A DNA stretch of 64,000 nt, taken from the NCBI RefSeq assembly GCF_001406815.1, contig NZ_CVRR01000019.1, positions 1-64,000 of the forward strand. The letters are read 5' to 3'. Numbering within the stretch: the first letter of the stretch is position 1; each line of letters begins with the position of its first letter. Both the position numbers and the translations under genes were made by a program. Shown piece after piece: positions 1-64,000 of this stretch. This DNA is from Roseburia faecis (GTDB lineage Bacteria > Bacillota > Clostridia > Lachnospirales > Lachnospiraceae). The notes under the pieces are model-generated. The model made no database searches and had not been told where the DNA came from. It saw only the letters and a program-made list of their open reading frames with translations.

Positions 1-2
1 TT

Positions 3-1175
3 GTGATTGAGACTACCACAGTAATATTTACATTCTGTATAAATATGCTCAATCATTCCATATTAAATCTAGTAGTCTGGGGAGTTTTGACGGGGATTAT
101 AGCATATGTTCTGTATTATGAGGATATAGATAAACCCTTAAGACGTATTATTGAATGTGAAGCATTAGTATTTTGTATGTCTGTCTGTGAATCATTAGGA
201 GTTATTCTTTTACAATGTATTTTACAAGCCGCAGATATAAAAAATGTGAATGAAACTATGCTTTATTGCCTTGAGGTAACATTTTCAAAGGTGATACTTA
301 TTTTTTTGTATTACACATTCATAAACAGGTTTGTGAAAAAAAGTGATGTCCCTTATTCAAATACACGGTACATCATGTATGGAATTATACTTCTATACAG
401 TCTGATTAACATGAGTGTAATTGTAGAGAATTTTAAAAATGGAGAAGAAAATTATTTGTGTGCAGTCAACATGGGATGTATTGTTCTGGCAGATTTATAC
501 CTTTTATATTTTGTAAAAATGGCAGATGAAAAGAACTATTACGAAAAGCAGTTGATCGCATTAGAGCAGCAGGCAAAGGTACAATACGAATACTATTTGA
601 CCCAGGCAAAAAAGTATGATCAAACCATTCAGATATTACATGATGTAAATAAGCATATTAAAGCAATCGAAGGGTTATATGGTGCAGAGCAGGAAAAAAC
701 GGCAGGAGAATATGCAACAAAGATCAGAGAGTTGTTGAAGCCGCTCATTCCGGTTCAATACACAGAAAATCCGATCTTGAATATACTTCTTACTGATAAA
801 GAATCTGTTATGAGAGAAAAGGGGATTTCAGTAACAATAAAGATAGATAATGTGAATTTGAATTTCATTGAACCAATCGACATTACAACTATTTTTGGAA
901 ATTTATTAGATAATGCGATTGAAGCAACAGAAAAGCTGAAAGGCGAGAAATATATTTGCATTAAGATTGGCTCATATCATAAGATGATAGTTGTCAGCAT
1001 TGAAAATAATTGTAATGAAGTAAAGTGGAAAAATGGTTTTCCAGTATCAAATAAAGGAAAAAATGGTGGAATAGGACTGCTGAATGTTCAGAGCAGTATA
1101 AAAAAATATGATGGAGATTTAACATTGAAGAATGATGGAAATAAATTTGCTGCTGAGTTATTCCTTAATTCATAA
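3..1175 (+). CDS. AgrC-like GHKL sensor histidine kinase
   Basis: Membrane sensor kinase of the AgrC/ComD type, expected to sense a cyclic peptide and phosphorylate a LytTR response regulator. The first half (about residues 10-175) is a run of hydrophobic helices. A coiled segment follows and leads to the phospho-acceptor motif LHDVNKHI with His213. The C-terminal GHKL ATPase shows an N box (FGNLLDNAIEAT) and a G box (GGIGLLNV). The GTG at position 3 is at the window edge, so the true start may lie upstream; the family is usually a little longer. No response regulator is visible in the window and it probably lies upstream. An AgrB and two AgrD genes 4.5 to 5.5 kb downstream make this the likely receptor. 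Confidence 0.85.
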   Translation: MIETTTVIFTFCINMLNHSILNLVVWGVLTGIIAYVLYYEDIDKPLRRIIECEALVFCMSVCESLGVILLQCILQAADIKNVNETMLYCLEVTFSKVILIFLYYTFINRFVKKSDVPYSNTRYIMYGIILLYSLINMSVIVENFKNGEENYLCAVNMGCIVLADLYLLYFVKMADEKNYYEKQLIALEQQAKVQYEYYLTQAKKYDQTIQILHDVNKHIKAIEGLYGAEQEKTAGEYATKIRELLKPLIPVQYTENPILNILLTDKESVMREKGISVTIKIDNVNLNFIEPIDITTIFGNLLDNAIEATEKLKGEKYICIKIGSYHKMIVVSIENNCNEVKWKNGFPVSNKGKNGGIGLLNVQSSIKKYDGDLTLKNDGNKFAAELFLNS

Positions 1176-1210
1176 AAGAGCATTTTTGGCTATTTTTTTG
1201 TAAAAAGTCT

Positions 1211-1254
1211 TACTTCGTGCAAAAAAATCGTACTTGGTGCAGAAAAGGTAAAAT
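1211..1254 (+). promoter_or_regulatory. Direct-repeat operator and promoter, copy 1
   Basis: Two 10-bp direct repeats, TACTTCGTGC (1211-1220) and TACTTGGTGC (1231-1240), lie at exact 20-bp pitch. They are followed 8 bp later by a -10-like TAAAAT (1249-1254). The second repeat covers the -35 region. The whole module, plus a downstream TGTCGATAGAAAAA, recurs upstream of agrD at 5588-5631. LytTR-family regulators bind direct repeats of about one-turn-doubled spacing near -35, so an activator site is inferred. Confidence 0.6.
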
Positions 1255-1479
1255 ATCAGAAGGGGTGTGTCGATAGAAAAAAATAAAGTGGATGATACAT
1301 ATAAAAAATTTAATGATGGGAGGTTTCGCTTATGTCAAGAATTACGGACTACGGTTTACACACTTGACAATATTCCTTTGAGGCGAACAATGATCCGAAT
1401 GTTGCTGCAAAGGGAAGATAAAATAGCAGAAAATTGTAATGGATAAAAAAGGACACCTATAAAAATGGAGGAAAAATAC
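1255..1479 (+). other. Leader region between operator copy 1 and a secreted-protein gene
   Basis: No gene is recognised here. Two overlapping small reading frames are visible. A GTG-started 59-codon frame runs 1267-1446. A well-primed 11-codon ATG frame runs 1332-1367, with GGGAGG about 10 bp upstream. Either could be a leader peptide or a decayed gene. The region ends with one arm (1447-1460) of an inverted repeat whose other arm follows the next gene. Confidence 0.3.
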
Positions 1480-1982
1480 ATGAAGAAAATATTTAAAATA
1501 ATATCATTAGTTATGATGATGGTAATGTGCTTTTCAGTAACGGCATTTGCCGCAGAAACAGATGAAACAAGTAATTTAAAGGTTTCTTTTACGGATGAAG
1601 GAATGATAAATACAGTTGATGAAGATGTGACACCTGGAATTTCAGTTCGAGCTCCTGCACCAGCAGTGTCGAGCGTAAAGGTAGTTGCAGCGCAAATAAA
1701 AAGTGATGGATATGTGTATGTTACAGTGCAGGTAGCTGGATATGGGAAAAATATTTATGCGACATATGATGGATCGCAATGCTATGTATCTTCAACAACT
1801 TCTGTTGGAAAGCCGATTGTGACAGGATATCTATATGAAGTAAAATGTGCTAAGGCAGTTGTTGGTTCACATAATTTTACATTTAGAATTACATCTGTAA
1901 ACTCACCGTGGAATACAATGTCTACAAGTTCAATAATAACAGTAAAATAAAAAACGAAAGTGTGTATAATAGGTGTCCTTTT
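1447..1982. repeat. 14-bp inverted repeat flanking a secreted-protein gene
   Basis: AAAAGGACACCTAT at 1447-1460 is the exact reverse complement of ATAGGTGTCCTTTT at 1969-1982. The arms sit just before the ribosome binding site and just after the stop codon of the gene at 1480-1950. In RNA they could pair the 5' and 3' untranslated regions. In DNA they could be ends of a small mobile or invertible cassette. Confidence 0.6.
1480..1950 (+). CDS. Small secreted protein, function unknown
   Basis: A 156-residue protein with a classical Sec signal peptide: MKKIFK, a hydrophobic core rich in Met and Val, and a likely AFA-A cleavage near residue 25. The mature part is rich in Val, Ser, Thr and Tyr and looks like a beta-sandwich, with no recognised motif. 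The ATG at 1480 is chosen over the in-frame ATG at 1465 because GGAGG lies inside the longer version at the right spacing. It is the first full gene after operator copy 1, so it may be a target of the peptide-sensing system. It could be a surface-displayed or antimicrobial protein; nothing decides this. Confidence 0.7.
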   Translation: MKKIFKIISLVMMMVMCFSVTAFAAETDETSNLKVSFTDEGMINTVDEDVTPGISVRAPAPAVSSVKVVAAQIKSDGYVYVTVQVAGYGKNIYATYDGSQCYVSSTTSVGKPIVTGYLYEVKCAKAVVGSHNFTFRITSVNSPWNTMSTSSIITVK

Positions 1983-2069
1983 ATAAAAAGCAATAAATCA
2001 CTTGGACCGTTATGGAGAGTGAGTAGATTCCGAATGACAGAGGAATGAAAATAATTGGAGGAAACGAAA

Positions 2070-2654
2070 ATGAGTATAGCAGGAATTAACGGTTATAATT
2101 ATTCAAATTATTATACAGGAACAAAAAGAAACACTGCGAAAGCGAACGGTATGAATTCCGGTTTGTTATCAAATGTAAGCAGTACATCTTCTAATATTAC
2201 ATTACATATGTCGGGAACAGAAGATAGTGGAAATGCATTAACAGCAGTAGGATTTCCGGATGGCAGTAGTGCATCTGTATATAAATCAGATGCATATGAT
2301 TCGGCAAACCCAGAATACAGGGTAAGATATTGGGACAAAGAAGGAAATTACACAGATACAAATGTACAGATAAATGATGTTGATCCAAGAAATGCAAGTT
2401 ATTTGGAAATGCTTGCATATACAACATATAGTGATGTAGAAGGCTTTACGAAAAATGCTTTTGGAGATTTCATGAATGCGGCTGGTGGTGTGAATGGCAA
2501 CATCACTTATGATTCTGACAGCATAAATGAAAAGAAAGACTATATGAGCATGATTAAAGAATTTATGCAGTTACAATATGATTCGAACAACTTATCAGGT
2601 TATCTGTCATATAAGGAATTGTATGATTACATAAATGACAGAACAGAGAGGTGA
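2070..2654 (+). CDS. Hypothetical protein, 194 aa
   Basis: I do not recognise the family with certainty. The start at 2070 follows TTGGAGGAAACGAAA, which favours it over an upstream in-frame TTG. The N-terminus (MSIAGINGYNYSNYY) is Ser/Asn/Tyr rich and unstructured, with no signal peptide or membrane helix. Such N-termini recall substrates of flagellar-type or other leaderless export, but this is only a resemblance. The C-terminal 60 residues look helical. It is followed 9 bp later by a second hypothetical gene of similar style and is probably cotranscribed with it. Confidence 0.6.
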   Translation: MSIAGINGYNYSNYYTGTKRNTAKANGMNSGLLSNVSSTSSNITLHMSGTEDSGNALTAVGFPDGSSASVYKSDAYDSANPEYRVRYWDKEGNYTDTNVQINDVDPRNASYLEMLAYTTYSDVEGFTKNAFGDFMNAAGGVNGNITYDSDSINEKKDYMSMIKEFMQLQYDSNNLSGYLSYKELYDYINDRTER

Positions 2655-2663
2655 TTCAATTAA

Positions 2664-3251
2664 ATGGAAATATCAAATAATTATAGCACAGCAAAAGTGT
2701 GGAACACATCGAATAAAAATGTTTCTAAATCTTCTAAAAAAAACAAATGGAAATTAACGGATTCTTTAAAAGAGAAGATTGTTGATCTGGCAAAAAAAGA
2801 TGCACAGGACAATGTATATATGGGAAATGCATTTATGAATTTGAGAAAGACGGAAGTAAGCAAAGTAGCCCCGAATAGAGCTGCTTTAATTGGAAAGTTT
2901 AGTCAATCAATGAATTCAGGTAATATGTCAGCAGTGAAAGAAGTTGAGGAAGCAGACAAAAAATGGCTCTGTATGCTGTTTGGAATACCTTATGAGGCAA
3001 AATATCAGGGAACAGGGACAGGCTCGGCAATTCATGTATACAATGAAGAGGGCGAAGAAGTTTTGACCTATACAGGGGGAGTAGGCTGGCAGGAAAAAGA
3101 AACAAAAGCAGAGTCACAGGTTCATTCAGCATTAAAAATGACATATTATGAGGCATTTAGTGAGGCGAGAAAAGCATTAAATAGTGAAGAAAAGACTGGT
3201 AGTGTAGGTGAAAACATAATATTGCAAGATAATTTTGATATGAAGGCATGA
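2664..3251 (+). CDS. Hypothetical protein, 195 aa
   Basis: Unrecognised soluble protein. The N-terminal 30 residues are Ser/Asn/Lys rich (SNYSTAKVWNTSNKNVSK is typical of the style). A helical region follows (TDSLKEKIVDLAKKDAQDN), then a Gly-rich patch (GTGTGSAI) and an acidic stretch. No signal peptide or transmembrane helix is visible. GAGGTG lies about 12 bp before the ATG. It lies directly between the 194-residue hypothetical gene and a secreted-protein gene. The N-terminal style also resembles the protein at 8402-9334, which suggests a small family of co-inherited proteins in this island. Confidence 0.6.
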   Translation: MEISNNYSTAKVWNTSNKNVSKSSKKNKWKLTDSLKEKIVDLAKKDAQDNVYMGNAFMNLRKTEVSKVAPNRAALIGKFSQSMNSGNMSAVKEVEEADKKWLCMLFGIPYEAKYQGTGTGSAIHVYNEEGEEVLTYTGGVGWQEKETKAESQVHSALKMTYYEAFSEARKALNSEEKTGSVGENIILQDNFDMKA

Positions 3252-3295
3252 AGTATGCAATTAAAATAAGGTCTATAATTTGGAGGAAAATATCT

Positions 3296-3802
3296 ATGTT
3301 TAATTTAAGCAAAAAGAAAATAAATAAAATAATGGCATTTGCTATAGCATTTACGATGCTGTTTGCATCTCAGGTAACAGCTTTTGCAGCAACTACATCA
3401 TCAAAAACTGTTACATCATCAAAGGCAATGTCTGTTGCATTGTTACCAGGAGTTACTGGAAATTCTAATACCATCACATTTAATTTTAACAGCTTACCAG
3501 ATAAAGCGATAGTAAAAGAAGTTGAAATTGACTGTTCAAATGCATCTGTTATTGGAGGAAAAGGAGCAATATTGGCAAAGAGCCTTACAATTACAAGTCC
3601 TAGTGGTGAAACACATACAGTTAGTTGGGGAAAAGGAAATGTAACGACAACCAACTTGTTCATTGCAGAAAAAGCAGCAGGTACATGGTCTGTGTATATG
3701 ACGGGAACTAATATTGCGTCGCCAAATCTTGGCTCGGCATTTATTGGAGGTACAAAATATTCATCTGTAAAAATGAAAGTATCTTATATTTTAGAAGATT
3801 AA
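3296..3802 (+). CDS. Small secreted protein, function unknown
   Basis: A 168-residue exported protein. The start at 3296 is preceded by TTGGAGGAAAATATCT, which is better than the long in-frame extension that begins inside the previous gene. The N-terminus MFNLSKKKINK is followed by a hydrophobic core and an AFA-A signal peptidase site near residue 31. The mature part is beta-rich and Ser/Thr rich, with repeated KTVTSSKAMS-like stretches. A related style is seen in the secreted protein at 1480-1950. The function cannot be read from the sequence. Confidence 0.65.
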   Translation: MFNLSKKKINKIMAFAIAFTMLFASQVTAFAATTSSKTVTSSKAMSVALLPGVTGNSNTITFNFNSLPDKAIVKEVEIDCSNASVIGGKGAILAKSLTITSPSGETHTVSWGKGNVTTTNLFIAEKAAGTWSVYMTGTNIASPNLGSAFIGGTKYSSVKMKVSYILED

Positions 3803-4208
3803 AATTATAAAGTACATTGGATATTTATAAGTTGCTTATGGAGAATACCAAATAATGTAAAAATATTGGATTCCAGAATATGTTTGACATTGTGACAGGG
3901 AGATTAGGAGTTGTTCTGATTTCCCTGTTATTTTATGTCTTGCTGAGAAATTGTAATAAAAAAATTCGTAGTAAGTGCAAAATTGTTGTTTTATTAAGTT
4001 AAATGGAATTTTTGTTTATTCTGTTTTGTATATGAGTTGTGAGTTTGTAATGAATATATTTAAAAAAGTAGAAAAAACTGGTATAATATAATAAAAAATT
4101 GGTTGTTGTTGAATGAAATCTCAGAATTTAAAAAAGTAGGCAGTGTTGTATTATGGTAATAATTATAGTAGTCTGCTGTACTAAATAAAACGCAAAGGGG
4201 GAAAAGTT
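3803..4208 (+). other. 406-bp intergenic region with hairpin and weak promoter signals
   Basis: No confident gene. ACAGGGA (3895-3901) and TCCCTGT (3922-3928) form a hairpin followed by TATTTTAT, a weak terminator for the upstream genes. A 40-codon frame at 3880-4002 (start MFDIVTGRLG, one hydrophobic segment) overlaps it but lacks a convincing ribosome site. TAGTAAGTGC at 3969-3978 resembles a half operator repeat. TATAAT at 4082-4087 is a candidate -10 for the next gene. Confidence 0.4.
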
Positions 4209-5267
4209 ATGTTTAAGAAGATGCCGGTATGTAGATTAATGATTTCCTGTCCTTCCGATGTGAAAACAGAGATAGAGATTATCAACAGAGTTGTGGATAA
4301 TATAAATGATTCCATTGGTTTTTCTATGAATATTTTTGTTAAGACATTGTATTGGTCAAAGAATGTTATGCCAGAAGCAGGAGAGTATCCACAAAGCATT
4401 ATTAATAAACAGATTTTAGATAAATCGGATGCAATTATTGCTATATTTGGTAATAGAATAGGAAGTCCTACACAACATTATGAATCAGGGACAATAGAAG
4501 AAATTGAATTGATGATACAGAAGGGAAAACAGGTATTTGTATATTTTTCTGATAAGCCAGTACGAAAAAGTGAAATTGATATGGAAGCGGAGACAAAGAT
4601 ACAGGCATTTAAGGAGAAATACAAGGACAGAGGAATATATGTTGTTTATGCTTCTGATGAGGAATTTAATGATTATGTCAGTATGCACCTTACACGCTAT
4701 CTTACAACGGAACTTGCAAATGAAGTAAATCGTGTGAATGAGCATACAAGATTTGACGATTCTATATCACAGAGAAAAGAAGTTGATTTAATTTACGATT
4801 ATACTAAGTTTTATGATATAAAACAGGTTAGTTCTTATACTGATTCAAATATTATGAAAATAAGAACACATAAAGATAGTTTTGAAATGGATATTGACAT
4901 AATCAATGTAAATAAAATAGAAAATAAGGAATTTGCAATGGCATTATTTGAATATGCTCCATGTGATAACTGGTCAGCTTTTTTTGAAGCAGGATATTTT
5001 TTTGAATTTGATGCGGCAAGTAGTGGCGATATAAGAGCTTTTCAATTGGAAATAAAAGATGATATACGAAATAAGGTAATTGATAGAACATTACAGGTTA
5101 GCTGCGAGGAAGAACATTTCCGAATATGGATTCCTTCTACAACAAGAGATTCAACTGCGTGGAAAAAAATATCGCAGGTTTGTTTTGTTGTATTTTTCAA
5201 TAGTACATATATTGATGGAGAAAAAGGTCTGTTGACAATCAGAAATCTTAAAATGGTGCCCCGATAG
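4209..5267 (+). CDS. DUF4062/TIR-like domain protein, possible defence or signalling effector
   Basis: A 352-residue soluble protein. Residues about 5-170 match the DUF4062 (TIR-like) pattern. There is an initial beta strand with a Ser-rich loop (RLMISCPSDV), an acidic region around the WSKNVMPEAGEYPQ motif, then SDAIIAIFGNRIGSPT and a conserved glutamate segment (SGTIEEIELM), then KQVFVYFS. This domain is found at the N-terminus of STAND and antiphage proteins. The C-terminal 150 residues look like a beta-sandwich ligand-binding module and lack an NTPase. The ribosome site is AAAGGGGG, 8 bp before the ATG. The gene is isolated, with its own likely promoter. A function in defence is an inference. 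Confidence 0.6.
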   Translation: MFKKMPVCRLMISCPSDVKTEIEIINRVVDNINDSIGFSMNIFVKTLYWSKNVMPEAGEYPQSIINKQILDKSDAIIAIFGNRIGSPTQHYESGTIEEIELMIQKGKQVFVYFSDKPVRKSEIDMEAETKIQAFKEKYKDRGIYVVYASDEEFNDYVSMHLTRYLTTELANEVNRVNEHTRFDDSISQRKEVDLIYDYTKFYDIKQVSSYTDSNIMKIRTHKDSFEMDIDIINVNKIENKEFAMALFEYAPCDNWSAFFEAGYFFEFDAASSGDIRAFQLEIKDDIRNKVIDRTLQVSCEEEHFRIWIPSTTRDSTAWKKISQVCFVVFFNSTYIDGEKGLLTIRNLKMVPR

Positions 5268-5587
5268 GATAATACTTTGAAAGTATGCAGAAAAGTCTGA
5301 AAGATATCGAGGAAAATCATGTAAGAGGTAATGATAGACTTATTTAGGTAGGTAAGCAATTTTCGGATTTAAAGCAGTAACAGAAAATTAAAATTGTAGA
5401 TAAGCAAATAAAATAATAGAAAAAATTATATGCATCTAATCCATTTGTGGTTTAGGTGCTATTTTTTTGACAATATGAATGCGATCGCTCGTAATATCAA
5501 TATGTTTATCAATAAAAATATATGAAGTAACAAAACAGATGATATTATATTCATCAGCATTTTGGCTTTTTAATAAGTGAAAAGTCT
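5268..5587. other. 320-bp intergenic region
   Basis: AT-rich sequence with no supported gene. A minus-strand open frame covers 5436-5684, but it starts inside the agrD ribosome site and has no ribosome site of its own. The part at about 5440-5570 has a protein-like composition and may be the remains of a decayed minus-strand gene. Confidence 0.3.
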
Positions 5588-5631
5588 TACTTCGTGCAAA
5601 AAAATCGTACTTGGTGCAAAAAAGGTAAAAT
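5588..5631 (+). promoter_or_regulatory. Direct-repeat operator and promoter, copy 2 (upstream of agrD)
   Basis: TACTTCGTGC (5588-5597) and TACTTGGTGC (5608-5617) lie at 20-bp pitch. The -10-like TAAAAT is at 5626-5631, 8 bp after the second repeat, as in copy 1 at 1211-1254. A TGTCGATAGAAAAA block follows in both copies. Its position before agrD1-agrB fits an autoinduction promoter. Confidence 0.65.
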
Positions 5632-5682
5632 TTTATAAGATGCTTGTCGATAGAAAAAGAAAAAATAAGGAGGTTTTCAAGC

Positions 5683-5829
5683 ATGAAAAAACTTAATGAT
5701 GTAGCATTGAAATTACTTGCAAAAGCAGCATATGCAAACGCAGAGAAAGAGGCAAATTCAGCGTGCCTGTTTATTGGCTATCAGCCTAAAATGCCACAGA
5801 AAGTAAAAGAACTGAAAGAAAGAAAATAA
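5683..5829 (+). CDS. agrD: AgrD-like cyclic peptide autoinducer precursor 1
   Basis: A 48-residue pro-peptide. It has an N-terminal amphipathic leader (MKKLNDVALKLLAKAAY), a Cys at position 28 followed by a hydrophobic stretch (SACLFIGY), and then the charged tail QPKMPQKVKELKERK. The Cys, hydrophobic core and QPxxP tail are the layout of cyclic lactone autoinducer precursors that AgrB trims and cyclises. The ATG at 5683 follows AAGGAGG with good spacing; an upstream TTG would absorb that site. It is 9 bp upstream of agrB and directly downstream of operator copy 2. Confidence 0.85.
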   Translation: MKKLNDVALKLLAKAAYANAEKEANSACLFIGYQPKMPQKVKELKERK

Positions 5830-5838
5830 TATTTTCCT

Positions 5839-6417
5839 ATGGACAAATTGCTGAAAAATGTTCTATCTTGCATGAGGACAAAAGGACTTCTGGATGAAAA
5901 TGAGGAAGATGTATATCGCTTTGGCTTAGAATGCTTATTGTTAGAGGTGGTACATTACTTGTCATACATAGTAATTGGTTTTGCTATGCGAATGATAATG
6001 CCCATGATTGTAACTGCAATGGTGTTAATACCATTGCGTAGAAAATCGGGTGGCTTTCATGCGAGAACAAGGAGTGGATGCTATTTATTTTCATGTTCCA
6101 TAGTTGTTGCGGTATGTTTATTGGATAAAATCATTTTTCCACTATGGTTATGTACTATAACTACATTTGGGGCAAATGCAATTATATTTGCATTTGCTCC
6201 AATAGAAAATGAAAATCGAACATTAGATCAAGAGGAACAGAAAAAATTTAGAAAACAGGCGTTAATAATTTTAGTATTGGCAGATATGGCAATTATTATA
6301 TCACACAAAATTCATATTGAAGTATGCCAGTGGTTATTAAACGGTATGATAGTTGCTGCACTACTGAATTTGTGTGGAAAAATTCAGACAAAATGCAAAT
6401 TAGAAAAAATATGGTAG
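5839..6417 (+). CDS. agrB: AgrB-like peptide-processing membrane endopeptidase
   Basis: A 192-residue polytopic membrane protein that cleaves and cyclises AgrD pro-peptides and helps export the product. The conserved catalytic pair is present as His74 and Cys81, in GGFHARTRSGC, seven residues apart as in staphylococcal AgrB. At least four hydrophobic segments surround this loop, and the basic RRKSGG lead-in is typical. It follows agrD1 closely with a weak ribosome site, which suggests translational coupling. A second AgrD gene 250 bp downstream may be a second substrate. Confidence 0.9.
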   Translation: MDKLLKNVLSCMRTKGLLDENEEDVYRFGLECLLLEVVHYLSYIVIGFAMRMIMPMIVTAMVLIPLRRKSGGFHARTRSGCYLFSCSIVVAVCLLDKIIFPLWLCTITTFGANAIIFAFAPIENENRTLDQEEQKKFRKQALIILVLADMAIIISHKIHIEVCQWLLNGMIVAALLNLCGKIQTKCKLEKIW

Positions 6418-6479
6418 GAACTATTGCTAAAGAGTGGAAAAAGGTAACAAAAAATTGTTTCCAATAAAAAATTATCGTT

Positions 6480-6677
6480 GTGTTGGAACAAACATACTTG
6501 TATAGACGAGAAGTTTTGAAATCGCTTTACAGGAGGGGCATAATACTTGGTTGTGTTATGTTAGAGACAGATAGGGTTTACATTAGTTACATGGCAATAG
6601 CTGTTATATTATGTGCAGCTTTGCTGTGTATAGCAAAAATTTTTAAACAGGAGGTGAGAGAGAATGAAGCAGGTTAA
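6480..6677 (+). CDS. Small membrane protein between agrB and agrD2 (uncertain)
   Basis: A frame of up to 65 codons with a GTG start. A shorter start at ATG 6558 gives about 39 residues. The C-terminal half has one clear transmembrane helix (YMAIAVILCAALLCIAKIF) followed by charged residues. It overlaps agrD2 by 14 bp, and the agrD2 ribosome site lies within it, so translation may be coupled. No family is recognised. Small helical membrane proteins do occur in agr-like loci, but this could be chance. Confidence 0.35.
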   Translation: MLEQTYLYRREVLKSLYRRGIILGCVMLETDRVYISYMAIAVILCAALLCIAKIFKQEVRENEAG

Positions 6678-6804
6678 TAAGAAAGTGTTGAAGGTTGTAG
6701 AACGTGTCATGAGAAAAGAAGCTGTATATGGGATAGATGGATTTCCACCTGCGTGTTTAGGAATATGGCATCAGCCGAAACGTCCGAACATTAAAAAAAG
6801 GTAA
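6664..6804 (+). CDS. AgrD-like cyclic peptide autoinducer precursor 2
   Basis: A 46-residue pro-peptide, easily missed by length cut-offs. The leader MKQVNKKVLKVVERVMRK is amphipathic. Cys31 lies in PPACLGIWHQPKRP, which aligns with the ACLFIGYQPKMP of AgrD1: Ala-Cys, then four mostly hydrophobic residues, then QPKxP. The tail NIKKR is basic. CAGGAGGTGAGAGAGA precedes the ATG. The different core (LGIW against LFIG) predicts a distinct cyclic signal. Both precursors presumably share the single AgrB in the window. Confidence 0.8.
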   Translation: MKQVNKKVLKVVERVMRKEAVYGIDGFPPACLGIWHQPKRPNIKKR

Positions 6805-6867
6805 AAGGTTATTGAAAATAATGTTCAAATTGTTGTACAAAATAAGCTTAGAAAGGCGGGAATTGAT

Positions 6868-8313
6868 ATGAAAAATAAATTTATAACAACAGTGGTTGCG
6901 ACAGCATTGGCATTAACAATGACATTTTCATTGGCTAATGGAATGGATGTTAAAGCAGCAGAAATCACAGAGGATTCTTTAGTCGCAGCAGAAGATACTA
7001 ATGTTGGAAATGAATCGGTGGATATCCAGCAACAGGAACCTGTAGAAATTTCAGAATTGGAAACAACCGAAAATAATGACTTATCGAAATCGTCAGAAAG
7101 TATTACAGTAGATGAAAGTATTGCAGAGGATATTTTGGCTACACAAGCTGATACTGCGGTTGTAGTCGGTACGGTTAGTGACTATTTGACAGCAAAGGGC
7201 GATGCAAAACTTTATAATATTAATTTGCCAGCAGGGGTATATTTGCAAGCACAGTTAACAACGCCTGCTAATGCAGATTTGGATTACGATTTGTATTTAT
7301 TGGATGCAGAAGGCAATATTTTAACGGGCTCAGATTATTATACTTATATTAATGGCACCGCAGGTACATTGCCGGAAGCGTTAGGCTATATAACATCAGG
7401 TGATACAGCAACATATTATTTGTATGTATTAGCATCTGAGGGCGGAAGTGTAAGTGAATCATTCACATTGGATTATTCAGTAAGTACAGCGTGTGATTCT
7501 TATGAGATTGACGAGTCTGTAAGACAGGCATTAGCATTTACATATGGAGCAGGAGGGGCTTATATTGAATCAAGAAATTTAAGTTCTCCGATTGATAATG
7601 ATTGGTATGTAATTACAGTGCCAAGCAGTAGAATTTATGACAAATTAAAAATTTCTGCTACTACAGCTTCAACAAATACCTGTTCTGTAGAAGTATATCA
7701 GAATGTTGCATCAGAAGGGTATCAAATGAAACGAGTAGGCAGCGGAAACACTATTTCTGTTTCGTCAGGAAAATATTATATTAGAGTTTCCAATGCAAAA
7801 ACTATGGAGAATTTTGATGATTTGGACATTCAGAATTATAAATTGTCTATTACTCCTATTTTGAAGGCTACAGGTATTGTTATAACTGATCTTAAAGGTT
7901 CAGAAGGGTTAAATAAGGTTGTTAATTATCCTGGATATGGAGCACATTTCAGAACGCAGGGATCTGGAACATTAACTGTTTATGGAGTGCTGACAGCAAC
8001 AGACAGTTCGACGGGTGTAACGTATGCAGTTGGGGGAGAGCAGATTAACGGATTATATTATAGTCCGGCATGGGAGGCTAATAATACCTCTGCGAATGCA
8101 ATAAGGCGAGGTACAGGTACTACAGACTCAAGTGGTAAATTTGAAATTGATATTTCTTTACCACCTGGAATTGGTGTATATTCGTATTATGGTTCAACAT
8201 CCACTCATTATTTTGATATATGTGGAGTTTCTGTATCGCCAAGTGATGATAGTAGCATAAGTGCTTCAGAGACTATTTTCCATTTGGCATATACTATGTA
8301 TCATCCGTTTTAA
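6868..8313 (+). CDS. Secreted multi-domain protein with PPC-like beta domains
   Basis: A 481-residue exported protein. The signal peptide MKNKFITTVV has a hydrophobic core and ends near VKAAE at about residue 32. An acidic Glu/Ser/Thr linker follows to about residue 95. Two repeats then resemble bacterial pre-peptidase C-terminal (PPC) beta-sandwiches. They have the pattern of a polar strand, YDLYLLDAEGN, and a Tyr-rich closing strand (TYYLYVLAS; KYYIRVSNA). The last 130 residues form another beta-rich segment. No protease or LPXTG anchor is seen. The ribosome site is GAAAGGCGGG. It follows agrD2 by 63 bp and may be controlled with it. Confidence 0.65.
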   Translation: MKNKFITTVVATALALTMTFSLANGMDVKAAEITEDSLVAAEDTNVGNESVDIQQQEPVEISELETTENNDLSKSSESITVDESIAEDILATQADTAVVVGTVSDYLTAKGDAKLYNINLPAGVYLQAQLTTPANADLDYDLYLLDAEGNILTGSDYYTYINGTAGTLPEALGYITSGDTATYYLYVLASEGGSVSESFTLDYSVSTACDSYEIDESVRQALAFTYGAGGAYIESRNLSSPIDNDWYVITVPSSRIYDKLKISATTASTNTCSVEVYQNVASEGYQMKRVGSGNTISVSSGKYYIRVSNAKTMENFDDLDIQNYKLSITPILKATGIVITDLKGSEGLNKVVNYPGYGAHFRTQGSGTLTVYGVLTATDSSTGVTYAVGGEQINGLYYSPAWEANNTSANAIRRGTGTTDSSGKFEIDISLPPGIGVYSYYGSTSTHYFDICGVSVSPSDDSSISASETIFHLAYTMYHPF

Positions 8314-8343
8314 TGTGTAAATTGTAACTAAGAAAATATAAAA

Positions 8344-8377
8344 ATAGGTTGTCACACGATTTGGTGTGTCAACCTAT
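8344..8377. promoter_or_regulatory. Strong hairpin between two accessory genes
   Basis: ATAGGTTGTCACAC (8344-8357) pairs with GTGTGTCAACCTAT (8364-8377), 13 of 14 bases, around a 6-nt loop. No T run follows, so it is not a classical terminator. It lies 24 bp before the next start and could be an attenuator, a processing site or a protein-binding palindrome. Confidence 0.5.
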
Positions 8378-8401
8378 TATGCAAAATACAGGAGGGTTAA
8401 A

Positions 8402-9334
8402 ATGAAGATAGCTACCCAACATTATCAGGACAGCGTGATCACTCCGTATGGTAATAATCACTGGAATGGAAAAGAGAAAATTGATATTTCTAAGGAAAAA
8501 GATGATGCGGTTATTCTGGAAATAAGTGCAAAAGGTAAAAGAGCAATACAGCTAAAAGAGAAAAACGAATTTGAGCAGAATATTGTTCAAGTGGATAAAA
8601 GTGCAGATGATTTACCAGCATATTCAGGAATGTATGATGTTGACAAGACGATATCGTCTTCTCTTGAAAATTGTAGCAAAGAGGAACAGGGATTTGTATA
8701 TGATATTATCCGCGAAAATTTTCTTATTGGAAATGGCAGCTCTGTGAGTGAGGAGGAGCGTCAGGCTAATATATCATTAGGAATGAAAAAAGCGGAATAT
8801 GCTGCAAATAATTTTATATCAGAAGATAAAAAAAGTTCCTTTTTGGATGCAATGGAATCTATAGCAAAGCTGGCAAGTGCCGGAAAGATGAATGCAGATG
8901 GAAATATGGATTACGGGGTAAAAAAAGGAAATTATTTAGGACATGGTAGTAATCTTGTTTACACTACAGATGGTCTTGATATGATGAGGTCAATGGATTC
9001 AGGTGCATATGATGAATATCAAAGGATCAGTAGAGAAAGTAGTAATTCTGATAGACAGCTTAACACTTTAAAATACTTGACAAATTGGTATTCTAATGCT
9101 GTAACGAAAAATCCGCATATGGTAGAGAAATATGAAGCTAAATCGGATGAGTATATTGAAAAAAATGTAAAAAATCAAAAAGTAGATTCAATTTTTTCGG
9201 ATTTGAAAACAGAAAGTAAGTCTGCTTTTATTGAAAGTTTGAAAGCATTTCAAGCACAGAATCCTAATTTCTTATCCAATATCGTTAATAAGGAATTGTC
9301 AAGAAAGTATTGGGCATATGGTATTATCGCCTAA
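8402..9334 (+). CDS. Hypothetical protein, 310 aa
   Basis: Unrecognised soluble protein. The ATG at 8402 follows CAGGAGGGTTAAA, so the earlier in-frame start inside the hairpin region is rejected. The N-terminus is polar (MKIATQHYQDSVITPYGNN). The middle is rich in Lys, Glu, Asn and Ser and mostly helical. No signal peptide, membrane helix or catalytic motif is seen. The style resembles the proteins at 2070-3251. It overlaps a small downstream frame by up to 17 bp. A function is not assigned. Confidence 0.6.
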   Translation: MKIATQHYQDSVITPYGNNHWNGKEKIDISKEKDDAVILEISAKGKRAIQLKEKNEFEQNIVQVDKSADDLPAYSGMYDVDKTISSSLENCSKEEQGFVYDIIRENFLIGNGSSVSEEERQANISLGMKKAEYAANNFISEDKKSSFLDAMESIAKLASAGKMNADGNMDYGVKKGNYLGHGSNLVYTTDGLDMMRSMDSGAYDEYQRISRESSNSDRQLNTLKYLTNWYSNAVTKNPHMVEKYEAKSDEYIEKNVKNQKVDSIFSDLKTESKSAFIESLKAFQAQNPNFLSNIVNKELSRKYWAYGIIA

Positions 9335-9353
9335 GGGTGAGGATAAATATGAG

Positions 9354-9551
9354 ATGAAGTATGTTCCGGAAGATTTTGACAGGTATGATCAAGGATTTTT
9401 TGGAAGAGCGAAACCAGAATATATTATTGTTAAGGGAGAGTGTTTGGAAAAATTAAAACAGCAAGGGTATGAAATGGACTGTTGGCAAAAAGGTATTCCG
9501 TTGGCGATAAATAATAAACATCCTGATAGCATAAAATTAAAGGGATTTTGA
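9354..9551 (+). CDS. Small hypothetical protein, about 65 aa
   Basis: The frame is open from 9318, but GGTGAGGATAAATATGAG supports the ATG at 9354. The product is about 65 residues, charged and soluble (KYVPEDFDRYDQGFFGRAKPE), and no family is recognised. The stop is at 9551. It follows the 310-residue hypothetical gene with 19 bp between stop and start, so the two are probably one transcript. If the start at 9318 is used the protein is 77 residues and overlaps its neighbour. Confidence 0.45.
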   Translation: MKYVPEDFDRYDQGFFGRAKPEYIIVKGECLEKLKQQGYEMDCWQKGIPLAINNKHPDSIKLKGF

Positions 9552-9655
9552 CAGAATATGCAAAGTATTACATGAAAATGTCAAAGGATTACAGTTTCCT
9601 AAAACCCATAATAATTTCTGATATAATGCGATAAGTCAGAAAGGATGATGGGGCT

Positions 9656-10000
9656 ATGGGGAAAAGAGAGCACATATACAAAATTATTGCAGAGAATATC
9701 AGAAAAGAACGAAGAAGGCTTGGAATTACGCAGGCAGAGCTTGCAGAACGGGCGGATGTATCATTGGATACTATCAAAAGTGTTGAAAATGGCAGAAGGG
9801 CAATGAGTCTTGATACATATTTGAATATTGTTCATGCATTGGAGTCATCGCCTACGGTTCTGATGAGCCAGCAGCACCCAGAAAAACACATTGAGCGTTT
9901 TGCATTTATGATGAATCAGTGTGACGAAAGAGAAATAGAATTTGCATTACATATGATTGAACAAATATTAAGAGGACAGGAAGATTATCTGAGTGAATAG
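9656..10000 (+). CDS. XRE-family helix-turn-helix regulator
   Basis: A 114-residue DNA-binding protein. Residues about 12-66 are a Cro/CI-type HTH (LGITQAELAERADVSLDTIKSVENGRR). A short helical C-terminal region (ALHMIEQILRGQEDY) probably dimerises. AAGGATGATGGGG lies before the ATG, and TATAAT at 9622-9627 is a candidate -10. It converges with the minus-strand mini-gene just downstream. Its target is unknown; it may control the hypothetical genes to its left or itself. Confidence 0.8.
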   Translation: MGKREHIYKIIAENIRKERRRLGITQAELAERADVSLDTIKSVENGRRAMSLDTYLNIVHALESSPTVLMSQQHPEKHIERFAFMMNQCDEREIEFALHMIEQILRGQEDYLSE

Positions 10001-10024
10001 ACGGGTAGTTATCCTGTCCTTTGT

Positions 10025-10258
10025 CTATGACTCTTTTGCAAATTTTTCAGCGAGATGGTATATGATTTCTTCAATGGTGGGAGTTTCATTTTCACATGGA
10101 AAGTCTGTCCAGAAGCGTTGCATTTGTGGATCAGGGCTTTTTAAAGCAATAGAAACTGCCCACCCAATTTCCTGTTGGACTTCTTCTTTTGTGATTCCTT
10201 CTTTTTCGGCAATGATTTTCAAATATTTATCAACAGAGTATGTGTTTTTATCATTCAT
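10025..10258 (-). CDS. Spo0A C-terminal-like mini-protein, 77 aa
   Basis: A 77-residue acidic protein with no signal or membrane segment. The segment IAEKEGITKEEVQQEIGWAV can be aligned by eye with the Spo0A DNA-binding helices ([20 protein letters not shown], present in this window near 63898). It has the same hydrophobic spacing but different charges. Small Spo0A-C-like proteins are common on clostridial accessory DNA. The tail TPTIEEIIYHLAEKFAKES is helical. It could bind DNA weakly or interfere with Spo0A-type dimers; this is inference. It converges with the XRE gene and diverges from the next one. Confidence 0.5.
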   Translation of the reverse strand: MNDKNTYSVDKYLKIIAEKEGITKEEVQQEIGWAVSIALKSPDPQMQRFWTDFPCENETPTIEEIIYHLAEKFAKES

Positions 10259-10506
10259 AGTGTTGTTGTGAATCCTTTCTGAAAAGGGTATCTGCGGGCA
10301 AATTGTCAGGTGATTGAATTGTCCCGGTTGAATACCATAAAAGTAAAACAGATAATCCGTTCTATATTACATAATAACCTTGAGAGCTGTTTTCTATGCA
10401 GATTATGGCTATTTTCTATTCTATCATATACATACAGTATGGTGCATACACACACCATATCATTATAGGACACTCTTGCGTAGAATACAAGGAGGAGGTC
10501 TTTGTA
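10259..10506. promoter_or_regulatory. Divergent intergenic region with candidate operator
   Basis: This separates the minus-strand mini-gene from a plus-strand Cro-like gene. TATGGTG (10438-10444) and CACCATA (10453-10459) form a 7-bp inverted repeat about 50 bp before the plus-strand start, a plausible site for a Cro-like dimer. The ribosome site AAGGAGGAGG precedes 10507. The rest shows nothing recognisable. Confidence 0.4.
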
Positions 10507-10719
10507 ATGATAGTATATGACAGGTTATGGATTACACTCAAGAAGAAAAATATTAGCCAGTATGCACTAATTAAAGATTATGGAATAGATAAAGCACAGT
10601 TACAGCGATTGCGAAAGAATATGGTCGTAAAAACGGTAATCCTAAACAGATTATGTTCCATACTTGATTGTAAGATAGAGGACATCATGGAGTTTGTGCC
10701 GGATGAGGATATTAAGTAA
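10507..10719 (+). CDS. Cro/CI-type HTH regulator, 70 aa
   Basis: A single-domain helix-turn-helix protein. The sequence MIVYDRLWITLKKKNISQYALIKDYGIDKAQLQRLR, read as two adjoining segments, is typical of the small HTH family found on clostridial mobile elements. The tail CKIEDIMEFVPDEDI closes the fold. The ATG at 10507 follows AAGGAGGAGG by 9 bp and is preferred over a long upstream extension. A perfect terminator begins at its stop codon, so it is a single-gene unit. Likely autoregulated through the inverted repeat at 10438-10459. Confidence 0.75.
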   Translation: MIVYDRLWITLKKKNISQYALIKDYGIDKAQLQRLRKNMVVKTVILNRLCSILDCKIEDIMEFVPDEDIK

Positions 10720-10764
10720 AGAGATATTTCCAAAATGTAATGGTTTGGAAATATCTCTTTTTTT
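10720..10764 (+). terminator. Rho-independent terminator
   Basis: AGAGATATTTCCAAA (10720-10734) pairs exactly with TTTGGAAATATCTCT (10744-10758), followed by a T run to 10764. It starts one base after the stop of the HTH gene. Confidence 0.9.
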
Positions 10765-10909
10765 AATCCGCAAATATTTATATTCTTGGTATTAAGGTGT
10801 ACAATATTCCACCTGAAATAGCTGGTTTAGTCACTCTTACAAAAGATTCGCTTACGGTACAATGAATACAGCTTAAGCAAATATATAAGGTGCCGGAAAA
10901 GAGTGGAAG

Positions 10910-11233
10910 GTGTACTACGATATTGTTAATAGTGGAGAAAGAATAAAAGAGTTGCGTGCGGCAAGAAGAATGACAAGACAGCAGCTTGCCGAGCAGATTG
11001 GATTGTCAGTGGATGCTCTGCGGAAAATTGAAGCTGGTGTAAATGGAGCAAAAATAGATACGCTGATTAGTATTGCTGAATTGTTTCATATAACGTTGGA
11101 TTATCTTGTGTGTGGGTGTGAAAGAAAGGCAGAAGTCGATGATCTGCTGGTTGGTCTGAAGGAGAAGGAAGTACAGTTTATCCGGAATATGGTATTAAAT
11201 GCCGTTGACAATATGAAACTTCTGACAGAATAA
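10910..11233 (+). CDS. XRE-family helix-turn-helix regulator
   Basis: A 107-residue regulator with a GTG start. Residues about 8-62 form the HTH (MTRQQLAEQIGLSVDALRKIEAG), followed by a conserved FHITLDYLVCG segment that is typical of clostridial mobile-element repressors. The C-terminal tail (KEVQFIRNMVLNAVDNMKLL) is helical and probably a dimer interface. A terminator follows at once. It stands just left of the structured RNA and recombinase module and may be the repressor of that element. Confidence 0.75.
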   Translation: MYYDIVNSGERIKELRAARRMTRQQLAEQIGLSVDALRKIEAGVNGAKIDTLISIAELFHITLDYLVCGCERKAEVDDLLVGLKEKEVQFIRNMVLNAVDNMKLLTE

Positions 11234-11236
11234 AAA

Positions 11237-11277
11237 AGTCGGATTGCATTTTGGATGATGCAGTCCGGCTTTTTTTA
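11237..11277 (+). terminator. Rho-independent terminator
   Basis: AGTCGGATTGCAT (11237-11249) pairs with ATGCAGTCCGGCT (11258-11270), all 13 positions counting G-T pairs. Seven Ts follow. Confidence 0.85.
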
Positions 11278-11322
11278 TAAGGATTTGGAACAGGTGGGAG
11301 TGTTACTCTTAGTTCAAAAGAG

Positions 11323-11773
11323 TGTCGGTTACTGTAGAAGATGCGTGGTGTCAGTTATACTCTGTTCAGGTTCTGAGAAAAGAACCGTTGAATATTGAAA
11401 ACAGAATAGGACACGCATATCCCACGAGCTTATATCGCCTTGTCTATGACAGGGTGGCAGAATCCCATTTCGTGCGATGACTATCCTCAGAGCTGTAGCC
11501 GATTATGAGAAACGTAACAGCAGGAGCCTTTAAGGATAAGAGCAGAGGGTTGTGCCTACCGGGTTAGCAGCCGGAGGTAATGAGATAATAAGTGCACCTG
11601 AATTTCAGCAAAACGCATTTTCAGAGAGTGGCTACTTTCGTAAGTCCAGATGGGCAGGAAACTACGAAGTGTTTGTGGCTGGCAAAGGATATGTTACCCG
11701 ATACGGGGATGGTTAAGAAACCGGGAAGATAGTATTTTATCTTCCCACACAAACTGATTTATGGTCACCGACA
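11323..11773 (+). ncRNA. Candidate large structured RNA, class not identified
   Basis: The 600 bp between 11278 and 11884 has no coding frame but dense structure. A long-range helix closes it: TGTCGGTTACT (11323-11333) with GGTCACCGACA (11763-11773), 10 of 11 positions. Inside are several local hairpins: GGTTCT/AGAACC (11369-11386), CCTTGTC/GACAGGG (11438-11454), CCTaCCGG/CCGGAGG (11555-11577), ACTT/AAGT (11634-11645), CCCG/CGGG (11697-11707) and GGGAAGATA/TATCTTCCC (11723-11746). A hairpin at 11305-11323 lies just outside. It has no group II domain V, tmRNA or RNase P signature that I can see. Candidates include large phage and element RNAs of the ROOL/GOLLD kind, or a new class. It may be the 5' leader of the element genes that begin at 11885. 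Confidence 0.6.
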
Positions 11774-11884
11774 GAAAAGAAATGTTTAGGTGTGATGGTG
11801 TGGAGAGTACAGATAAGTCAGCTTATGTGAGGAGATAAAGTGCGCACAGTATCAAATCAATATTATTTATAAGGAGATTTTAAG

Positions 11885-12307
11885 ATGGAAAGAGCAATTA
11901 TATATTATGCAAAAACAGGATTAGAGGCTACAGATCATTTTGTGCCGAAGTTGCTTGAAAAGTATTGTCAGGATAATGGCTATGAAATTGTAGCTATGCT
12001 TTCAGAGCCTGCTTCTACAGAAGGAGTTTCATTTCCGATGAAATATGCCATTATTGGTTTAAATATGGAAGAAGATGTTAATACAATCATAACACTTTCA
12101 AAGGATATGATTGGTGCAACAGATGAGACCGTTATTGATACACTTGGAAAACTCAGCGAATATGATATCTATGTGGAGGATATTAATGGAGAACTTGAAG
12201 AGTGTTATGAGATGATGTACAAAGAGCCTGTTCAGGAAAGTGATATAAGAGGGCTGGTGCTTGATACGGTATCAAAGTTCTATCATAACATCAGGGACGG
12301 CAGATAG
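11885..12307 (+). CDS. Resolvase-fold-like element protein without catalytic Ser, 140 aa
   Basis: First protein gene after the structured RNA, with AAGGAGA 8 bp before the ATG. The N-terminal pattern RAIIYYAKTGLEATDHFVPKL followed by GYEIVAMLSEPAS follows the beta-alpha-beta opening of serine resolvase catalytic domains. However, the position of the nucleophilic Ser is occupied by other residues (AKTG). The C-terminal half is acidic and helical. It may be a recombination accessory or directionality protein, but this is inferred from fold-like pattern and context only. It is 8 bp upstream of a second protein of the same style. Confidence 0.5.
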   Translation: MERAIIYYAKTGLEATDHFVPKLLEKYCQDNGYEIVAMLSEPASTEGVSFPMKYAIIGLNMEEDVNTIITLSKDMIGATDETVIDTLGKLSEYDIYVEDINGELEECYEMMYKEPVQESDIRGLVLDTVSKFYHNIRDGR

Positions 12308-12315
12308 GAGGCAAT

Positions 12316-12636
12316 ATGCAGGATTCCAAAGAAAAGCAGTGTCTGATATTTGTAAGGAATAATGCAAATGATACAGCTGACCGTATCGAGGCATATGCAA
12401 AAAAGTCCGGCATGGAAGTTGTTGAGACAGTTTTCAATACAGATAAAAAAGCGGTTGAACGATTAAGATATTATATTGAAAGAGATGCCATTATCTGTGT
12501 GCTAGTAAGAGATGTGGTAGACATTTCAATGGAACTTAATGAGATTAAAGCTGTAATGACACTTGCAGCGGAACATGGAATCAGTATTAATGCAGAGAGC
12601 AGGGGCTATGAACCTGCTCTCATTTCTTTTGAATGA
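12316..12636 (+). CDS. Resolvase-fold-like element protein, 106 aa
   Basis: A small soluble protein whose opening CLIFVRNNANDTADRIEAYA, followed by GMEVVETVF, resembles the first beta-alpha-beta unit of serine recombinases. Again the active-site Ser region is replaced (VRNNAND). The rest (DAIICVLVRDVVDISMELNEI) mimics the second strand and long helix of that fold. It appears paralogous in layout to the protein just upstream. The ribosome site is TAGGAGGC. The stop is 1 bp before the next start, which indicates coupled translation. Confidence 0.5.
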   Translation: MQDSKEKQCLIFVRNNANDTADRIEAYAKKSGMEVVETVFNTDKKAVERLRYYIERDAIICVLVRDVVDISMELNEIKAVMTLAAEHGISINAESRGYEPALISFE

Positions 12637-12637
12637 T

Positions 12638-12775
12638 ATGACAGAAGAAAATAGAAAATTAAAACTGATTATATTTCCGGGCGAAACAGTAGTGATTGAT
12701 GAATATGGGAAACGGATTGTTGCCTGTCCGACAGAGGATGAGGCAGAAGAATATATCAGGGAACAGGAGGAATGA
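12638..12775 (+). CDS. Small acidic protein, candidate antitoxin
   Basis: A 45-residue protein, MTEENRKLKLIIFPGET onward, with a beta-rich start and an acidic helical tail (PTEDEAEEYIREQEE). The ATG at 12638 follows the previous stop by one base. It ends 5 bp before the PemK/MazF-like toxin gene, the usual place of an antitoxin. It is shorter than typical MazE proteins and has no clear DNA-binding domain, so antitoxin function is inferred from position. Confidence 0.4.
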   Translation: MTEENRKLKLIIFPGETVVIDEYGKRIVACPTEDEAEEYIREQEE

Positions 12776-12780
12776 CATAG

Positions 12781-13167
12781 ATGAAACTGAACAGGGGCGA
12801 TATTGTTATTGCAAATCTGGAGTCAGTAAGTAAAGGGAGCATTCAGAAGTATACAAGACCTTATATTATTATCTCAAATAACAAGGCAAATCAGTATTCA
12901 CCGGTTGTCACAGCAGTAGCCATGTCCACAAAAACATGGAAAAAGAAATATCTGCCAACCCACTGTCCAATACCGGCTGCAAAGGTAAAGGTTACTGACA
13001 CAGATTTTGAGGTATTTGACAGTATGGCATTATGTGAGCAGATTGTATCCATTGATGTAAATGTCCAGATTGAGAGGGTAGTTGCTTCAATTTCAGATAC
13101 GGAACTACTTGATAAGATTACTGAATGTGTAAAAATCCAGATTGGGGCATATGAAAAGTACAATTAA
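12781..13167 (+). CDS. PemK/MazF-family toxin-like endoribonuclease
   Basis: A 128-residue protein with the PemK/MazF core. It opens with LNRGDIVIANLE, and KYTRPYIIISNNKANQYSPVVTAV contains the conserved RP and N residues of the RNA-binding loop. A central strand is ALCEQIVSID, and the end is a helical segment. MazF enzymes are sequence-specific mRNA interferases. The nearest candidate antitoxin is the 45-residue protein just upstream. On a mobile element it may stabilise the insertion. Similar proteins are also seen without an antitoxin in clostridial elements. Confidence 0.8.
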   Translation: MKLNRGDIVIANLESVSKGSIQKYTRPYIIISNNKANQYSPVVTAVAMSTKTWKKKYLPTHCPIPAAKVKVTDTDFEVFDSMALCEQIVSIDVNVQIERVVASISDTELLDKITECVKIQIGAYEKYN

Positions 13168-13199
13168 ATATTTCCGGGGCATTTGCTCCGGGTTACATA

Positions 13200-13228
13200 G
13201 CCACCTGTATTTTATGGGTGGCATTTTT
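13200..13228 (+). terminator. Terminator or attenuator hairpin
   Basis: GCCACC (13200-13205) pairs with GGTGGC (13217-13222), followed by ATTTTT. It ends the toxin unit and lies 22 bp before the next start codon, so it may attenuate read-through into the recombinase genes. Confidence 0.6.
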
Positions 13229-13249
13229 ACTGAAAGGGGGATAGATTTT

Positions 13250-13498
13250 ATGACAGCAGAAGAATACAGAGCATTGCTTGATACTGATTTTAGTGATGTC
13301 AAGATTAATGAAATGCCCGATATGGCATCTTATCATGCTGATCTGAATGATACGATTGAAAAGAGACAGCAGAAGTTTATAAGAAAAGTTGGAAATCCCT
13401 ATATGATGAGAGTGGGGAAGATGAAAGTTAAAGTAAGCTTTGCCAATAATGGAGTTTCCATAGAAGAAGCTTTCAAGAATATGCTGCTTACAGTTTAG
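13250..13498 (+). CDS. Small element-encoded protein, 82 aa
   Basis: Start at ATG 13250 after GAAAGGGGG. The product (MTAEEYRALLDTDFSDVKIN at its start) is soluble. It has a short acidic N-terminus, a basic middle (EKRQQKFIRKVGNPY) and a closing segment (VSIEEAFKNMLLTV). Proteins of this type commonly precede large serine recombinases in clostridial integrative elements, but the function is not known. An imperfect hairpin separates it from the first recombinase. Confidence 0.6.
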   Translation: MTAEEYRALLDTDFSDVKINEMPDMASYHADLNDTIEKRQQKFIRKVGNPYMMRVGKMKVKVSFANNGVSIEEAFKNMLLTV

Positions 13499-13530
13499 AA
13501 TCTTTTTTCAGAATCATATGGAAAATGAAA

Positions 13531-13582
13531 GGGAGTTGTGCTATGATATGTTCAAGGACTAAATGAATATGGCATAACTTCC
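13531..13582 (+). promoter_or_regulatory. Imperfect inverted repeat before the recombinase genes
   Basis: Bases 13531-13545 (GGGAGTTGTGCTATG) pair with 13568-13582 (TATGGCATAACTTCC) over 15 positions, counting four G-T pairs. A T-rich stretch follows. It could be an attenuator for the recombinases. Large serine recombinase attachment sites are also imperfect inverted repeats next to the integrase gene, so an att site is an alternative. Confidence 0.4.
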
Positions 13583-13637
13583 TTTGATATTTTAGTTGGG
13601 TACATCTGACGTAGAATATTTAAAGGAGTGTTGCGAT

Positions 13638-15329
13638 ATGAGTAAACAAATCTCAAAAATCTATCATGCAGCCATCTACGTTAGATTATCTAAGGAGGAT
13701 GGCGATGTTTCTACCAGCGCAAAAGCTGAGAGTAATAGTATTTCAAATCAAAAGGATTTCATCCGAAATTTCCTTGCAGACAAAAAAGACATTAGAATAG
13801 TTAAAGAATATGTGGATGATGGTTATTCCGGCTCTAATTTTGACCGTCCGTCTTTTCAGACGATGATGGAAGATATTAAGCGAGGAGTAATTGATTGTGT
13901 GGTGGTAAAGGATCTTTCACGTTTTGGACGTGAGTATATTGATTCAGGTCGATACATCGAAAGATTATTTCCGGCTCTTGGTGTAAGGTTTATTGCAATC
14001 AATGATAACTATGACAGTGTGACTGGAAAGTCACAGGGTGATGAGATTATTATTCCGTTTAAAAACCTGATCAATGATGCATATTGCAGGGATATCAGTA
14101 TAAAGATACGAAGCCATTTGGATGTAAAGAGAAAAAATGGTGAGTATATCGGTGCATTTGTTCCCTATGGGTATGAAAAATCGGATGATGATAAACATAA
14201 GCTGGTTATTGATATTTATGCAGCCGGTATTGTGAAGGAAATTTTTCGGCTAAAGCTTCACGGAATGAGTCAGGATGCAATAGCAACACAGTTGAATAAT
14301 GAGGGTGTGCTTGCACCTATGGAATATAAGCAGAGCACAGGGAGCGGTTATCAGACCGGATTTTTACAGAATGAAAAATCGGTATGGAGTTCAGTCACGG
14401 TCCGCAGGATTCTTGAAAATGAGATTTACATTGGAAATCTTGTTCAAGGCAAAAGAACGACACCAAATCATAAAGTGAAGCAGGAGGTTGTTAAGCCGGA
14501 ATCTGACTGGATAAGAATCGAAAAAAATCATGAGCCGATTATTAGTGACAGGGATTTTGAGATTGTTCAAAGGTTGTTGGGAATGGATACGAGAATATCT
14601 CCGGATTCAGATATGGTCTATAATCTTTCAGGTATTGCAGTATGTGCAGACTGTGGTTCACCAATGACAAGAAAAATTACAACAGCAGGTGATAAGAAAT
14701 ACGCTTACTATATCTGCTCTAATCATAAATTGACAAAGCAGTGTTCACAGCACTCAATATCAGTATCGTTATTAGAGGATACGGTGCTTGAAATGTTAAA
14801 GCTTCATATCAAAAACGTAATGAATCTGGAAGAAATACTTGATTATATTGGAACAATTCCTTTCCAGCAGCTTGATGTAAAAAGTCTTGAAGCAAGAAAA
14901 CAGAAAAAACTTGAGGAAGTTGAGAAGTGTAAAAGACTGAAAACTTCACTGTATGAAGATATGAAGGACGGAATTCTTACTAAAGAAGAATATCTTGAAC
15001 TTCATGAGGCATATCTGAAAAAAGCAAAAGAGGGAGAAGAAATAATTCGCCAGATTGAGAGAGACATTGCTTTAATTTTTGAGGAGAAGGATGATAAGCA
15101 TCTCTGGATGAATTATTTTACCGAATACAAGGATATTAAGGAACTGACCAGGGACGTGGTTGTAAAACTGATTTCTGAGGTAAGGGTTTCAGAGAATAAA
15201 GAGATTGAAATCGTATTTGACTTTGATGATTGTTATAAGAAGTTATTAGAATCAGTCGAAAAACTTGGTTATCAAGTAGATAAAGAACCGGGTGGACAAT
15301 TAAATATCAGCAGAAGGGAGGCTGTGTAA
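13638..15329 (+). CDS. Large serine recombinase 1
   Basis: A 563-residue site-specific recombinase. The N-terminal resolvase domain has the nucleophilic Ser in YVRLSKEDGD and the conserved VVVKDLSRFGRE active-site helix. The middle recombinase domain has the RRILENEIYIGN motif. A zinc ribbon follows (CADCGSPMTRK and YICSNHKLTKQC). The C-terminus is a long coiled coil. ATG 13638 is chosen because TAAAGGAG lies 9 bp upstream; a longer TTG version would bury it. It is the first of three tandem recombinases and ends 1 bp before the second. Confidence 0.92.
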   Translation: MSKQISKIYHAAIYVRLSKEDGDVSTSAKAESNSISNQKDFIRNFLADKKDIRIVKEYVDDGYSGSNFDRPSFQTMMEDIKRGVIDCVVVKDLSRFGREYIDSGRYIERLFPALGVRFIAINDNYDSVTGKSQGDEIIIPFKNLINDAYCRDISIKIRSHLDVKRKNGEYIGAFVPYGYEKSDDDKHKLVIDIYAAGIVKEIFRLKLHGMSQDAIATQLNNEGVLAPMEYKQSTGSGYQTGFLQNEKSVWSSVTVRRILENEIYIGNLVQGKRTTPNHKVKQEVVKPESDWIRIEKNHEPIISDRDFEIVQRLLGMDTRISPDSDMVYNLSGIAVCADCGSPMTRKITTAGDKKYAYYICSNHKLTKQCSQHSISVSLLEDTVLEMLKLHIKNVMNLEEILDYIGTIPFQQLDVKSLEARKQKKLEEVEKCKRLKTSLYEDMKDGILTKEEYLELHEAYLKKAKEGEEIIRQIERDIALIFEEKDDKHLWMNYFTEYKDIKELTRDVVVKLISEVRVSENKEIEIVFDFDDCYKKLLESVEKLGYQVDKEPGGQLNISRREAV

Positions 15330-15330
15330 T

Positions 15331-17013
15331 ATGGCAAGAAAAAGCAGAAAAAATATGATGCTACAGGAAAACACAGCCTTACCGGATAAAGAGAAGAAGG
15401 TACTTTTTAAGGCTGGATTATATGCAAGACTGTCCCATGAAAAGGAAGAGAACATTGAGAGAGGGACAATCGAAACACAGATGGAACTTATGAAGAATTA
15501 TGTCAAAGATCACGAAGATATTGTAATTGAAGAGGAATATTATGATGCTTCCTTTACCGGTACTAATTTTGAAAGACCGGATTTTAAGCGAATGCTTGAG
15601 GATGCAAAAACAGGAAGAATTAACTGTATTATTGTTAAGGATTTATCGAGACTTGGAAGAAATTATGTGGAGATGGGGAACTACATTGAAAGAGTGTTTC
15701 CTTTTCTCAATGTAAGATTCATTGCTGTTACGGATGATTTTGACTCGTTCAGACCGGTCACAGACCTTATGATGCCTTTGAAAAATATCGTAAATGAGTT
15801 TTATACAAAGGATATTTCCAAGAAAGTTTCAACTGCACATCGTAGAAAATGGACTACTGATGAATATATGTGCGGTTTTGCTCCATATGGATATCTGAAA
15901 TCCAAGACGGAGAAGAACAGAATTGTTGTGGATGAAGCAACTGCTGGAAATGTCAGGCTTATTTATAAATTGTTTTTAGATGGCAAAGGTTACACACCAA
16001 TTGCAAAATATCTGAATGAGCAGGGAATAATGTCACCATTGATGTATTTAAAATCTCTTGGTTATCAGCAGAATGTAAGAACCAATGGTGTATGGACCAA
16101 AACAACAGTCAAGTCAATACTGACAAATCAGGCTTATATTGGTTCGGCGGTGCATGGGAAAGTAGTAATTGAGAAATACAATAATATTCCACTCCATGCA
16201 ACAGATCCAAGTGAATGGGTCGTTGTTGAAAATACGCATGAGCCGCTTATCGACAAAAAGACATTTGAAAAGGCACAGGAAAGAGTAAAGGAAATCTCGG
16301 ATGCTTATTTTGCAAAAGAGTTTACAAAACACCCACCTAATGAAATGAATCTGCTAAAGGGAAAAATCGTATGCGGAGACTGTGGCAAGGGAATGAGACT
16401 TTCTCCAAGAACAACAAAATCGTATGTATATTTTTGTGGAACTTTTTCAGATGGTATTAATCCGGCATGTTCAAGACACAAAATTGATCAGGAGGAAGTC
16501 AACAAAGCTGTCTTTGCTCAGATTTCAAATCATATGCGTTGCTGTATTGACGCATTAAAAGTGATACGGGAATTAAATGCAAGAAGCAGCGGACTGAAAA
16601 AATACGATGTGTATGAAAAAGCCATTACCAGACAGCGCAGGGAACTGGAGAAAGTAAACCGCAAGTTCTCTGAGTTATATGGAGATTACTCAGAACATTT
16701 GATTAATGAGAGCGAATATCTGACATTAAAACAGCAGTATCTTCTAAAAAGCGAAGCTTTGAAGAAGGAGATTGATAATCTTTTAGTATCTCAGAACTTG
16801 TATTCAAAGAATTATAAGATTGATGCGGACTGGGAAAATCTTATCAATAAATATCTGAAATGCAGAAAACTCAACAAAGAGCTGGCAGATGCATTTGTTG
16901 ACAAGGTACAGGTGTTTGAAGGTGGCAGAATTTCCGTAAATCTGGTTTATGATGATTGTCTGGAAGAACTGTTACAGGTAAAAAATAAGAGAGAAGGTGA
17001 TTTGAATGAGTAA
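15331..17013 (+). CDS. Large serine recombinase 2
   Basis: A 560-residue recombinase with a basic N-terminal tail (MARKSRKNMM) before the catalytic domain. The nucleophile is in LYARLSHEKEE and the active-site helix in IIVKDLSRLGRNY. The recombinase domain carries VKSILTNQAYIGS. The zinc ribbon has CGDCGKGMRLS and YFCGTFSDGINPAC. A coiled-coil tail completes it. All catalytic residues look intact. It overlaps the third recombinase by 8 bp, so the three are translated from one message. Confidence 0.92.
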   Translation: MARKSRKNMMLQENTALPDKEKKVLFKAGLYARLSHEKEENIERGTIETQMELMKNYVKDHEDIVIEEEYYDASFTGTNFERPDFKRMLEDAKTGRINCIIVKDLSRLGRNYVEMGNYIERVFPFLNVRFIAVTDDFDSFRPVTDLMMPLKNIVNEFYTKDISKKVSTAHRRKWTTDEYMCGFAPYGYLKSKTEKNRIVVDEATAGNVRLIYKLFLDGKGYTPIAKYLNEQGIMSPLMYLKSLGYQQNVRTNGVWTKTTVKSILTNQAYIGSAVHGKVVIEKYNNIPLHATDPSEWVVVENTHEPLIDKKTFEKAQERVKEISDAYFAKEFTKHPPNEMNLLKGKIVCGDCGKGMRLSPRTTKSYVYFCGTFSDGINPACSRHKIDQEEVNKAVFAQISNHMRCCIDALKVIRELNARSSGLKKYDVYEKAITRQRRELEKVNRKFSELYGDYSEHLINESEYLTLKQQYLLKSEALKKEIDNLLVSQNLYSKNYKIDADWENLINKYLKCRKLNKELADAFVDKVQVFEGGRISVNLVYDDCLEELLQVKNKREGDLNE

Positions 17014-18556
17014 GATAACTGCTATGTATATTCGCCTTTCTATGGAAGATGAAGATGTATCATTAAATCGGAAAGAGGAGAGTAACAGTATATCCAGCCA
17101 GCGGGAATTGTTAAAAGCATATATTGAAAATCATTCGGAGCTTAAGGATACGAAGGTACAGGAATACTGTGATGATGGATTTACCGGAACAAAATTTGAA
17201 AGACCAGGCTATATGAAGCTTATGGAGGATATCCGGGCTGAAAAAATATCATGCATTGTTGTAAAGGATTTATCCAGACTCGGAAGGGATTATATTGAAG
17301 TTGGAAGTCTTTTGGAGCAGATACTTCCACTTTATCAGGTGCGGGTTATTGCAGTTAATGACAATTATGACAGCGATAACTATGATGGTTCCACCGGTGG
17401 TATGAATATTGCGTTTAAGAATTTAATCTATATGCTTTATAGCAGGGACTTGTCCAATAAAATATGTTCTGCAAAGCACACAAGGATACTGAAGGGGGAG
17501 AACATTAGTGGTCAGTTAAGGTATGGATATGTCAAAGATCCAAATGATAAGCATAAGATTATTGTAGATCCGGAAGCAGCAGAAGTGGTTAAGCTGATAT
17601 TTGAACTGACCGCACAGGGCAAAAGAAAAACGGAAGTGGCAAATTACTTAAATGCTCACGGTATTGATACACCATCCGCATATAAGAAGAGAAAAGGAAG
17701 CAAAAATTTTTTCCATGCAGTTGAAGTGAAAAGCTTGTGGAGTACTTCTTCTATCCACGATATATTAAACGATGAAGTTTATCTTGGAAAACTGATATGG
17801 AATAAAACAAAGAAGAGGGTAGGCAGCAATAACACTTCAACCTATGTGCCTAAAGACGAATGGATTGTGATAGAGAATTGTCATGAACCTATTATTACTC
17901 AGAAATTATTTGATACGGCACATGCTAATTCAAAAAAATATATTCGTCCAAAGCGTGGTAAGAGAAACTATAATCCGTTTTATTATTGTGGGGTATGTGG
18001 CAGAGCCTTGGTACCCAGCAAAAGGGTAAAAGGTGACATTCTTCTTTGTTCCTCGTCCAGAATTGAGGAAAATTCTCCATGCAAAAGCAACAGGGTGGAA
18101 ATTGCCAAGGTCGAAGATACAATCATGAAAATTGTAAATATGTATGCAACAGCTTATCTGGATGAGAAAGGAATAAAGAAAGCTGGTAAATCGAAAGAAG
18201 TATCTCCGGAAGAAAAGATTGCAACACTTGAAAAGAAGGTGAAGAGCCTCAGCAGTAAAAAGATGATGTTGTATTCTGATTATAAGGATGACAAGCTCTC
18301 AAGAGAAGAGTATGTCAAGCGTTCAAAGGCGATGGTGGAGCAGATTGATGAATTGCATCAGGAAATCGAACAGCTTAAAACAGAAATACCGCCAGAAGAT
18401 AATTCTTCTAGTAAGTTTGAGACACAGTTAGAAAGTATCATCAATATGGAATCTTTTGACAGAGAGAAAATCCAGAAGATAATCAAAAAAGTGATTATCA
18501 ATGGAGAGGACAATATAGAGATTGTATGGAATACAGATGATCCATTTTTCAAGTAA
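17006..18556 (+). CDS. Large serine recombinase 3
   Basis: A 516-residue recombinase. The nucleophile is in MYIRLSMEDEDVS and the active-site segment is CIVVKDLSRLGRDY. The recombinase motif HDILNDEVYLGK is present. The zinc ribbon has CGVCGRALVPS and LLCSSSRIEENSPC, followed by the coiled coil. It overlaps recombinase 2 by 8 bp and is followed by a strong terminator. Triplets of large serine recombinases are a known arrangement in clostridial integrative elements; how the three divide the work is not evident here. Confidence 0.92.
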   Translation: MSKITAMYIRLSMEDEDVSLNRKEESNSISSQRELLKAYIENHSELKDTKVQEYCDDGFTGTKFERPGYMKLMEDIRAEKISCIVVKDLSRLGRDYIEVGSLLEQILPLYQVRVIAVNDNYDSDNYDGSTGGMNIAFKNLIYMLYSRDLSNKICSAKHTRILKGENISGQLRYGYVKDPNDKHKIIVDPEAAEVVKLIFELTAQGKRKTEVANYLNAHGIDTPSAYKKRKGSKNFFHAVEVKSLWSTSSIHDILNDEVYLGKLIWNKTKKRVGSNNTSTYVPKDEWIVIENCHEPIITQKLFDTAHANSKKYIRPKRGKRNYNPFYYCGVCGRALVPSKRVKGDILLCSSSRIEENSPCKSNRVEIAKVEDTIMKIVNMYATAYLDEKGIKKAGKSKEVSPEEKIATLEKKVKSLSSKKMMLYSDYKDDKLSREEYVKRSKAMVEQIDELHQEIEQLKTEIPPEDNSSSKFETQLESIINMESFDREKIQKIIKKVIINGEDNIEIVWNTDDPFFK

Positions 18557-18576
18557 GATGGATGGTTACAGAGTTT

Positions 18577-18608
18577 GGAGTGCCGAGAAAATGTGGCACT
18601 CCTTTCTT
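18577..18608 (+). terminator. Rho-independent terminator after the recombinase operon
   Basis: GGAGTGCC (18577-18584) pairs exactly with GGCACTCC (18595-18602), followed by TTTCTT. It closes the recombinase operon. Confidence 0.85.
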
Positions 18609-18728
18609 CTGCAAGCATAAATATTGCTTTCAATATACTGCAATAGCAGGTATAATGGGAAGTGATATTTGAGGGTACAAAAAAATCAATTTTTTTTTGG
18701 TCTGGGGTTGACACGAGCAGGGCAGCCG
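18609..18728. other. Probable right junction of the mobile element
   Basis: No gene. TATAAT at 18651-18656 could be an outward promoter. A run of A then T (18679-18699) could serve as a terminator for the convergent nuclease gene. Base composition becomes visibly more GC-rich from here to the right, so the element boundary is placed in or near this gap. No flanking direct repeat was identified. Confidence 0.35.
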
Positions 18729-19688
18729 TTATGGGTTGCAGTTTTTACAAGGGGAATATCCGTCTTTGATCAATTTCTTGCGGAGCCCCTTGTATTTTTT
18801 TCGGTTTTTACTGCTCATCTGCTTTACCGAATAACAGTCCGGTTTGTGGAATTTTTTGGTGTTAGTATTTAAAATATAGACCGCGGATGCGTGTTCCTTT
18901 GCAGAACTATTATGGGAATTCTGGTCATTTTTTCCATTCAGATGACTGTCACCGGTGGCATAATCTATGGCAACACCCGGCTGTACATTGTAGCAGTAGG
19001 TACAAAAACAAATGCCCTTTCCCTGATCCTCCACAGAATAAGCTTCCATCAGGACACCGGAAGCGACCAGGTTACTGCCCTCAAAAACCGGTGTCACGCG
19101 GTATAAGACATGGTTATTGGTTTTGTCTATATATCGTGCGGTTTTTTCCTCAAAAGGAAGCATACCTTCATTGTTCATGTAGCGGGTGCCGGTGATCAGG
19201 TTCTTTTTATTGGCATTTTCCGCAGTAAGGCAGTAGGCGATGAGGTGGCAGCGGTTATACAGATAGTTGCCGTCCACGACACCGGTGTATTTGACGGTGT
19301 GCCAGCCGGATGGCCGGATCTGACCGATTTCCCCGCGCGCTTCGGTTGGCATGGTGTCTTTGCTCACATTGGCATAGGCCACACCGCATCGTCCGAGCTT
19401 GTCGAGTTTGTGGTAGGATTCAAAAGTATTGGTGTTTTTCTTTTCCCGGCTGGTGAAATATGGTTTATTTCCATGTACAGCCACAGAAGATTTTCCATTG
19501 TATTTTGGAATTTCTTTGATGGAAAAACGGTCTTTTGTGTTCTTTTGGGCAGCCTGTGCAGTCGTGATAAGCGCAGCAGAATCGGAACTTGTATCAGAAA
19601 TGGGTGGTACAGGTACGAAAGCTACGGAAAAGGCAAGTAAAACAGCAAGCAAAGAAGTCCTGCATTTTGTGAAGTGTAATCGTTTCAT
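18729..19688 (-). CDS. Secreted DNA/RNA non-specific endonuclease
   Basis: A 319-residue exported nuclease. The N-terminus has a signal peptide (basic start, LLAVLLAFSVAFVP core, likely cleavage near TAQAAQ). The beta-beta-alpha metal nuclease core contains NRCHLIAYCLTAENANKKNL followed by TGTRYMN, close to streptococcal extracellular DNases, with the catalytic His in CHL. The last 50 residues are a Cys-rich module (FHKPDCYSVKQM and YSPCKNCNP) like the Ada-type metal-binding domain often fused to these nucleases. AGGAGG precedes the ATG. Likely used for nutrient scavenging or DNA degradation outside the cell. Confidence 0.85.
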   Translation of the reverse strand: MKRLHFTKCRTSLLAVLLAFSVAFVPVPPISDTSSDSAALITTAQAAQKNTKDRFSIKEIPKYNGKSSVAVHGNKPYFTSREKKNTNTFESYHKLDKLGRCGVAYANVSKDTMPTEARGEIGQIRPSGWHTVKYTGVVDGNYLYNRCHLIAYCLTAENANKKNLITGTRYMNNEGMLPFEEKTARYIDKTNNHVLYRVTPVFEGSNLVASGVLMEAYSVEDQGKGICFCTYCYNVQPGVAIDYATGDSHLNGKNDQNSHNSSAKEHASAVYILNTNTKKFHKPDCYSVKQMSSKNRKKYKGLRKKLIKDGYSPCKNCNP

Positions 19689-19787
19689 GGGATTTCCTCC
19701 TTATTCCGTTATGATTTGTTTCCTATAGTATAACATAAAGTAAAGAATTTTTGGAAAAAAAGGAAAAAATCCCATAGATTGGAAACG

Positions 19788-20672
19788 TCAGTTTCGTATA
19801 TTCTGATGTTGTAAGCGGAACTGTTTCGGTGTCATCTGATAGCGTTTTTTAAAGGTACGGATCAGATGGCTGCAATCGGCAAAGCCTGTTTCTCCCGCAA
19901 TATAACTTAAATCATGCCCGGTAAATAAAAGGAGATTTTCCACTTTGCTCAGCCGCACAAATTCGATATACTGCTTGCAGCTTTGTCCATAGTATTTACG
20001 GAACTGCCGGGCAAAGTAAGAATAACTCATATGATATGTGCGCGCCAGAGATTCAATATTGATATTTTCCTGGGAATGATCATCGATATACATCAAAACA
20101 TTCTGCATCGCTTCTTCCTCCACTTTCGGGATCTGATCCGTATCAAAAGAAATTCCCTGTTCCAGCCAGAAACGCAGCAGCTGTACGATCAGCCGGGCGA
20201 ACTGGGCATAAACACAGGCATCATATCCGTAGCGTTTTTCCTGAACCTCTTTTAAGATATCCGTGAAAAACAGTTCAGCAGGAAAATCGGGCAGGTTGTC
20301 CGAATCAAAAACCAGCGGAGGGTTTGTGCTGTTTAAAATCTGGTGAAAGGCAAAGTTTAAATTTGGAAGATAATTCTCGGAAAGTTTTATGCGGTTGAGA
20401 TTGAATTTACAGCAGATGTAAACATAGGGCTTATCATCGGTATGATAGATGGAGTGCATTGCCTGCGGAGGAAATACAATAAAGGCTCCTTTTTTCAGGA
20501 GACAGGTATTGTCATTACAGCTGACCGTTACAGATCCTTCCTGCACATAGACAAGTTCCAGAAAATAGTGCCAGTGGGAGGAAACGGGACCTTCCCAGTA
20601 TCCGGTGCCACAGCAAAAAGCTTCAATAGGAGAGCGCAGCATATCACTGTATTCAAATAAATTTTCGTTCAT
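19788..20672 (-). CDS. AraC-family transcriptional regulator
   Basis: A 294-residue regulator. The N-terminal cupin-like ligand domain includes WHYFLELVYVQEGSVTV and PPQAMHSIYH. The C-terminal pair of helix-turn-helix motifs is typical (IESLARTYHMSYSYFARQFRKY in two parts, and LSYIAGETGFADCSHLIRTFKK). The ATG at 20672 follows a GGGGG ribosome site and is preferred over an upstream start that would cover that site. It diverges from a two-gene ABC exporter, which makes the exporter its likely target. Confidence 0.88.
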   Translation of the reverse strand: MNENLFEYSDMLRSPIEAFCCGTGYWEGPVSSHWHYFLELVYVQEGSVTVSCNDNTCLLKKGAFIVFPPQAMHSIYHTDDKPYVYICCKFNLNRIKLSENYLPNLNFAFHQILNSTNPPLVFDSDNLPDFPAELFFTDILKEVQEKRYGYDACVYAQFARLIVQLLRFWLEQGISFDTDQIPKVEEEAMQNVLMYIDDHSQENINIESLARTYHMSYSYFARQFRKYYGQSCKQYIEFVRLSKVENLLLFTGHDLSYIAGETGFADCSHLIRTFKKRYQMTPKQFRLQHQNIRN

Positions 20673-20699
20673 ATGACCCCCTGGTACTAAGACAAAAAT

Positions 20700-20733
20700 C
20701 ATAAAAATAGAATAGATTTGTTCTATTTTTATG
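20700..20733. promoter_or_regulatory. 13-bp inverted repeat in the araC-exporter divergent region
   Basis: CATAAAAATAGAA (20700-20712) is the exact reverse complement of TTCTATTTTTATG (20721-20733), with an 8-bp spacer. It lies between the two divergent start codons and is a good candidate operator for the AraC-type regulator. Confidence 0.6.
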
Positions 20734-20810
20734 TGATTGTATTATATCATAATTCAAAAATAATTGATACAATAACAGAAATTTGACAAGAAAGACAGTG
20801 GGGGCTTGTG

Positions 20811-22601
20811 ATGAAAGTGAAAAAAGAAACATTGTTTCCAAAGACAAAAATACAGTGGCTGTGGGAAAATATGAAAGGCAGACGTGTATTATATGTGATC
20901 GGCATGCTGGGAACCGTTGTCTATAATATATTGCAACTGACGGTTCCGTATTATTCCGGAAGAATTGTGGATCTGTTTTTAAGTGGGGCAGATGCGTGGA
21001 AAAATATGAGAACGAATAGCGGTTTGTTCTATCATCTGCTCATCCTGATGATTGTATTTACCGTACTTCGCGGTGTGATTGTCTATGGAGACTGCATGAT
21101 TTACGAGCATGTGTCACAGACGGTACTGTACCGTGTGCGCAATTTTTTGTATGACAAAATCCAGAGGCAGGATATGACCTTTTACAGCACATATCGTACC
21201 GGCGATCTGATGACGCGTGTTACGGGCGATCTGGATGCGGTGCGCCACATGGTTGCATGGGTGATCCGCATGGTGATCGAATCATTTTCCCTGTTTGGTG
21301 TGGTGGCAATATACTTCTTTTATATGAACTGGAAAATGGCTCTGAGCCTGTTAATTATTTCGCCGTTTGTGTTTTTTATCATTTATCTGTTCAAAAACAA
21401 GGTGGCACCGATGCATGCGAAACTGCGTGAAAAACTGGCACAGATGAACACCTATGCGCAGGAAAATATTTCCGGAAACCGTGTGGTAAAAGCGTTTGCC
21501 AGGGAAGCGTATGAAATTGAAAAATTTGACCGGGCAAACAAAGATTATGCAGAGACGAACAAAGAAACCAGCATGGTATGGCTGAAATTTTTCCCATATG
21601 TGGAAAGCATTGCAAACCTTATGCCGGTAGTGATGCTGGCCGTGGGCGGTGTCTTTTTGATCCGGGGCGAACTGACGATGGGAGATTATGTGGCATTTTC
21701 CGGACTGATCTGGGCAATTGCCAACCCAATGCGCCAGATGGGAAATATCATGAATGAATTTCAGCGGTTCTCGGCCGCATCCAAAAAGGTGATGGAGATC
21801 TATTATTCCGAACCACAGATCAAAGATGCTTTGGATGCAGCTGCACACCCGAACCGCTTTGACGGGAAAATCGAATTCCGGGAGGTATCCTTTCAGTATG
21901 AAGATGGGGATCTTCCGGTGCTGCATGATATCTCTTTTACCGTAAAACCGGGGGAGACCATTGCAATCATGGGAGAAACCGGCTGCGGAAAGACTTCCCT
22001 GATCAACCTGATCCCGCGGTTTTATGAGCCGACGAAAGGGGAAGTGCGGATCGATGATATACCGGTGCAGAATTTCAGACTGTCCGACCTGCGCAAACAG
22101 ATCGGACTTGCCACACAGGATGTGCTGTTGTATTCCGATACGATCGAGGGAAACATTGCCTACGGAGACAGCAGCATTGATCTCGAAGAAGTGGAAAAAT
22201 TTGCAAAATATTCTGCGGCATCTGATTTTATCTCAAAGATGCCGGAAGGATATGATACAGTGGTCGGAGAGCGTGGCGCAGGCCTTTCCGGCGGACAGAA
22301 ACAGCGAATTTCCCTGGCAAGAGCACTGGCGGTGCGGCCTTCGATTCTGATTCTGGACGATACGACCTCTGCGGTGGATATGGAAACGGAAAAACAGATT
22401 CAGGAAGCACTGCGGCATCTGGATTTTTCGTGTACGAAGGTAATTATCGCACAGCGGATTTCCACTACGATGATGGCGGATAAGATTCTGGTGATGCAGC
22501 ATGGACGGATCACGGAGATGGGAAATCATGAGGAACTTATGGCAAAAAAAGGATATTATTACGAACTGGTACAGCTGCAGACCGGCGAAGACCTGGTATA
22601 G
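20811..22601 (+). CDS. ABC exporter half-transporter with degenerate ATPase site
   Basis: A 596-residue fused permease-ATPase. The N-terminal half has six transmembrane helices of the type I exporter fold. The ATPase has Walker A GETGCGKTS, signature LSGGQ and Walker B LILDDTTSAVD, where Asp replaces the catalytic Glu. This is the mark of the degenerate partner in heterodimeric exporters. The next gene supplies the canonical Glu. GTGGGGG precedes the ATG. Substrates of such pairs include drugs, lipids and peptides, and none can be chosen here. Confidence 0.9.
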   Translation: MKVKKETLFPKTKIQWLWENMKGRRVLYVIGMLGTVVYNILQLTVPYYSGRIVDLFLSGADAWKNMRTNSGLFYHLLILMIVFTVLRGVIVYGDCMIYEHVSQTVLYRVRNFLYDKIQRQDMTFYSTYRTGDLMTRVTGDLDAVRHMVAWVIRMVIESFSLFGVVAIYFFYMNWKMALSLLIISPFVFFIIYLFKNKVAPMHAKLREKLAQMNTYAQENISGNRVVKAFAREAYEIEKFDRANKDYAETNKETSMVWLKFFPYVESIANLMPVVMLAVGGVFLIRGELTMGDYVAFSGLIWAIANPMRQMGNIMNEFQRFSAASKKVMEIYYSEPQIKDALDAAAHPNRFDGKIEFREVSFQYEDGDLPVLHDISFTVKPGETIAIMGETGCGKTSLINLIPRFYEPTKGEVRIDDIPVQNFRLSDLRKQIGLATQDVLLYSDTIEGNIAYGDSSIDLEEVEKFAKYSAASDFISKMPEGYDTVVGERGAGLSGGQKQRISLARALAVRPSILILDDTTSAVDMETEKQIQEALRHLDFSCTKVIIAQRISTTMMADKILVMQHGRITEMGNHEELMAKKGYYYELVQLQTGEDLV

Positions 22602-22612
22602 GGGGTGAGACA

Positions 22613-24388
22613 ATGGCAAAGAATACATATAAGCAGGATGAAATCTTGGAAGAACCGTTTGATATCCGGCATCTGCTCCGGGCGTCATCCTATATCAAAA
22701 AATATCGCAGGGGTATGATCCTTGCGATCGTCCTCAGCGGAATCGGAGGAGCGTTCGGGTACGTGGCACCGATGATTATTCAGCGGGCACTTGATATTGC
22801 GGTGCCTGATAAAAATATGAGACTGTTATTTTCCCTGGTGGCGGCGCTGATTGCCATCTATGTGGTCAGCGTGATTTTTACCACGATCCGCAGTCGCATC
22901 ATGGTGGATGTCAGTCAGAATATTATTTATGATATCCGCAAGGACCTGTTTGAACATCTGCAGGAACTTCCGTTTCAGTATTACGACGACAGACCGCATG
23001 GAAAGATTCTGATCCGGGTGGTCAATTATGTCAATTCGGTATCGGATATGTTGTCAAACGGACTGATCAATATCGTGCTGGAAGCATTTAATCTGCTGTT
23101 TATTATTATTTTTATGTTTATGGTAGATGTGCAGATGGCACTGGTCGTGTTGTGTGGAGTTCCCGTGCTTGCCGTCTTTATGTTCTGGATCAAAAATAAG
23201 CAGAGAAAGGCGTGGCAGGCCGTATCCAACAAGAACTCAAACTTAAATGCGTATCTGCAGGAAAATATTGTAGGTGCCCGGATTACACAGATTTTTGCAC
23301 GTGAGGATGAAAATGCAAAAATCTTTAATGGACTTTCCAAAGAATGCAGACGGACCTGGAATACCGCTGTGCGCTACTCAAACCTTGTATGGCCGGGCAT
23401 TGATACCATTTCGGTGTTTGTCCGTGCTGCCATCTTTTTGTTTGGCCTTGTCATTTTCGGGCAGGAAAATAAGTCGCTGGGAACGATCGTGGCGATTTCC
23501 AGTTATGCTTCGTATTTCTGGCAGCCGATCATGAACCTTGGAAATATATTCAACAATTTTATCAATAATATCGCTTATCTGGAACGGATCTTTGAAACCA
23601 TCGATGAGCCGGTTACCGTAAAAGATGCAGAGCATGCGATCAAGATGCCAAAGATCCGGGGGAAAGTTACGTTTGACCATGTGACCTTTGCATATGATGA
23701 GACAAAAACGATATTAAAAGACGTATCCTTTACGGTAAATCCCGGGGAGAGTGTTGCACTTGTAGGACCGACCGGGGCCGGAAAGAGTACCATCGTCAAT
23801 CTGATTTCACGGTTCTACAATGTCAATGACGGAAAGGTACTGATCGATGATCAGGATATCGCAGATGTGACCATTCATTCTCTCCGTGCGCAGATGGGGA
23901 TTATGATGCAGGACAGTTTTATTTTTTCGGGAACAATTGCAGATAATATCCGGTACGGAAAATTGGATGCCACACAGGAGGAAATTGAAAAAGCGGGAAA
24001 AATTGTCTGTGCCGATCCGTTTATCCGGGAAATGTCGAAAGGATATGAAACACAGGTGCGCGAGCGTGGGTCCATGCTTTCCCAGGGACAGAAACAGCTG
24101 ATTTCTTTTGCGAGAACACTGCTTTGTGACCCGGCAATTCTGATTTTGGATGAGGCAACTTCCAGCATTGATGTGCAGACGGAAAAAGCATTACAGACCG
24201 GATTAAACCGTATGCTTAAGGGCAGGACGTCCTTTATTATTGCGCACCGGCTCTCCACGATCCGTGGCTGTGACAAGATCATGTATATTGATGACGGAGG
24301 AATCGCAGAGGCGGGAACGCATGAAGAACTGATGAAAAAGAAAGGCAGATATTACAAACTGTATACGGCACAGAAATCTTTGCACTAA
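22613..24388 (+). CDS. ABC exporter half-transporter, canonical Walker B
   Basis: A 591-residue fused permease-ATPase and the partner of the gene 11 bp upstream. It has six predicted transmembrane helices, Walker A GPTGAGKST, signature LSQGQ (not LSGGQ) and Walker B LILDEATSSID with the catalytic Glu. The altered signature here and the altered Walker B in the partner together define one degenerate and one active ATP site, as in BmrCD or LmrCD-type pumps. The ribosome site AGGGGGTGAG is strong. Confidence 0.9.
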   Translation: MAKNTYKQDEILEEPFDIRHLLRASSYIKKYRRGMILAIVLSGIGGAFGYVAPMIIQRALDIAVPDKNMRLLFSLVAALIAIYVVSVIFTTIRSRIMVDVSQNIIYDIRKDLFEHLQELPFQYYDDRPHGKILIRVVNYVNSVSDMLSNGLINIVLEAFNLLFIIIFMFMVDVQMALVVLCGVPVLAVFMFWIKNKQRKAWQAVSNKNSNLNAYLQENIVGARITQIFAREDENAKIFNGLSKECRRTWNTAVRYSNLVWPGIDTISVFVRAAIFLFGLVIFGQENKSLGTIVAISSYASYFWQPIMNLGNIFNNFINNIAYLERIFETIDEPVTVKDAEHAIKMPKIRGKVTFDHVTFAYDETKTILKDVSFTVNPGESVALVGPTGAGKSTIVNLISRFYNVNDGKVLIDDQDIADVTIHSLRAQMGIMMQDSFIFSGTIADNIRYGKLDATQEEIEKAGKIVCADPFIREMSKGYETQVRERGSMLSQGQKQLISFARTLLCDPAILILDEATSSIDVQTEKALQTGLNRMLKGRTSFIIAHRLSTIRGCDKIMYIDDGGIAEAGTHEELMKKKGRYYKLYTAQKSLH

Positions 24389-24420
24389 AATAAACGAAAA
24401 GAGCCAAAAGTACTAGGAAT

Positions 24421-24476
24421 TATCCCCCTTTTATGTTACCATAATAAGTGTAATTATTATGAACAGAAGGGGGATA
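24421..24476 (+). promoter_or_regulatory. Nested hairpin covering the glgC ribosome binding site
   Basis: TATCCCCCTT (24421-24430) is the exact complement of AAGGGGGATA (24467-24476), which contains the glgC ribosome site. An inner stem CATAATAA/TTATTATG (24440-24461) stacks inside. If transcribed whole, it would hide the ribosome site. A promoter with -10 TATTAT at 24455-24460 is an alternative reading of the inner part. Confidence 0.5.
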
Positions 24477-24481
24477 CTTAT

Positions 24482-25693
24482 ATGGCAAAAGAACTAGTTG
24501 CGATGTTGCTTGCCGGAGGCCAGGGGTCCAGATTATATGCACTGACACAGAAGCTTGCAAAGCCTGCAGTTCCGTTTGGGGGAAAGTACCGTATCATTGA
24601 TTTTCCACTGTCGAACTGCGTAAATTCAGGAATTGATACGGTGGGGATTCTGACCCAGTATCAGCCGTTTGTATTAAACGAGTATATTGGAAATGGCCAG
24701 CCGTGGGATCTGGATCGTCTTTACGGAGGCGTGCATGTACTTCCACCGTACCAGAAAGCATCGGGGTCTGACTGGTATAAGGGTACGGCAAATGCCATTT
24801 ATCAGAATATTGCTTTTATTGAGCGCTATGATCCGCAGTATGTGATTATTCTTTCCGGAGACCAGATCTGCAAACAGGATTACAGTGATTTTCTTGAGTT
24901 CCACAAGCAGAAGGGGGCAGAATTTTCTGTCGCAGTCATGGAAGTGCCGTGGGAGGATGCTTCCCGTTTCGGCCTGATGGTAGCAGACGAGGATGACAAG
25001 ATTACCGAGTTCCAGGAGAAGCCAAAGGAACCGAAGTCCAATCTTGCATCCATGGGAATTTACATATTTAACTGGGATATTTTAAAGAAATATCTGATCG
25101 AGGATGAGGCTGACCCGACTTCCGAGAATGATTTTGGAAACAATATCATTCCAAATCTTCTGCGTGACGGAAGAAAGATGTATGCCTATCATTTCAACGG
25201 ATACTGGAAGGATGTAGGAACGATTCCGTCTCTGTGGGAAGCAAACATGGAAGTGCTTGATCCGGAACATAGCGGCATCAACCTGTTTGATGAAAACTGG
25301 AAAATTTACAGTAGAAACAGTGGTATGACCGGTCACCGGATCGGAGAGAATGCCGTGCTGGATAACTGTCTGATTACCGATGGATGTAACATCAAGGGTA
25401 CCGTCAGACATTCCATCCTGTTTTCTGGTGTCACGGTGGAAGAAGGCGCCATTGTAGAAGATGCCGTTGTCATGGGACACTCCATGATCAAGGCAGGTGC
25501 GGTTGTCAGACACTGTATCATTGCAGAAAATGCGACCATCGAAGAAGATGCGGTTGTGGGAGCAAAACCAAAAGGGGAAGGAATTGGAGAAGTTGCCACA
25601 ATTGCAGCGGATGTAACGATCGGAAAAGGAGCAAAAATTGGTCCGAGCGCTATGATTTATGAAGATGTGAAGGAGGGTGAGGAGCAATGTTAA
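24482..25693 (+). CDS. glgC: Glucose-1-phosphate adenylyltransferase, catalytic subunit
   Basis: A 403-residue enzyme that makes ADP-glucose from ATP and glucose 1-phosphate, the first committed step of glycogen synthesis. The nucleotide-binding start [20 protein letters not shown] is followed by [19 protein letters not shown]. The substrate region has [10 protein letters not shown] and the conserved YWKDVGT. The C-terminal left-handed beta-helix repeats are present ([15 protein letters not shown] and neighbours). The stop overlaps the glgD start. Its leader contains an unusual hairpin over the ribosome site. Confidence 0.95.
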
Positions 25694-26829
25694 ATTCAAA
25701 GACAGAGGCATTGGGAATTATTTTCCCGAACAGCTATGATGCAATGGTGCCGGATCTGGTTTCGGAGCGCCTCATGGCATCCATTCCATTTGCCAGCAGA
25801 TATCGCATGTGCGATTTTATTCTTTCCAGCATGGTACATAGCGGAATTGACAATATTTCCATTATCGTAAGAAAAAATTACCATTCCCTGCTGGATCATC
25901 TCGGCGCCGGCCGTGAGTGGGATCTGGTCCGCAAAAACGGAGGCCTGAATATTGTTCCTCCGTTCGCACAGAAACAGGTAAAGGTATTCGAGGGACGCAT
26001 CGAGGCACTTGAGAGTCTGCGCGGATATCTGTTAAAGCAGCCACAGAAATATGTCATTATGACCGATGCAAATATTGCCATCAATTTTGATTTTAATGAA
26101 CTTTTAGATGCGCATATCAAGAGTGGTGCGGATGTGACCATGATGTACCGCAAGCAGGAAATTCCGAAGGCATTTATCCGTCAGAGCAGGGACCGCATGG
26201 ATCTGTACTATGCACTCGGCATGAACGGAGACCGCGTCAGCAAGATTTACATCAACCCGACCGAAGAGGGGGAGATGAATTTCAGCATGAATATTTATGT
26301 GGTAGAACGCGAGTTTTTGATCCATATGATAGATGATGCGTATGTACATGGGCATACTTACTTTGTACGTGATCTTTTGGACAAGCAGATTGACCGGCTG
26401 GATATCCGCGGGTTCTGCTACGATGGCTATGTGGTCAATATCCATGATACCCAGAGTTATTTTGAAGAAAATATGCGTCTGTTACAGGAAGAAAACTTAA
26501 ATGCACTGTTTTCTCCAAATCAGATTTACACCAAGATCCGTGACGATAACCCGACCCGTTATATCAACGGTTCCAAAGCAAAGAATGTTATGGTTGCCGA
26601 TGGCTGTGTGATCGAGGGAGAAGTCGAAAACAGCGTCCTGTTTCGAGGCGTTCACGTCGGAAAAGGCGCAAAAGTGAAAAACTGTGTGCTGATGCAGGAT
26701 ACCGTAGTGGAAGATAATGCAAGCGTGGAATACGTGATTACCGACAAGAATGTACGTGTCACAGAGGGCAAGTCACTGACCGGAAATGAGTCGTATCAGG
26801 TATATGTATCCAAGGGGCAGGTTGTATAA
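25687..26829 (+). CDS. glgD: Glucose-1-phosphate adenylyltransferase, GlgD regulatory subunit
   Basis: A 380-residue paralogue of GlgC that partners it in Firmicutes. The N-terminus lacks the LLAGGxGxRL ATP loop; it has [18 protein letters not shown] in its place, which is typical of GlgD. The middle retains the [14 protein letters not shown] fold core, and the C-terminus has beta-helix repeats ([15 protein letters not shown]). The ATG overlaps the end of glgC by 7 bp, so the subunits are translationally coupled. The rest of the glycogen pathway is not in the window. Confidence 0.93.
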
Positions 26830-26901
26830 TTTTATGCTTTCCAAATAATACAGAGTCTGTTATAATAAGCAAAGATAAAATACTGAGGAGGCAATTGTAT
26901 T

Positions 26902-27279
26902 ATGGCTGATAGCAGAAAAACAGTTCAGATAAAATCAGATCCTGTCGGGGATGTCCGTATCGCAGATGAAGTCGTTGCGATCATTGCAGGACTTGCAGCA
27001 ACAGAAGTAGATGGTGTCAGTTCCATGGCGGGAAACATCACAAACGAAATTGTCAGCAAGCTCGGCATGAAGAACCTTTCTAAGGGAATCATGATTGAAA
27101 TTATAGACAACGAAGTAAAGGTTGATGTTGCCATCAACATTGCATATGGTTACAGCATTCCGGAAGTCTCTGCCAAGGTACAGGATAAAGTAAAGGCTGC
27201 CATTGAGAATATGACAGGCCTGACAGTCGCTGTTGTCAATGTCCGTATCGCAAGTGTTGATATGGGAACTGATAATTAA
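26902..27279 (+). CDS. Asp23/Gls24 family envelope stress protein
   Basis: A 125-residue protein of the Asp23 (DUF322) family, found next to nusB in many Clostridia and linked to envelope homeostasis. The typical features are GDVRIADEVVAIIAGLAATEVDGV at the start, read in two parts, then GVSSM, VDVAINIAYGYSIPEV and VQDKVKAAIENMTGL. GGAGGCAATTGTATT precedes the ATG. TATAAT at 26861-26866 is a likely -10, so it has its own promoter. A terminator-like hairpin separates it from nusB. Confidence 0.9.
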   Translation: MADSRKTVQIKSDPVGDVRIADEVVAIIAGLAATEVDGVSSMAGNITNEIVSKLGMKNLSKGIMIEIIDNEVKVDVAINIAYGYSIPEVSAKVQDKVKAAIENMTGLTVAVVNVRIASVDMGTDN

Positions 27280-27283
27280 ATCT

Positions 27284-27346
27284 TTGTATTCGAAACAGAA
27301 TATGGTATAATAAAGGATGTCTGAACGAAAGACATCCTTTATTTTT
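27284..27346 (+). promoter_or_regulatory. Promoter and hairpin between asp23-like gene and nusB
   Basis: TTGTAT (27284-27289) and TATAAT (27306-27311) with a 16-bp spacer form a good promoter. AAAGGATGTC (27312-27321) and GACATCCTTT (27331-27340) form a perfect stem followed by ATTTTT, a terminator for the upstream gene. The promoter lies just before the hairpin, so the nusB transcript would begin in or near it. Confidence 0.65.
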
Positions 27347-27361
27347 GAGCGAGGAGAGAAG

Positions 27362-27760
27362 ATGACAAGAAGAGAGTTAAGAGAAAATGTATTTAAGATG
27401 CTTTTCCGCGTAGAATTTTTTGATGCGGGAGAATTGTCAGAACAGCTGGTATTGTTTGGAGAGGAAGTCGATCATGTAACGGATCAGGATTTCAAATATA
27501 TCGCTGATCGTTATCGTGATATCTACAATCATCTGACGGAAATCGATGGGGCAATCAACGAAGTCGCAAAAGGCTGGAAGACAACCCGTATGGGCAAAGT
27601 AGATCTGGCACTGATCCGTCTGGCGGTATATGAGATCCGCTACGATGATGAGATTCCGTTTAAGGTTGCGGTCAATGAGGCTGTGGAACTGGCAAAACAA
27701 TACGGAACCAATGATTCACCGGCATTTGTCAATGGAATTCTTGCAAAGTTTGCAGAATGA
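27362..27760 (+). CDS. nusB: Transcription antitermination factor NusB
   Basis: A 132-residue all-helical protein that binds boxA RNA with NusE and promotes antitermination at rRNA operons. Hallmarks are RRELRENVFKMLFRVEF at the start and DLALIRLAVYEIRYDDEIPF followed by VAVNEAVELAKQYG and SPAFVNGILAK at the end. The ATG at 27362 follows GAGGAGA; a longer in-frame start would include the terminator hairpin. It overlaps xseA by 4 bp, at the head of a long housekeeping operon. Confidence 0.95.
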   Translation: MTRRELRENVFKMLFRVEFFDAGELSEQLVLFGEEVDHVTDQDFKYIADRYRDIYNHLTEIDGAINEVAKGWKTTRMGKVDLALIRLAVYEIRYDDEIPFKVAVNEAVELAKQYGTNDSPAFVNGILAKFAE

Positions 27761-28980
27761 TGAAACATGTATATTCGGTAGGGCAGGTAAATAAATACAT
27801 TAAAAATATGTTCGCTCAGGACTTTATGCTGCACCATATCAGCATCAAGGGAGAGGTATCTAACTGTAAGTATCACTCCAGCGGGCATATTTATTTTACA
27901 ATGAAAGATGCAGACGGAACGGTAAACGCGATCATGTTTGCGGGAAACCGCAGGGAAGGATTAAAATTCCAGATGAAAGAGGGCGACCGCGTGGTTGTGA
28001 CCGGTTCCGTGGAAGTGTATGAAAGAGATGGCAGATACCAGATCTATGCACGGACGATTGAACGGGACGGAGAGGGAAATCTGTATCTGAAATTTGAAGC
28101 GTTAAAGCGGGAGCTTGAAGAGATGGGAATGTTTGCGGAGGAATACAAACAGCCCATTCCTACCTATGCAAAAACCGTGGGGATTGTTACGGCAGAGACC
28201 GGGGCAGCGATTCAGGATATCCGCAATATTGCAGGGCGCAGGAACCCGTATGTGCAGCTGATTCTCTGCCCGGCCCTGGTGCAGGGAGAGGGTGCGGCAG
28301 CATCAATTGTCCATGGAATTCATGCACTTGAACAGATCGGCGTGGATGTAATCATTGTCGGACGGGGCGGTGGATCTATAGAGGATCTGTGGGCATTTAA
28401 CGAAGAAATGGTGGCACGGGCCATTTTTGACTGCCGGATTCCGGTGATCTCCGCTGTCGGTCATCAGACGGACTTTACGATTGCAGATTATGTCGCAGAC
28501 CTGCGGGCACCGACCCCGTCTGCGGCAGCGGAGCTGGCGGTGTTTGATTACCGGCAGGCAATGCAGGAACTGCTTGGCATGCGGCAGCAGATGGACAAAG
28601 AACTCCAAAGGAAAGTAACCGTGGCAAGAAACCATCTGGAGCACCAGAGGATGCGCCTGCACTATCTCAGCCCACAGCAGCGGATGAATGAAAACCGGCG
28701 AAGAGTGGCAGAGTATGAAGAGAAACTGACCGGACGCATGGAGGAACTGCTGCGTGAGCGCAGACACCGCCTGGCACTTCTGGCAGGCACGCTGGAGAGT
28801 TATTCCCCAGTAAAGAAACTCAGTGGCGGGTATGCATTCGTGGAGGATGGGAATCATCAGGCACTGCGGAGCATCCACCAGATCAGGGAAAAAGATACCG
28901 TGCAGATCCATTTGCTGGATGGCACACTGACGGCAGCAGTGACAGAAATTCAGGCAGCCGAAGGAGTAAAAAATGAGTGA
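27757..28980 (+). CDS. xseA: Exodeoxyribonuclease VII large subunit
   Basis: A 407-residue subunit of the single-strand exonuclease that acts in recombination and repair. The N-terminal OB-fold carries ISIKGEVSNCKYHSSGHIYF. The catalytic core has VGIVTAETGAAIQDI, VDVIIVGRGGGSIEDLWAFNE and AVGHQTDFTIADYVAD with APTPSAAAEL. The C-terminal half is a long coiled coil. It overlaps nusB at the start and the small subunit gene at the end. Confidence 0.96.
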   Translation: MMKHVYSVGQVNKYIKNMFAQDFMLHHISIKGEVSNCKYHSSGHIYFTMKDADGTVNAIMFAGNRREGLKFQMKEGDRVVVTGSVEVYERDGRYQIYARTIERDGEGNLYLKFEALKRELEEMGMFAEEYKQPIPTYAKTVGIVTAETGAAIQDIRNIAGRRNPYVQLILCPALVQGEGAAASIVHGIHALEQIGVDVIIVGRGGGSIEDLWAFNEEMVARAIFDCRIPVISAVGHQTDFTIADYVADLRAPTPSAAAELAVFDYRQAMQELLGMRQQMDKELQRKVTVARNHLEHQRMRLHYLSPQQRMNENRRRVAEYEEKLTGRMEELLRERRHRLALLAGTLESYSPVKKLSGGYAFVEDGNHQALRSIHQIREKDTVQIHLLDGTLTAAVTEIQAAEGVKNE

Positions 28981-29194
28981 TGAATTAGAAAAAAAAGAAC
29001 CGGGACTGGAGGAACGGTTTGCAAAGATCGATGCCATACTTGATGCGATGGAAGACGAAAACGTAACGTTAGACCGTTCGTTTGCCCTATACAAAGAGGG
29101 ACTGGAACAGATCAAAGCAGCCGGCCAGTCTTTGGATACGATAGAAAAGGCAATGCTTGTACTGAACCAGGATGGAAAATTGGAGGAATTCTGA
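28973..29194 (+). CDS. xseB: Exodeoxyribonuclease VII small subunit
   Basis: A 73-residue helical protein with the XseB pattern LEERFAKIDAILDAMEDENVTL, read across two helices, then LDRSFALYKEGLEQIKA. It binds the large subunit in several copies. The start overlaps the end of xseA by 8 bp, and its stop overlaps the ispA start by one base. Confidence 0.95.
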   Translation: MSDELEKKEPGLEERFAKIDAILDAMEDENVTLDRSFALYKEGLEQIKAAGQSLDTIEKAMLVLNQDGKLEEF

Positions 29195-30087
29195 TGGAGA
29201 TCAGACAGGAAATAAAACGCAGGGCGGCAGACATTGAAGCACGGATCGCACCGTTTCTGCCACAGGAAAAGGGGTTTCAGCAGACCGTGCTCGATGCCAT
29301 GGAATACAGTGTTTTTGCAGGCGGAAAGCGTCTGCGGCCGATGCTGATGGAAGCATCTTACCAGATGTTTGACGGAACGAATCCGGCAATTGATGATTTT
29401 ATGGCGGCGATTGAGATGATCCACACCTATTCACTGATCCATGATGATCTCCCGGCGATGGATAACGACGAATACCGGCGTGGGAAAAAGACAACCCACG
29501 CGGTATACGGGGAAGCAATGGCAATCCTTGCGGGGGATGCGCTTTTAAATTATGCGTTTGAGACCGTGGCAGCAGCACTGACCAGAAACGAAGGAGACTG
29601 GAGAATTGTCAGGGCTTTTTCCGTGCTGGCACAAAAAGCGGGTATATACGGAATGATCGGCGGCCAGGTGGTGGATGTGGAGAGCGAGAAAACCGGACAG
29701 ACCATTGACCGCAACCGGCTGGACTTTATCTACCGGTTAAAAACCGGAGCGCTGATTGAAGCATCGCTTATGATCGGAGCCATTTTGGCAGGCGCGGATG
29801 AAGTGTCGGTTGCGCGTATGCAGGAAGCCGGAGCAAAGCTGGGACTTGCCTTTCAGATTCAGGATGATATTCTCGATGTCACGGGATCTTTTGAAAAACT
29901 CGGTAAACCGATCGGCAGTGATGCGGAAAATGAGAAGGCAACCTATGTGACATTTGAGGGGCTGGAGCAGGCAAAAAAGGATGTAGAGCGGCTTTCCGGG
30001 GAAGCAATAAAGATACTGGATGAATTTGAAGGAGAGCATACGTTTCTGCATGACCTGTTTTTCTATTTGATCAACAGGGATCATTAA
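29194..30087 (+). CDS. ispA: Farnesyl diphosphate synthase (polyprenyl synthetase)
   Basis: A 297-residue prenyl chain synthase that condenses DMAPP and IPP to farnesyl diphosphate. GGKRLRPML, the first Asp-rich motif LIHDDLPAMDNDEYRRG, GDALLNYAFE and the second Asp-rich motif FQIQDDILDVTG are all intact. It sits between xseB and dxs, the usual clostridial order, and works downstream of Dxs in the MEP isoprenoid pathway. Confidence 0.95.
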   Translation: MEIRQEIKRRAADIEARIAPFLPQEKGFQQTVLDAMEYSVFAGGKRLRPMLMEASYQMFDGTNPAIDDFMAAIEMIHTYSLIHDDLPAMDNDEYRRGKKTTHAVYGEAMAILAGDALLNYAFETVAAALTRNEGDWRIVRAFSVLAQKAGIYGMIGGQVVDVESEKTGQTIDRNRLDFIYRLKTGALIEASLMIGAILAGADEVSVARMQEAGAKLGLAFQIQDDILDVTGSFEKLGKPIGSDAENEKATYVTFEGLEQAKKDVERLSGEAIKILDEFEGEHTFLHDLFFYLINRDH

Positions 30088-30102
30088 TTTTTCGAGGGCA
30101 AC

Positions 30103-31971
30103 ATGGTTTTAGATCGGATAAAAAAAGTAAATGATATCAAACAACTAAACGAGGAAGAACTGGAGGAGCTACAGGAAGAAATCCGTGATTTTCTGGTGGA
30201 AAATATTGCAAAAACCGGAGGACATCTGGCATCGAATCTGGGTGTGATTGAACTGACGATGGCGCTTCATCTGTCATTTGACCTGACGAGAGACCGGATT
30301 ATCTGGGATGTCGGACATCAGTCCTACACGCACAAGATTTTAACCGGGCGTAAGTTGGGGTTTGTCACTTTACGGCAGTATGGCGGGATGAGCGGATTCC
30401 CAAAGACGCAGGAAGACCCGGCGGATGCATTCAATACCGGGCACAGCTCCACTTCCATTTCCGCAGGACTTGGCATGGCGCAGGCGAGGGAACTGACCGG
30501 TGACAATTATTATGTGGTCTCTGTGATCGGAGACGGGGCACTGACCGGCGGTATGGCATACGAAGCAATGAACAATGCCTCCCGCATGAAAACCAATTTT
30601 ATTATTGTGTTAAATGATAACCAGATGTCGATCTCCGAAAATGTGGGAGGAATGAACCAGTATCTGAATTCCTTCCGCACCTCGGATGCCTATCTGGATT
30701 TAAAAGACGGTGTGACCAATTCCCTAAACCGGATTCCGGTTGTGGGGGAACGGATGGTCAAACGGATCCGGAACGCCAAAAGCGGTATCAAACAGCTGTT
30801 TGTTCCGGGAATGTTTTTTGAAAATATGGGTATCACCTATTTAGGACCGGTGGATGGCACCAACATAAAAGAAATCCGAAAAGTGCTTGCGGAGGCAAAG
30901 CGTGTGCGCGGTCCGGTGCTGGTTCATGTACGCACGATCAAGGGAGAGGGATATCTTCCTGCCGAGCGTCATCCGGCGCGCTTCCATGGAACGGGACCGT
31001 TTGACATTGACACCGGTGTTCCGCTGTATCATCAGGAAAAAGCGCATTACACGGATGTGTTTTCCACCGTCATGCGCAAAATGGGGGAGCGGGAGCCGAA
31101 GGTGGTTGCGATTACCGCAGCGATGGCAGACGGAACCGGTTTAAAGAGATTTAAAAATCTTTTCCCGGAACGTTTTTTTGATGTGGGAATTGCAGAGGAG
31201 CATGCAGTGACGTTTGCGGCCGGTATGGCAAAGGCGGGACTCAAACCGGTATTTGCGGTGTATTCTTCCTTTTTACAGCGTGCCTATGACCAGGTATTAC
31301 ATGATGTGTGTGCACAGAATCTCCCGGTTGTGTTTGCCGTAGACCGTGCAGGATTAGTCGGAAAGGATGGCGCCACGCATCAGGGAATTTTTGACCTGTC
31401 GTATCTGTCAAGTATTCCGAACCTGACGGTTATGGCTCCGAAAAACAAATGGGAGCTTTCCGATATGCTCAAGTTTGCGATTGCTGCAGAGGAACCGGTG
31501 GCGATCCGTTATCCGCGCGGAGAAGCCTGCGATCTCTGGAAAGATCAGCGGGCACCGATTCAAAAAGGCTGTGCGGAAGTACTCGCCGAGGGTACATACG
31601 CTGCACTTTTTGCAATCGGTTCGATGGTGGAAACCGCCTGGCAGGTAAGAAAAAAACTGGCAGAAAAAGGAATCCCGACAACGGTGGTAAATGCAAGATT
31701 TGCCATGCCACTGGATAAAAACTGCCTGCGGAAACTGGCAGAATCCCATCCGCTTCTTGTGACGATGGAAGAGAACGTGGCAAGCGGGGGATTTGGAGAG
31801 CATGTGGCTGCATTTCTGGAGGAAGAAGCACTGCATACAAAGGTCCTCAGGATTGCAATTCCTGACTGCTTTGTGGAACATGGAAGTGTTGGCGAATTAA
31901 AAAAAGCACTGGGACTGGATGCAGATTCCGTGACGGAAAAAATATTAGCAGAATTACCGGAGGAATTATGA
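30103..31971 (+). CDS. dxs: 1-Deoxy-D-xylulose-5-phosphate synthase
   Basis: A 622-residue thiamine diphosphate enzyme that joins pyruvate and glyceraldehyde 3-phosphate in the first step of the MEP pathway. GHLASNLGVIELTMALH opens the TPP domain. GDGALTGGMAYEAMNNA is the TPP and metal motif. The transketolase domain has DVGIAEEHAVTFAAGMA and a C-terminal TMEENVASGGFG. Length is normal. Its stop overlaps the tlyA start by 4 bp. Confidence 0.96.
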   Translation: MVLDRIKKVNDIKQLNEEELEELQEEIRDFLVENIAKTGGHLASNLGVIELTMALHLSFDLTRDRIIWDVGHQSYTHKILTGRKLGFVTLRQYGGMSGFPKTQEDPADAFNTGHSSTSISAGLGMAQARELTGDNYYVVSVIGDGALTGGMAYEAMNNASRMKTNFIIVLNDNQMSISENVGGMNQYLNSFRTSDAYLDLKDGVTNSLNRIPVVGERMVKRIRNAKSGIKQLFVPGMFFENMGITYLGPVDGTNIKEIRKVLAEAKRVRGPVLVHVRTIKGEGYLPAERHPARFHGTGPFDIDTGVPLYHQEKAHYTDVFSTVMRKMGEREPKVVAITAAMADGTGLKRFKNLFPERFFDVGIAEEHAVTFAAGMAKAGLKPVFAVYSSFLQRAYDQVLHDVCAQNLPVVFAVDRAGLVGKDGATHQGIFDLSYLSSIPNLTVMAPKNKWELSDMLKFAIAAEEPVAIRYPRGEACDLWKDQRAPIQKGCAEVLAEGTYAALFAIGSMVETAWQVRKKLAEKGIPTTVVNARFAMPLDKNCLRKLAESHPLLVTMEENVASGGFGEHVAAFLEEEALHTKVLRIAIPDCFVEHGSVGELKKALGLDADSVTEKILAELPEEL

Positions 31972-32771
31972 AAGAACGATTGGATGTACTTCTTGTAAAA
32001 CGTGGTCTGGCACCATCGCGGGAAAAGGCAAAGACCATGATTATGGAAGGCAATGTATTTGTCAACAATAACCGGGAGGATAAGGCGGGAAGCACTTTTG
32101 CAGAGGATGCTCCGATTGAGATCCACGGAAATACATTGAAATATGTCAGCCGCGGCGGTCTGAAACTGGAAAAAGCGATGACACATTTTTCCATTTCCTT
32201 AGATGGCATGGTGTGCATGGACATCGGTGCTTCGACGGGCGGGTTTACCGACTGCATGCTGCAGAACGGGGCAAAGAAAGTGTATTCCGTCGATGTGGGA
32301 TATGGTCAGTTTGCATGGAAACTGCGCCAGGACCCAAGGGTTGTCTGTATGGAAAAAACAAACATCCGCTATGTCACACCGGAAGATATCGATGATGTGC
32401 TCGATTTTGCTTCGGTGGATGTCTCATTTATTTCCCTGACCAAAGTGCTCCCGGCGGCATATGCACTGTTAAAGGACGGCGGACAGATGGTGTGTCTGAT
32501 CAAACCACAGTTTGAAGCCGGACGGGAAAAAGTGGGAAAGAAAGGCGTGGTACGTGATAAGGCCGTTCACGAGGAAGTGATCGAGAGGATCATTACCTTT
32601 GCACTGGAAAACGGATTTTCGGTACACCATCTGGAATACTCACCGATCAAGGGACCGGAGGGAAACATCGAGTATCTCGTGCATATTGAAAAATCGGACG
32701 AAGCAATAAAGGAGGAATCCGTGGATATTCACGCAGTTGTGGAAGCAGCACACGGAGAATTGGATAAGTAG
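31968..32771 (+). CDS. tlyA: TlyA family rRNA (cytidine-2'-O)-methyltransferase
   Basis: A 267-residue protein with an N-terminal S4 RNA-binding domain (RLDVLLVKRGLAPSREKAK) and a FtsJ-like Rossmann methyltransferase. SAM-binding motif MDIGASTGGFTDCML is clear, as are YSVDVGYGQ and CLIKPQFEAG. Members methylate 16S and 23S rRNA and were once called hemolysins. It lies in the conserved dxs-tlyA-nadK order. Confidence 0.93.
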   Translation: MKERLDVLLVKRGLAPSREKAKTMIMEGNVFVNNNREDKAGSTFAEDAPIEIHGNTLKYVSRGGLKLEKAMTHFSISLDGMVCMDIGASTGGFTDCMLQNGAKKVYSVDVGYGQFAWKLRQDPRVVCMEKTNIRYVTPEDIDDVLDFASVDVSFISLTKVLPAAYALLKDGGQMVCLIKPQFEAGREKVGKKGVVRDKAVHEEVIERIITFALENGFSVHHLEYSPIKGPEGNIEYLVHIEKSDEAIKEESVDIHAVVEAAHGELDK

Positions 32772-33617
32772 ATGCGTAAATTTATGCTGATCACGAACCG
32801 GTACAAAGATCGTGATCTGACACTCTCAAACGAAATTGTCTCGTACATACAACAAAAGGGCGGCAGTGCTGCAATCTGTGTCAGCAATGTGGAGGATGAT
32901 AACCAGAAAGATTTTGCACTTTCCGAGATTCCGGCAGACACGGAATGTATCCTTGTTCTCGGCGGAGACGGCACGTTAATCCGCGCAGCAACCAAGGTGG
33001 AGGCGCTGCAGATTCCGCTGATCGGTGTCAACCTTGGGACACTGGGGTATCTGTGTGAGCTTGAGGAAGCTACCGTATTTCATGCCATCGACTGTCTGAT
33101 GCAGGATGATTGCATCATGGAAGAGCGGATTGTTCTGACCGGCGAAAAAATTGGCGGAAACGGCGCACATATGGCATTGAATGATGTCGTGATCCACTGG
33201 TCCGGGGATCTGTCCATGCTGCTTTTAAATGTGTATGTCAATGGGGAATATCTGACAACTTACCACGCAGATGGCGTGATTGTTGCGACACCGACCGGTT
33301 CCACGGGGTATAATCTTTCCACCGGAGGTCCGATCGTGGACCCGAAAGCAAGGGTACTTCTTCTGACACCGATCAATGCACATGACTTAAACTCCAAAAG
33401 CATTGTGTTTGGAGCGGAGGATGTTGTGGAGATTAAGATGGGAAGCAGACGGTTTCAAAAGGACGAGACGGCATGTGTCAGCTTTGACGGGGACACACCG
33501 GAGCATCTGCACGTGGGAGACCGTGTGCGGATTGCACAGGCACAAAGTACCATCTGGATCTGCAAAATCAGTAACCAGAGTTTCCTGGAAATACTGAGGA
33601 AAAAGATGAGACCGTAG
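32772..33617 (+). CDS. nadK: NAD kinase
   Basis: A 281-residue enzyme that makes NADP from NAD. VLGGDGTLIRAATK is the catalytic GGDG loop, GVNLGTLGYLCEL follows, and the NAD-binding TPTGSTGYNLSTGGPI motif is intact. It starts at the base after the tlyA stop, so the genes are tightly linked, and it is followed 17 bp later by argR. Confidence 0.95.
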   Translation: MRKFMLITNRYKDRDLTLSNEIVSYIQQKGGSAAICVSNVEDDNQKDFALSEIPADTECILVLGGDGTLIRAATKVEALQIPLIGVNLGTLGYLCELEEATVFHAIDCLMQDDCIMEERIVLTGEKIGGNGAHMALNDVVIHWSGDLSMLLLNVYVNGEYLTTYHADGVIVATPTGSTGYNLSTGGPIVDPKARVLLLTPINAHDLNSKSIVFGAEDVVEIKMGSRRFQKDETACVSFDGDTPEHLHVGDRVRIAQAQSTIWICKISNQSFLEILRKKMRP

Positions 33618-33634
33618 GACGCAAAGGAGGACAT

Positions 33635-34087
33635 ATGAAAACAACACGACAGGCAAAGATACTCGAATTGATTCAGAAAAAAGATGTGGAAACACAGGAA
33701 GAATTGTCCGCATATCTCGAAAAAGAAGGGTTTCAGGTTACCCAGGCAACCGTATCCCGTGATATCCGTGAACTGAAGCTGACAAAGATTTCGACCGACA
33801 ACGGCAGACAAAAATATGCGGTGATTACGGACGCGGATTCCAATATGATGGAAAAATATGCAAGGGTTCTCAGGGAAGGATTTTTGTCCGTGGATGCTGC
33901 GGAAAATATTGTTGTGATCAAAACCGTGTCCGGTATGGCGGGAGCCGTTGCGGCTGCAGTAGATGCCATGCGTATGCAGGAGATTGTCGGCTCACTTGCG
34001 GGAGATGACACGATTCTGTGTGTGATCCGTACGTCCGATGACGCGGTGCACATCATGAAAAAGCTTCGGAAAATTGTAGAACAGTAA
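33635..34087 (+). CDS. argR: Arginine repressor ArgR
   Basis: A 150-residue arginine-responsive regulator. The N-terminal winged helix includes QVTQATVSRDIRELKLTK. The C-terminal oligomerisation and arginine-binding domain has VVIKTVSGMAGAVAAAVDAM and AGDDTILCVIR. AAAGGAGGACAT precedes the ATG. It lies before recN, as in many Firmicutes. A short duplicated tract links its 3' end to the recN leader. Confidence 0.95.
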   Translation: MKTTRQAKILELIQKKDVETQEELSAYLEKEGFQVTQATVSRDIRELKLTKISTDNGRQKYAVITDADSNMMEKYARVLREGFLSVDAAENIVVIKTVSGMAGAVAAAVDAMRMQEIVGSLAGDDTILCVIRTSDDAVHIMKKLRKIVEQ

Positions 34088-34120
34088 TAAAAATGCTTCG
34101 GAAAAGTAGAAGGAGAATGT

Positions 34121-35800
34121 ATGTTACAAAATCTACATGTGAAGAACCTTGCCCTTATCACAGAGACAGAGGTAGAATTTAAAGAAGGACTTAATATTTT
34201 GACAGGAGAGACCGGTGCCGGTAAATCCATCATCATTGGTTCGGTTGCACTGGCACTCGGAGAGAAGGTTCCAAAGGAACTGCTCCGGGATAACGAAGAG
34301 ACCGCACTTGTGGAGCTGGTCTTTTCAGTTGAAAACCCAAAGGTTCTGGATGCGATCCGGCAACTGGGCATAGAAACAGAGGATGAAACAGTAATATTAA
34401 GTCGTAAGATAACTTCCGGAAGGGCAATTGCGCGGATCAATGGAGAAGCAGTGTCTGCTTCCCGGTTAAAAGAGGTGGCGTCTCTGCTCATCGATATTCA
34501 CGGACAGCATGAGCACCAGTCCCTTCTTTCCAAAAAGAAACATCTGGAAATCCTCGATGCCTATGCAAAAGACGCGCTGGGAGAAAAAAAAGAGCGTCTT
34601 GCCGCCTGTTATCAGGAATACCGGAAACTGAAAAAAGAGTGGGAGTCCTCGTCTTTGGATACCGAGGAGCGCGCCAGAGAGTTGTCGTTTCTTGCGTATG
34701 AAGTAAAGGAAATCGAAGAGGCACAGCTTTCCGTCGGGGAGGATACCCGGCTGGAAGAACAGTATCGCAGATTTGCAAATGCAAAAAAGATCATGGATGC
34801 CATATCGGCTGCCGGTGCAGCTACCGGGGGAGACGGCGGTACCGGAGAGAATGCATCGGAACTTATCAGCCGTGCCCTGCGGGAAGTCAGTTCGGTTTCG
34901 GCATATGAGGAGCGCATTGCGCAGATGGAACAGATGCTTACCGATATTGATAATCTGCTGAGCGATTTCAATCATGAGATTTCTTCCTACCTGTCGGGGG
35001 AGGAATTTGATGACGAAGTCTTTTATCAGACCGAAAAGAGGCTTGATGAGATCAATCACCTGAAATCCAAGTATGGAAATACGATGGAAGAGATTCTGCA
35101 GTCAGCGGAAGAAAAAACAAAGCGTATTGCCGTATTACAGGATTATGATAAATACTTAAATGATCTTTTAACTTCCATGAACCGGAAGAAAGAAGAATTG
35201 GACGGGCTGTGTGCAGAGGTTTCCGGAATCCGGAAGAAAGCGGCAAAGGGATTGACGAAAGCGATTGCACAGGCACTTGAAGATCTGAATTTTTTAGATG
35301 TGCAGTTTACGATGGAATTCCGGAAGACGGAGTACAGTGCCGGAGGCTGGGATGAGGCAGAATTTATGATCTCCACCAATCCGGGAGAACCGTTAAAGCC
35401 TCTGGGAAAGGTCGCTTCCGGCGGAGAACTTTCCCGTATTGCGCTCGCGGTCAAGACCGTCATGGCGGATACGGATGAGATTCCGACGTTGATCTTTGAT
35501 GAGATTGACAGTGGAATCAGCGGGCGTACGGCACAGATGGTATCGCAGAAGATGAAACTGCTGGCAAAGACGCACCAGATCATCTGCATCACTCATCTGC
35601 CGCAGATTGCTGCCATGGCAGATGCCCATTTCCTGATTGAAAAATCGGTGGAGCATGCGTCCACGGTTTCCCGGATTCATCCGCTGCGGGAAGAGGAAAG
35701 TATCGAGGAACTGGCGCGGATGCTTGGCGGCGTGGAGATCACGGATACGGTTTTACAAAACGCACGCGAGATGAAACGTCTGGCAGAAAAATACGAATAG
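34121..35800 (+). CDS. recN: DNA repair protein RecN
   Basis: A 559-residue SMC-like ATPase that acts at double-strand breaks. Walker A is GETGAGKSIIIGS, the Q-loop segment is DIHGQHEHQSLL, two coiled-coil arms follow, the signature is ASGGELSRIALA, and Walker B is LIFDEIDSGISG. The length is normal. AGAAGGAGAATGT precedes the ATG. A hairpin that also covers the spoIVB start follows its stop. Confidence 0.96.
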   Translation: MLQNLHVKNLALITETEVEFKEGLNILTGETGAGKSIIIGSVALALGEKVPKELLRDNEETALVELVFSVENPKVLDAIRQLGIETEDETVILSRKITSGRAIARINGEAVSASRLKEVASLLIDIHGQHEHQSLLSKKKHLEILDAYAKDALGEKKERLAACYQEYRKLKKEWESSSLDTEERARELSFLAYEVKEIEEAQLSVGEDTRLEEQYRRFANAKKIMDAISAAGAATGGDGGTGENASELISRALREVSSVSAYEERIAQMEQMLTDIDNLLSDFNHEISSYLSGEEFDDEVFYQTEKRLDEINHLKSKYGNTMEEILQSAEEKTKRIAVLQDYDKYLNDLLTSMNRKKEELDGLCAEVSGIRKKAAKGLTKAIAQALEDLNFLDVQFTMEFRKTEYSAGGWDEAEFMISTNPGEPLKPLGKVASGGELSRIALAVKTVMADTDEIPTLIFDEIDSGISGRTAQMVSQKMKLLAKTHQIICITHLPQIAAMADAHFLIEKSVEHASTVSRIHPLREEESIEELARMLGGVEITDTVLQNAREMKRLAEKYE

Positions 35801-35809
35801 ATAAAACCA

Positions 35810-35868
35810 AAGTCCGCATACTAAAGGTATCCGAGAAGATAGGAGAACCTTTGGCATGCGGTCTTTTT
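35810..35868 (+). promoter_or_regulatory. Hairpin spanning the spoIVB start codon
   Basis: AAGTCCGCAT (35810-35819) pairs with ATGCGGTCTT (35856-35865), nine of ten positions, followed by TTT. The spoIVB ATG forms part of the 3' arm and its ribosome site AGGAG lies in the loop. It may end recN transcripts and block spoIVB translation on read-through. Confidence 0.55.
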
Positions 35869-37148
35869 ATATGCGTATATTCAAAAATATTATCTGTATT
35901 TATGTTCTGGCGCTGTGCTGCTTTGCCTATGCCACCATGATACATGCCATTCCCGATCATGTATACGTGCAGGAGGGGCAGAAACTGGAACTGGACAAAA
36001 AAATTCCGGTCACACTGGCAATGTCCACAAAACCGCAATCCGTTATGGCACAGATCGGGGAGCGGACGTTTCAGGCAATGAAGCAGGAACGGGCAGTGGA
36101 AACGTGCAGCCAGCTGAAGCAGGGGGAATATACACTGACCTGCTATCTGTTTGGCATCCTTCCCATGAAAGAGGTGCAGGTTTCCGTGGTGAACGGAAAA
36201 TCTTTATACGTGAGCGGACAGGTGGTGGGCATTTACGGGGCTGCCCAGGGAGTACTGGTGCTGGGATCCGGCCCGGTGGAAACTGTGGACGGAAGCAGCC
36301 GGCAGCCGGCAGAACACATTGTATTTCCGGGGGATTATATTACTGCTGTAAATGGAAAAGCGGTCACGAAAAAAGAAGAACTGATGGAGCGGATCAATCA
36401 GTACGGGGAACAACCGGTGGTGCTGACCCTGTGGCGCGGAGCCGAGCAGATTCAGGTATCGGTGGAGCCGGTTGAGGCAGCAGAACACAAAGGCTATCGT
36501 CTGGGACTCTGGGTGAAAGATGACATGGCAGGAATCGGCACGCTGACCTATTTTGATCAGGACGGAAACTTCGGGGCACTGGGACACGGAATCGGAAACG
36601 GACAGACCAAAGACCTGCTCCGTCTGTCAGACGGCCGGCTGTACAAAGCACAGGTGCTCGGTATCAAAAAAGGTGTCCGGGGAACACCGGGAGAGCTGGA
36701 GGGAGTTGTCTATTATGGGAAAGACAACCAGATCGGAGAAGTGTCCAGCAATACACAAATCGGTATCTATGGCACGTTGACGAAAAACTTCCGGGAAGAA
36801 AAGAAAAACGAAAGTCTGTTGTGTCCGGTCGGTTACAAACAGGAGATTCAGACAAAGGATGCGGTAATTCTGTCGGATGCGTCCGGGGAACTGCAGTCAT
36901 ATCGCATCGTAATTGATGATCTTGATTATACACCGGGAGATAAAAATAAGGGAATCCGTTTTCATGTGGAGGATGAGAACCTGCTGAAGCTGACCGGCGG
37001 AATCGTGCAGGGACTGTCCGGAAGCCCGATCCTGCAGGATGGAAAACTGATCGGTGCCGTGACCCATGTGCTTGTTAACGATCCAACGAAAGGATATGGC
37101 ATTTTTGTGGAGGAAATGACGGCAAATAAAATAGGACAAAAGACCTAG
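35856..37148 (+). CDS. spoIVB: SpoIVB serine peptidase (sporulation sigma-K checkpoint)
   Basis: A 430-residue S55 peptidase made in the forespore, which signals to the mother cell through the SpoIVFA/SpoIVFB complex. An N-terminal membrane helix (residues about 6-27) is followed by a PDZ domain (residues about 130-205, including FPGDYITAVNGKAV). The peptidase has His244 in GALGHGIG, Ser390 in GLSGSPI and a nearby acidic candidate, Asp373. The ATG at 35856 is preferred because AGGAG lies 10 bp upstream; a second ATG at 35871 lacks a ribosome site. Spo0A does not follow, unlike in most spore formers. Confidence 0.93.
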   Translation: MRSFYMRIFKNIICIYVLALCCFAYATMIHAIPDHVYVQEGQKLELDKKIPVTLAMSTKPQSVMAQIGERTFQAMKQERAVETCSQLKQGEYTLTCYLFGILPMKEVQVSVVNGKSLYVSGQVVGIYGAAQGVLVLGSGPVETVDGSSRQPAEHIVFPGDYITAVNGKAVTKKEELMERINQYGEQPVVLTLWRGAEQIQVSVEPVEAAEHKGYRLGLWVKDDMAGIGTLTYFDQDGNFGALGHGIGNGQTKDLLRLSDGRLYKAQVLGIKKGVRGTPGELEGVVYYGKDNQIGEVSSNTQIGIYGTLTKNFREEKKNESLLCPVGYKQEIQTKDAVILSDASGELQSYRIVIDDLDYTPGDKNKGIRFHVEDENLLKLTGGIVQGLSGSPILQDGKLIGAVTHVLVNDPTKGYGIFVEEMTANKIGQKT

Positions 37149-37216
37149 ATGTGAAATTTGCACAAAAAAAGAAACGGTAAAATGCAATAAAGTTATATTT
37201 TATACATGAAAAAGGA

Positions 37217-37245
37217 TTGCAATAGAGAACAAAAAAGGTTATAAT
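37217..37245 (+). promoter_or_regulatory. Promoter of the type IV pilus operon
   Basis: TTGCAA (37217-37222) and TATAAT (37240-37245) are separated by exactly 17 bp. A TTATTCGAAAATAA palindrome-like element (about 37265-37279) lies downstream in the leader before pilB at 37307. The 158-bp gap otherwise holds no gene. Confidence 0.7.
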
Positions 37246-37306
37246 AATCATTAATTGCTCGAAATTATTCGAAAATAATAAATGTTTAACGTAGTGGGAG
37301 TATTAC

Positions 37307-39052
37307 ATGGATAAGTTGGTAGGGTTTGCCCGGAAGAAGCGACTGGGCGATCTGCTTGTGGATGCAGGAGTCATTTCGCAGGATCAGCTGGTAAAAGCGT
37401 TACAGGTCCAGAAAACAGAAAAACAGGGAGAGCGTCTCGGAGTGGTACTGATAGATCTGGGGTTTACAGACGAAAAACAGATCGTAGAGGCACTGAAGGC
37501 ACAGCTGAAAATACAGAGTGTCGATCTGTCAACCCTGCGCATCCCGGAGGAAATCATCCGGCTTTTGGACGAGGCAGTGCTGCGGAAGTATAATCTGATT
37601 CCGTTTAAGTTCAATGAGAAAAATCCCAATCTTTTGTGCGTGGCAATGAGCGATCCGCTGGATATCCGGGCGATGGACGATGTTTCCATCATTACCGGGT
37701 GTCAGGTGGAGCGTTTTGCTGCAACCCCGAGTGATATTGCGGCAGCCATCGACCGCTACTATGGAAATGCAGAAGCCCTGCGTGTGGCAGAACAGTATAC
37801 AAGGGAAAAGCAGGAACAGGCAAAAGCCAGGGCGGCCTTAGAAACCGGGAGTGGAAACGATGAGAACAATGTCCAGCAGGCACCGATTGTCAAACTGTTA
37901 GGACAGATCATCGAGCAGGCGGTCCACAGGAGAGCCAGCGATATCCATATCGAGCCGATGGAAAACCAGGTGCGGATCCGGTTCCGTGTGGATGGCGTGC
38001 TGCACGAAGCCATGCGGCACGACATCAGCCTGCATGCCGCACTGATCGCAAGAATTAAAATTGTCAGCGGACTTGACATTTCCGAAAAGCGCCGCCCGCA
38101 GGACGGTCGTGCGACCAGCATTGTGGACCGGCAGGAATACGACATCCGTGTGTCCGTGCTTCCGACCGTCTATGGGGAAAAGGTCGTTATGCGTCTCGCA
38201 CAGAAAAAAGCACTGACATTGGACAAGCGGGATCTGGGATTCCCGGAGGACGAATTAAAAAAGTTTGACCACATCCTAAGCCATCCGAACGGGCTTATTC
38301 TCGTCACGGGACCAACCGGAAGCGGTAAGTCCACGACATTATATACCGCATTAAATGAATTAAACGTAGAAGGCGTCAATATCATCACGGTAGAAGATCC
38401 GGTTGAGGCGAACTTAAACGGGGTCAACCAGGTACAGGTAAACGAAAAGGCGGGACTTACCTTTTCCTCGGCACTGCGTTCCATCCTGCGTCAGGACCCG
38501 GACATCATCATGATCGGGGAGATCCGTGACCAGGAGACCGCAGAGATTGCGGTAAAGGCATCCATCACCGGACATCTGGTGGTCAGCACCTTACATACAA
38601 ACAGTTCGGCAAATACCATCACCCGTCTGGCAGATATGGGAGTGGAAAACTACCTGATTGCGGATTCCGTGGTCGGAGTAATCGCCCAGCGTCTGGTGCG
38701 CCGGGTCTGTCCGGCATGCGGAATTGTCCGGGAGGCAACCGCAGGGGAGAAAAAAATACTCGGCATAAAGGATCCCGCCAGACGGATCAATGTCCGCACA
38801 CCGGGGCACAAAGAATGTGTCCGCTGCGGCGGAACCGGATACTATGGAAGAATCGGTATTTATGAGATCATGCCGGTCACGGCAGACCTGCGGCAGGCGA
38901 TCAACCGCGGGGAGAATGCGGATGTGCTTGAGGAGATCGCACTCACACATGGCATGAAAACGCTTCGCATGAGTGCCATTGATTACGCACTGCGCGGAAT
39001 CACCACCGTCGAGGAAGTGCAGCGTGTGGCATACGATGACGAAGAGGATTAA
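37307..39052 (+). CDS. pilB: Type IV pilus assembly ATPase PilB/GspE
   Basis: A 581-residue hexameric ATPase that drives pilus extension. The N-terminal GspE-N domain (LGDLLVDAGVISQDQLVKAL) is followed by the catalytic core. Walker A GPTGSGKST lies at about residues 335-343. The Asp box and Walker B are near DPDIIMIGEIRD, and a His box follows at GHLVVSTLHTN. The four-Cys zinc motif is CPACG and CVRCGGTGYYGR. It is the first gene of the pilus operon. Confidence 0.95.
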   Translation: MDKLVGFARKKRLGDLLVDAGVISQDQLVKALQVQKTEKQGERLGVVLIDLGFTDEKQIVEALKAQLKIQSVDLSTLRIPEEIIRLLDEAVLRKYNLIPFKFNEKNPNLLCVAMSDPLDIRAMDDVSIITGCQVERFAATPSDIAAAIDRYYGNAEALRVAEQYTREKQEQAKARAALETGSGNDENNVQQAPIVKLLGQIIEQAVHRRASDIHIEPMENQVRIRFRVDGVLHEAMRHDISLHAALIARIKIVSGLDISEKRRPQDGRATSIVDRQEYDIRVSVLPTVYGEKVVMRLAQKKALTLDKRDLGFPEDELKKFDHILSHPNGLILVTGPTGSGKSTTLYTALNELNVEGVNIITVEDPVEANLNGVNQVQVNEKAGLTFSSALRSILRQDPDIIMIGEIRDQETAEIAVKASITGHLVVSTLHTNSSANTITRLADMGVENYLIADSVVGVIAQRLVRRVCPACGIVREATAGEKKILGIKDPARRINVRTPGHKECVRCGGTGYYGRIGIYEIMPVTADLRQAINRGENADVLEEIALTHGMKTLRMSAIDYALRGITTVEEVQRVAYDDEED

Positions 39053-39083
39053 ATAAAACAGGGAAGGGAAGGCAGCAAAACAG

Positions 39084-40145
39084 ATGGAATTGTCAATGTA
39101 TACGCTTCTTTCGATAGCAAAAGCGCATCATGCGTCCGACTTACATATTACAGTTGGGGTTCGCCCAAAATGCCGTATTAGCGGAACACTTTACGAGATG
39201 GATGGTTTTGATAAGCTGACACCTGCGATGACAAAAGAATTGGTGGAATCTATGTTTGGACCGAAACAGAAGGCAACCATGGAGGCCACAGGGGAAGTGG
39301 ATTTTGCCTACACGGATACGCGTGTGGGACGGTTCCGTGTCAACGCTTTCCACCAGAGAGGTTCCTATGCGGCTGTACTGCGTATCGTGGCAAGCGATAT
39401 CCCGACACCGGAGGACCTCGGGGTGCCGGAAGCTGTCCTTGGGCTGACAAAGAAAAAGCGTGGGCTTGTCCTTGTCACGGGACCGACCGGAAGCGGTAAA
39501 TCCACCACACTGGCATCTTTGATCGATGTCATCAATAAAGAACGGAACGAACATATCATTACACTCGAAGATCCGATCGAGTATTTACATAAGCATAACC
39601 GGTCCATCGTAAACCAAAGGGAGATCGGGCTGGATACCGATTCCTATGGAAATGCGCTCCGTGCGGCGCTCCGTGAGGATCCGGACATCATCCTTGTGGG
39701 GGAGATGCGTGACTTTGATACGATTTCCACTGCCATCACAGCAGCAGAAACCGGGCATCTGGTATTCTCCACCCTGCATACCATCGGTGCGGCACCTACC
39801 ATTGAGCGTATTATCGATGTGTTCCCACCGCACCAGCAGAACCAGATCCGCTCGCAGCTGGCATCGGTTCTTGAGGCGGTAATTTCCCAGCAGCTTCTGC
39901 CGACGATCGACGGAAAATCCCGTGTGGCGGCATTTGAAGTCATGCTCGGTACCCCGGCGATCAAAAACCTGATCCGGGAGGATAAGGCACACCAGATTCC
40001 ATCCATCATGCAGACAAGTAAGAAGATTGGCATGCAGACGATGGATGATTCCTTATTCAGCCTGTATCTGAAACACAAAATCGATGCGGCAAATGCCGTA
40101 GAGTATGCACAGGATACAGGAAACATGCAGCAGAAGCTGTTTTAA
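39084..40145 (+). CDS. pilT: Type IV pilus retraction ATPase PilT
   Basis: A 353-residue ATPase that drives pilus retraction and twitching. HHASDLHITVGVRP opens the PAS-like domain. Walker A GPTGSGKSTT is at about 132-141, the Walker B region has DPDIILVGEMRD, and the PilT-specific AIKNLIRE motif is present near residue 292. A PilT gene implies dynamic, retractable pili. It lies 31 bp after pilB and before pilC. Confidence 0.95.
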   Translation: MELSMYTLLSIAKAHHASDLHITVGVRPKCRISGTLYEMDGFDKLTPAMTKELVESMFGPKQKATMEATGEVDFAYTDTRVGRFRVNAFHQRGSYAAVLRIVASDIPTPEDLGVPEAVLGLTKKKRGLVLVTGPTGSGKSTTLASLIDVINKERNEHIITLEDPIEYLHKHNRSIVNQREIGLDTDSYGNALRAALREDPDIILVGEMRDFDTISTAITAAETGHLVFSTLHTIGAAPTIERIIDVFPPHQQNQIRSQLASVLEAVISQQLLPTIDGKSRVAAFEVMLGTPAIKNLIREDKAHQIPSIMQTSKKIGMQTMDDSLFSLYLKHKIDAANAVEYAQDTGNMQQKLF

Positions 40146-40159
40146 AAAGGAGTTAAGAC

Positions 40160-41371
40160 ATGGCAAGTTATAAATACGAAGTGGTCGGGGCCGATGGAAA
40201 ACCAAAAACCGGCACCATCGAGGCCATGAACATGGAAGTCGCTTCGGCAGAACTCAAATCCGGCGGCAACACCATCGTTTCCATCACAAGAGCCAACGCA
40301 TTTAACAAAGATCTCGAAATCCATATCGGAAAAGCCGTCAGCGTCCGCGAAATGAGCGTATTCTGCCGCCAGTTTGAGAGCGTATTAAATGCCGGCGTGA
40401 CCGTTGTCGAGGCACTCGACATGCTATCCGAGCAGACCGAGAACAAACCGTTTGCCAACGCAATCGCAGAAGTGCGGGATTCCGTACAGCGTGGGGAGAC
40501 CCTCGCCGTTGCGATGGCGGAGCACCCGAAGATTTTTCCAAACCTCATGGTGCAGATGGTTGCCGCCGGGGAATCCTCCGGTGGTCTGGATAAAGCATTC
40601 AGCCGTGTGGGAAGCCAGTTTGAAAAAGAAGCCCACCTGAAGGGGCTGATCATCAAGTCGGCGATTTATCCGGTCATCCTGATTCTTGTTATTATCGTTG
40701 TTGTAGCCATCATGATGATTAAGATTGTGCCTACCTTTACTGCCCAGTTTGACGAAGTCGGCGGAAAACTGCCGGGCATCACGCTTGCAGTCATGGCAGT
40801 CAGTGATTTCTTTGTGCACAGCTGGTATTTTATTGTTGCCATCATCGCAGGGATTGCTATATTTATCCATGCGTGGAAAAAGACAGAGGGTGGGGCACAT
40901 ATGTTGGGAAAATTTATTCTAAAGGTACCGCTGGTCGGTCCGCTCAGCATTAAGACGGCATCCTCGCGCATGACGCGAACCCTGTCCACACTGATGGGCT
41001 CCGGTGTCCAGCTGGTGGATGCACTCGGGCTTGTGACAGAGATGATGGGGAATGCCGTGGTTAAGCAGGCATTAAAAGATGCGACCGAAGAGGTCAGCCG
41101 TGGAATCCCGCTCTCGAAGCCACTGGCAGATTCCGGGGTCTTCCCACCGATGGTCTACCACATGATAGAGATCGGGGAGGAAACCGGTAATATGGAAGAC
41201 ATGCTCGACAAAGTCGCAGCATATTATGATGAAGAGGTGGAGTCGGCGACCGAGGCACTGCTTGCCGCAATGGAACCGCTCATCATCATCGTGATGGCAG
41301 TTATTGTGGTGCCGATCGTCCTTGCGATCATGATGCCGATGTACAGTCTGTACGACAGCATCGGAGCCTGA
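40160..41371 (+). CDS. pilC: Type IV pilus inner-membrane platform protein PilC
   Basis: A 403-residue polytopic protein with two T2SSF domains. Each has the conserved pattern: FCRQFESVLNAGVTVVEAL then MVAAGESSGGLDKAF in the first half, and TLSTLMGSGVQLVDAL then MIEIGEETGNMEDML in the second. Three membrane helices are visible, including a Val/Ile-rich one in mid-protein and one at the C-terminus. It couples the ATPases to pilin. AAAGGAG precedes the ATG. Confidence 0.95.
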   Translation: MASYKYEVVGADGKPKTGTIEAMNMEVASAELKSGGNTIVSITRANAFNKDLEIHIGKAVSVREMSVFCRQFESVLNAGVTVVEALDMLSEQTENKPFANAIAEVRDSVQRGETLAVAMAEHPKIFPNLMVQMVAAGESSGGLDKAFSRVGSQFEKEAHLKGLIIKSAIYPVILILVIIVVVAIMMIKIVPTFTAQFDEVGGKLPGITLAVMAVSDFFVHSWYFIVAIIAGIAIFIHAWKKTEGGAHMLGKFILKVPLVGPLSIKTASSRMTRTLSTLMGSGVQLVDALGLVTEMMGNAVVKQALKDATEEVSRGIPLSKPLADSGVFPPMVYHMIEIGEETGNMEDMLDKVAAYYDEEVESATEALLAAMEPLIIIVMAVIVVPIVLAIMMPMYSLYDSIGA

Positions 41372-41394
41372 CCGCAGGCAGAAGAAGGGTTGTT

Positions 41395-41416
41395 ACATGT
41401 CTGCCATGAGACATGT
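41395..41416 (+). promoter_or_regulatory. Hairpin upstream of the pilin gene
   Basis: ACATGTCT (41395-41402) pairs with AGACATGT (41409-41416) around a 6-nt loop. No T run follows. It lies between pilC and the pilin gene and could be a processing or stabilising structure that raises pilin expression relative to the rest of the operon. Confidence 0.5.
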
Positions 41417-41462
41417 GATGATAGATACATAAAAATATATTTAAAAAAGGAGAACAAAGGGT

Positions 41463-41954
41463 ATGAAGAAAATTATGGAACTGCTTCAGAACATGAAAGC
41501 AAAGAATGAAAAGAAGGATAACAAAGGTTTCTCTCTCGTAGAGTTGATTATCGTTATCGCTATTATGGCAATTTTGGTAGGTATTGTTGGTACACAGGTA
41601 ATTCCGTATATTAGCAAATCAAAAGTCGCAAAAGATCAGCAGGTATTAAATAGTATTTCAACAGCAGCAGTTACAGCATATTCAGAAAATGGTGCAACAG
41701 CTGATATGACAATTGATGTATTTGGTGCAGTGCCAGCGGCTGATATCGAGAAACAGATTCAGGCTGATATTCAATCAATATCGAATTTTAAGGATTTGGG
41801 CACATTCAAAAAGGCACTTACTTCAGATGCAGGCTCAAAAGTAAAAGCTGTAAAAGTAGAGTTTAATGCTTCTACTCATAAAGCAGTAACAAAAGTAGAG
41901 TATGATGGTGATGACCCAACATATAAAATTAAAGATGTTGAAGCAACATTATAG
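41463..41954 (+). CDS. pilA: Major type IV pilin
   Basis: A 163-residue prepilin. A long charged leader (MKKIMELLQNMKAKNEKKDNKG) ends at Gly before the FSLVELIIVIAIMAILVGI helix, with Glu at position 5 of the mature protein. The globular part has many Ala, Ser, Lys and Asp residues and no Cys. AAAGGAGAACAAAGGGT precedes the ATG. The gene is visibly more AT-rich than pilC and pilD on either side, as often seen for variable surface pilins. It is placed as the major pilin because it follows pilC and precedes the peptidase. Confidence 0.88.
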   Translation: MKKIMELLQNMKAKNEKKDNKGFSLVELIIVIAIMAILVGIVGTQVIPYISKSKVAKDQQVLNSISTAAVTAYSENGATADMTIDVFGAVPAADIEKQIQADIQSISNFKDLGTFKKALTSDAGSKVKAVKVEFNASTHKAVTKVEYDGDDPTYKIKDVEATL

Positions 41955-41983
41955 TTCTTAATATTTATAAATAGGAGAAACAA

Positions 41984-42748
41984 ATGCTAACCCAACTTAC
42001 GATTTTTCTTTATATTGTTATATTTTTATACGGAATCGTCATTGGCAGTTTCTTAAATGTGCTGATCTTCCGTATCCCGAAAAAAGAGAATATCGTGCAG
42101 TCCTCGCACTGTATGAACTGCGGGCGTAAGCTGGGCTGGCGGGACATGGTTCCTGTATTTTCCTACATAATTCTTCGGGGCAGATGCCGGCAATGTGGTG
42201 CTAGAATTTCCATACAGTACCCATTAATCGAGGCTTTAAATGGTGTGCTGTATGTGGTCGTTTTCATGGCGGGCGGTTTCACGTTCAGCAGTGTGCTGTA
42301 TTGTCTCATGACATCTGCCCTGATTGTCATTGCGGTCATCGATGAGAGAACCTATCAGATACCGGTTTCCCAGAACCTGTTTCTGGGACTGCTCGGTATC
42401 ATCATGACCGTGTATGATTTCCGGCATATCCTGTCCCATATCATCGGGGCAGTCATTGTCAGCCTGTTTTTGTATGGCCTGTATTATTTCTCCTCCGGCA
42501 AAGCAATCGGTGGGGGAGACATCAAACTCATGGCATATGCAGGCCTGCTTTTAGGCGCAAAAAACATTATTTTTGCATTTATTCTTGCATGCATTCTTGG
42601 CTCCGTCATCCATACCATCCGTATGAAAGTAAGCAAGCGAAACAACCTGCTTGCACTCGGTCCGTACCTTTCGGCAGGCATATTCATCGCCGCACTCTGG
42701 GGCAGCCGTTTCTGGACCTGGTATCTCGGCATGATGGGCATTTATTAA
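41984..42748 (+). CDS. pilD: Prepilin peptidase/N-methyltransferase PilD
   Basis: A 254-residue polytopic A24 aspartic peptidase. The N-terminal cytosolic loop has two CxxC pairs (CMNCGRKLGWRD and GRCRQCG). Catalytic Asp residues lie in VIDERTYQIP and in GGGDIKLMAYAG. About eight membrane helices are seen. It cleaves and methylates the pilins of this operon. A gap with two inverted repeats follows. Confidence 0.95.
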   Translation: MLTQLTIFLYIVIFLYGIVIGSFLNVLIFRIPKKENIVQSSHCMNCGRKLGWRDMVPVFSYIILRGRCRQCGARISIQYPLIEALNGVLYVVVFMAGGFTFSSVLYCLMTSALIVIAVIDERTYQIPVSQNLFLGLLGIIMTVYDFRHILSHIIGAVIVSLFLYGLYYFSSGKAIGGGDIKLMAYAGLLLGAKNIIFAFILACILGSVIHTIRMKVSKRNNLLALGPYLSAGIFIAALWGSRFWTWYLGMMGIY

Positions 42749-42771
42749 AACATGGCATGAACTGCTACGTA

Positions 42772-42950
42772 TGGCATAATTAAAAAAAGTAAAGTTTTTC
42801 TTATTCCTGTGGCGAATTTTAAACATCTGTCATTTTCACCGCACAATTTTTTATGCCACAACGTTACGATGGAAAATGTAGAAAAATAATTAGGATTTGT
42901 GATTTTTCAGAGAACATGAACAAAGCATAATTATTTTTGTACATTTTCCA
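42772..42950. repeat. Two inverted repeats in the pilD-pilM gap
   Basis: The gap 42749-42988 has no gene. TGGCATAA (42772-42779) pairs with TTATGCCA (42851-42858). A second, larger pair has 23-base arms at 42870-42892 and 42928-42950 that match at 22 positions, with a 35-base loop. The second arms begin TGGAAAATGTA and end TACATTTTCCA. It could be a small non-autonomous insertion, a transcript-processing structure or a bidirectional regulatory site. Confidence 0.6.
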
Positions 42951-42988
42951 ATGAAAACCTTTCGGAAAATATAAAGGAGAAAATGAAA

Positions 42989-44755
42989 ATGGTCAAAAGA
43001 GTAGTAAGTATTGAGGCCGGTGTATGGTGGACAAAAGTCGCACTGGCCGATTACCGCAAGAAAAATCCGCCAGTACATAAAGCCTTTGCGTTCCGCACCC
43101 CGGAACATGCGGTGGAAGATGGCTATATCCGTGACAAGGAAGCTTTTGCGTCTGCACTGAAAGTCGAACTCAGCAAGCGCGATATCCATGAGAAAGAAGT
43201 CGTATTTACCCTTTCTTCCTCAAAAGTCGTGACCCGTGAAGTCATGATCCCATTTGTCAAAGACAATAAGATCATGGGAATCATTGAATCCCAGATCCGT
43301 GATTATTTCCCGATGGATGTGAGCAATTACACCATCAGCTACAGCAAGATGGATGTGGAGGAAGAAGATGGGAAGAAAATGCTCAAGCTGCTTTTAGTGG
43401 CAATTCCCGATAATCTTCTGAATAACTATGTGACGTTCTCAGAACTGGCAGGACTGAAGGTAGAAACGTTTGATTATATCGGAAACGGAACGGTACAGCT
43501 TCTGTGTGACAGTTTTCTGGAAAATGCTGTGGTTGTGCAGCTGGAAGAGCAGGCAACGGTGATCAGTATTCTGGAAAATAAAAAACTGGTCTTTCAGCGT
43601 GTGACACCGTACGGCTATGGCGCTACGATTACGGCGGTGATTGACCATCCGGTGCTTGGGATTGATGATGAGGAGAAAGCACTTGATTTTCTTTTAGACC
43701 ACAATGTCATATACAATCGCCCGACCGTTCCGGAGATGGGAAACCAGGAGGAGATGAAGCGTCAGCAGGCTCTGGCAGAAGAGGCATATGAGGATCTGGC
43801 GGAGTCCCTGCGGTATCATCTGCGCATTGCAAACACGGCGGTTGAGTATTATCAGAACCAGGTCAAACAGGAATTTGTCGGGAATGTCTATCTGGTTGGC
43901 GATGGTTCCCGTTTTGCAGGCATGCACAAACTGTTTGCACAGGAACTTCCGCTTCCGCTGCAGGAAATTGATTTCACGAAGGTCATCGATTTACGGAGCG
44001 GAAAAAACAAGGCGGCTGAGGGGACGGTAACACTGGATGCGGCATCTTCCGGGACGAGACCGAAGGCGGCAACGGCTGTCGGTTTCCTTTCGGTCATCGG
44101 TGCGGCGGTGCATCCGATTGATGCCAAACCGAAGGACATGCTTGTGGCAGATTCCAAAAAGAATGACCTTCACACGGCTTATGTCATTTTTGTGGGAGCG
44201 GTATTAGTCAGTGTATTGTTGATTCTTGGATCGAGTGTGCGTCAGCTGGTGGCATATACGCAGCATCGCAATTTGACGAAACGGATCAATGATCTTTCGT
44301 ATGTGCAGGAAACCTATGATGATTATGCGCGGGTACAGGCAGAGGAACAGGTATATGAGAAGCTGGATCTTGCCACCGTTACGAAAAATGAGCAGTTGTA
44401 TCCGCTGATTGAGCAGCTGGAAAATGCGCTGCCAAACGATGTCAAGGTAGAGAGTATTCAGACAGATGCAGACTTAGTCAGTATCAATCTGAAAACAGAT
44501 AAAGAAATTGCCGTTGGACAGATGCTTTTGAATTTTGCGGATGTGACCCTGCTTCAGGATCTTTCCATTCCATCCATGTCGGAGGAAAAAGACGACGAAA
44601 GCGGTGTGAGCACATGGACATACACGTTAAATGGCTATTACACCCAGGCAGATATCGGTGAGGACGGACATCTGATCGAGGAGGCGGTTCCGACATCGGA
44701 GGACACAGACACGGATACCAATAACGCAGAGGGAGAGGAGCAGACAAATGAATAA
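42989..44755 (+). CDS. PilM-PilN fusion protein
   Basis: A 588-residue fusion. The N-terminal PilM domain (about 1-370) is actin-like and cytosolic (VVSIEAGVWWTKVALADY, and VYLVGDGSRFAGMHKLFAQ). A single membrane helix (AYVIFVGAVLVSVLLILGSS) follows near residue 400, then a PilN-like coiled and ferredoxin-fold region. In most bacteria these are two proteins. The ATG at 42989 is chosen because AAGGAG is 9 bp upstream; the ATG at 42983 is too close to it. It overlaps pilO by 8 bp. Confidence 0.88.
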   Translation: MVKRVVSIEAGVWWTKVALADYRKKNPPVHKAFAFRTPEHAVEDGYIRDKEAFASALKVELSKRDIHEKEVVFTLSSSKVVTREVMIPFVKDNKIMGIIESQIRDYFPMDVSNYTISYSKMDVEEEDGKKMLKLLLVAIPDNLLNNYVTFSELAGLKVETFDYIGNGTVQLLCDSFLENAVVVQLEEQATVISILENKKLVFQRVTPYGYGATITAVIDHPVLGIDDEEKALDFLLDHNVIYNRPTVPEMGNQEEMKRQQALAEEAYEDLAESLRYHLRIANTAVEYYQNQVKQEFVGNVYLVGDGSRFAGMHKLFAQELPLPLQEIDFTKVIDLRSGKNKAAEGTVTLDAASSGTRPKAATAVGFLSVIGAAVHPIDAKPKDMLVADSKKNDLHTAYVIFVGAVLVSVLLILGSSVRQLVAYTQHRNLTKRINDLSYVQETYDDYARVQAEEQVYEKLDLATVTKNEQLYPLIEQLENALPNDVKVESIQTDADLVSINLKTDKEIAVGQMLLNFADVTLLQDLSIPSMSEEKDDESGVSTWTYTLNGYYTQADIGEDGHLIEEAVPTSEDTDTDTNNAEGEEQTNE

Positions 44756-45554
44756 ATTAAAAATTTCAGATTCAGATAAGCGGCTGTTGCTCATTTTCTT
44801 TGCAATTGTGATTGTAGCATGTTCCTATTTCTTTATTTTTAATAAGGGAATGAGCAAGGCGGCGAAGATCGAAGAGCAGAATACGACCGACCGGGCGAAA
44901 GTGCAGCAGATGGAACAGATGGAGGCCGGACTTCCAAAAGTAAAAGAAAATATCCAGACGATGCAGAAAAAGCAAAAGGATATTATTGCGGCTTATCCGG
45001 CAGATATGAAAACCGAAAAAGTAATTGAAACTTTGCAGGAGTTCGAGGATAAGAGCAGCAATTTTCATATTACAGATGTGACATTTGCCATGAATATGCC
45101 GATTGGGGCAGATAACAGTACAGCCGCTGCAGACGGAAGTGCTGCTGCATCTACGGATACTACGGAAGATACAACGACAACACAGGAAACACAGACCACG
45201 GAGTCTGCGGATACACAGAGCACAGAGAGTACTGAAAGCACACCGGAAAACACGACAGGTCCGACCGGAAATGTGGAAGGGTATTATGCATCGATTGGCA
45301 TCCGCTATGAGGCAAGTTATGAAGGATTAAAGGATATGATTGCCTATGTCAACAAGTTTAAGGATCGTACAACGATTGCCCAGTTTTCCGCCAGCTTCGA
45401 CAATTCTACGGGAAAATTAACGGGCGATATGACACTCAATATGTATTATCTTGAAAACACCGGAAAAGATTATGTTCCTCCGGTATTTGAGAATATGCCA
45501 AAAGGGGTAAACAATATTTTTGGCGGTTCTTCTTCTGGAACCGCAGAGCAATAG
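44748..45554 (+). CDS. pilO: PilO-like pilus alignment protein
   Basis: A 268-residue protein with a short cytosolic tail, one membrane helix (LLLIFFAIVIVACSYFFIF), a coiled coil (KVQQMEQMEAGLPKVKENIQ, about residues 45-70) and a C-terminal domain. A low-complexity Thr/Ser/Glu stretch lies at about residues 125-165. The globular part resembles PilO (YEGLKDMIAYVNKFKDRTTI). It overlaps the PilM-PilN gene, and the two should form the inner-membrane alignment complex. Confidence 0.82.
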   Translation: MNKLKISDSDKRLLLIFFAIVIVACSYFFIFNKGMSKAAKIEEQNTTDRAKVQQMEQMEAGLPKVKENIQTMQKKQKDIIAAYPADMKTEKVIETLQEFEDKSSNFHITDVTFAMNMPIGADNSTAAADGSAAASTDTTEDTTTTQETQTTESADTQSTESTESTPENTTGPTGNVEGYYASIGIRYEASYEGLKDMIAYVNKFKDRTTIAQFSASFDNSTGKLTGDMTLNMYYLENTGKDYVPPVFENMPKGVNNIFGGSSSGTAEQ

Positions 45555-45585
45555 AAAAAGCTGACATGGGGAAGGAGGCTTCCGG

Positions 45586-46686
45586 ATGAAAAAACAACAG
45601 AATAATGGAGGATTTTCTTTGCTGGAAGTGATTCTTGCCATGGCGATTCTGGCGATTCTTTCCATTCCGCTGTTGTCGTATTTTACGCAGTCGATGAAAT
45701 ACAATGCAATGATGGCAGATAAACAGCATGCGACCAATCTGGCGCAGGAAGTGATGGAGGACTTAAAAAAACAGCCGCAACTGGTGGAGCCTGTGTCAGC
45801 TGGGGGATTTACCGTGCCGTATCTGACCGGTTATGTGCAGACGGGATATACCCCTGCAGCTGCGGGAGGAAGTACGACCGCCGGAGAAGTATCTTATTAC
45901 GGTGCGGCAGATGCGATTGGTCAAAAATATGATGTTGAAGTAAAAGTCAGCACGGATGTGCCGGAAAATACAGCGCTGATGCCTCAAATGGATGGAATTG
46001 ATGACACAAAAGATGTTGTGGCGGCAGAAGGTGGACAGTTACAGGAAGCACTTACTTATTTTTCCGCAGAAAATGCACAGTATGCAGGTGCAAACAATGT
46101 CCCGGCACAGAGTGAAAGTGAAATAGAAAAAAATTTAAAGCGGACGATTTCCATTACGGTGGAACCTACGCATGTGCTTGTCGCATGCAGTTACGCCTGT
46201 GAAAATATCGATGGAGTGGACCCGGCAGAAGTCTATACCTGTAATGATTTTGCAGAGGAGGACATGCAGAATATTGAACACATTTATCTGATGTACAATG
46301 TCAAGCAGGACAGGGATGCACTTGAAATCCGTTGTGCGGCTGGAGTGGCGGTTCCGAAACTGATCGTTGTCTGTCAGAATATCAGTGAGGTCAACGCAAA
46401 GCATCTCTCTTATCAGCTGGTGGTGTCACCGAAAGACGGCTGTAAGATGCCGGCGGTTGCGTCCAATCTTGGCAACAAATCGTACCCGGATGACCCGGCG
46501 GCAACAACCAATGCGGGAAACATCTATCAGGATAGCTATTTGCTGAGTGTCGCACCTTTGGTGGAGAGCAAAGAAGGTGTCCGGAAGGTGAATCTGCAGG
46601 TTAGTGTATACAAAAAGGGAAAAGGCAACAGCTCCGATAAGGAAACGTATCGGTATATTACGGTGAATTCGGCGAAAGGAGAGTAG
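45586..46686 (+). CDS. Minor prepilin-like protein, 366 aa
   Basis: A prepilin with a short leader (MKKQQNNGG) and the helix FSLLEVILAMAILAILSIP, with Glu at position 5. The mature protein is longer than a standard pilin and has a large beta-rich globular part. It resembles PilV/GspI-type minor pilins in layout. AAGGAGG lies before the ATG. It is likely a pilus tip or priming component together with the next three prepilins. Confidence 0.8.
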   Translation: MKKQQNNGGFSLLEVILAMAILAILSIPLLSYFTQSMKYNAMMADKQHATNLAQEVMEDLKKQPQLVEPVSAGGFTVPYLTGYVQTGYTPAAAGGSTTAGEVSYYGAADAIGQKYDVEVKVSTDVPENTALMPQMDGIDDTKDVVAAEGGQLQEALTYFSAENAQYAGANNVPAQSESEIEKNLKRTISITVEPTHVLVACSYACENIDGVDPAEVYTCNDFAEEDMQNIEHIYLMYNVKQDRDALEIRCAAGVAVPKLIVVCQNISEVNAKHLSYQLVVSPKDGCKMPAVASNLGNKSYPDDPAATTNAGNIYQDSYLLSVAPLVESKEGVRKVNLQVSVYKKGKGNSSDKETYRYITVNSAKGE

Positions 46687-46688
46687 CG

Positions 46689-48866
46689 ATGAAAAAGATT
46701 TCTTTGAAACGGGATAATCGCGGAGCCTCTCTGCTTGCCGTTTTGATTCTGATGGTGGTTGTGAGTGCGATCGCGGTTGTGATTACAAAAATCACGATTG
46801 TCAATATCCAGATGAAAGAAGTGGAGCGCGGTACGAAGAAAAATTTCTACAGTGCAGATGCAGTTATGGATGATCTGCGTACCGGTGCAAGAGAACTTGC
46901 AGAAAAATCGCTCGAGAAAGCATATACGGATGTCCTTGAAAATTATCTGACGTATACCGCATCGGGAGCAAATGCACAGGATGTTTTTTCCCGAAAATAT
47001 ATGGAAGATCTGGAGGGACAGTTTGCAAAGGCATCTGCGGGAAAGACAAATACGACAGATGCATCCGGCAATGTCGTGTATACGGTTTCGGATTATAACA
47101 CCGATACAGTCAAAGGATGTATCAAAGAAACTGCCGAACAGGGATGTTATGTTGCTGCAGCGGATCCGAAGTATGAACTGGATTACGGTGCGGGTACCTT
47201 TACATTAAAAGGGGTGCAGGTGAAATATAAGGATGCGCAGGATTATGAGACAAAGATCACAACGGATCTTATTTTTTCTACTCCGCAGATGAATTTTTCC
47301 GGGCAGGGACAGATCCAGGAGTTTATGAAATATGCTCTGATTGCGGACCGGCAGATTCATGTAAATGCATCGAATGTGCAGGTGGATGGAAGTGTGTACG
47401 CCGGAGCGGATGGTATTTTGGCCGACAGCAGCGGAAGCGGAACTTTAAAGGGAAAGTCGATTCTCACACGCGGCGATATCGTGACGGACAGTGGCTCTAC
47501 GCTTACGGTCGGAAACGGAAATTCTTCGATCTGGGCGGAAAATATAAAGACCTCGGGAAGTGGATCTTCCACGATGGAGATCAACGGAAATACGTATGTG
47601 GCAGATGATCTTGAGTTACGTGGAGTTGGAAGTAAGGTGACTTTGAAAGGAAATTATTATGGTTATAATTTCCAGAAAAATTACGGAACTTCCGATAAGG
47701 TATCTTCGGATGCGGATTTCAGCAGTGCTATGATGGTAAACGGCAGAACGTGTAATTTGAATCTCAAAGATTTAAATTATCTGATGCTGGCGGGACGTAC
47801 ATTTATTTCCCGCAAGACAGGTGTTGCAAAAAATCAGGATGTTCTGATGGGAGAATCCATCTCTGCGAGAACCAATCAGCTGGCTTATTATGTGCCGGCA
47901 GAGTATGTCAAAAATGGAACGTTTGACAGAAGTGGGTATGCTGCGCATATTGGTATTTCTGACGATACGTTACAAGGGTATCTAAACAGCAGTCAGCCGC
48001 TTGTGGCATACTATTTCCCGGAGGGAATGTATTATTACCTGAATTTTAAGACGGAACAGGATGCAAATGATTTCTTTGCAAATTATTACAATAACAATCA
48101 GGGAAAGGTAGCACAGTATGCCAATCTCTATCTGGATGAAAATGCTTTGATTATTGACAAGAAAACCATTATGACGTTGAAGGGAGATATTCTTTCGCGT
48201 GCTTCTGCTTCGGATGCCCTGAATGTCAAGAAGGTGACGATTCAGCCGGATAACTGGAAAGACGCTAACGGTCTGTTTTGGGATTATTGTTCTAAGTTGG
48301 CGGTCCGCTATAAGTCTTTAGAACTGGGACTTACCGATTCCGGGCAGGGTGTGACGCCGGATCAGGTGCGTCTGACAAGTACAGATGCCAGTGGTCATGA
48401 AGTGATTGATAAAACGGTCAATCCGCTGTTTGACAAACTGATTGACCGGAAAGCATTCGAACAGGAACTGGAAAAACATAAAACATCGACTACCGAAAGT
48501 GTGACCGTTTATTCACCAACCACAGATGTGTATCTGGTGAAAAATACCGGGACCTATGCGCTTCCAAATACGGTTACGCGGGGACTTGTGGTTGCAACCG
48601 GGGATGTCAAAGTGTCCGGTGATTTTGAGGGACTGATTATTTCTGGCGGAGTGATTTCGTTTGATTCGAATGCAGGCGCTGCGGGAACCGGTCATATAAA
48701 GGGAAATAAACTTCTGGTATCGCAATTGTTCGCGGAAGACCAGAAACGGGATACGCCTTTGTTTTCGCAGTTTTTCCGTGACTGTTCTTCAACGGCGGTA
48801 TCGAATATTTCCGGAAATCTGGATCTGGATTCGTATCTGAATTACGATAACTGGAAAAAGAATTAA
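46689..48866 (+). CDS. PilX-like large minor pilus protein, 725 aa
   Basis: A 725-residue protein. The N-terminus is PilX-like: basic (KKISLKRDNRGAS), then LLAVLILMVVVSAIAVVITK, a helix without the usual Glu5. The middle (about 210-340) has short Gly/Ser/Thr-rich beta repeats (VQVDGSVYAGADGILADSSG and similar) that suggest a beta-helix. The C-terminal part is mixed. It is much longer than typical PilX and may be a tip adhesin or a GspK-like tip protein. It starts 2 bp after the previous stop. Confidence 0.72.
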   Translation: MKKISLKRDNRGASLLAVLILMVVVSAIAVVITKITIVNIQMKEVERGTKKNFYSADAVMDDLRTGARELAEKSLEKAYTDVLENYLTYTASGANAQDVFSRKYMEDLEGQFAKASAGKTNTTDASGNVVYTVSDYNTDTVKGCIKETAEQGCYVAAADPKYELDYGAGTFTLKGVQVKYKDAQDYETKITTDLIFSTPQMNFSGQGQIQEFMKYALIADRQIHVNASNVQVDGSVYAGADGILADSSGSGTLKGKSILTRGDIVTDSGSTLTVGNGNSSIWAENIKTSGSGSSTMEINGNTYVADDLELRGVGSKVTLKGNYYGYNFQKNYGTSDKVSSDADFSSAMMVNGRTCNLNLKDLNYLMLAGRTFISRKTGVAKNQDVLMGESISARTNQLAYYVPAEYVKNGTFDRSGYAAHIGISDDTLQGYLNSSQPLVAYYFPEGMYYYLNFKTEQDANDFFANYYNNNQGKVAQYANLYLDENALIIDKKTIMTLKGDILSRASASDALNVKKVTIQPDNWKDANGLFWDYCSKLAVRYKSLELGLTDSGQGVTPDQVRLTSTDASGHEVIDKTVNPLFDKLIDRKAFEQELEKHKTSTTESVTVYSPTTDVYLVKNTGTYALPNTVTRGLVVATGDVKVSGDFEGLIISGGVISFDSNAGAAGTGHIKGNKLLVSQLFAEDQKRDTPLFSQFFRDCSSTAVSNISGNLDLDSYLNYDNWKKN

Positions 48867-48877
48867 GAGGTGTGCCA

Positions 48878-49399
48878 ATGAAAAAACGAAAACATCTGGG
48901 ACAAAACGGAATTACATTGGTAGAAATCATTATTGTCATTGCAATTATGGGAATTCTGGCGAGTACATCGGTGATGATGATCGGGCATCTGCATTATGCC
49001 AACACGCAGAAGGTGGTAAAGACCCTTGATTCTTCGCTCAGTGCGCTTCAGGTGAAAACGATGAGCAAAACCGGTGATTACTATATGTATGTTTATAAAC
49101 TGGACAATGGCTATTATATGCGGATTCTTCCGGATAATTTAAGCAGTTTTGATGATACGAAGCTGACGGATGACGGTACGCGGTTGTGTAACAATACCAT
49201 CAAAATCCGGATGGACAGCAGCACGGGCAATGAGGTGACGGAAAAAGGTGCCGGTGGAAATTATATCAAGATTGCTTACACGAAAACGGCGTGCTTTGAT
49301 ACGGCAAATACGAATGTAAGTGCCATCTATATTGATGGAGTACCGGCATATACGGTAAAGCTGGTAAGTGATACCGGAAAACATTTTATTGAGAAATAA
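48878..49399 (+). CDS. Minor prepilin (GspH/FimT-like), 173 aa
   Basis: A prepilin with leader MKKRKHLGQNG and helix ITLVEIIIVIAIMGILAST, with Glu at position 5. The following globular part resembles GspH/FimT minor pilins. The ATG at 48878 is preferred over a GTG six bases upstream because AAGAGG is at the right distance. It lies 11 bp after the PilX-like gene. Confidence 0.82.
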   Translation: MKKRKHLGQNGITLVEIIIVIAIMGILASTSVMMIGHLHYANTQKVVKTLDSSLSALQVKTMSKTGDYYMYVYKLDNGYYMRILPDNLSSFDDTKLTDDGTRLCNNTIKIRMDSSTGNEVTEKGAGGNYIKIAYTKTACFDTANTNVSAIYIDGVPAYTVKLVSDTGKHFIEK

Positions 49400-49419
49400 C
49401 TTTGGAAAGGAGTGGCAGT

Positions 49420-50001
49420 GTGCGAAAAGATCATAGTGGAATTACGTTTGTGGAGCTGATTATTGCGATTGCAATTTCAACGATTATTTTTGGCGCTGCA
49501 ATTCTTTTTCTGGGGATGGCGCACAAAAATTATAACCATGCATCCGCACAGATTGATTTACAGTCGGAGTCACAGATTCTGATGGAACAGATTGGTATGT
49601 GGGTGATGGAGGGAAACCGGGTGGAAAAGCTTGATCCTTCGGTATCCGGTGTAGAAGGAATCGTCATATATAAGATTCCGGGGACACCTTCGATAACAAA
49701 TCCGGCAGGTGCCGCAGCCCCGGAGGCTGCAAGCAAGCGGGTGATCTGGATCTCTGCAGGTGGAAAGAAATTATATACAAAGAAAATGGCTGTGGCAGAT
49801 CCAAAAACCGATACAACGGTGATTTCCGCAGCTACGGATGAGGTGCAGGAACATCTGATCGGCGAATATGTTACGGCATTTGCCGGCACGGTAAATGCTT
49901 CCGCGGAAAAGGCATCCGTTTCGGTTTCTTTTGATATGCAATATCTGGAACAGAAGTATACGATACAAAATGAATTCAAGCTGAGAAATGTACTCAGGTA
50001 A
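49420..50001 (+). CDS. Minor prepilin (PilW/GspJ-like), 193 aa
   Basis: A prepilin with a short leader (MRKDHSG) and the helix ITFVELIIAIAISTIIFGAA, followed by a PilW-like amphipathic stretch (SAQIDLQSESQILMEQIGMW). The GTG at 49420 follows AAAGGAG; a TTG 18 bp earlier would cover that site. Its 3' end lies before the start chosen for the next gene. It completes a set of four minor components. Confidence 0.8.
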   Translation: MRKDHSGITFVELIIAIAISTIIFGAAILFLGMAHKNYNHASAQIDLQSESQILMEQIGMWVMEGNRVEKLDPSVSGVEGIVIYKIPGTPSITNPAGAAAPEAASKRVIWISAGGKKLYTKKMAVADPKTDTTVISAATDEVQEHLIGEYVTAFAGTVNASAEKASVSVSFDMQYLEQKYTIQNEFKLRNVLR

Positions 50002-50017
50002 GGAAGGGGCGTTCGTA

Positions 50018-53000
50018 TTGAAGATGGTAAGATGGCATCGGCAGAAAAAAAATAACGGAAACAGGAAAAAGAGAATTGCATCCGCAGTCTGTATGCTGGG
50101 GGTGCTTGTTGTCTGTCTTGGGGTTGTCGGGTACCGGAATAAATTAAAGGCGGATGAGAAACTTCCGGTGATGACAAGAGGGGTCGTTGACCAGATAGAG
50201 CAGATTCCGGAGTCGAAGCGCAACATTTACGATGCGAATGCCGCAGCGGCAAAGCTTGGAACCAGGGAAAATCCGTTTCTGATTCTTGAAATTGTGCCTT
50301 ATGAAGAATACGCAGAGTTTGGATACCAGATCAGTGGATGTGAACCGGTAAATGTCGAAGATATGCGTTATGGAAATGCTGATATTAATACGGTTAAAAC
50401 AATAACCGGTGCAAAATGTGAAATGGAAACGGCTTATTTTTTCCCGGATGAGCCAGAAGGGGACATTTCAAAATATTCTGGAAATATGCGTGTCTGTGAG
50501 GATGGCATGAAAGATGCAGAATATACCGGATACTATGAGCGCGTCAAAGATGGAGAAGGAACGTTTGTCCAAAAAATTGTAAAAGGGGAAGACGGAAATG
50601 AAAGCTTATCGTTTGTCAGACAGGATCATGGAAATATTATCTGGCATACAGTAAATGATTTCGAAAAATCGGATTATAAAGATCAGACATTTGATGAAAG
50701 GACGGATCGTGAACTTACCAATGAGGGCGACCGGATTTATACAAAAAGAAAAAGTACCGGTGATAAATCAAAGGATAATATCAATGTAACAGAGAATTAC
50801 TATCTATATAAAAACAATGATTATTTTTTAAAGGACAGTATCGGCTGTAAAACACAGGAGGAAGCAGACAATTATTCGGTGATTATTAAAACGATTACAC
50901 CGGAAGAGCTGAATGCACAGCCGAAATGGGCAGATTATGCGGATCTGTATGTGGTTTCCCCAAAGGTACATTCTGGGGGTGATAATATCAGAGAGATCTG
51001 GAAAAAACACAACAGGTACGGAAAGCATTCGTCTGTTTCTTCGTATACGGATGGATTTAATGGATCGAAAGATATCAGCTGGGATGTTGTCAAGAAAATG
51101 TATAAGAAGATCAATCAGGAGGAGAACTATGCCCCGATTTTTATGGATTCCGGGGTGTATATAGCTACACAGGGATCTTTAAGTGGGGGAAAATCGGTTA
51201 CGTTTCATATTTTGGACTGGAATATGAATCCAACCATTTATACTTATACCGATACGGGCTATAACAATAATATGTATAAACTGGCAGTCATGCTGTTTTC
51301 CATGGATTCTGAACTGTTTCAGCGGTTGTATCTGGATGGAGAAGATGCCTTGATTCAAAAGAAAGAAATTAATGGAGTTGAGACTGGTGTGTTTACTGCA
51401 CAGACGGGCGATGCGCAGACATACTGGTCTATGTTTACATTTCTTCCGTCCGATGTGGATGGACGTGTGATCGGCGAGAACTGGTACCATTACTGGACGA
51501 AGCAGGATAAATGGGAGAAGTATATGACTGCCGGAAATATTTCTACCGATGAAAATCAGGGATATTTAAATGGCAGACTGTTTGTGTTTAAAGGGGATAC
51601 AACTTCCACACAGGCATTTGGCACGGGGACGGTTCCAGCATCGGATCCGAATTCTAAGTTTACGGATTTTAAGGAATTTACGGGAAATGATCCCAAAGCG
51701 ACACCGGCAGATGCAGTCCGTTATATTCTCGGATATAAAACATCAAAGGATCATGTGGATGGAGAACTGCGGATATTGGATATTGAGCCATGCTATGACC
51801 GAAAGAACGGATACTCTCTGAAAAAGAGTTATATCCAGCTTATGATTCCGAATTTTATCGGGGATATTAAGATTACCCATATGACTACGGCAGAGTTTAT
51901 TGGTTCCACGGAGGATCTAAACAGCAAGTACAACATGATTTATCTTGGGCTGGATCAGGGCGCTTACAATCTGGTAGAAAAGGATGTAACCTATAAAGAT
52001 GCAGATGGCAACGTGAAATGGATCAAAGAGAATCAGACGGTGTGGAATGATACTTCCATGAATGGAAAAATATATTTCCATACCGGAGATAAAATGACCA
52101 GTGCAGAGTATAGCAGGTCAGACGGCATAAGCCGTTCGGTCAAGTTCCTGTGGGCTGGAAGCGGAAATAATGTTATAGAGGATACGACACTCCGTTTCCC
52201 GGGAAATGACATTACAAAGATTAAGAAAGCGGAACTGGAGAACTTTTTACATGCCGGTTATCCGGTTGTTGCGGTTGATGACCTTTATCGCCTGTCCGAT
52301 AAAATAGATGCCGGTTCAAACCTTGCAGATCTGGTCAGGGAGAGTAAGAAGGAAAAGAAAACCATTTACCAGACGTCAGATAGCAATGGGCTGATTGCAA
52401 AGGTAAAAGAGGTCTGTCCGAAAATTACGTTTACAAAACTGCCAAATGAATATCAGGGAACGACTTCGTCTGAGGGGAAAAATGATACGTCTGTTTCCGT
52501 AGATGACAGTCAGGCAAATTATCTGGATGTGGACGGTTTTGGCAGATCAAAACTTGATTTTGGTTTTCAGGTGACGGATGTGCCATCCGCACAGTATCAG
52601 TGTAAAGTTTATATTGACCAGAATCAGGATGGTAAATTTGAAGAGGGGCTGGCAGATGTGGATGGCTCCGGGGATGCGGATGATTCGGATGATACAGGGG
52701 AAGTTTATTATGAGGGAGATGTTTTTACGGCAGGAGACGGGGAACAGAACATTACACCGGTAAAACTTTCCAAACTGTACTTCGGGCTGATCCAGTGGAA
52801 GATTGTTGTATACCGCAAGGATAATCCGGACATTCATTTTACACGTACCGGCTGCTCGGTTGCAAAAAACCAGACCGGACAGAAACGGGAGATTAAGGTG
52901 CTTCAGATTATGCCGGATACGCATACTGAAAATAAGGGGTATCTGAATCTGGAAGAAAATACGCTGTTTACGAAATATTATAATGCATTGAATGATTATA

Positions 53001-54520
53001 AAATTTCCGTGGTAACGACTACGGTTTCTGATTTTCAGAAGAATTATTTCGGGGAGAAATTTGTGTATGATTATTCCAGGGATATTTCAGCCCAAAAAGG
53101 AAACGAAAATCCAGCTAAAATGTCAAAAAAACAAAAGGAACTGTATAATACGTACAATATGTTTATTCTGGGATTTGGCGATACGTTCCATAAGGTAAAT
53201 ATGTCGAATAAAAACGGTGCGATTGATTTCCTGAAATATTTTATCGCCTCTGGAAAAAGTGTTTTGTTTACGCATGATTTTACTTCTATGCATAATGTGA
53301 ACAGTGGGGATTTCGGATATTCTGCCAATACATATCTGCGTGATGTCATGGGAATGAACCGGTATAAAGCTGTGAGTGGGAAGCTGACCGAGAGCGAACG
53401 AAAGGAACTGCTGGCTTATCAGGCGAAACATAAGTATGATACAATGACCCAGACAACAGTTGGCAGCGACGGTACACTTTCTACAACGGCACTTGGTAAT
53501 ACCCAGGGATTTACTTACTATGCCATGAAACGTCTGGGATGGGAAAAGAAAAATACGGATCAAATAATTCCATACCGGTATATGATCAGAAGTTATAAAA
53601 ATGATGAATATATCTGTGGCGTGAATAACAATAACGTGAAATTGACAGGATTTAACAATAATAATGACCTGACAACGCGTGCAACGAAGACAAATACGGG
53701 ACAGATTACGGAATATCCGTTTAAAATTGACGAAACACTTAAAATTGCATCAACGCATGGGCAGTGGTATCAGCTGGACATGGAAGATCCGGAAGTTACG
53801 GTCTGGTACTGTCTTTCGGATAATGAGAACGGAGATCCATGTGCATGGGCGGGTACGGCTTCAAACGGAGATGGAACCGGTGCCACCTATGGGGCTTCCC
53901 CGAATGATGCCGCCAATAATTACTATATTTACAGTAAGGGAAATGTTTTTTATTCCGGAGTAGGTCATTCTACGGTAGATGGAGATATGGAGGCAAAACT
54001 TTTCATTAATACGATGATTGCCGCATACCGTACCACATATGAGCCACCAATGGTCGAGATCCTGAATGAAGAGGCGGAGCTTTTAAAAGAGGAGTCCGGA
54101 AATGGAAGTGATCCGAATCTGGTGTATAAGATGAACTGGATGAAAGAATATGGAAATAACCTTGACGGCACTAAGGAAAAAATTCGCTTCAGCCCGGTCG
54201 AACTGAATACCGTCAGAACGAAGCTGACCTGTTCGATCCAATACAAAGATGGAACTTACGTAGATAAAATTTACAAAAAAGACGGAACGTTGATTGAGGG
54301 AAAAGCAACGAAGGAGAATCCTAAAAAATATGTGTTTGAAAACCTGAAAAATATGGGTGAGTATTATTTTATTTATGATACGACAGGGGAAAACAAAAAG
54401 AAGGAAGGGGATATTGTTTTTGAAATTTATAACAATAAGTCCAAAAATCCGGATGGAACACCAAGGGTGGGAAAAACTACTGTGAAAATGGAATCTCAGA
54501 ATTTGTTTTTGCTTGATTAG
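50018..54520 (+). CDS. DUF5057-like giant surface protein of the pilus operon
   Basis: A protein of about 1500 residues. It has a basic N-terminus, one membrane helix (IASAVCMLGVLVVCLGVVGY, about residues 20-40) and a very long extracytoplasmic part. The early region (NPFLILEIVPYEEYAEFGYQ) matches the DUF5057 style. Near residues 860-900 there are Asp-rich loops that resemble calcium sites (YIDQNQDGKFEE and DVDGSGDADDSDD). The start is TTG 50018 or ATG 50024, after AAGGAAGGGG. It may be a pilus-associated adhesin or anchoring protein; its position at the operon end supports a link, not a mechanism. Confidence 0.75.
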   Translation: MKMVRWHRQKKNNGNRKKRIASAVCMLGVLVVCLGVVGYRNKLKADEKLPVMTRGVVDQIEQIPESKRNIYDANAAAAKLGTRENPFLILEIVPYEEYAEFGYQISGCEPVNVEDMRYGNADINTVKTITGAKCEMETAYFFPDEPEGDISKYSGNMRVCEDGMKDAEYTGYYERVKDGEGTFVQKIVKGEDGNESLSFVRQDHGNIIWHTVNDFEKSDYKDQTFDERTDRELTNEGDRIYTKRKSTGDKSKDNINVTENYYLYKNNDYFLKDSIGCKTQEEADNYSVIIKTITPEELNAQPKWADYADLYVVSPKVHSGGDNIREIWKKHNRYGKHSSVSSYTDGFNGSKDISWDVVKKMYKKINQEENYAPIFMDSGVYIATQGSLSGGKSVTFHILDWNMNPTIYTYTDTGYNNNMYKLAVMLFSMDSELFQRLYLDGEDALIQKKEINGVETGVFTAQTGDAQTYWSMFTFLPSDVDGRVIGENWYHYWTKQDKWEKYMTAGNISTDENQGYLNGRLFVFKGDTTSTQAFGTGTVPASDPNSKFTDFKEFTGNDPKATPADAVRYILGYKTSKDHVDGELRILDIEPCYDRKNGYSLKKSYIQLMIPNFIGDIKITHMTTAEFIGSTEDLNSKYNMIYLGLDQGAYNLVEKDVTYKDADGNVKWIKENQTVWNDTSMNGKIYFHTGDKMTSAEYSRSDGISRSVKFLWAGSGNNVIEDTTLRFPGNDITKIKKAELENFLHAGYPVVAVDDLYRLSDKIDAGSNLADLVRESKKEKKTIYQTSDSNGLIAKVKEVCPKITFTKLPNEYQGTTSSEGKNDTSVSVDDSQANYLDVDGFGRSKLDFGFQVTDVPSAQYQCKVYIDQNQDGKFEEGLADVDGSGDADDSDDTGEVYYEGDVFTAGDGEQNITPVKLSKLYFGLIQWKIVVYRKDNPDIHFTRTGCSVAKNQTGQKREIKVLQIMPDTHTENKGYLNLEENTLFTKYYNALNDYKISVVTTTVSDFQKNYFGEKFVYDYSRDISAQKGNENPAKMSKKQKELYNTYNMFILGFGDTFHKVNMSNKNGAIDFLKYFIASGKSVLFTHDFTSMHNVNSGDFGYSANTYLRDVMGMNRYKAVSGKLTESERKELLAYQAKHKYDTMTQTTVGSDGTLSTTALGNTQGFTYYAMKRLGWEKKNTDQIIPYRYMIRSYKNDEYICGVNNNNVKLTGFNNNNDLTTRATKTNTGQITEYPFKIDETLKIASTHGQWYQLDMEDPEVTVWYCLSDNENGDPCAWAGTASNGDGTGATYGASPNDAANNYYIYSKGNVFYSGVGHSTVDGDMEAKLFINTMIAAYRTTYEPPMVEILNEEAELLKEESGNGSDPNLVYKMNWMKEYGNNLDGTKEKIRFSPVELNTVRTKLTCSIQYKDGTYVDKIYKKDGTLIEGKATKENPKKYVFENLKNMGEYYFIYDTTGENKKKEGDIVFEIYNNKSKNPDGTPRVGKTTVKMESQNLFLLD

Positions 54521-54534
54521 TATGGGGATTTAAG

Positions 54535-54579
54535 AAAAGACACACAATGTGAGAGAGTATCGCATTGTGTGTCTTTTTT
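54535..54579 (+). terminator. Terminator of the type IV pilus operon
   Basis: AAAAGACACACAATG (54535-54549) pairs exactly with CATTGTGTGTCTTTT (54563-54577), followed by TT. It lies 14 bp after the giant protein gene. Confidence 0.92.
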
Positions 54580-54654
54580 ATGATGGTCATAGGTAGAATA
54601 CATTTTGCAATTACATATATGCAGTATACGTAAAGTTTTCCTTGCCAGGAAGGT

Positions 54655-54720
54655 GGGGGATATGCTATGGTAAACATATCTTTTTTCAGTGGCAGTTCCT
54701 GCCAGAAATCCCATTTGTTT
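54655..54720 (-). repeat. Dispersed repeat preceding Rpn genes, copy 1
   Basis: A block of about 65 bp recurs at 54655-54720, 56650-56716 and 57795-57865, each upstream of a full Rpn gene. On the minus strand each begins with a short frame reading MGFLAxTATEKRY or MEFLAETASEKRY. It may be the end of a duplicated unit or the remains of a gene. The block ends near 54720 and the tandem-repeat promoter follows. Confidence 0.5.
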
Positions 54721-54755
54721 TGTTGTATAAGTGAAAGATGTGAACTTTAATGTGC

Positions 54756-54866
54756 CTTTGACGGTCAGGTTTTGACAGTCAGGTTTTGACGGTCTGAGTT
54801 TGACGGTCAGGGTTTAACAGTCTGCAATTTTTGTGCGTTGAAATAAAAGCAAAAACCACATATAAT
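54756..54866 (+). promoter_or_regulatory. Five 14-bp tandem repeats and promoter, copy 1
   Basis: Five degenerate units of TTTGACGGTCAGG at about 14-bp pitch cover 54756-54825. A strong promoter follows: TTGAAA (54838-54843), 17 bp, TATAAT (54861-54866). The same module precedes the gene at 58028. The repeats may bind a regulator; each also contains a TTGACG element. Confidence 0.6.
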
Positions 54867-54879
54867 ATAAGGAGAACAT

Positions 54880-55797
54880 TTGGAAAAAGAACAAACGAAA
54901 AATCAACAGGAGAAGAATCAACAGGAGAATCAGAAAAAGTCCCAAAAGCTGCAGTGGCATCCGGCATTCTGTTCAGCCTTGCGCCTGGAACTGCTGGAGG
55001 ATGCAGAAAATCTGGAATTTACCGATGAGTTCCAGCTTACGGAGAAACCTTTGCAGATTGACTGTACGGTTGTAAAAGTAAAGAAGGACTGCAAAATAAA
55101 AAATGAAATTGGGAAGATCTTCCGGAAACACAACATTTTTGAATATAAATCCCCGAAGGATGAGCTGAACATTGATACTTTTTACAAGGCGGTTGCGTAT
55201 GCATGCCTGTATAAAGTATTACCAAATCATGTGGATGAGATTCCGGCAGAGGAGATTACCATTACACTGATTCGAGACCGCAAGCCAGTGAAGCTTCTTC
55301 AGAAATTAAGTAGTGATGGGTATGAATGCAGGAAAGAAACAGCCGGAATCTATTATGTCAGTGGTGTGATGTTCCCGGTGCAGATCATTGCATCATCGGA
55401 ACTGGATATGGATTTGCATGTACAGCTCAAGGCACTGACTGACAATTTGGATGAACCGCTGATGTGGAAGTATCTGCAGGAAGTTAGCGTTTTTACAGAG
55501 AGGGAAAAGAATCTTGCGGATGTTGTGCTTCAGGTTATTGTAAACAGTAACATGGAGAAAGTGCAAAAATGGAAAGGAAGTGAACAGACAATGTGTGAGG
55601 CATTACGTGTTTTAATGGCAGATGAATTGAATGAAGAACGCGTGGAAGGTCAGCGTGAAGGCCAGATTCGTGCATATGCAACTTTGGTAAAGGATGGAAT
55701 CATTACAGTGGAAGTTGGTGCAGAAAAAGCAGGAATGTCTGTCGATGATTTTACAAGAGAAATGAAACAGGCTGGTTATGTAATCCCTGCGGTATAA
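54880..55797 (+). CDS. Rpn family PD-(D/E)XK nuclease, copy A
   Basis: A 305-residue protein of the Rpn (recombination-promoting nuclease/putative transposase) family. The catalytic core shows Asp61 in PLQIDCTVV and Glu88-x-Lys90 in FEYKSP. A linker rich in Gln precedes it. The C-terminal module has EGQREGQIRAYA, then VKDGIITVEVGAEKAGMSVDDF read in two parts. TTG 54880 is the start after AAGGAG. A conserved internal ATG at 55591 (MCEALRVL), with AAAGGAAG 10 bp upstream, could give a separate 68-residue C-terminal protein. Rpn enzymes are linked to horizontal recombination and antiphage toxicity. Confidence 0.85.
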   Translation: MEKEQTKNQQEKNQQENQKKSQKLQWHPAFCSALRLELLEDAENLEFTDEFQLTEKPLQIDCTVVKVKKDCKIKNEIGKIFRKHNIFEYKSPKDELNIDTFYKAVAYACLYKVLPNHVDEIPAEEITITLIRDRKPVKLLQKLSSDGYECRKETAGIYYVSGVMFPVQIIASSELDMDLHVQLKALTDNLDEPLMWKYLQEVSVFTEREKNLADVVLQVIVNSNMEKVQKWKGSEQTMCEALRVLMADELNEERVEGQREGQIRAYATLVKDGIITVEVGAEKAGMSVDDFTREMKQAGYVIPAV

Positions 55798-55851
55798 AAT
55801 CATTTTGTAAAGCCATGTAGTATGTATGGGTAAAAACATCTATAATTTCAA

Positions 55852-56061
55852 TTATTCTGCGGATTCTTGAGAAACAGAGTCTTTCTTTTTCCTGGATTTT
55901 GCAGAAAGCATTTTATGACCAGAGTAGATAGCCATAATCATGCAGAGAAGAGAACTGCAGGCAAAATATTTGTGAGCTGATTTCATATTTTTATAGCCGG
56001 TATAGATAGTTCCGATCATGGTTGCCAATGCACCAAGGGACCAATATTTATGTGCTTTCAT
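55852..56061 (-). CDS. Small two-helix membrane protein (DUF6219-like)
   Basis: A 69-residue protein with two short hydrophobic helices (YWSLGALATMIGTIYTGYK and YFACSSLLCMIMAIYSGHK) that look like an internal duplication, and a basic, Ser-rich tail. The family appears to be DUF6219, named from memory. AGGAGG lies 8 bp before the ATG. It is the only non-Rpn gene in the Rpn array and is on the opposite strand. Its arrival may have broken the copy A terminator and the copy B gene. Confidence 0.65.
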   Translation of the reverse strand: MKAHKYWSLGALATMIGTIYTGYKNMKSAHKYFACSSLLCMIMAIYSGHKMLSAKSRKKKDSVSQESAE

Positions 56062-56149
56062 TTGAATACCTCCTGTGTTTTTCTATATAATACCTCTTTT
56101 TGGAGAGTATGCAAACAGGAAATTTTATTTTATTTGCTCTGAACTGTTT

Positions 56150-56562
56150 TTCTGATGAGGCAATATTTGTTAGAGGTCGGTGCATTTGCAGAGAGGGAAA
56201 AGGATCTTGCGGATGTTGTGTTGCAGGTTATTGTAAACAGTAACATGGAGAAAGTGCAAAAATGGAAAGGAAGTGAAAGGATTATGTGTGAGGCATTACG
56301 CGTTTTGATGGCAGATGAATTGAATGAGGAACGTATGGAAGGGCAGCGAGAGGGCAGAATTGAAGGCCAGCGAGAAGGAAGAATCGAAGGGCAGCGAGAG
56401 GGCAGAATCGAAGGCCAGCGAGAAGGCCAGATTCGTGCATATGCATCTCTGGTGCAGGATGGGATCATCACCGTGGAAACGGGTGCAGAAAAAACGGGAA
56501 TGTCTGTCGGAGATTTCACAAAGGAAATGAAGCAGGCAGGTTATGTAATCCCTGCGGTATAA
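56150..56562 (+). pseudogene. Rpn fragment, copy B (C-terminal domain only)
   Basis: Only the C-terminal 135 codons of an Rpn gene remain, from about MRQYLLEVGAF. The whole nuclease core is missing, with no frame or promoter upstream. The tail still carries the internal start, ATG 56284 after AAAGGAAG, and an enlarged repeat tract with four EGQREG units. It could be simple debris, or a stand-alone version of the small internal Rpn protein (92 residues from 56284). Confidence 0.7.
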
Positions 56563-56574
56563 AATTAATTTTGT

Positions 56575-56614
56575 AAAGCCATGCAGTATTGGATTTTTCA
56601 TTGCATGGCTTTTT
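56575..56614 (+). terminator. Terminator after Rpn copy B
   Basis: AAAGCCATGCA (56575-56585) pairs with TGCATGGCTTT (56602-56612), followed by further Ts. The same terminator follows copy C. Copy A keeps only the left arm, near 55808. Confidence 0.85.
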
Positions 56615-56649
56615 GTTTTCCTACTTGAAATGTTTTTTCTTGTAGCGGG

Positions 56650-56716
56650 CATACACATATGATATAGTAATCATATCTTTTTTCAGAGGCAGTTTCTGCC
56701 AGAAATTCCATTTGTT
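56650..56716 (-). repeat. Dispersed repeat preceding Rpn genes, copy 2
   Basis: Second copy of the block at 54655-54720. The minus-strand frame begins MEFLAETASEKRY. It lies just after the copy B terminator and before the copy C promoter. The nearby tandem TTTGACGGTC repeats are absent here. Confidence 0.5.
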
Positions 56717-56754
56717 TAAATTTTATGAGTTTATTAATACGTGATTTTTGTGCG

Positions 56755-56783
56755 TTGAAAAGAGTATAACAGTTTTGTATAAT
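56755..56783 (+). promoter_or_regulatory. Promoter of Rpn copy C
   Basis: TTGAAA (56755-56760), 17 bp, TATAAT (56778-56783), then AAAAGGAG and a TTG start. The core promoter is shared with copies A and D, but the tandem repeat tract upstream is missing. Confidence 0.7.
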
Positions 56784-56796
56784 AAAAGGAGAACAA

Positions 56797-57699
56797 TTGA
56801 AAAATAAAAAAGAAAAACAAAAGAAGCTACAGTGGCATCCGGCATTCTGTTCAGCCTTGCGCCTGGAACTGCTGGAGGATGCAGAAAATCTGGAATTTAC
56901 CGATGAGTTCCAGCTTACGGAGAAACCCTTGCAGATTGACTGTACGGTTGTAAAAGTAAAGAAGAACTGCAAAATAAAAAATGAAATCGGGAAGATCTTC
57001 CGGAAACACAACATTTTTGAATATAAATCCCCGAAGGATGAGCTGAACATTGATACTTTTTACAAGGCGGTTGCGTATGCATGCCTGTATAAAGTATTAC
57101 CAAATCATGTGGATGAGATTCTGGCAGAGGAGATTACCATTACACTGATTCGAGACCGCAAGCCGGTGAAGCTGCTGGGGGAACTGGAAAAATCTGGGTA
57201 TGAATGCCAAAAAGAAACAGCCGGGATTTACTATGTCTATGATGTGATGTTTCCGGTGCAGATCATTGCATCATCGGAACTGGACACGGATATGCATGTA
57301 CAGCTAAAAGCATTGACGAATCATCTGGAGGAATCGTTGATGCGTCAGTATTTATTGCAGGTGAGTACCTTTGAGGGAAGGGAGAAGAATCTTGCAGATA
57401 TCGTGCTGCAGGTCATTGTAAACAGTAACATGGAGAAAGTACTGGAATGGAAAGGAAGTGAAAGGATCATGTGTGAGGCATTACGTGTTTTGATGGCAGA
57501 TGAATTGAATGAGGAGCGTATGGAAGGTCAGCGCGAAGGAAGAGTGGAAGGTCAGCGCGAAGGACAGATTCGTGCATATGCATCTCTGGTGCAGGATGGG
57601 ATCATCACCGTGGAAACAGGTGCAGAAAAAGCGGGAATGTCTGTCGATGATTTCACAAAGGAAATGAAGCTGGCAGGTTATGTAATCCCTGCGGTATAA
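56797..57699 (+). CDS. Rpn family PD-(D/E)XK nuclease, copy C
   Basis: A 300-residue Rpn nuclease. The N-terminus is 13 residues shorter than copy A. The active site is intact (Asp48 in PLQIDC; Glu75 and Lys77 in FEYKSP). The middle differs from copy A around LGELEKSGYECQK and matches copy D there, suggesting exchange between copies. The C-terminus has two EGQREG units. The internal start is at 57469 (MCEALRVL), after AAAGGAAG. The TTG start follows AAAAGGAG. Confidence 0.85.
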   Translation: MKNKKEKQKKLQWHPAFCSALRLELLEDAENLEFTDEFQLTEKPLQIDCTVVKVKKNCKIKNEIGKIFRKHNIFEYKSPKDELNIDTFYKAVAYACLYKVLPNHVDEILAEEITITLIRDRKPVKLLGELEKSGYECQKETAGIYYVYDVMFPVQIIASSELDTDMHVQLKALTNHLEESLMRQYLLQVSTFEGREKNLADIVLQVIVNSNMEKVLEWKGSERIMCEALRVLMADELNEERMEGQREGRVEGQREGQIRAYASLVQDGIITVETGAEKAGMSVDDFTKEMKLAGYVIPAV

Positions 57700-57711
57700 A
57701 ATTAATTTTGT

Positions 57712-57754
57712 AAAGCCATGCAGTATTGGATTTTTCCATTGCATGGCTTTTTGT
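57712..57754 (+). terminator. Terminator after Rpn copy C
   Basis: AAAGCCATGCA (57712-57722) pairs with TGCATGGCTTT (57740-57750), followed by a T run. Nearly identical to the terminator after copy B. Confidence 0.85.
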
Positions 57755-57794
57755 TTTTCCTATTGTTTTTCCAGCTCGGGATGTTTTTTCTTGC

Positions 57795-57865
57795 AGCGGT
57801 CATAAACATATGGTATAGTAATCATATCTTTTTTCAGTGGCAGTTTCTGCCAGAAATCCCATTTG
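57795..57865 (-). repeat. Dispersed repeat preceding Rpn genes, copy 3
   Basis: Third copy of the block at 54655-54720. The minus-strand frame reads MGFLAETATEKRYDYY and stops soon after. It is followed by the tandem-repeat promoter of copy D. Confidence 0.5.
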
Positions 57866-57903
57866 TTTTGTTGTATAAGTGAAAGATGTGAACTTTAATG
57901 TGC

Positions 57904-58014
57904 CTTTGACGGTCGGGTTTTGACAGTCAGGTTTTGACGGTCTGAGTTTGACGGTCAGGGTTTAACAGTCTGCAATTTTTATGCGTTGAAATAAAAGCAA
58001 AAACCACATATAAT
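57904..58014 (+). promoter_or_regulatory. Five 14-bp tandem repeats and promoter, copy 2
   Basis: Almost identical to 54756-54866. Five TTTGACGGTC-type units (57904-57974) are followed by TTGAAA (57986-57991), 17 bp and TATAAT (58009-58014). Near-identity over more than 100 bp of non-coding DNA indicates a recent duplication of the copy A region. Confidence 0.65.
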
Positions 58015-58027
58015 ATAAGGAGAACAT

Positions 58028-58981
58028 TTGGAAAAAGAACAAACGAAAAATCAACAGGAGAAGAATCAACAGGAGAATCAGAAAAAGTCCCAAAAGCTGC
58101 AGTGGCATCCGGCATTCTGTTCAGCCTTGCGCCTGGAACTATTGGAGGATGCAGAAAATTTGGAATTTACCGATGAGTTCCAGCTTACGGAGAAACCTTT
58201 GCAGATTGACTGTACGGTTGTAAAAGTAAAGAGGGACTGCAAAATAAAAAATGAAATCGGGAAGATTTTCCGGAAACACAATATTTTTGAATATAAATCC
58301 CCGATGGATGAGTTGAACATTGATACTTTTTACAAGGCGGTTGCGTATGCGTGCCTGTATAAAGTATTGCCAAATCATGTAAATGAGATTCCGGCAGAGG
58401 AGATTACCATTACACTGATTCGAGACCGCAAGCCGGTGAAGCTGCTGGGGGAACTGGAAAAATCCGGGTATGGATATAAAAAAGAAGCAGCAGGAATCTA
58501 CTATGTCAATGGCGCGATGTTCCCGATGCAGATCATAGAGTCATCGGAACTGGATGTGGATATGCATGTACAGCTAAAAGCATTGACGAATCATCTGGAG
58601 GAATCGTTGATGCGTCAGTATTTATTGCAGGTGAGTACCTTTGAGGGAAGGGAGAAGAATCTTGCAGATATCGTGCTGCAGGTCATTGTAAACAGTAACA
58701 TGGAGAAAGTACGGGAATGGAAAGGAAGTGAACAGACAATGTGTGAAGCATTAAGAGTACTGATGAAAGAGGAACTGAAAGAGGAGCGAGTGGCGGGCTT
58801 GCGCGAGGGTCGTCTTGAAGGTCAGCGCGAAGGTCAGCGAGAAGGACAGATTCGTGCATATGCATCCCTGGTGCAAGATGGGATCATCCCCGTGGAAATA
58901 GGTGCGGAAAAAGCGGGAATGTCTGTCGATGATTTTACAAAAGAAATGAAGCTGGCAGGTTATGTAACCCCTGCGGTATAA
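58028..58981 (+). CDS. Rpn family PD-(D/E)XK nuclease, copy D
   Basis: A 317-residue Rpn nuclease. The first 90 residues are nearly identical to copy A, including Asp61, Glu88 and Lys90. The centre follows copy C (LGELEKSGY, and SLMRQYLLQVSTFEGREK in two parts). The C-terminus is more diverged (MKEELKEERVAGLREGRLEG) and has three EGQREG-like units. The internal start is at 58739 after AAAGGAAG. The mosaic pattern implies recombination among copies. A strong terminator follows. Confidence 0.85.
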   Translation: MEKEQTKNQQEKNQQENQKKSQKLQWHPAFCSALRLELLEDAENLEFTDEFQLTEKPLQIDCTVVKVKRDCKIKNEIGKIFRKHNIFEYKSPMDELNIDTFYKAVAYACLYKVLPNHVNEIPAEEITITLIRDRKPVKLLGELEKSGYGYKKEAAGIYYVNGAMFPMQIIESSELDVDMHVQLKALTNHLEESLMRQYLLQVSTFEGREKNLADIVLQVIVNSNMEKVREWKGSEQTMCEALRVLMKEELKEERVAGLREGRLEGQREGQREGQIRAYASLVQDGIIPVEIGAEKAGMSVDDFTKEMKLAGYVTPAV

Positions 58982-58993
58982 AATCAGAACATA

Positions 58994-59034
58994 AAATGTG
59001 TGGTGCCCGTGGTTGCACCACACATTTCATTTTA
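58994..59034 (+). terminator. Terminator after Rpn copy D
   Basis: AAATGTGTGGTGC (58994-59006) pairs exactly with GCACCACACATTT (59015-59027), followed by CATTTTAATTT. Confidence 0.88.
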
Positions 59035-59122
59035 ATTTAAGAAAAGTTTTATATAATAGGAATTGTTCTGGAAATCAGTTCGTGATAGTATAAAAGCTAT
59101 GCATATGAAAAGGAGTTAAATC

Positions 59123-61327
59123 ATGGGAAAAATATTTAAAAACATGCTCCCATACTGGAAATGGATTCTGGTTATTGTGGCTTTTCTTGTGATGCAGGCA
59201 TTTTGTGATCTGTCCCTGCCACAGTATACATCAGATATTATCGATGTCGGAATCATGAGCAGCGGAGTGGAGCATATTCTTCCGGAAGAAATGACACAGG
59301 AAGATTTTGTGTCAGCACAGCTTTTTATGACCAGCAGGGAAAAGAAAACATTTGCCGCCTGTTATAAGGAGCCGAAAAAAGATGGAAACTATGTGAGAAA
59401 TTGTGAAGAGGATACGCTTGACGATATGGATGAGTCTCTGTTGGAGCCGATCGTCATGGTATATCAGATGTCCCAGATGAAGGAGTCCGATATTGACGAG
59501 AAGGCTCTCACGGGGAAAATGGGAACGGATGGGACGCAGGTAGATATGAAGCAGCTGATGCAGGCACTGGCAGCCGGCCAGGTACCGGATCAGCAGATTC
59601 TTGAGATGCGAAAGCAGGTGTCCGGACAGATTGATGCGATCGGATCTTCTACATTGAAATCCATGGGTGTGACCTATGCGATCTCCTGTGATAAAAATGC
59701 AGGTGTGGATGTAGATGCCATTCAGAAACATTACTTATGGACCACCGGAGCCAAGATGCTTGGTTTTGCGCTGCTGATGGTTATGGCGGCAGTGGTTGTC
59801 GGATATTGTGCTTCCCGTGTGGGAGCATCCATCGGACGAGATCTGCGTGATAAGACATTCCGCAATGTCGTACAGTACTCCAATGCAGAGATGGATCATT
59901 TTTCAACGGCATCCCTGATTACGAGAAGTACCAATGATGTACAGCAGATTCAGATGGTGACTGCAGTATTTCTGCGAATGATTCTTTATGCTCCGATCAT
60001 TGGAATCGGTGGTGTGATTAAGGTTGCACAGACCCATGCAGGAATGGAATGGGCGATCGCGCTTGCGGTGCTTGTTATTCTTGGGTTTGTAATGCTTCTT
60101 ACCTCCCTTGCCATGCCAAAGTTTAAGATTATGCAGAATCTCGTGGACCGGCTGAATCTGGTTTCGAGAGAGATTCTGACAGGATTAAATGTCATTCGTG
60201 CATTTGGACGGGAAAAACGGGAAGAAGAGCGGTTTGATGAGGCCAACCGCAATCTGACAAAGACGCAGTTGTTTACCAACCGTGTTATGACATTTATGAT
60301 GCCGGGAATGATGATGATCATGTACTGCATCACGCTTCTGATCGTGTGGGTTGCCGCAAAACGGATCGATGGCGGATATATGCAGGTAGGTTCCATGACG
60401 GCATTTATTACTTATACAATGATGATCGTTATGGCATTTCTGATGCTGACCATGATGTCTATCATGATGCCGAGAGCCGGTGTAGCTGCAGAGCGTATAG
60501 ATGAGGTTGTAGGCACAAAAAGTACGATTACAGATCCGAAAGAGCCGGTTGCCATGGAACAGTGTGAGGGTGTGATTGCCTTTCATCATGTAAATTTCCG
60601 GTATCCGGGAGCCACGGAAGATGTGCTTTCGGATATTGATTTTGTTGCAGAGCCGGGAAAGACCACTGCAATTATCGGAAGTACCGGATGTGGTAAATCT
60701 ACGCTGGTCAACCTGCTTCCGCGTTTTTATGATGTGACAGGTGGAGAGATCACGCTTGACGGAACGGATATCCGCAAGTATACATTGCAGGATCTGCGGG
60801 AACATATCGGATTTGTACCACAGAAGGGAGTTCTTTTCTCTGGTACAATTGCAAGCAATCTGCGCTTCGGGGCAGAGGATGCGTCAGATGAGCAGATCCG
60901 GGAAGCAGCGGAGATTGCGCAGGCAACAGAGTTTATTGACAGCAAACAGGATGGGTATGAGAGTGCGATTGCACAGGGCGGAAGCAATGTTTCCGGCGGA
61001 CAGAAGCAGCGGCTTGCCATTGCCAGAGCAATTGCAAAAAATCCAAAGATTTATGTGTTTGATGACAGTTTTTCCGCTCTGGATATGAAGACCGATGCGG
61101 CACTCCGCAGAGCACTTGAGACAAAGACGGAACATACGACCGTGATCATTGTCGCACAGCGAATCAGTACAATTCTGCATGCGGACCAGATACTGGTACT
61201 CGACGATGGAAAGATTGTCGGAAAAGGCACGCATGAGGAATTACTGCACAATTGCGAAGTTTACGAGCAGATTGCCAGAAGTCAGCTGTCTGCCAAAGAA
61301 CTGGGACTTTCTGAGGAGGTGAAATAA
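59123..61327 (+). CDS. ABC exporter half-transporter with large extracellular insertion
   Basis: A 734-residue fused permease-ATPase. After the first membrane helix there is an insertion of about 150 residues (roughly 45-200, hydrophilic and acidic) before the second helix, so it should face outside. The ATPase has Walker A GSTGCGKST, signature VSGGQ and Walker B VFDDSFSALD with Asp in place of the catalytic Glu, making it the degenerate partner of a heterodimer. AAAGGAG precedes the ATG. It is 1 bp upstream of its partner. Confidence 0.9.
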   Translation: MGKIFKNMLPYWKWILVIVAFLVMQAFCDLSLPQYTSDIIDVGIMSSGVEHILPEEMTQEDFVSAQLFMTSREKKTFAACYKEPKKDGNYVRNCEEDTLDDMDESLLEPIVMVYQMSQMKESDIDEKALTGKMGTDGTQVDMKQLMQALAAGQVPDQQILEMRKQVSGQIDAIGSSTLKSMGVTYAISCDKNAGVDVDAIQKHYLWTTGAKMLGFALLMVMAAVVVGYCASRVGASIGRDLRDKTFRNVVQYSNAEMDHFSTASLITRSTNDVQQIQMVTAVFLRMILYAPIIGIGGVIKVAQTHAGMEWAIALAVLVILGFVMLLTSLAMPKFKIMQNLVDRLNLVSREILTGLNVIRAFGREKREEERFDEANRNLTKTQLFTNRVMTFMMPGMMMIMYCITLLIVWVAAKRIDGGYMQVGSMTAFITYTMMIVMAFLMLTMMSIMMPRAGVAAERIDEVVGTKSTITDPKEPVAMEQCEGVIAFHHVNFRYPGATEDVLSDIDFVAEPGKTTAIIGSTGCGKSTLVNLLPRFYDVTGGEITLDGTDIRKYTLQDLREHIGFVPQKGVLFSGTIASNLRFGAEDASDEQIREAAEIAQATEFIDSKQDGYESAIAQGGSNVSGGQKQRLAIARAIAKNPKIYVFDDSFSALDMKTDAALRRALETKTEHTTVIIVAQRISTILHADQILVLDDGKIVGKGTHEELLHNCEVYEQIARSQLSAKELGLSEEVK

Positions 61328-61328
61328 G

Positions 61329-63173
61329 ATGGCAGAACAACGTACAAAAAGACCTCGCGGTCCGATGGGAGGTCCGGGCAGAGGAATGATGCCGGGAGAA
61401 AAGCCGAAAGATTTCAAAAACTCTATCGGAAAACTGGTTCGTTATCTCGGAAGATACTGGTATGCGATTGTTGCCGTTATGATTTTTGCAGCGGTGTCTA
61501 CCGTCTTTTCCGTTGCCGGACCAAAGGTTATGGCACGTGCAACGAATGCATTGGTGGAAGGTCTCGGAAAAAAGATCGCGGGAACCGGATCTATTGATTT
61601 TACCTATATTGCCAAAGTGTTATTGTTTACACTTGGCCTGTATATCTGTTCTGCAGTATTCAGTTTTATACAGGGAATGATCATGACAGGAATCACGCAG
61701 AAAACCTGTTACCGCATGCGTAAGGAAATTTCAGAGAAAATCAACCGCATGCCAATGAAATATTTCGAGAGCCGCACGTACGGAGAGGTGCTATCCCGCA
61801 TCACAAATGATGTGGATACACTTGGACAGAGTTTAAATCAGAGTGTGACGCAGATCATTACGAGTGTGGCGACACTGGTCGGAACACTTGTGATGATGAT
61901 TTCAATTTCCGGAATTATGACATTGATTTCACTTGTGATTCTTCCGGTATCTGCCATCCTGATTTCGTTTATTATCAAACATTCGCAGAAATATTTCCGC
62001 CAGCAGCAGGAATATCTGGGACATATCAACGGACAGGTGGAAGAGGTCTATGGCGGACATCTGGTGGTGCAGGCATATAATAAGCAGGAGAGCACCATCA
62101 AAAAATTTGAAGATACCAATCAGATTCTGTTTCAATCGGCATGGAAGTCCCAGTTTTTATCCGGACTGATGCAGCCGATCATGCAGTTTGTCGGAAACCT
62201 CGGTTATGTCGGAGTGGCAATTTCCGGAGGACTTCTGGCAATCCGCGGAACCATCGGGGTTGGTGAAATTCAGGCATTTATTCAGTATGTCCGGAATTTT
62301 ACTCAGCCGATCCAGCAGATTGCGCAGGTGGCAAATATGCTGCAGTCGATGGCTGCAGCCTCCGAGCGCGTATTTGAATTTCTGGACGAAGAGGAAGAAG
62401 AACTGACGGTTGAACATGCTGTGCATCTCGACCATGTGGATGGTTACGTGGATTTTTCCCATGTAAGTTTCGGATACAATCCGGATCAGATCATTATCAG
62501 GGATTTTTCCGCTCATGTAACACCTGGACAGAAAATTGCAATTGTCGGACCAACGGGAGCAGGAAAAACCACAATGGTCAAACTGCTTATGCGTTTCTAT
62601 GATGTGACAGGCGGAGCCATTCAGGTGGATGGGCATGATATCCGCGACTTTAACCGTCAGGAGCTTCGGGATGCATTTGGTATGGTATTGCAGGATACCT
62701 GGCTGTTTAAGGGATCTATCATGGAAAACATCCGGTATGGCCGTTTAGATGCCACGGATGAGGAAGTGATTGAGGCGGCAAAAGCCGCACATGCCCACCA
62801 TTTTATCCAGACACTTCCGGGTGGCTACCAGATGGAGTTAAACGAGGATGCAAGTAATGTTTCCCAGGGACAGAAACAGCTTCTTACAATTGCACGTGCT
62901 ATCCTTGCGGATAACCCGATTCTGATTCTGGATGAGGCAACCTCTTCGGTAGATACCCGTACCGAAGTGCGGATTCAGAAGGCATTGGATAATCTGATGC
63001 GTGGACGGACCAGCTTTATCATTGCGCATCGACTCTCTACGATAAGAAATGCGGATCTGATTCTGGTGATGAAAGATGGCGATATCATAGAGCAGGGGAC
63101 ACACGAACAGCTTCTGGCACAAAAGGGATTTTATGCAGATCTGTATAATTCCCAGTTCGAAGAGAATGCATAA
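61329..63173 (+). CDS. ABC exporter half-transporter, canonical Walker B
   Basis: A 614-residue fused permease-ATPase with a basic, Gly/Pro-rich N-terminal tail (RTKRPRGPMGGPGRGMMPGE). Six membrane helices are followed by Walker A GPTGAGKTT, signature VSQGQ and Walker B LILDEATSSVD with the catalytic Glu. It completes the heterodimer with the gene 1 bp upstream, the same split of intact and degenerate sites as in the pair at 20811-24388. Substrate unknown. No dedicated regulator is adjacent. Confidence 0.9.
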   Translation: MAEQRTKRPRGPMGGPGRGMMPGEKPKDFKNSIGKLVRYLGRYWYAIVAVMIFAAVSTVFSVAGPKVMARATNALVEGLGKKIAGTGSIDFTYIAKVLLFTLGLYICSAVFSFIQGMIMTGITQKTCYRMRKEISEKINRMPMKYFESRTYGEVLSRITNDVDTLGQSLNQSVTQIITSVATLVGTLVMMISISGIMTLISLVILPVSAILISFIIKHSQKYFRQQQEYLGHINGQVEEVYGGHLVVQAYNKQESTIKKFEDTNQILFQSAWKSQFLSGLMQPIMQFVGNLGYVGVAISGGLLAIRGTIGVGEIQAFIQYVRNFTQPIQQIAQVANMLQSMAAASERVFEFLDEEEEELTVEHAVHLDHVDGYVDFSHVSFGYNPDQIIIRDFSAHVTPGQKIAIVGPTGAGKTTMVKLLMRFYDVTGGAIQVDGHDIRDFNRQELRDAFGMVLQDTWLFKGSIMENIRYGRLDATDEEVIEAAKAAHAHHFIQTLPGGYQMELNEDASNVSQGQKQLLTIARAILADNPILILDEATSSVDTRTEVRIQKALDNLMRGRTSFIIAHRLSTIRNADLILVMKDGDIIEQGTHEQLLAQKGFYADLYNSQFEENA

Positions 63174-63216
63174 GACATTGAAATAAATTGGCAGTTGTGA
63201 TATAGTTTAACTGTAT

Positions 63217-63236
63217 TTATCGACAAATTTTGACAA
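63217..63236 (-). promoter_or_regulatory. Candidate 0A boxes upstream of spo0A
   Basis: On the minus strand, TTTGTCGATAA and TTTTGTCAAA lie next to each other (63217-63236). They are close to the Spo0A box core TGTCGAA. They lie 60-80 bp before the spo0A start and fit the known autoregulation of spo0A. Confidence 0.5.
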
Positions 63237-63298
63237 AATCGGACAGTGCTTTCTGGTATGCTTATTTTTGACTGAATTTGACATTCTAGGAGGCCTAC

Positions 63299-64000
63299 AT
63301 GGGAAAACTAAATGTCGCAATTGCAGATGATAACGAGGTTATGCGTGACTTATTGGAAGAAATGGTAACCAGTGATGATGAACTGCACCTGATCGGGATG
63401 GCAAAGGATGGAGAAGAAGCCTGTCATCTGATCAGGGAAAAAGAACCGGATGTTGTATTATTGGATATTATTATGCCGAAACTGGACGGTCTGGCAGTCC
63501 TTGACAGGATCAGGGCAGACCATACACTAAAGAATCGGCCAACATTTCTGATGATCAGTGGGATCAGCAATGAAAAGATTACCGAAGACGCGTTTGAGCG
63601 GGGAGCGGATTATTACATTATGAAGCCGTTTGACCGGAATATTGTTTTGGACCGGATCAAGACACTCAACCGTCGAAAAAACAAAGTACGAAAAGAAATT
63701 GGCAGACCGGTTGAGATGGAAAAGAAACCGGAAAAGTACTCGTTACAGACACTGGAAGAGGATGTCACAGAGATAATTCATGAGGTTGGTGTTCCGGCAC
63801 ATATCAAGGGATACCAGTATTTGCGGGAGGCAATCATCATGTCTGTGACGAATATGGACATGTTAAATTCTATTACGAAAATTTTATATCCGGGGATTGC
63901 AAAGAAATTTGATACGACACCAAGCCGTGTCGAGCGTGCCATCCGTCATGCAATTGAAGTAGCATGGAGCCGTGGCAAGATGGATACGCTGGATGATCTG
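63299..64000 (+). CDS. spo0A: Sporulation master regulator Spo0A (3' end beyond window)
   Basis: The first 234 codons of a response regulator, cut by the window edge. The receiver domain has the acidic pair in [10 protein letters not shown], the phospho-acceptor Asp in VVLLDIIMP and the Lys in YYIMKPFD. The C-terminal effector domain is the highly conserved Spo0A type, with [20 protein letters not shown] (in part) and [27 protein letters not shown] precedes the ATG at 63299. It controls entry into sporulation. Its usual neighbour spoIVB lies 26 kb to the left here. Confidence 0.97.

Follow-up and report, generated by a model that had tools for sequence, protein, structure and literature searches.

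In the window, as the 64,000 nt stretch of Roseburia faecis DNA analysed here is termed, a region devoid of genes separates a repressor-like gene from an operon that includes three large serine recombinase genes, raising the question of what this region contributes. An earlier note on this DNA had proposed that it specifies a large structured RNA, placed where a recombinase element begins. Computational analysis, as described below, leaves no doubt that the region encodes a real, conserved RNA of the plus strand that belongs to a new family. This RNA probably heads, as 5' leader, the recombinase operon of an integrative and conjugative element, where it would serve as a cis-acting processive antiterminator, much like canT of Tn916.

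A conserved structured RNA of the plus strand

Between positions 11233 and 11885, no ORF of at least 60 amino acids (ATG, GTG or TTG start) was found on either strand, in agreement with the earlier note, which had also correctly placed the region between a repressor-terminator unit and the first gene of the element (Table 1). The hairpin ending the repressor unit was found in our own scan and went unreported by a second terminator scan. When positions 11300-11800 were folded and compared with dinucleotide shuffles, a z-score of -3.39 was obtained for the plus strand, with none of 100 shuffles folding as well. As the minus strand also folded better than its shuffles (z -4.19), folding energy alone cannot assign the strand. 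The assignment was made instead from the aligned homologues, where a plus-strand reading gave 365 G-U cells versus 61 A-C cells, identifying the plus strand as that of the functional RNA.

The alignment in question (A2) comprises 28 copies of the RNA, retained from 74 nearly full-length loci after dereplication at 93%; 84 loci, some of them fetched twice, had entered the full-length profile search. In earlier rounds, L003 and L012 had been left out of the alignment, and L026 and L004 out of the structure. Based on this alignment, on covariation and on full-length profile matches, the conserved body was delimited to a stretch of about 430 nt. As such, the proposal of a large structured RNA is upheld by folding and covariation, and the limits first given to it, 11323-11773, are corrected to those of the body (11409-11842).

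Structure was considered in terms of a 122-pair RNAalifold model built on the 28 rows, in which 92.3% of the cells are paired; for 68 of the 122 pairs, at least one sequence has both bases changed. Covariation was scored at 0.366, as compared to 0.178 for column shuffles and 0.079-0.094 when the 3' partners were slid; the structure was derived from the same alignment, which favours it, and the slid controls nonetheless lie far lower. Within the main domain are found the helices 11457-11465/11547-11555, 11559-11562/11571-11574, 11598-11602/11620-11624, 11636-11647/11657-11669 and 11673-11676/11682-11685, the last four of which are covarying local hairpins that had been among those claimed in the earlier note. 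Changes on both sides were seen in six of the eight pairs of helix 2, in all five of helix 15 and in four of the eight of helix 12. The separate terminal hairpin (helix 21), with its variable loop, shows such changes in 19 of 25 pairs, with 91.8% of cells paired. Helix 1 (11409-11412/11840-11842), with 82.7% of cells paired, is weak and so was not relied on.

The long-range helix (11323-11333/11763-11773) thought earlier to close the RNA fared differently. Although 10 of its 11 positions form standard pairs, at least one equally good long-range helix was found in 92.5% of 40 mononucleotide shuffles of the 501-base region (mean 9.6, as compared to 15 observed). In favour of the helix, four near-identical loci (L004, L007, L012 and L013) keep the 5' arm and pair it with an altered 3' arm, still with 10 of 11 pairs; against this, the exact sequence of the 5' arm is missing from L005, and an equally good helix between the same two regions was found in 25 of the 28 dereplicated leaders versus 22.5 expected (20-24 in 20 shuffles). 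Moreover, the terminal hairpin has a poorly conserved loop, into which the 3' arm falls; the 5' arm precedes the promoter-like TATACT sequence considered below; and the helix is absent from the 122-pair structure. Covariation among homologues, the check set beforehand, was thus seen in the local stems, with the closing helix remaining at chance level.

Table 1. Positions of the RNA and of associated features in the window.
Feature	Position	Strand	Basis
XRE/Cro-type repressor-like gene, upstream of the RNA	10910..11233	+	HTH_3, E 9e-13
Terminator-like hairpin and T-run after the repressor gene	11236..11271	+	Own scan: 15 pairs, 6 G-C
Putative promoter -10-like TATACT (no good -35)	11356..11361	+	TATRVT enrichment in leaders
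5' hairpin, GGTTCT-GAGAAA-AGAACC	11369..11386	+	Present in the window
BoxA-like head, TATTGAAAACAGAATA	11393..11408	+	Resemblance to Tn916 canT head
RNA body	11409..11842	+	A2 alignment of 28, covariation, full-length profile matches
Main domain	11415..11694	+	Closing helix 11415-11422/11687-11694
Terminal hairpin, separate, variable loop	11737..11838	+	Stem 11737-11762/11813-11838
140-aa protein	11885..12307	+	No Pfam or NCBIfam match
106-aa small protein	12316..12636	+	Recombinases' blast cluster c0 (single linkage); no Pfam or NCBIfam match
PemK/MazF-like gene	12781..13167	+	PF02452, E 1e-20
Intrinsic-terminator-like site between PemK and DUF6870, candidate read-through target	13200..13222	+	10 pairs, 5 G-C, T-run; also in L127
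DUF6870 gene	13250..13498	+	PF21757, E 6e-20
Three tandem large serine recombinase genes	13596..18556	+	Domain and NCBIfam matches
Intrinsic-terminator-like site after the last recombinase	18577..18602	+	Two scans; counterpart in L127
Putative right end of the element (approximate)	18725	.	Identity with G052 stops

Search for known families and distribution of the RNA

A search of the whole window against Rfam 15, together with ARAGORN, returned nothing at the thresholds of these tools. The covariance search that the earlier note had suggested was extended to E values of up to 10 on positions 11230-11900, yielding six matches, each far below its cut-off. A mir-553 match (E 0.008, far below its cut-off) corresponds to the repressor terminator and was taken as chance. 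In line with what had been noted from the sequence, the RNA matched no tmRNA, RNase P, group I or group II intron model in Rfam, nor did ARAGORN detect a tmRNA. The suggested filing among the large ornate RNAs did not hold up, as no ROOL, GOLLD, OLE, HEARO or raiA match appeared at E values of up to 10 in positions 11230-11900. Nor did Rfam return a match to the int-alpA motif, an integrase-associated RNA. A ribozyme or a mobile, intron-like RNA would fit the size and ornate fold of the RNA and the near-invariant unpaired stretches seen in the alignment. As no intron or ribozyme model matches, and as the RNA occupies one fixed place before the recombinase genes in nearly all loci with room for them, such an identity is considered very unlikely.

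A literature search revealed no publication on this RNA family. Thousands of RNA candidates from microbiomes are reported in PMC8040213, in the supplement of which the RNA could be present without a name.

To describe how the RNA is distributed, several searches were combined. Blastn detected copies in five of 98 relatives, the genome of origin included, and gave matches in 25 of 397 genomes of the same family; matches with E values of 0.002-0.01 are short and probably due to chance. A covariance model of the RNA core (R1, 139 positions) matched 17 of the 397 same-family genomes, again including the genome of origin, which was also the only one matched among 391 genomes of the class. A pattern scan yielded 59 stretches from named genomes, for the most part with the labels Lachnospiraceae, Roseburia or Eubacterium, and scans of a viral collection added two contigs and then four more. 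The full-length profile matched all 84 loci, in 74 cases almost end to end, with E values of 1e-73 to 1e-110 for the four later viral-collection loci. As tandem recombinase matches were found in all six viral-collection loci, these are apparently integrative elements that were swept into a virus collection. Plasmid and phage searches with the DNA of the region gave no match. In L119, a second, partial copy of the RNA (7633-7857, minus strand) lies just upstream of the full one.

Genes accompanying the RNA

Downstream of the RNA in the window lie two small genes, PemK/MazF-like and DUF6870 genes and the three recombinase genes. The first recombinase contains Resolvase, Recombinase and Zn_ribbon_recom domains, and the second and third gave Ccr/XisF-like NCBIfam matches, all far below cut-off. 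The 106-aa protein, grouped by blast with the recombinases, may be a degenerate resolvase-like domain.

The surroundings of the RNA elsewhere were considered in those 44 of the 61 pattern-scan loci that have at least 2.6 kb downstream. A large serine recombinase is encoded on the same strand downstream of the RNA in 41 of these, such that the location at the head of a recombinase element, as originally noted, is confirmed; PemK is present in 37 and DUF6870 in 36 of the 44 loci. In an overlapping first set, consisting of the window and 18 loci, the corresponding counts were 18, 14 and 11 of 19. No downstream recombinase match was found in L085, L118, L126 and L053, and in L043 and L083 the RNA is followed by a small ORF and then by a single recombinase gene.

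The regular presence of PemK in the operon raises the possibility that the RNA is the antitoxin of the PemK/MazF-like protein, in a type III-like toxin-antitoxin pair. Against this, the tandem repeats that are a feature of type III toxin-antitoxin RNA are absent from the RNA, and L043, L050, L106 and L136 keep the RNA with no PemK match, making this role exceedingly improbable.

A further possibility is that the RNA controls the first genes of the operon through local termination or translation, be it as a riboswitch, a protein-sensing leader or an attenuator. Indeed, where listed, a close first gene begins shortly after the RNA, at +37 in the window, +26 in L136, +40 in L043 and +110 in L168. 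These first genes vary, however, encoding the 140-aa protein in the window, DUF6870 in L136, a 41-aa ORF in L043 and an excisionase-like protein in L168, and inspection of the 28-row alignment by eye showed no T-run after the terminal hairpin. A cis-regulatory leader of this sort is thus deemed unlikely, albeit worthy of consideration.

With serine recombinases as its near-constant company, the RNA might alternatively act in trans, binding recombinases or the small resolvase-like proteins and taking part in recombination as a scaffold or guide, in the manner of a bridge RNA. Small proteins of the recombinase blast cluster do lie between the RNA and the recombinases, both in the window and in several other loci. 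Nonetheless, two copies of the RNA accompany tyrosine integrases instead. These distant copies belong to one genome, G207 (R1 E values of 4e-9 and 9e-8; L168 and L169). In L168, in which the profile match is confined to the first two thirds of the RNA, the RNA is followed by a gene judged excisionase-like by eye and by a tyrosine integrase gene, with no serine recombinase. In L169, the RNA (12966-13384, minus strand) heads an operon of some 10 kb with genes that appear by eye to be secretion-ATPase-like and pilus-like, at the end of which, 9.6 kb on, lie a gene judged xis-like by eye and a tyrosine integrase gene. Both integrases match tyrosine-recombinase models below the cut-offs. The RNA therefore goes with the operon rather than with one recombinase chemistry. 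In addition, in G437, the one genome so considered, no match between the RNA and the ends of the element exceeded chance (longest 10 nt, as compared to up to 15 in shuffles). Taken together, a trans-acting role appears doubtful.

DUF6870 was also considered from its own side. In 29 of 30 DUF6870 loci (L138-L167), the gene lies beside a large serine recombinase match, which suggests that DUF6870 is an accessory or directionality factor. In L136, the RNA immediately precedes DUF6870, and in one of the 30 loci it is found further upstream; canT lies directly upstream in three, with a fourth match being weak (E 1.4e-5). As 25 of the 30 contain neither RNA within 1.5 kb upstream, the recombinase cassette needs neither. 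In L165 (approximately 590-1110, reverse complement), a structured leader precedes a PemK-DUF6870-recombinase set and is matched by neither RNA profile; it contains a head-like motif and, by eye, canT-like words.

Other features were seen in the vicinity. Upstream of the RNA, the Rfam HTH-XRE RNA (RF02923) was detected in L077 (2657-2731, minus strand), near a repressor-like gene, and in L127 (1-45, plus strand); no match to it was found at positions 10720-10960 of the window. Further upstream in the window, genes that are by eye histidine-kinase-like (3-1175), small peptide-like (5644-5829) and AgrB-like (5839-6417) are possibly quorum-sensing cargo of the element.

Layout of the element and predicted terminators

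The complete genomes G437 and G487 share an element, which measures about 73.5 kb in the former (joined positions approximately 44049 to 117580) and 65 kb in the latter, some stretches being found in one copy only. Both copies are flanked by pieces of a host gene judged by eye to be flavodoxin-like. In G437, the one relative in which the transfer genes were examined, genes of mostly the same orientation extend from the left end; their products are an actin-like protein, DUF5688, a DUF3991/Toprim protein, MobC, a relaxase, a coupling protein and a TraG-type ATPase. The RNA and the recombinase operon lie at the right end, on the same strand as the left-end transfer genes. With the ends of the element joined, the recombinase operon would therefore come to lie upstream of the transfer genes.

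The window is the start of a contig of a draft genome, with the left end of the element lying off the contig, and the junction logic thus rests on relatives. The copy in G052 shares 98-99.7% identity with positions 69-18725 of the window, apart from an insertion; as identity stops at 18725, what lies in the window is apparently the right-hand 18.7 kb of the element. The insertion, of about 1.9 kb, is found in the G052 copy at window position 12629.

Within the left end, a same-strand terminator-like site of 16 pairs is predicted 2.26 kb from the end. Of six strong sense sites in the first 26 kb of the G437 element, five have counterparts in G052, as judged by eye from their place and sequence, as compared to none of six antisense sites; G052 contains eight sense and six antisense sites in all, and its element is 78-91% identical to that of G437 there. 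In both relatives, a strong terminator is predicted from sequence between the joined ends and the DNA-processing genes. Inside the recombinase operons of 25 loci, 22 sense versus 31 antisense strong terminators were counted, both above the shuffles (3.2). Given the lack of sense bias there, terminator bias was not used as an argument.

The head region and comparison with canT

The sequence just before the body was examined in the 28 dereplicated leaders. TATRVT occurs 25-75 nt before a conserved GGAC in 14 of them, as compared to a mean of 3.9 and a maximum of 8 in shuffles, and the TATACT of the window may accordingly mark a promoter; a two-hexamer promoter scan did not report the site, which has no -35 box alongside. 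The 5' hairpin of the window looked conserved by eye. A perfect stem of at least five pairs was found at its place in nine of 28 leaders, which is not above chance (shuffles: mean 5.3, maximum 11), and the hairpin was therefore dropped from the shared features.

Just before GGAC, the leaders contain a stretch like TTTGAAAACTGAATA. When compared with the canT head of the Tn916-type element of pCF10, TGTTCTTTGAAAACTGAATA, the 28 leaders gave a mean best match of 13.6 of 20 positions, as compared to a mean of 10.6 in dinucleotide shuffles and 11.4 for the highest of 200. In 19 of the 28, this best match is located where expected, and eight heads score only 11 of 20, near the shuffle mean. In Firmicutes, the boxA of rRNA operons lies in the 16S-23S spacer. 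This spacer, located through the 3' end of 16S rRNA in one of four genomes, contains in that genome (G437) TGTTCCTTGAAAACTGCATA, to which the leaders gave a mean match of 12.7 of 20 (shuffles 10.2, maximum 10.9). The exact boxA pattern was absent from the genome of origin and occurred once in four complete relatives, where a reversed control pattern occurred twice.

According to PMC11658703, canT is a 452-nt RNA of Tn916 located just before xis, for which cis-acting, orientation-specific and processive antitermination was demonstrated experimentally. In that description, canT is needed for expression of the transfer genes after excision and not for excision itself, and secondary-structure predictions for it were held by its authors to be hard to interpret. 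The boxA-like head as a feature of canT was derived here from canT-like sequences rather than from PMC11658703; the head is contiguous in four of six such sequences and interrupted in two. Copies of canT precede xis-int in the Tn916-type element of pCF10 and, as a shorter match, in a vanB-carrying element. Upstream of tndX lies a canT-like match (87% identity over 65% of the query). Two further matches, both short (80-82% identity over 26-28% of the query), are found before genes with the annotation recombinase family protein.

The two RNAs are alike in length, at about 450 nt, and in their position upstream of right-end recombination genes. The boxA-like heads resemble that of canT above shuffles as a set, the resemblance being weak in single members, the window included. 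Both RNAs point in the same direction as the transfer genes once the ends are joined, with terminators between, and both are found with xis-int as well as with serine recombinases. A canT profile listed 10 of 29 of the present RNAs; nine of these matches are to the head, and the remaining one, elsewhere, is at noise level. Four of the nine head matches have E values below 0.01 (best 2e-4), and the head of the window an E value of 1.4; of 290 shuffled sequences, three gave scores, the best being -3.6 bits. With the head removed, the canT profile listed nothing among the RNAs, and the R1 model gave no match to canT. Unlike the head, then, the body of canT, of about 400 nt, has no sequence match to the body of the present RNA. 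As the body fails the similarity test, the RNA was not filed as canT.

The two also differ in that antitermination has been shown for canT alone, and in their hosts. Whereas canT was located in enterococci, in other Bacillota plasmid records and in genomes of the same family (L158, L161, L162, L056 and L134), the present RNA is found mostly in Lachnospiraceae-type genomes. In two loci, a canT-like RNA lies within about 5 kb of the present RNA on the other strand (L056, 3197-3676; L134, 2984-3458), pointing to neighbouring or nested elements. Overall, the comparison with canT describes the RNA better than does a place among the large ornate RNAs.

Proposed mode of action and relation to other antitermination systems

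According to the preferred reading, that of a leader acting as a processive antiterminator, RNA polymerase would start just upstream of the RNA and transcribe the boxA-like head and the folded body of some 430 nt. The nascent RNA would then modify the polymerase, whether or not the head recruits host Nus factors, such that intrinsic terminators are ignored. In the integrated element, transcription could in this manner pass the terminator-like site between PemK and DUF6870 and reach the recombinase genes. Once the element is excised and its ends are joined, the polymerase would pass the site after the last recombinase and the left-end terminators, entering the relaxase and secretion genes. Expression of the transfer genes would thereby be coupled to excision.

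Other antitermination systems offer partial parallels. As described in PMC8955417, conAn of pLS20 is bipartite, comprising the RNA conAn2 and the protein ConAn1; by this description, it resembles the proposed system in providing antitermination where a long transfer operon, interrupted by many internal terminators, begins, and differs in employing a protein as processivity factor. Antitermination RNAs named in PMC11658703 include put of HK022 and EAR of the B. subtilis eps operon. They are structured leader RNAs that cause polymerase to disregard terminators, and in this they resemble what is proposed here. Both are much smaller than the present RNA, and EAR has an Rfam entry, which gave no match to this RNA. 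BoxA-mediated antitermination in rRNA operons is similar in that the head resembles the spacer sequence of a relative given above; rRNA leaders are not known to have a 430-nt body.

More tentatively, and with less confidence than the antitermination reading itself commands, canT and the present RNA might both belong to a class of modular leaders of Gram-positive conjugative elements, in which a boxA-type head that recruits rRNA antitermination factors is combined with exchangeable bodies of about 400 nt and with any recombinase. The leader of L165 hints at still further bodies. If such a class exists, conjugative elements would borrow the antitermination machinery of rRNA operons to couple excision to transfer.

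For Lachnospiraceae, the RNA offers a marker for large, poorly annotated elements. With the conserved pairs, the head and the candidate terminators now named, the effect of a large RNA on polymerase becomes testable using two dissimilar bodies that would do the same job. Should the proposed role be correct, the antitermination switch that was discovered in 2024 in Tn916 would be a control layer of gut conjugative elements rather than a peculiarity of one family, and would have been built on at least two occasions around different RNA bodies.
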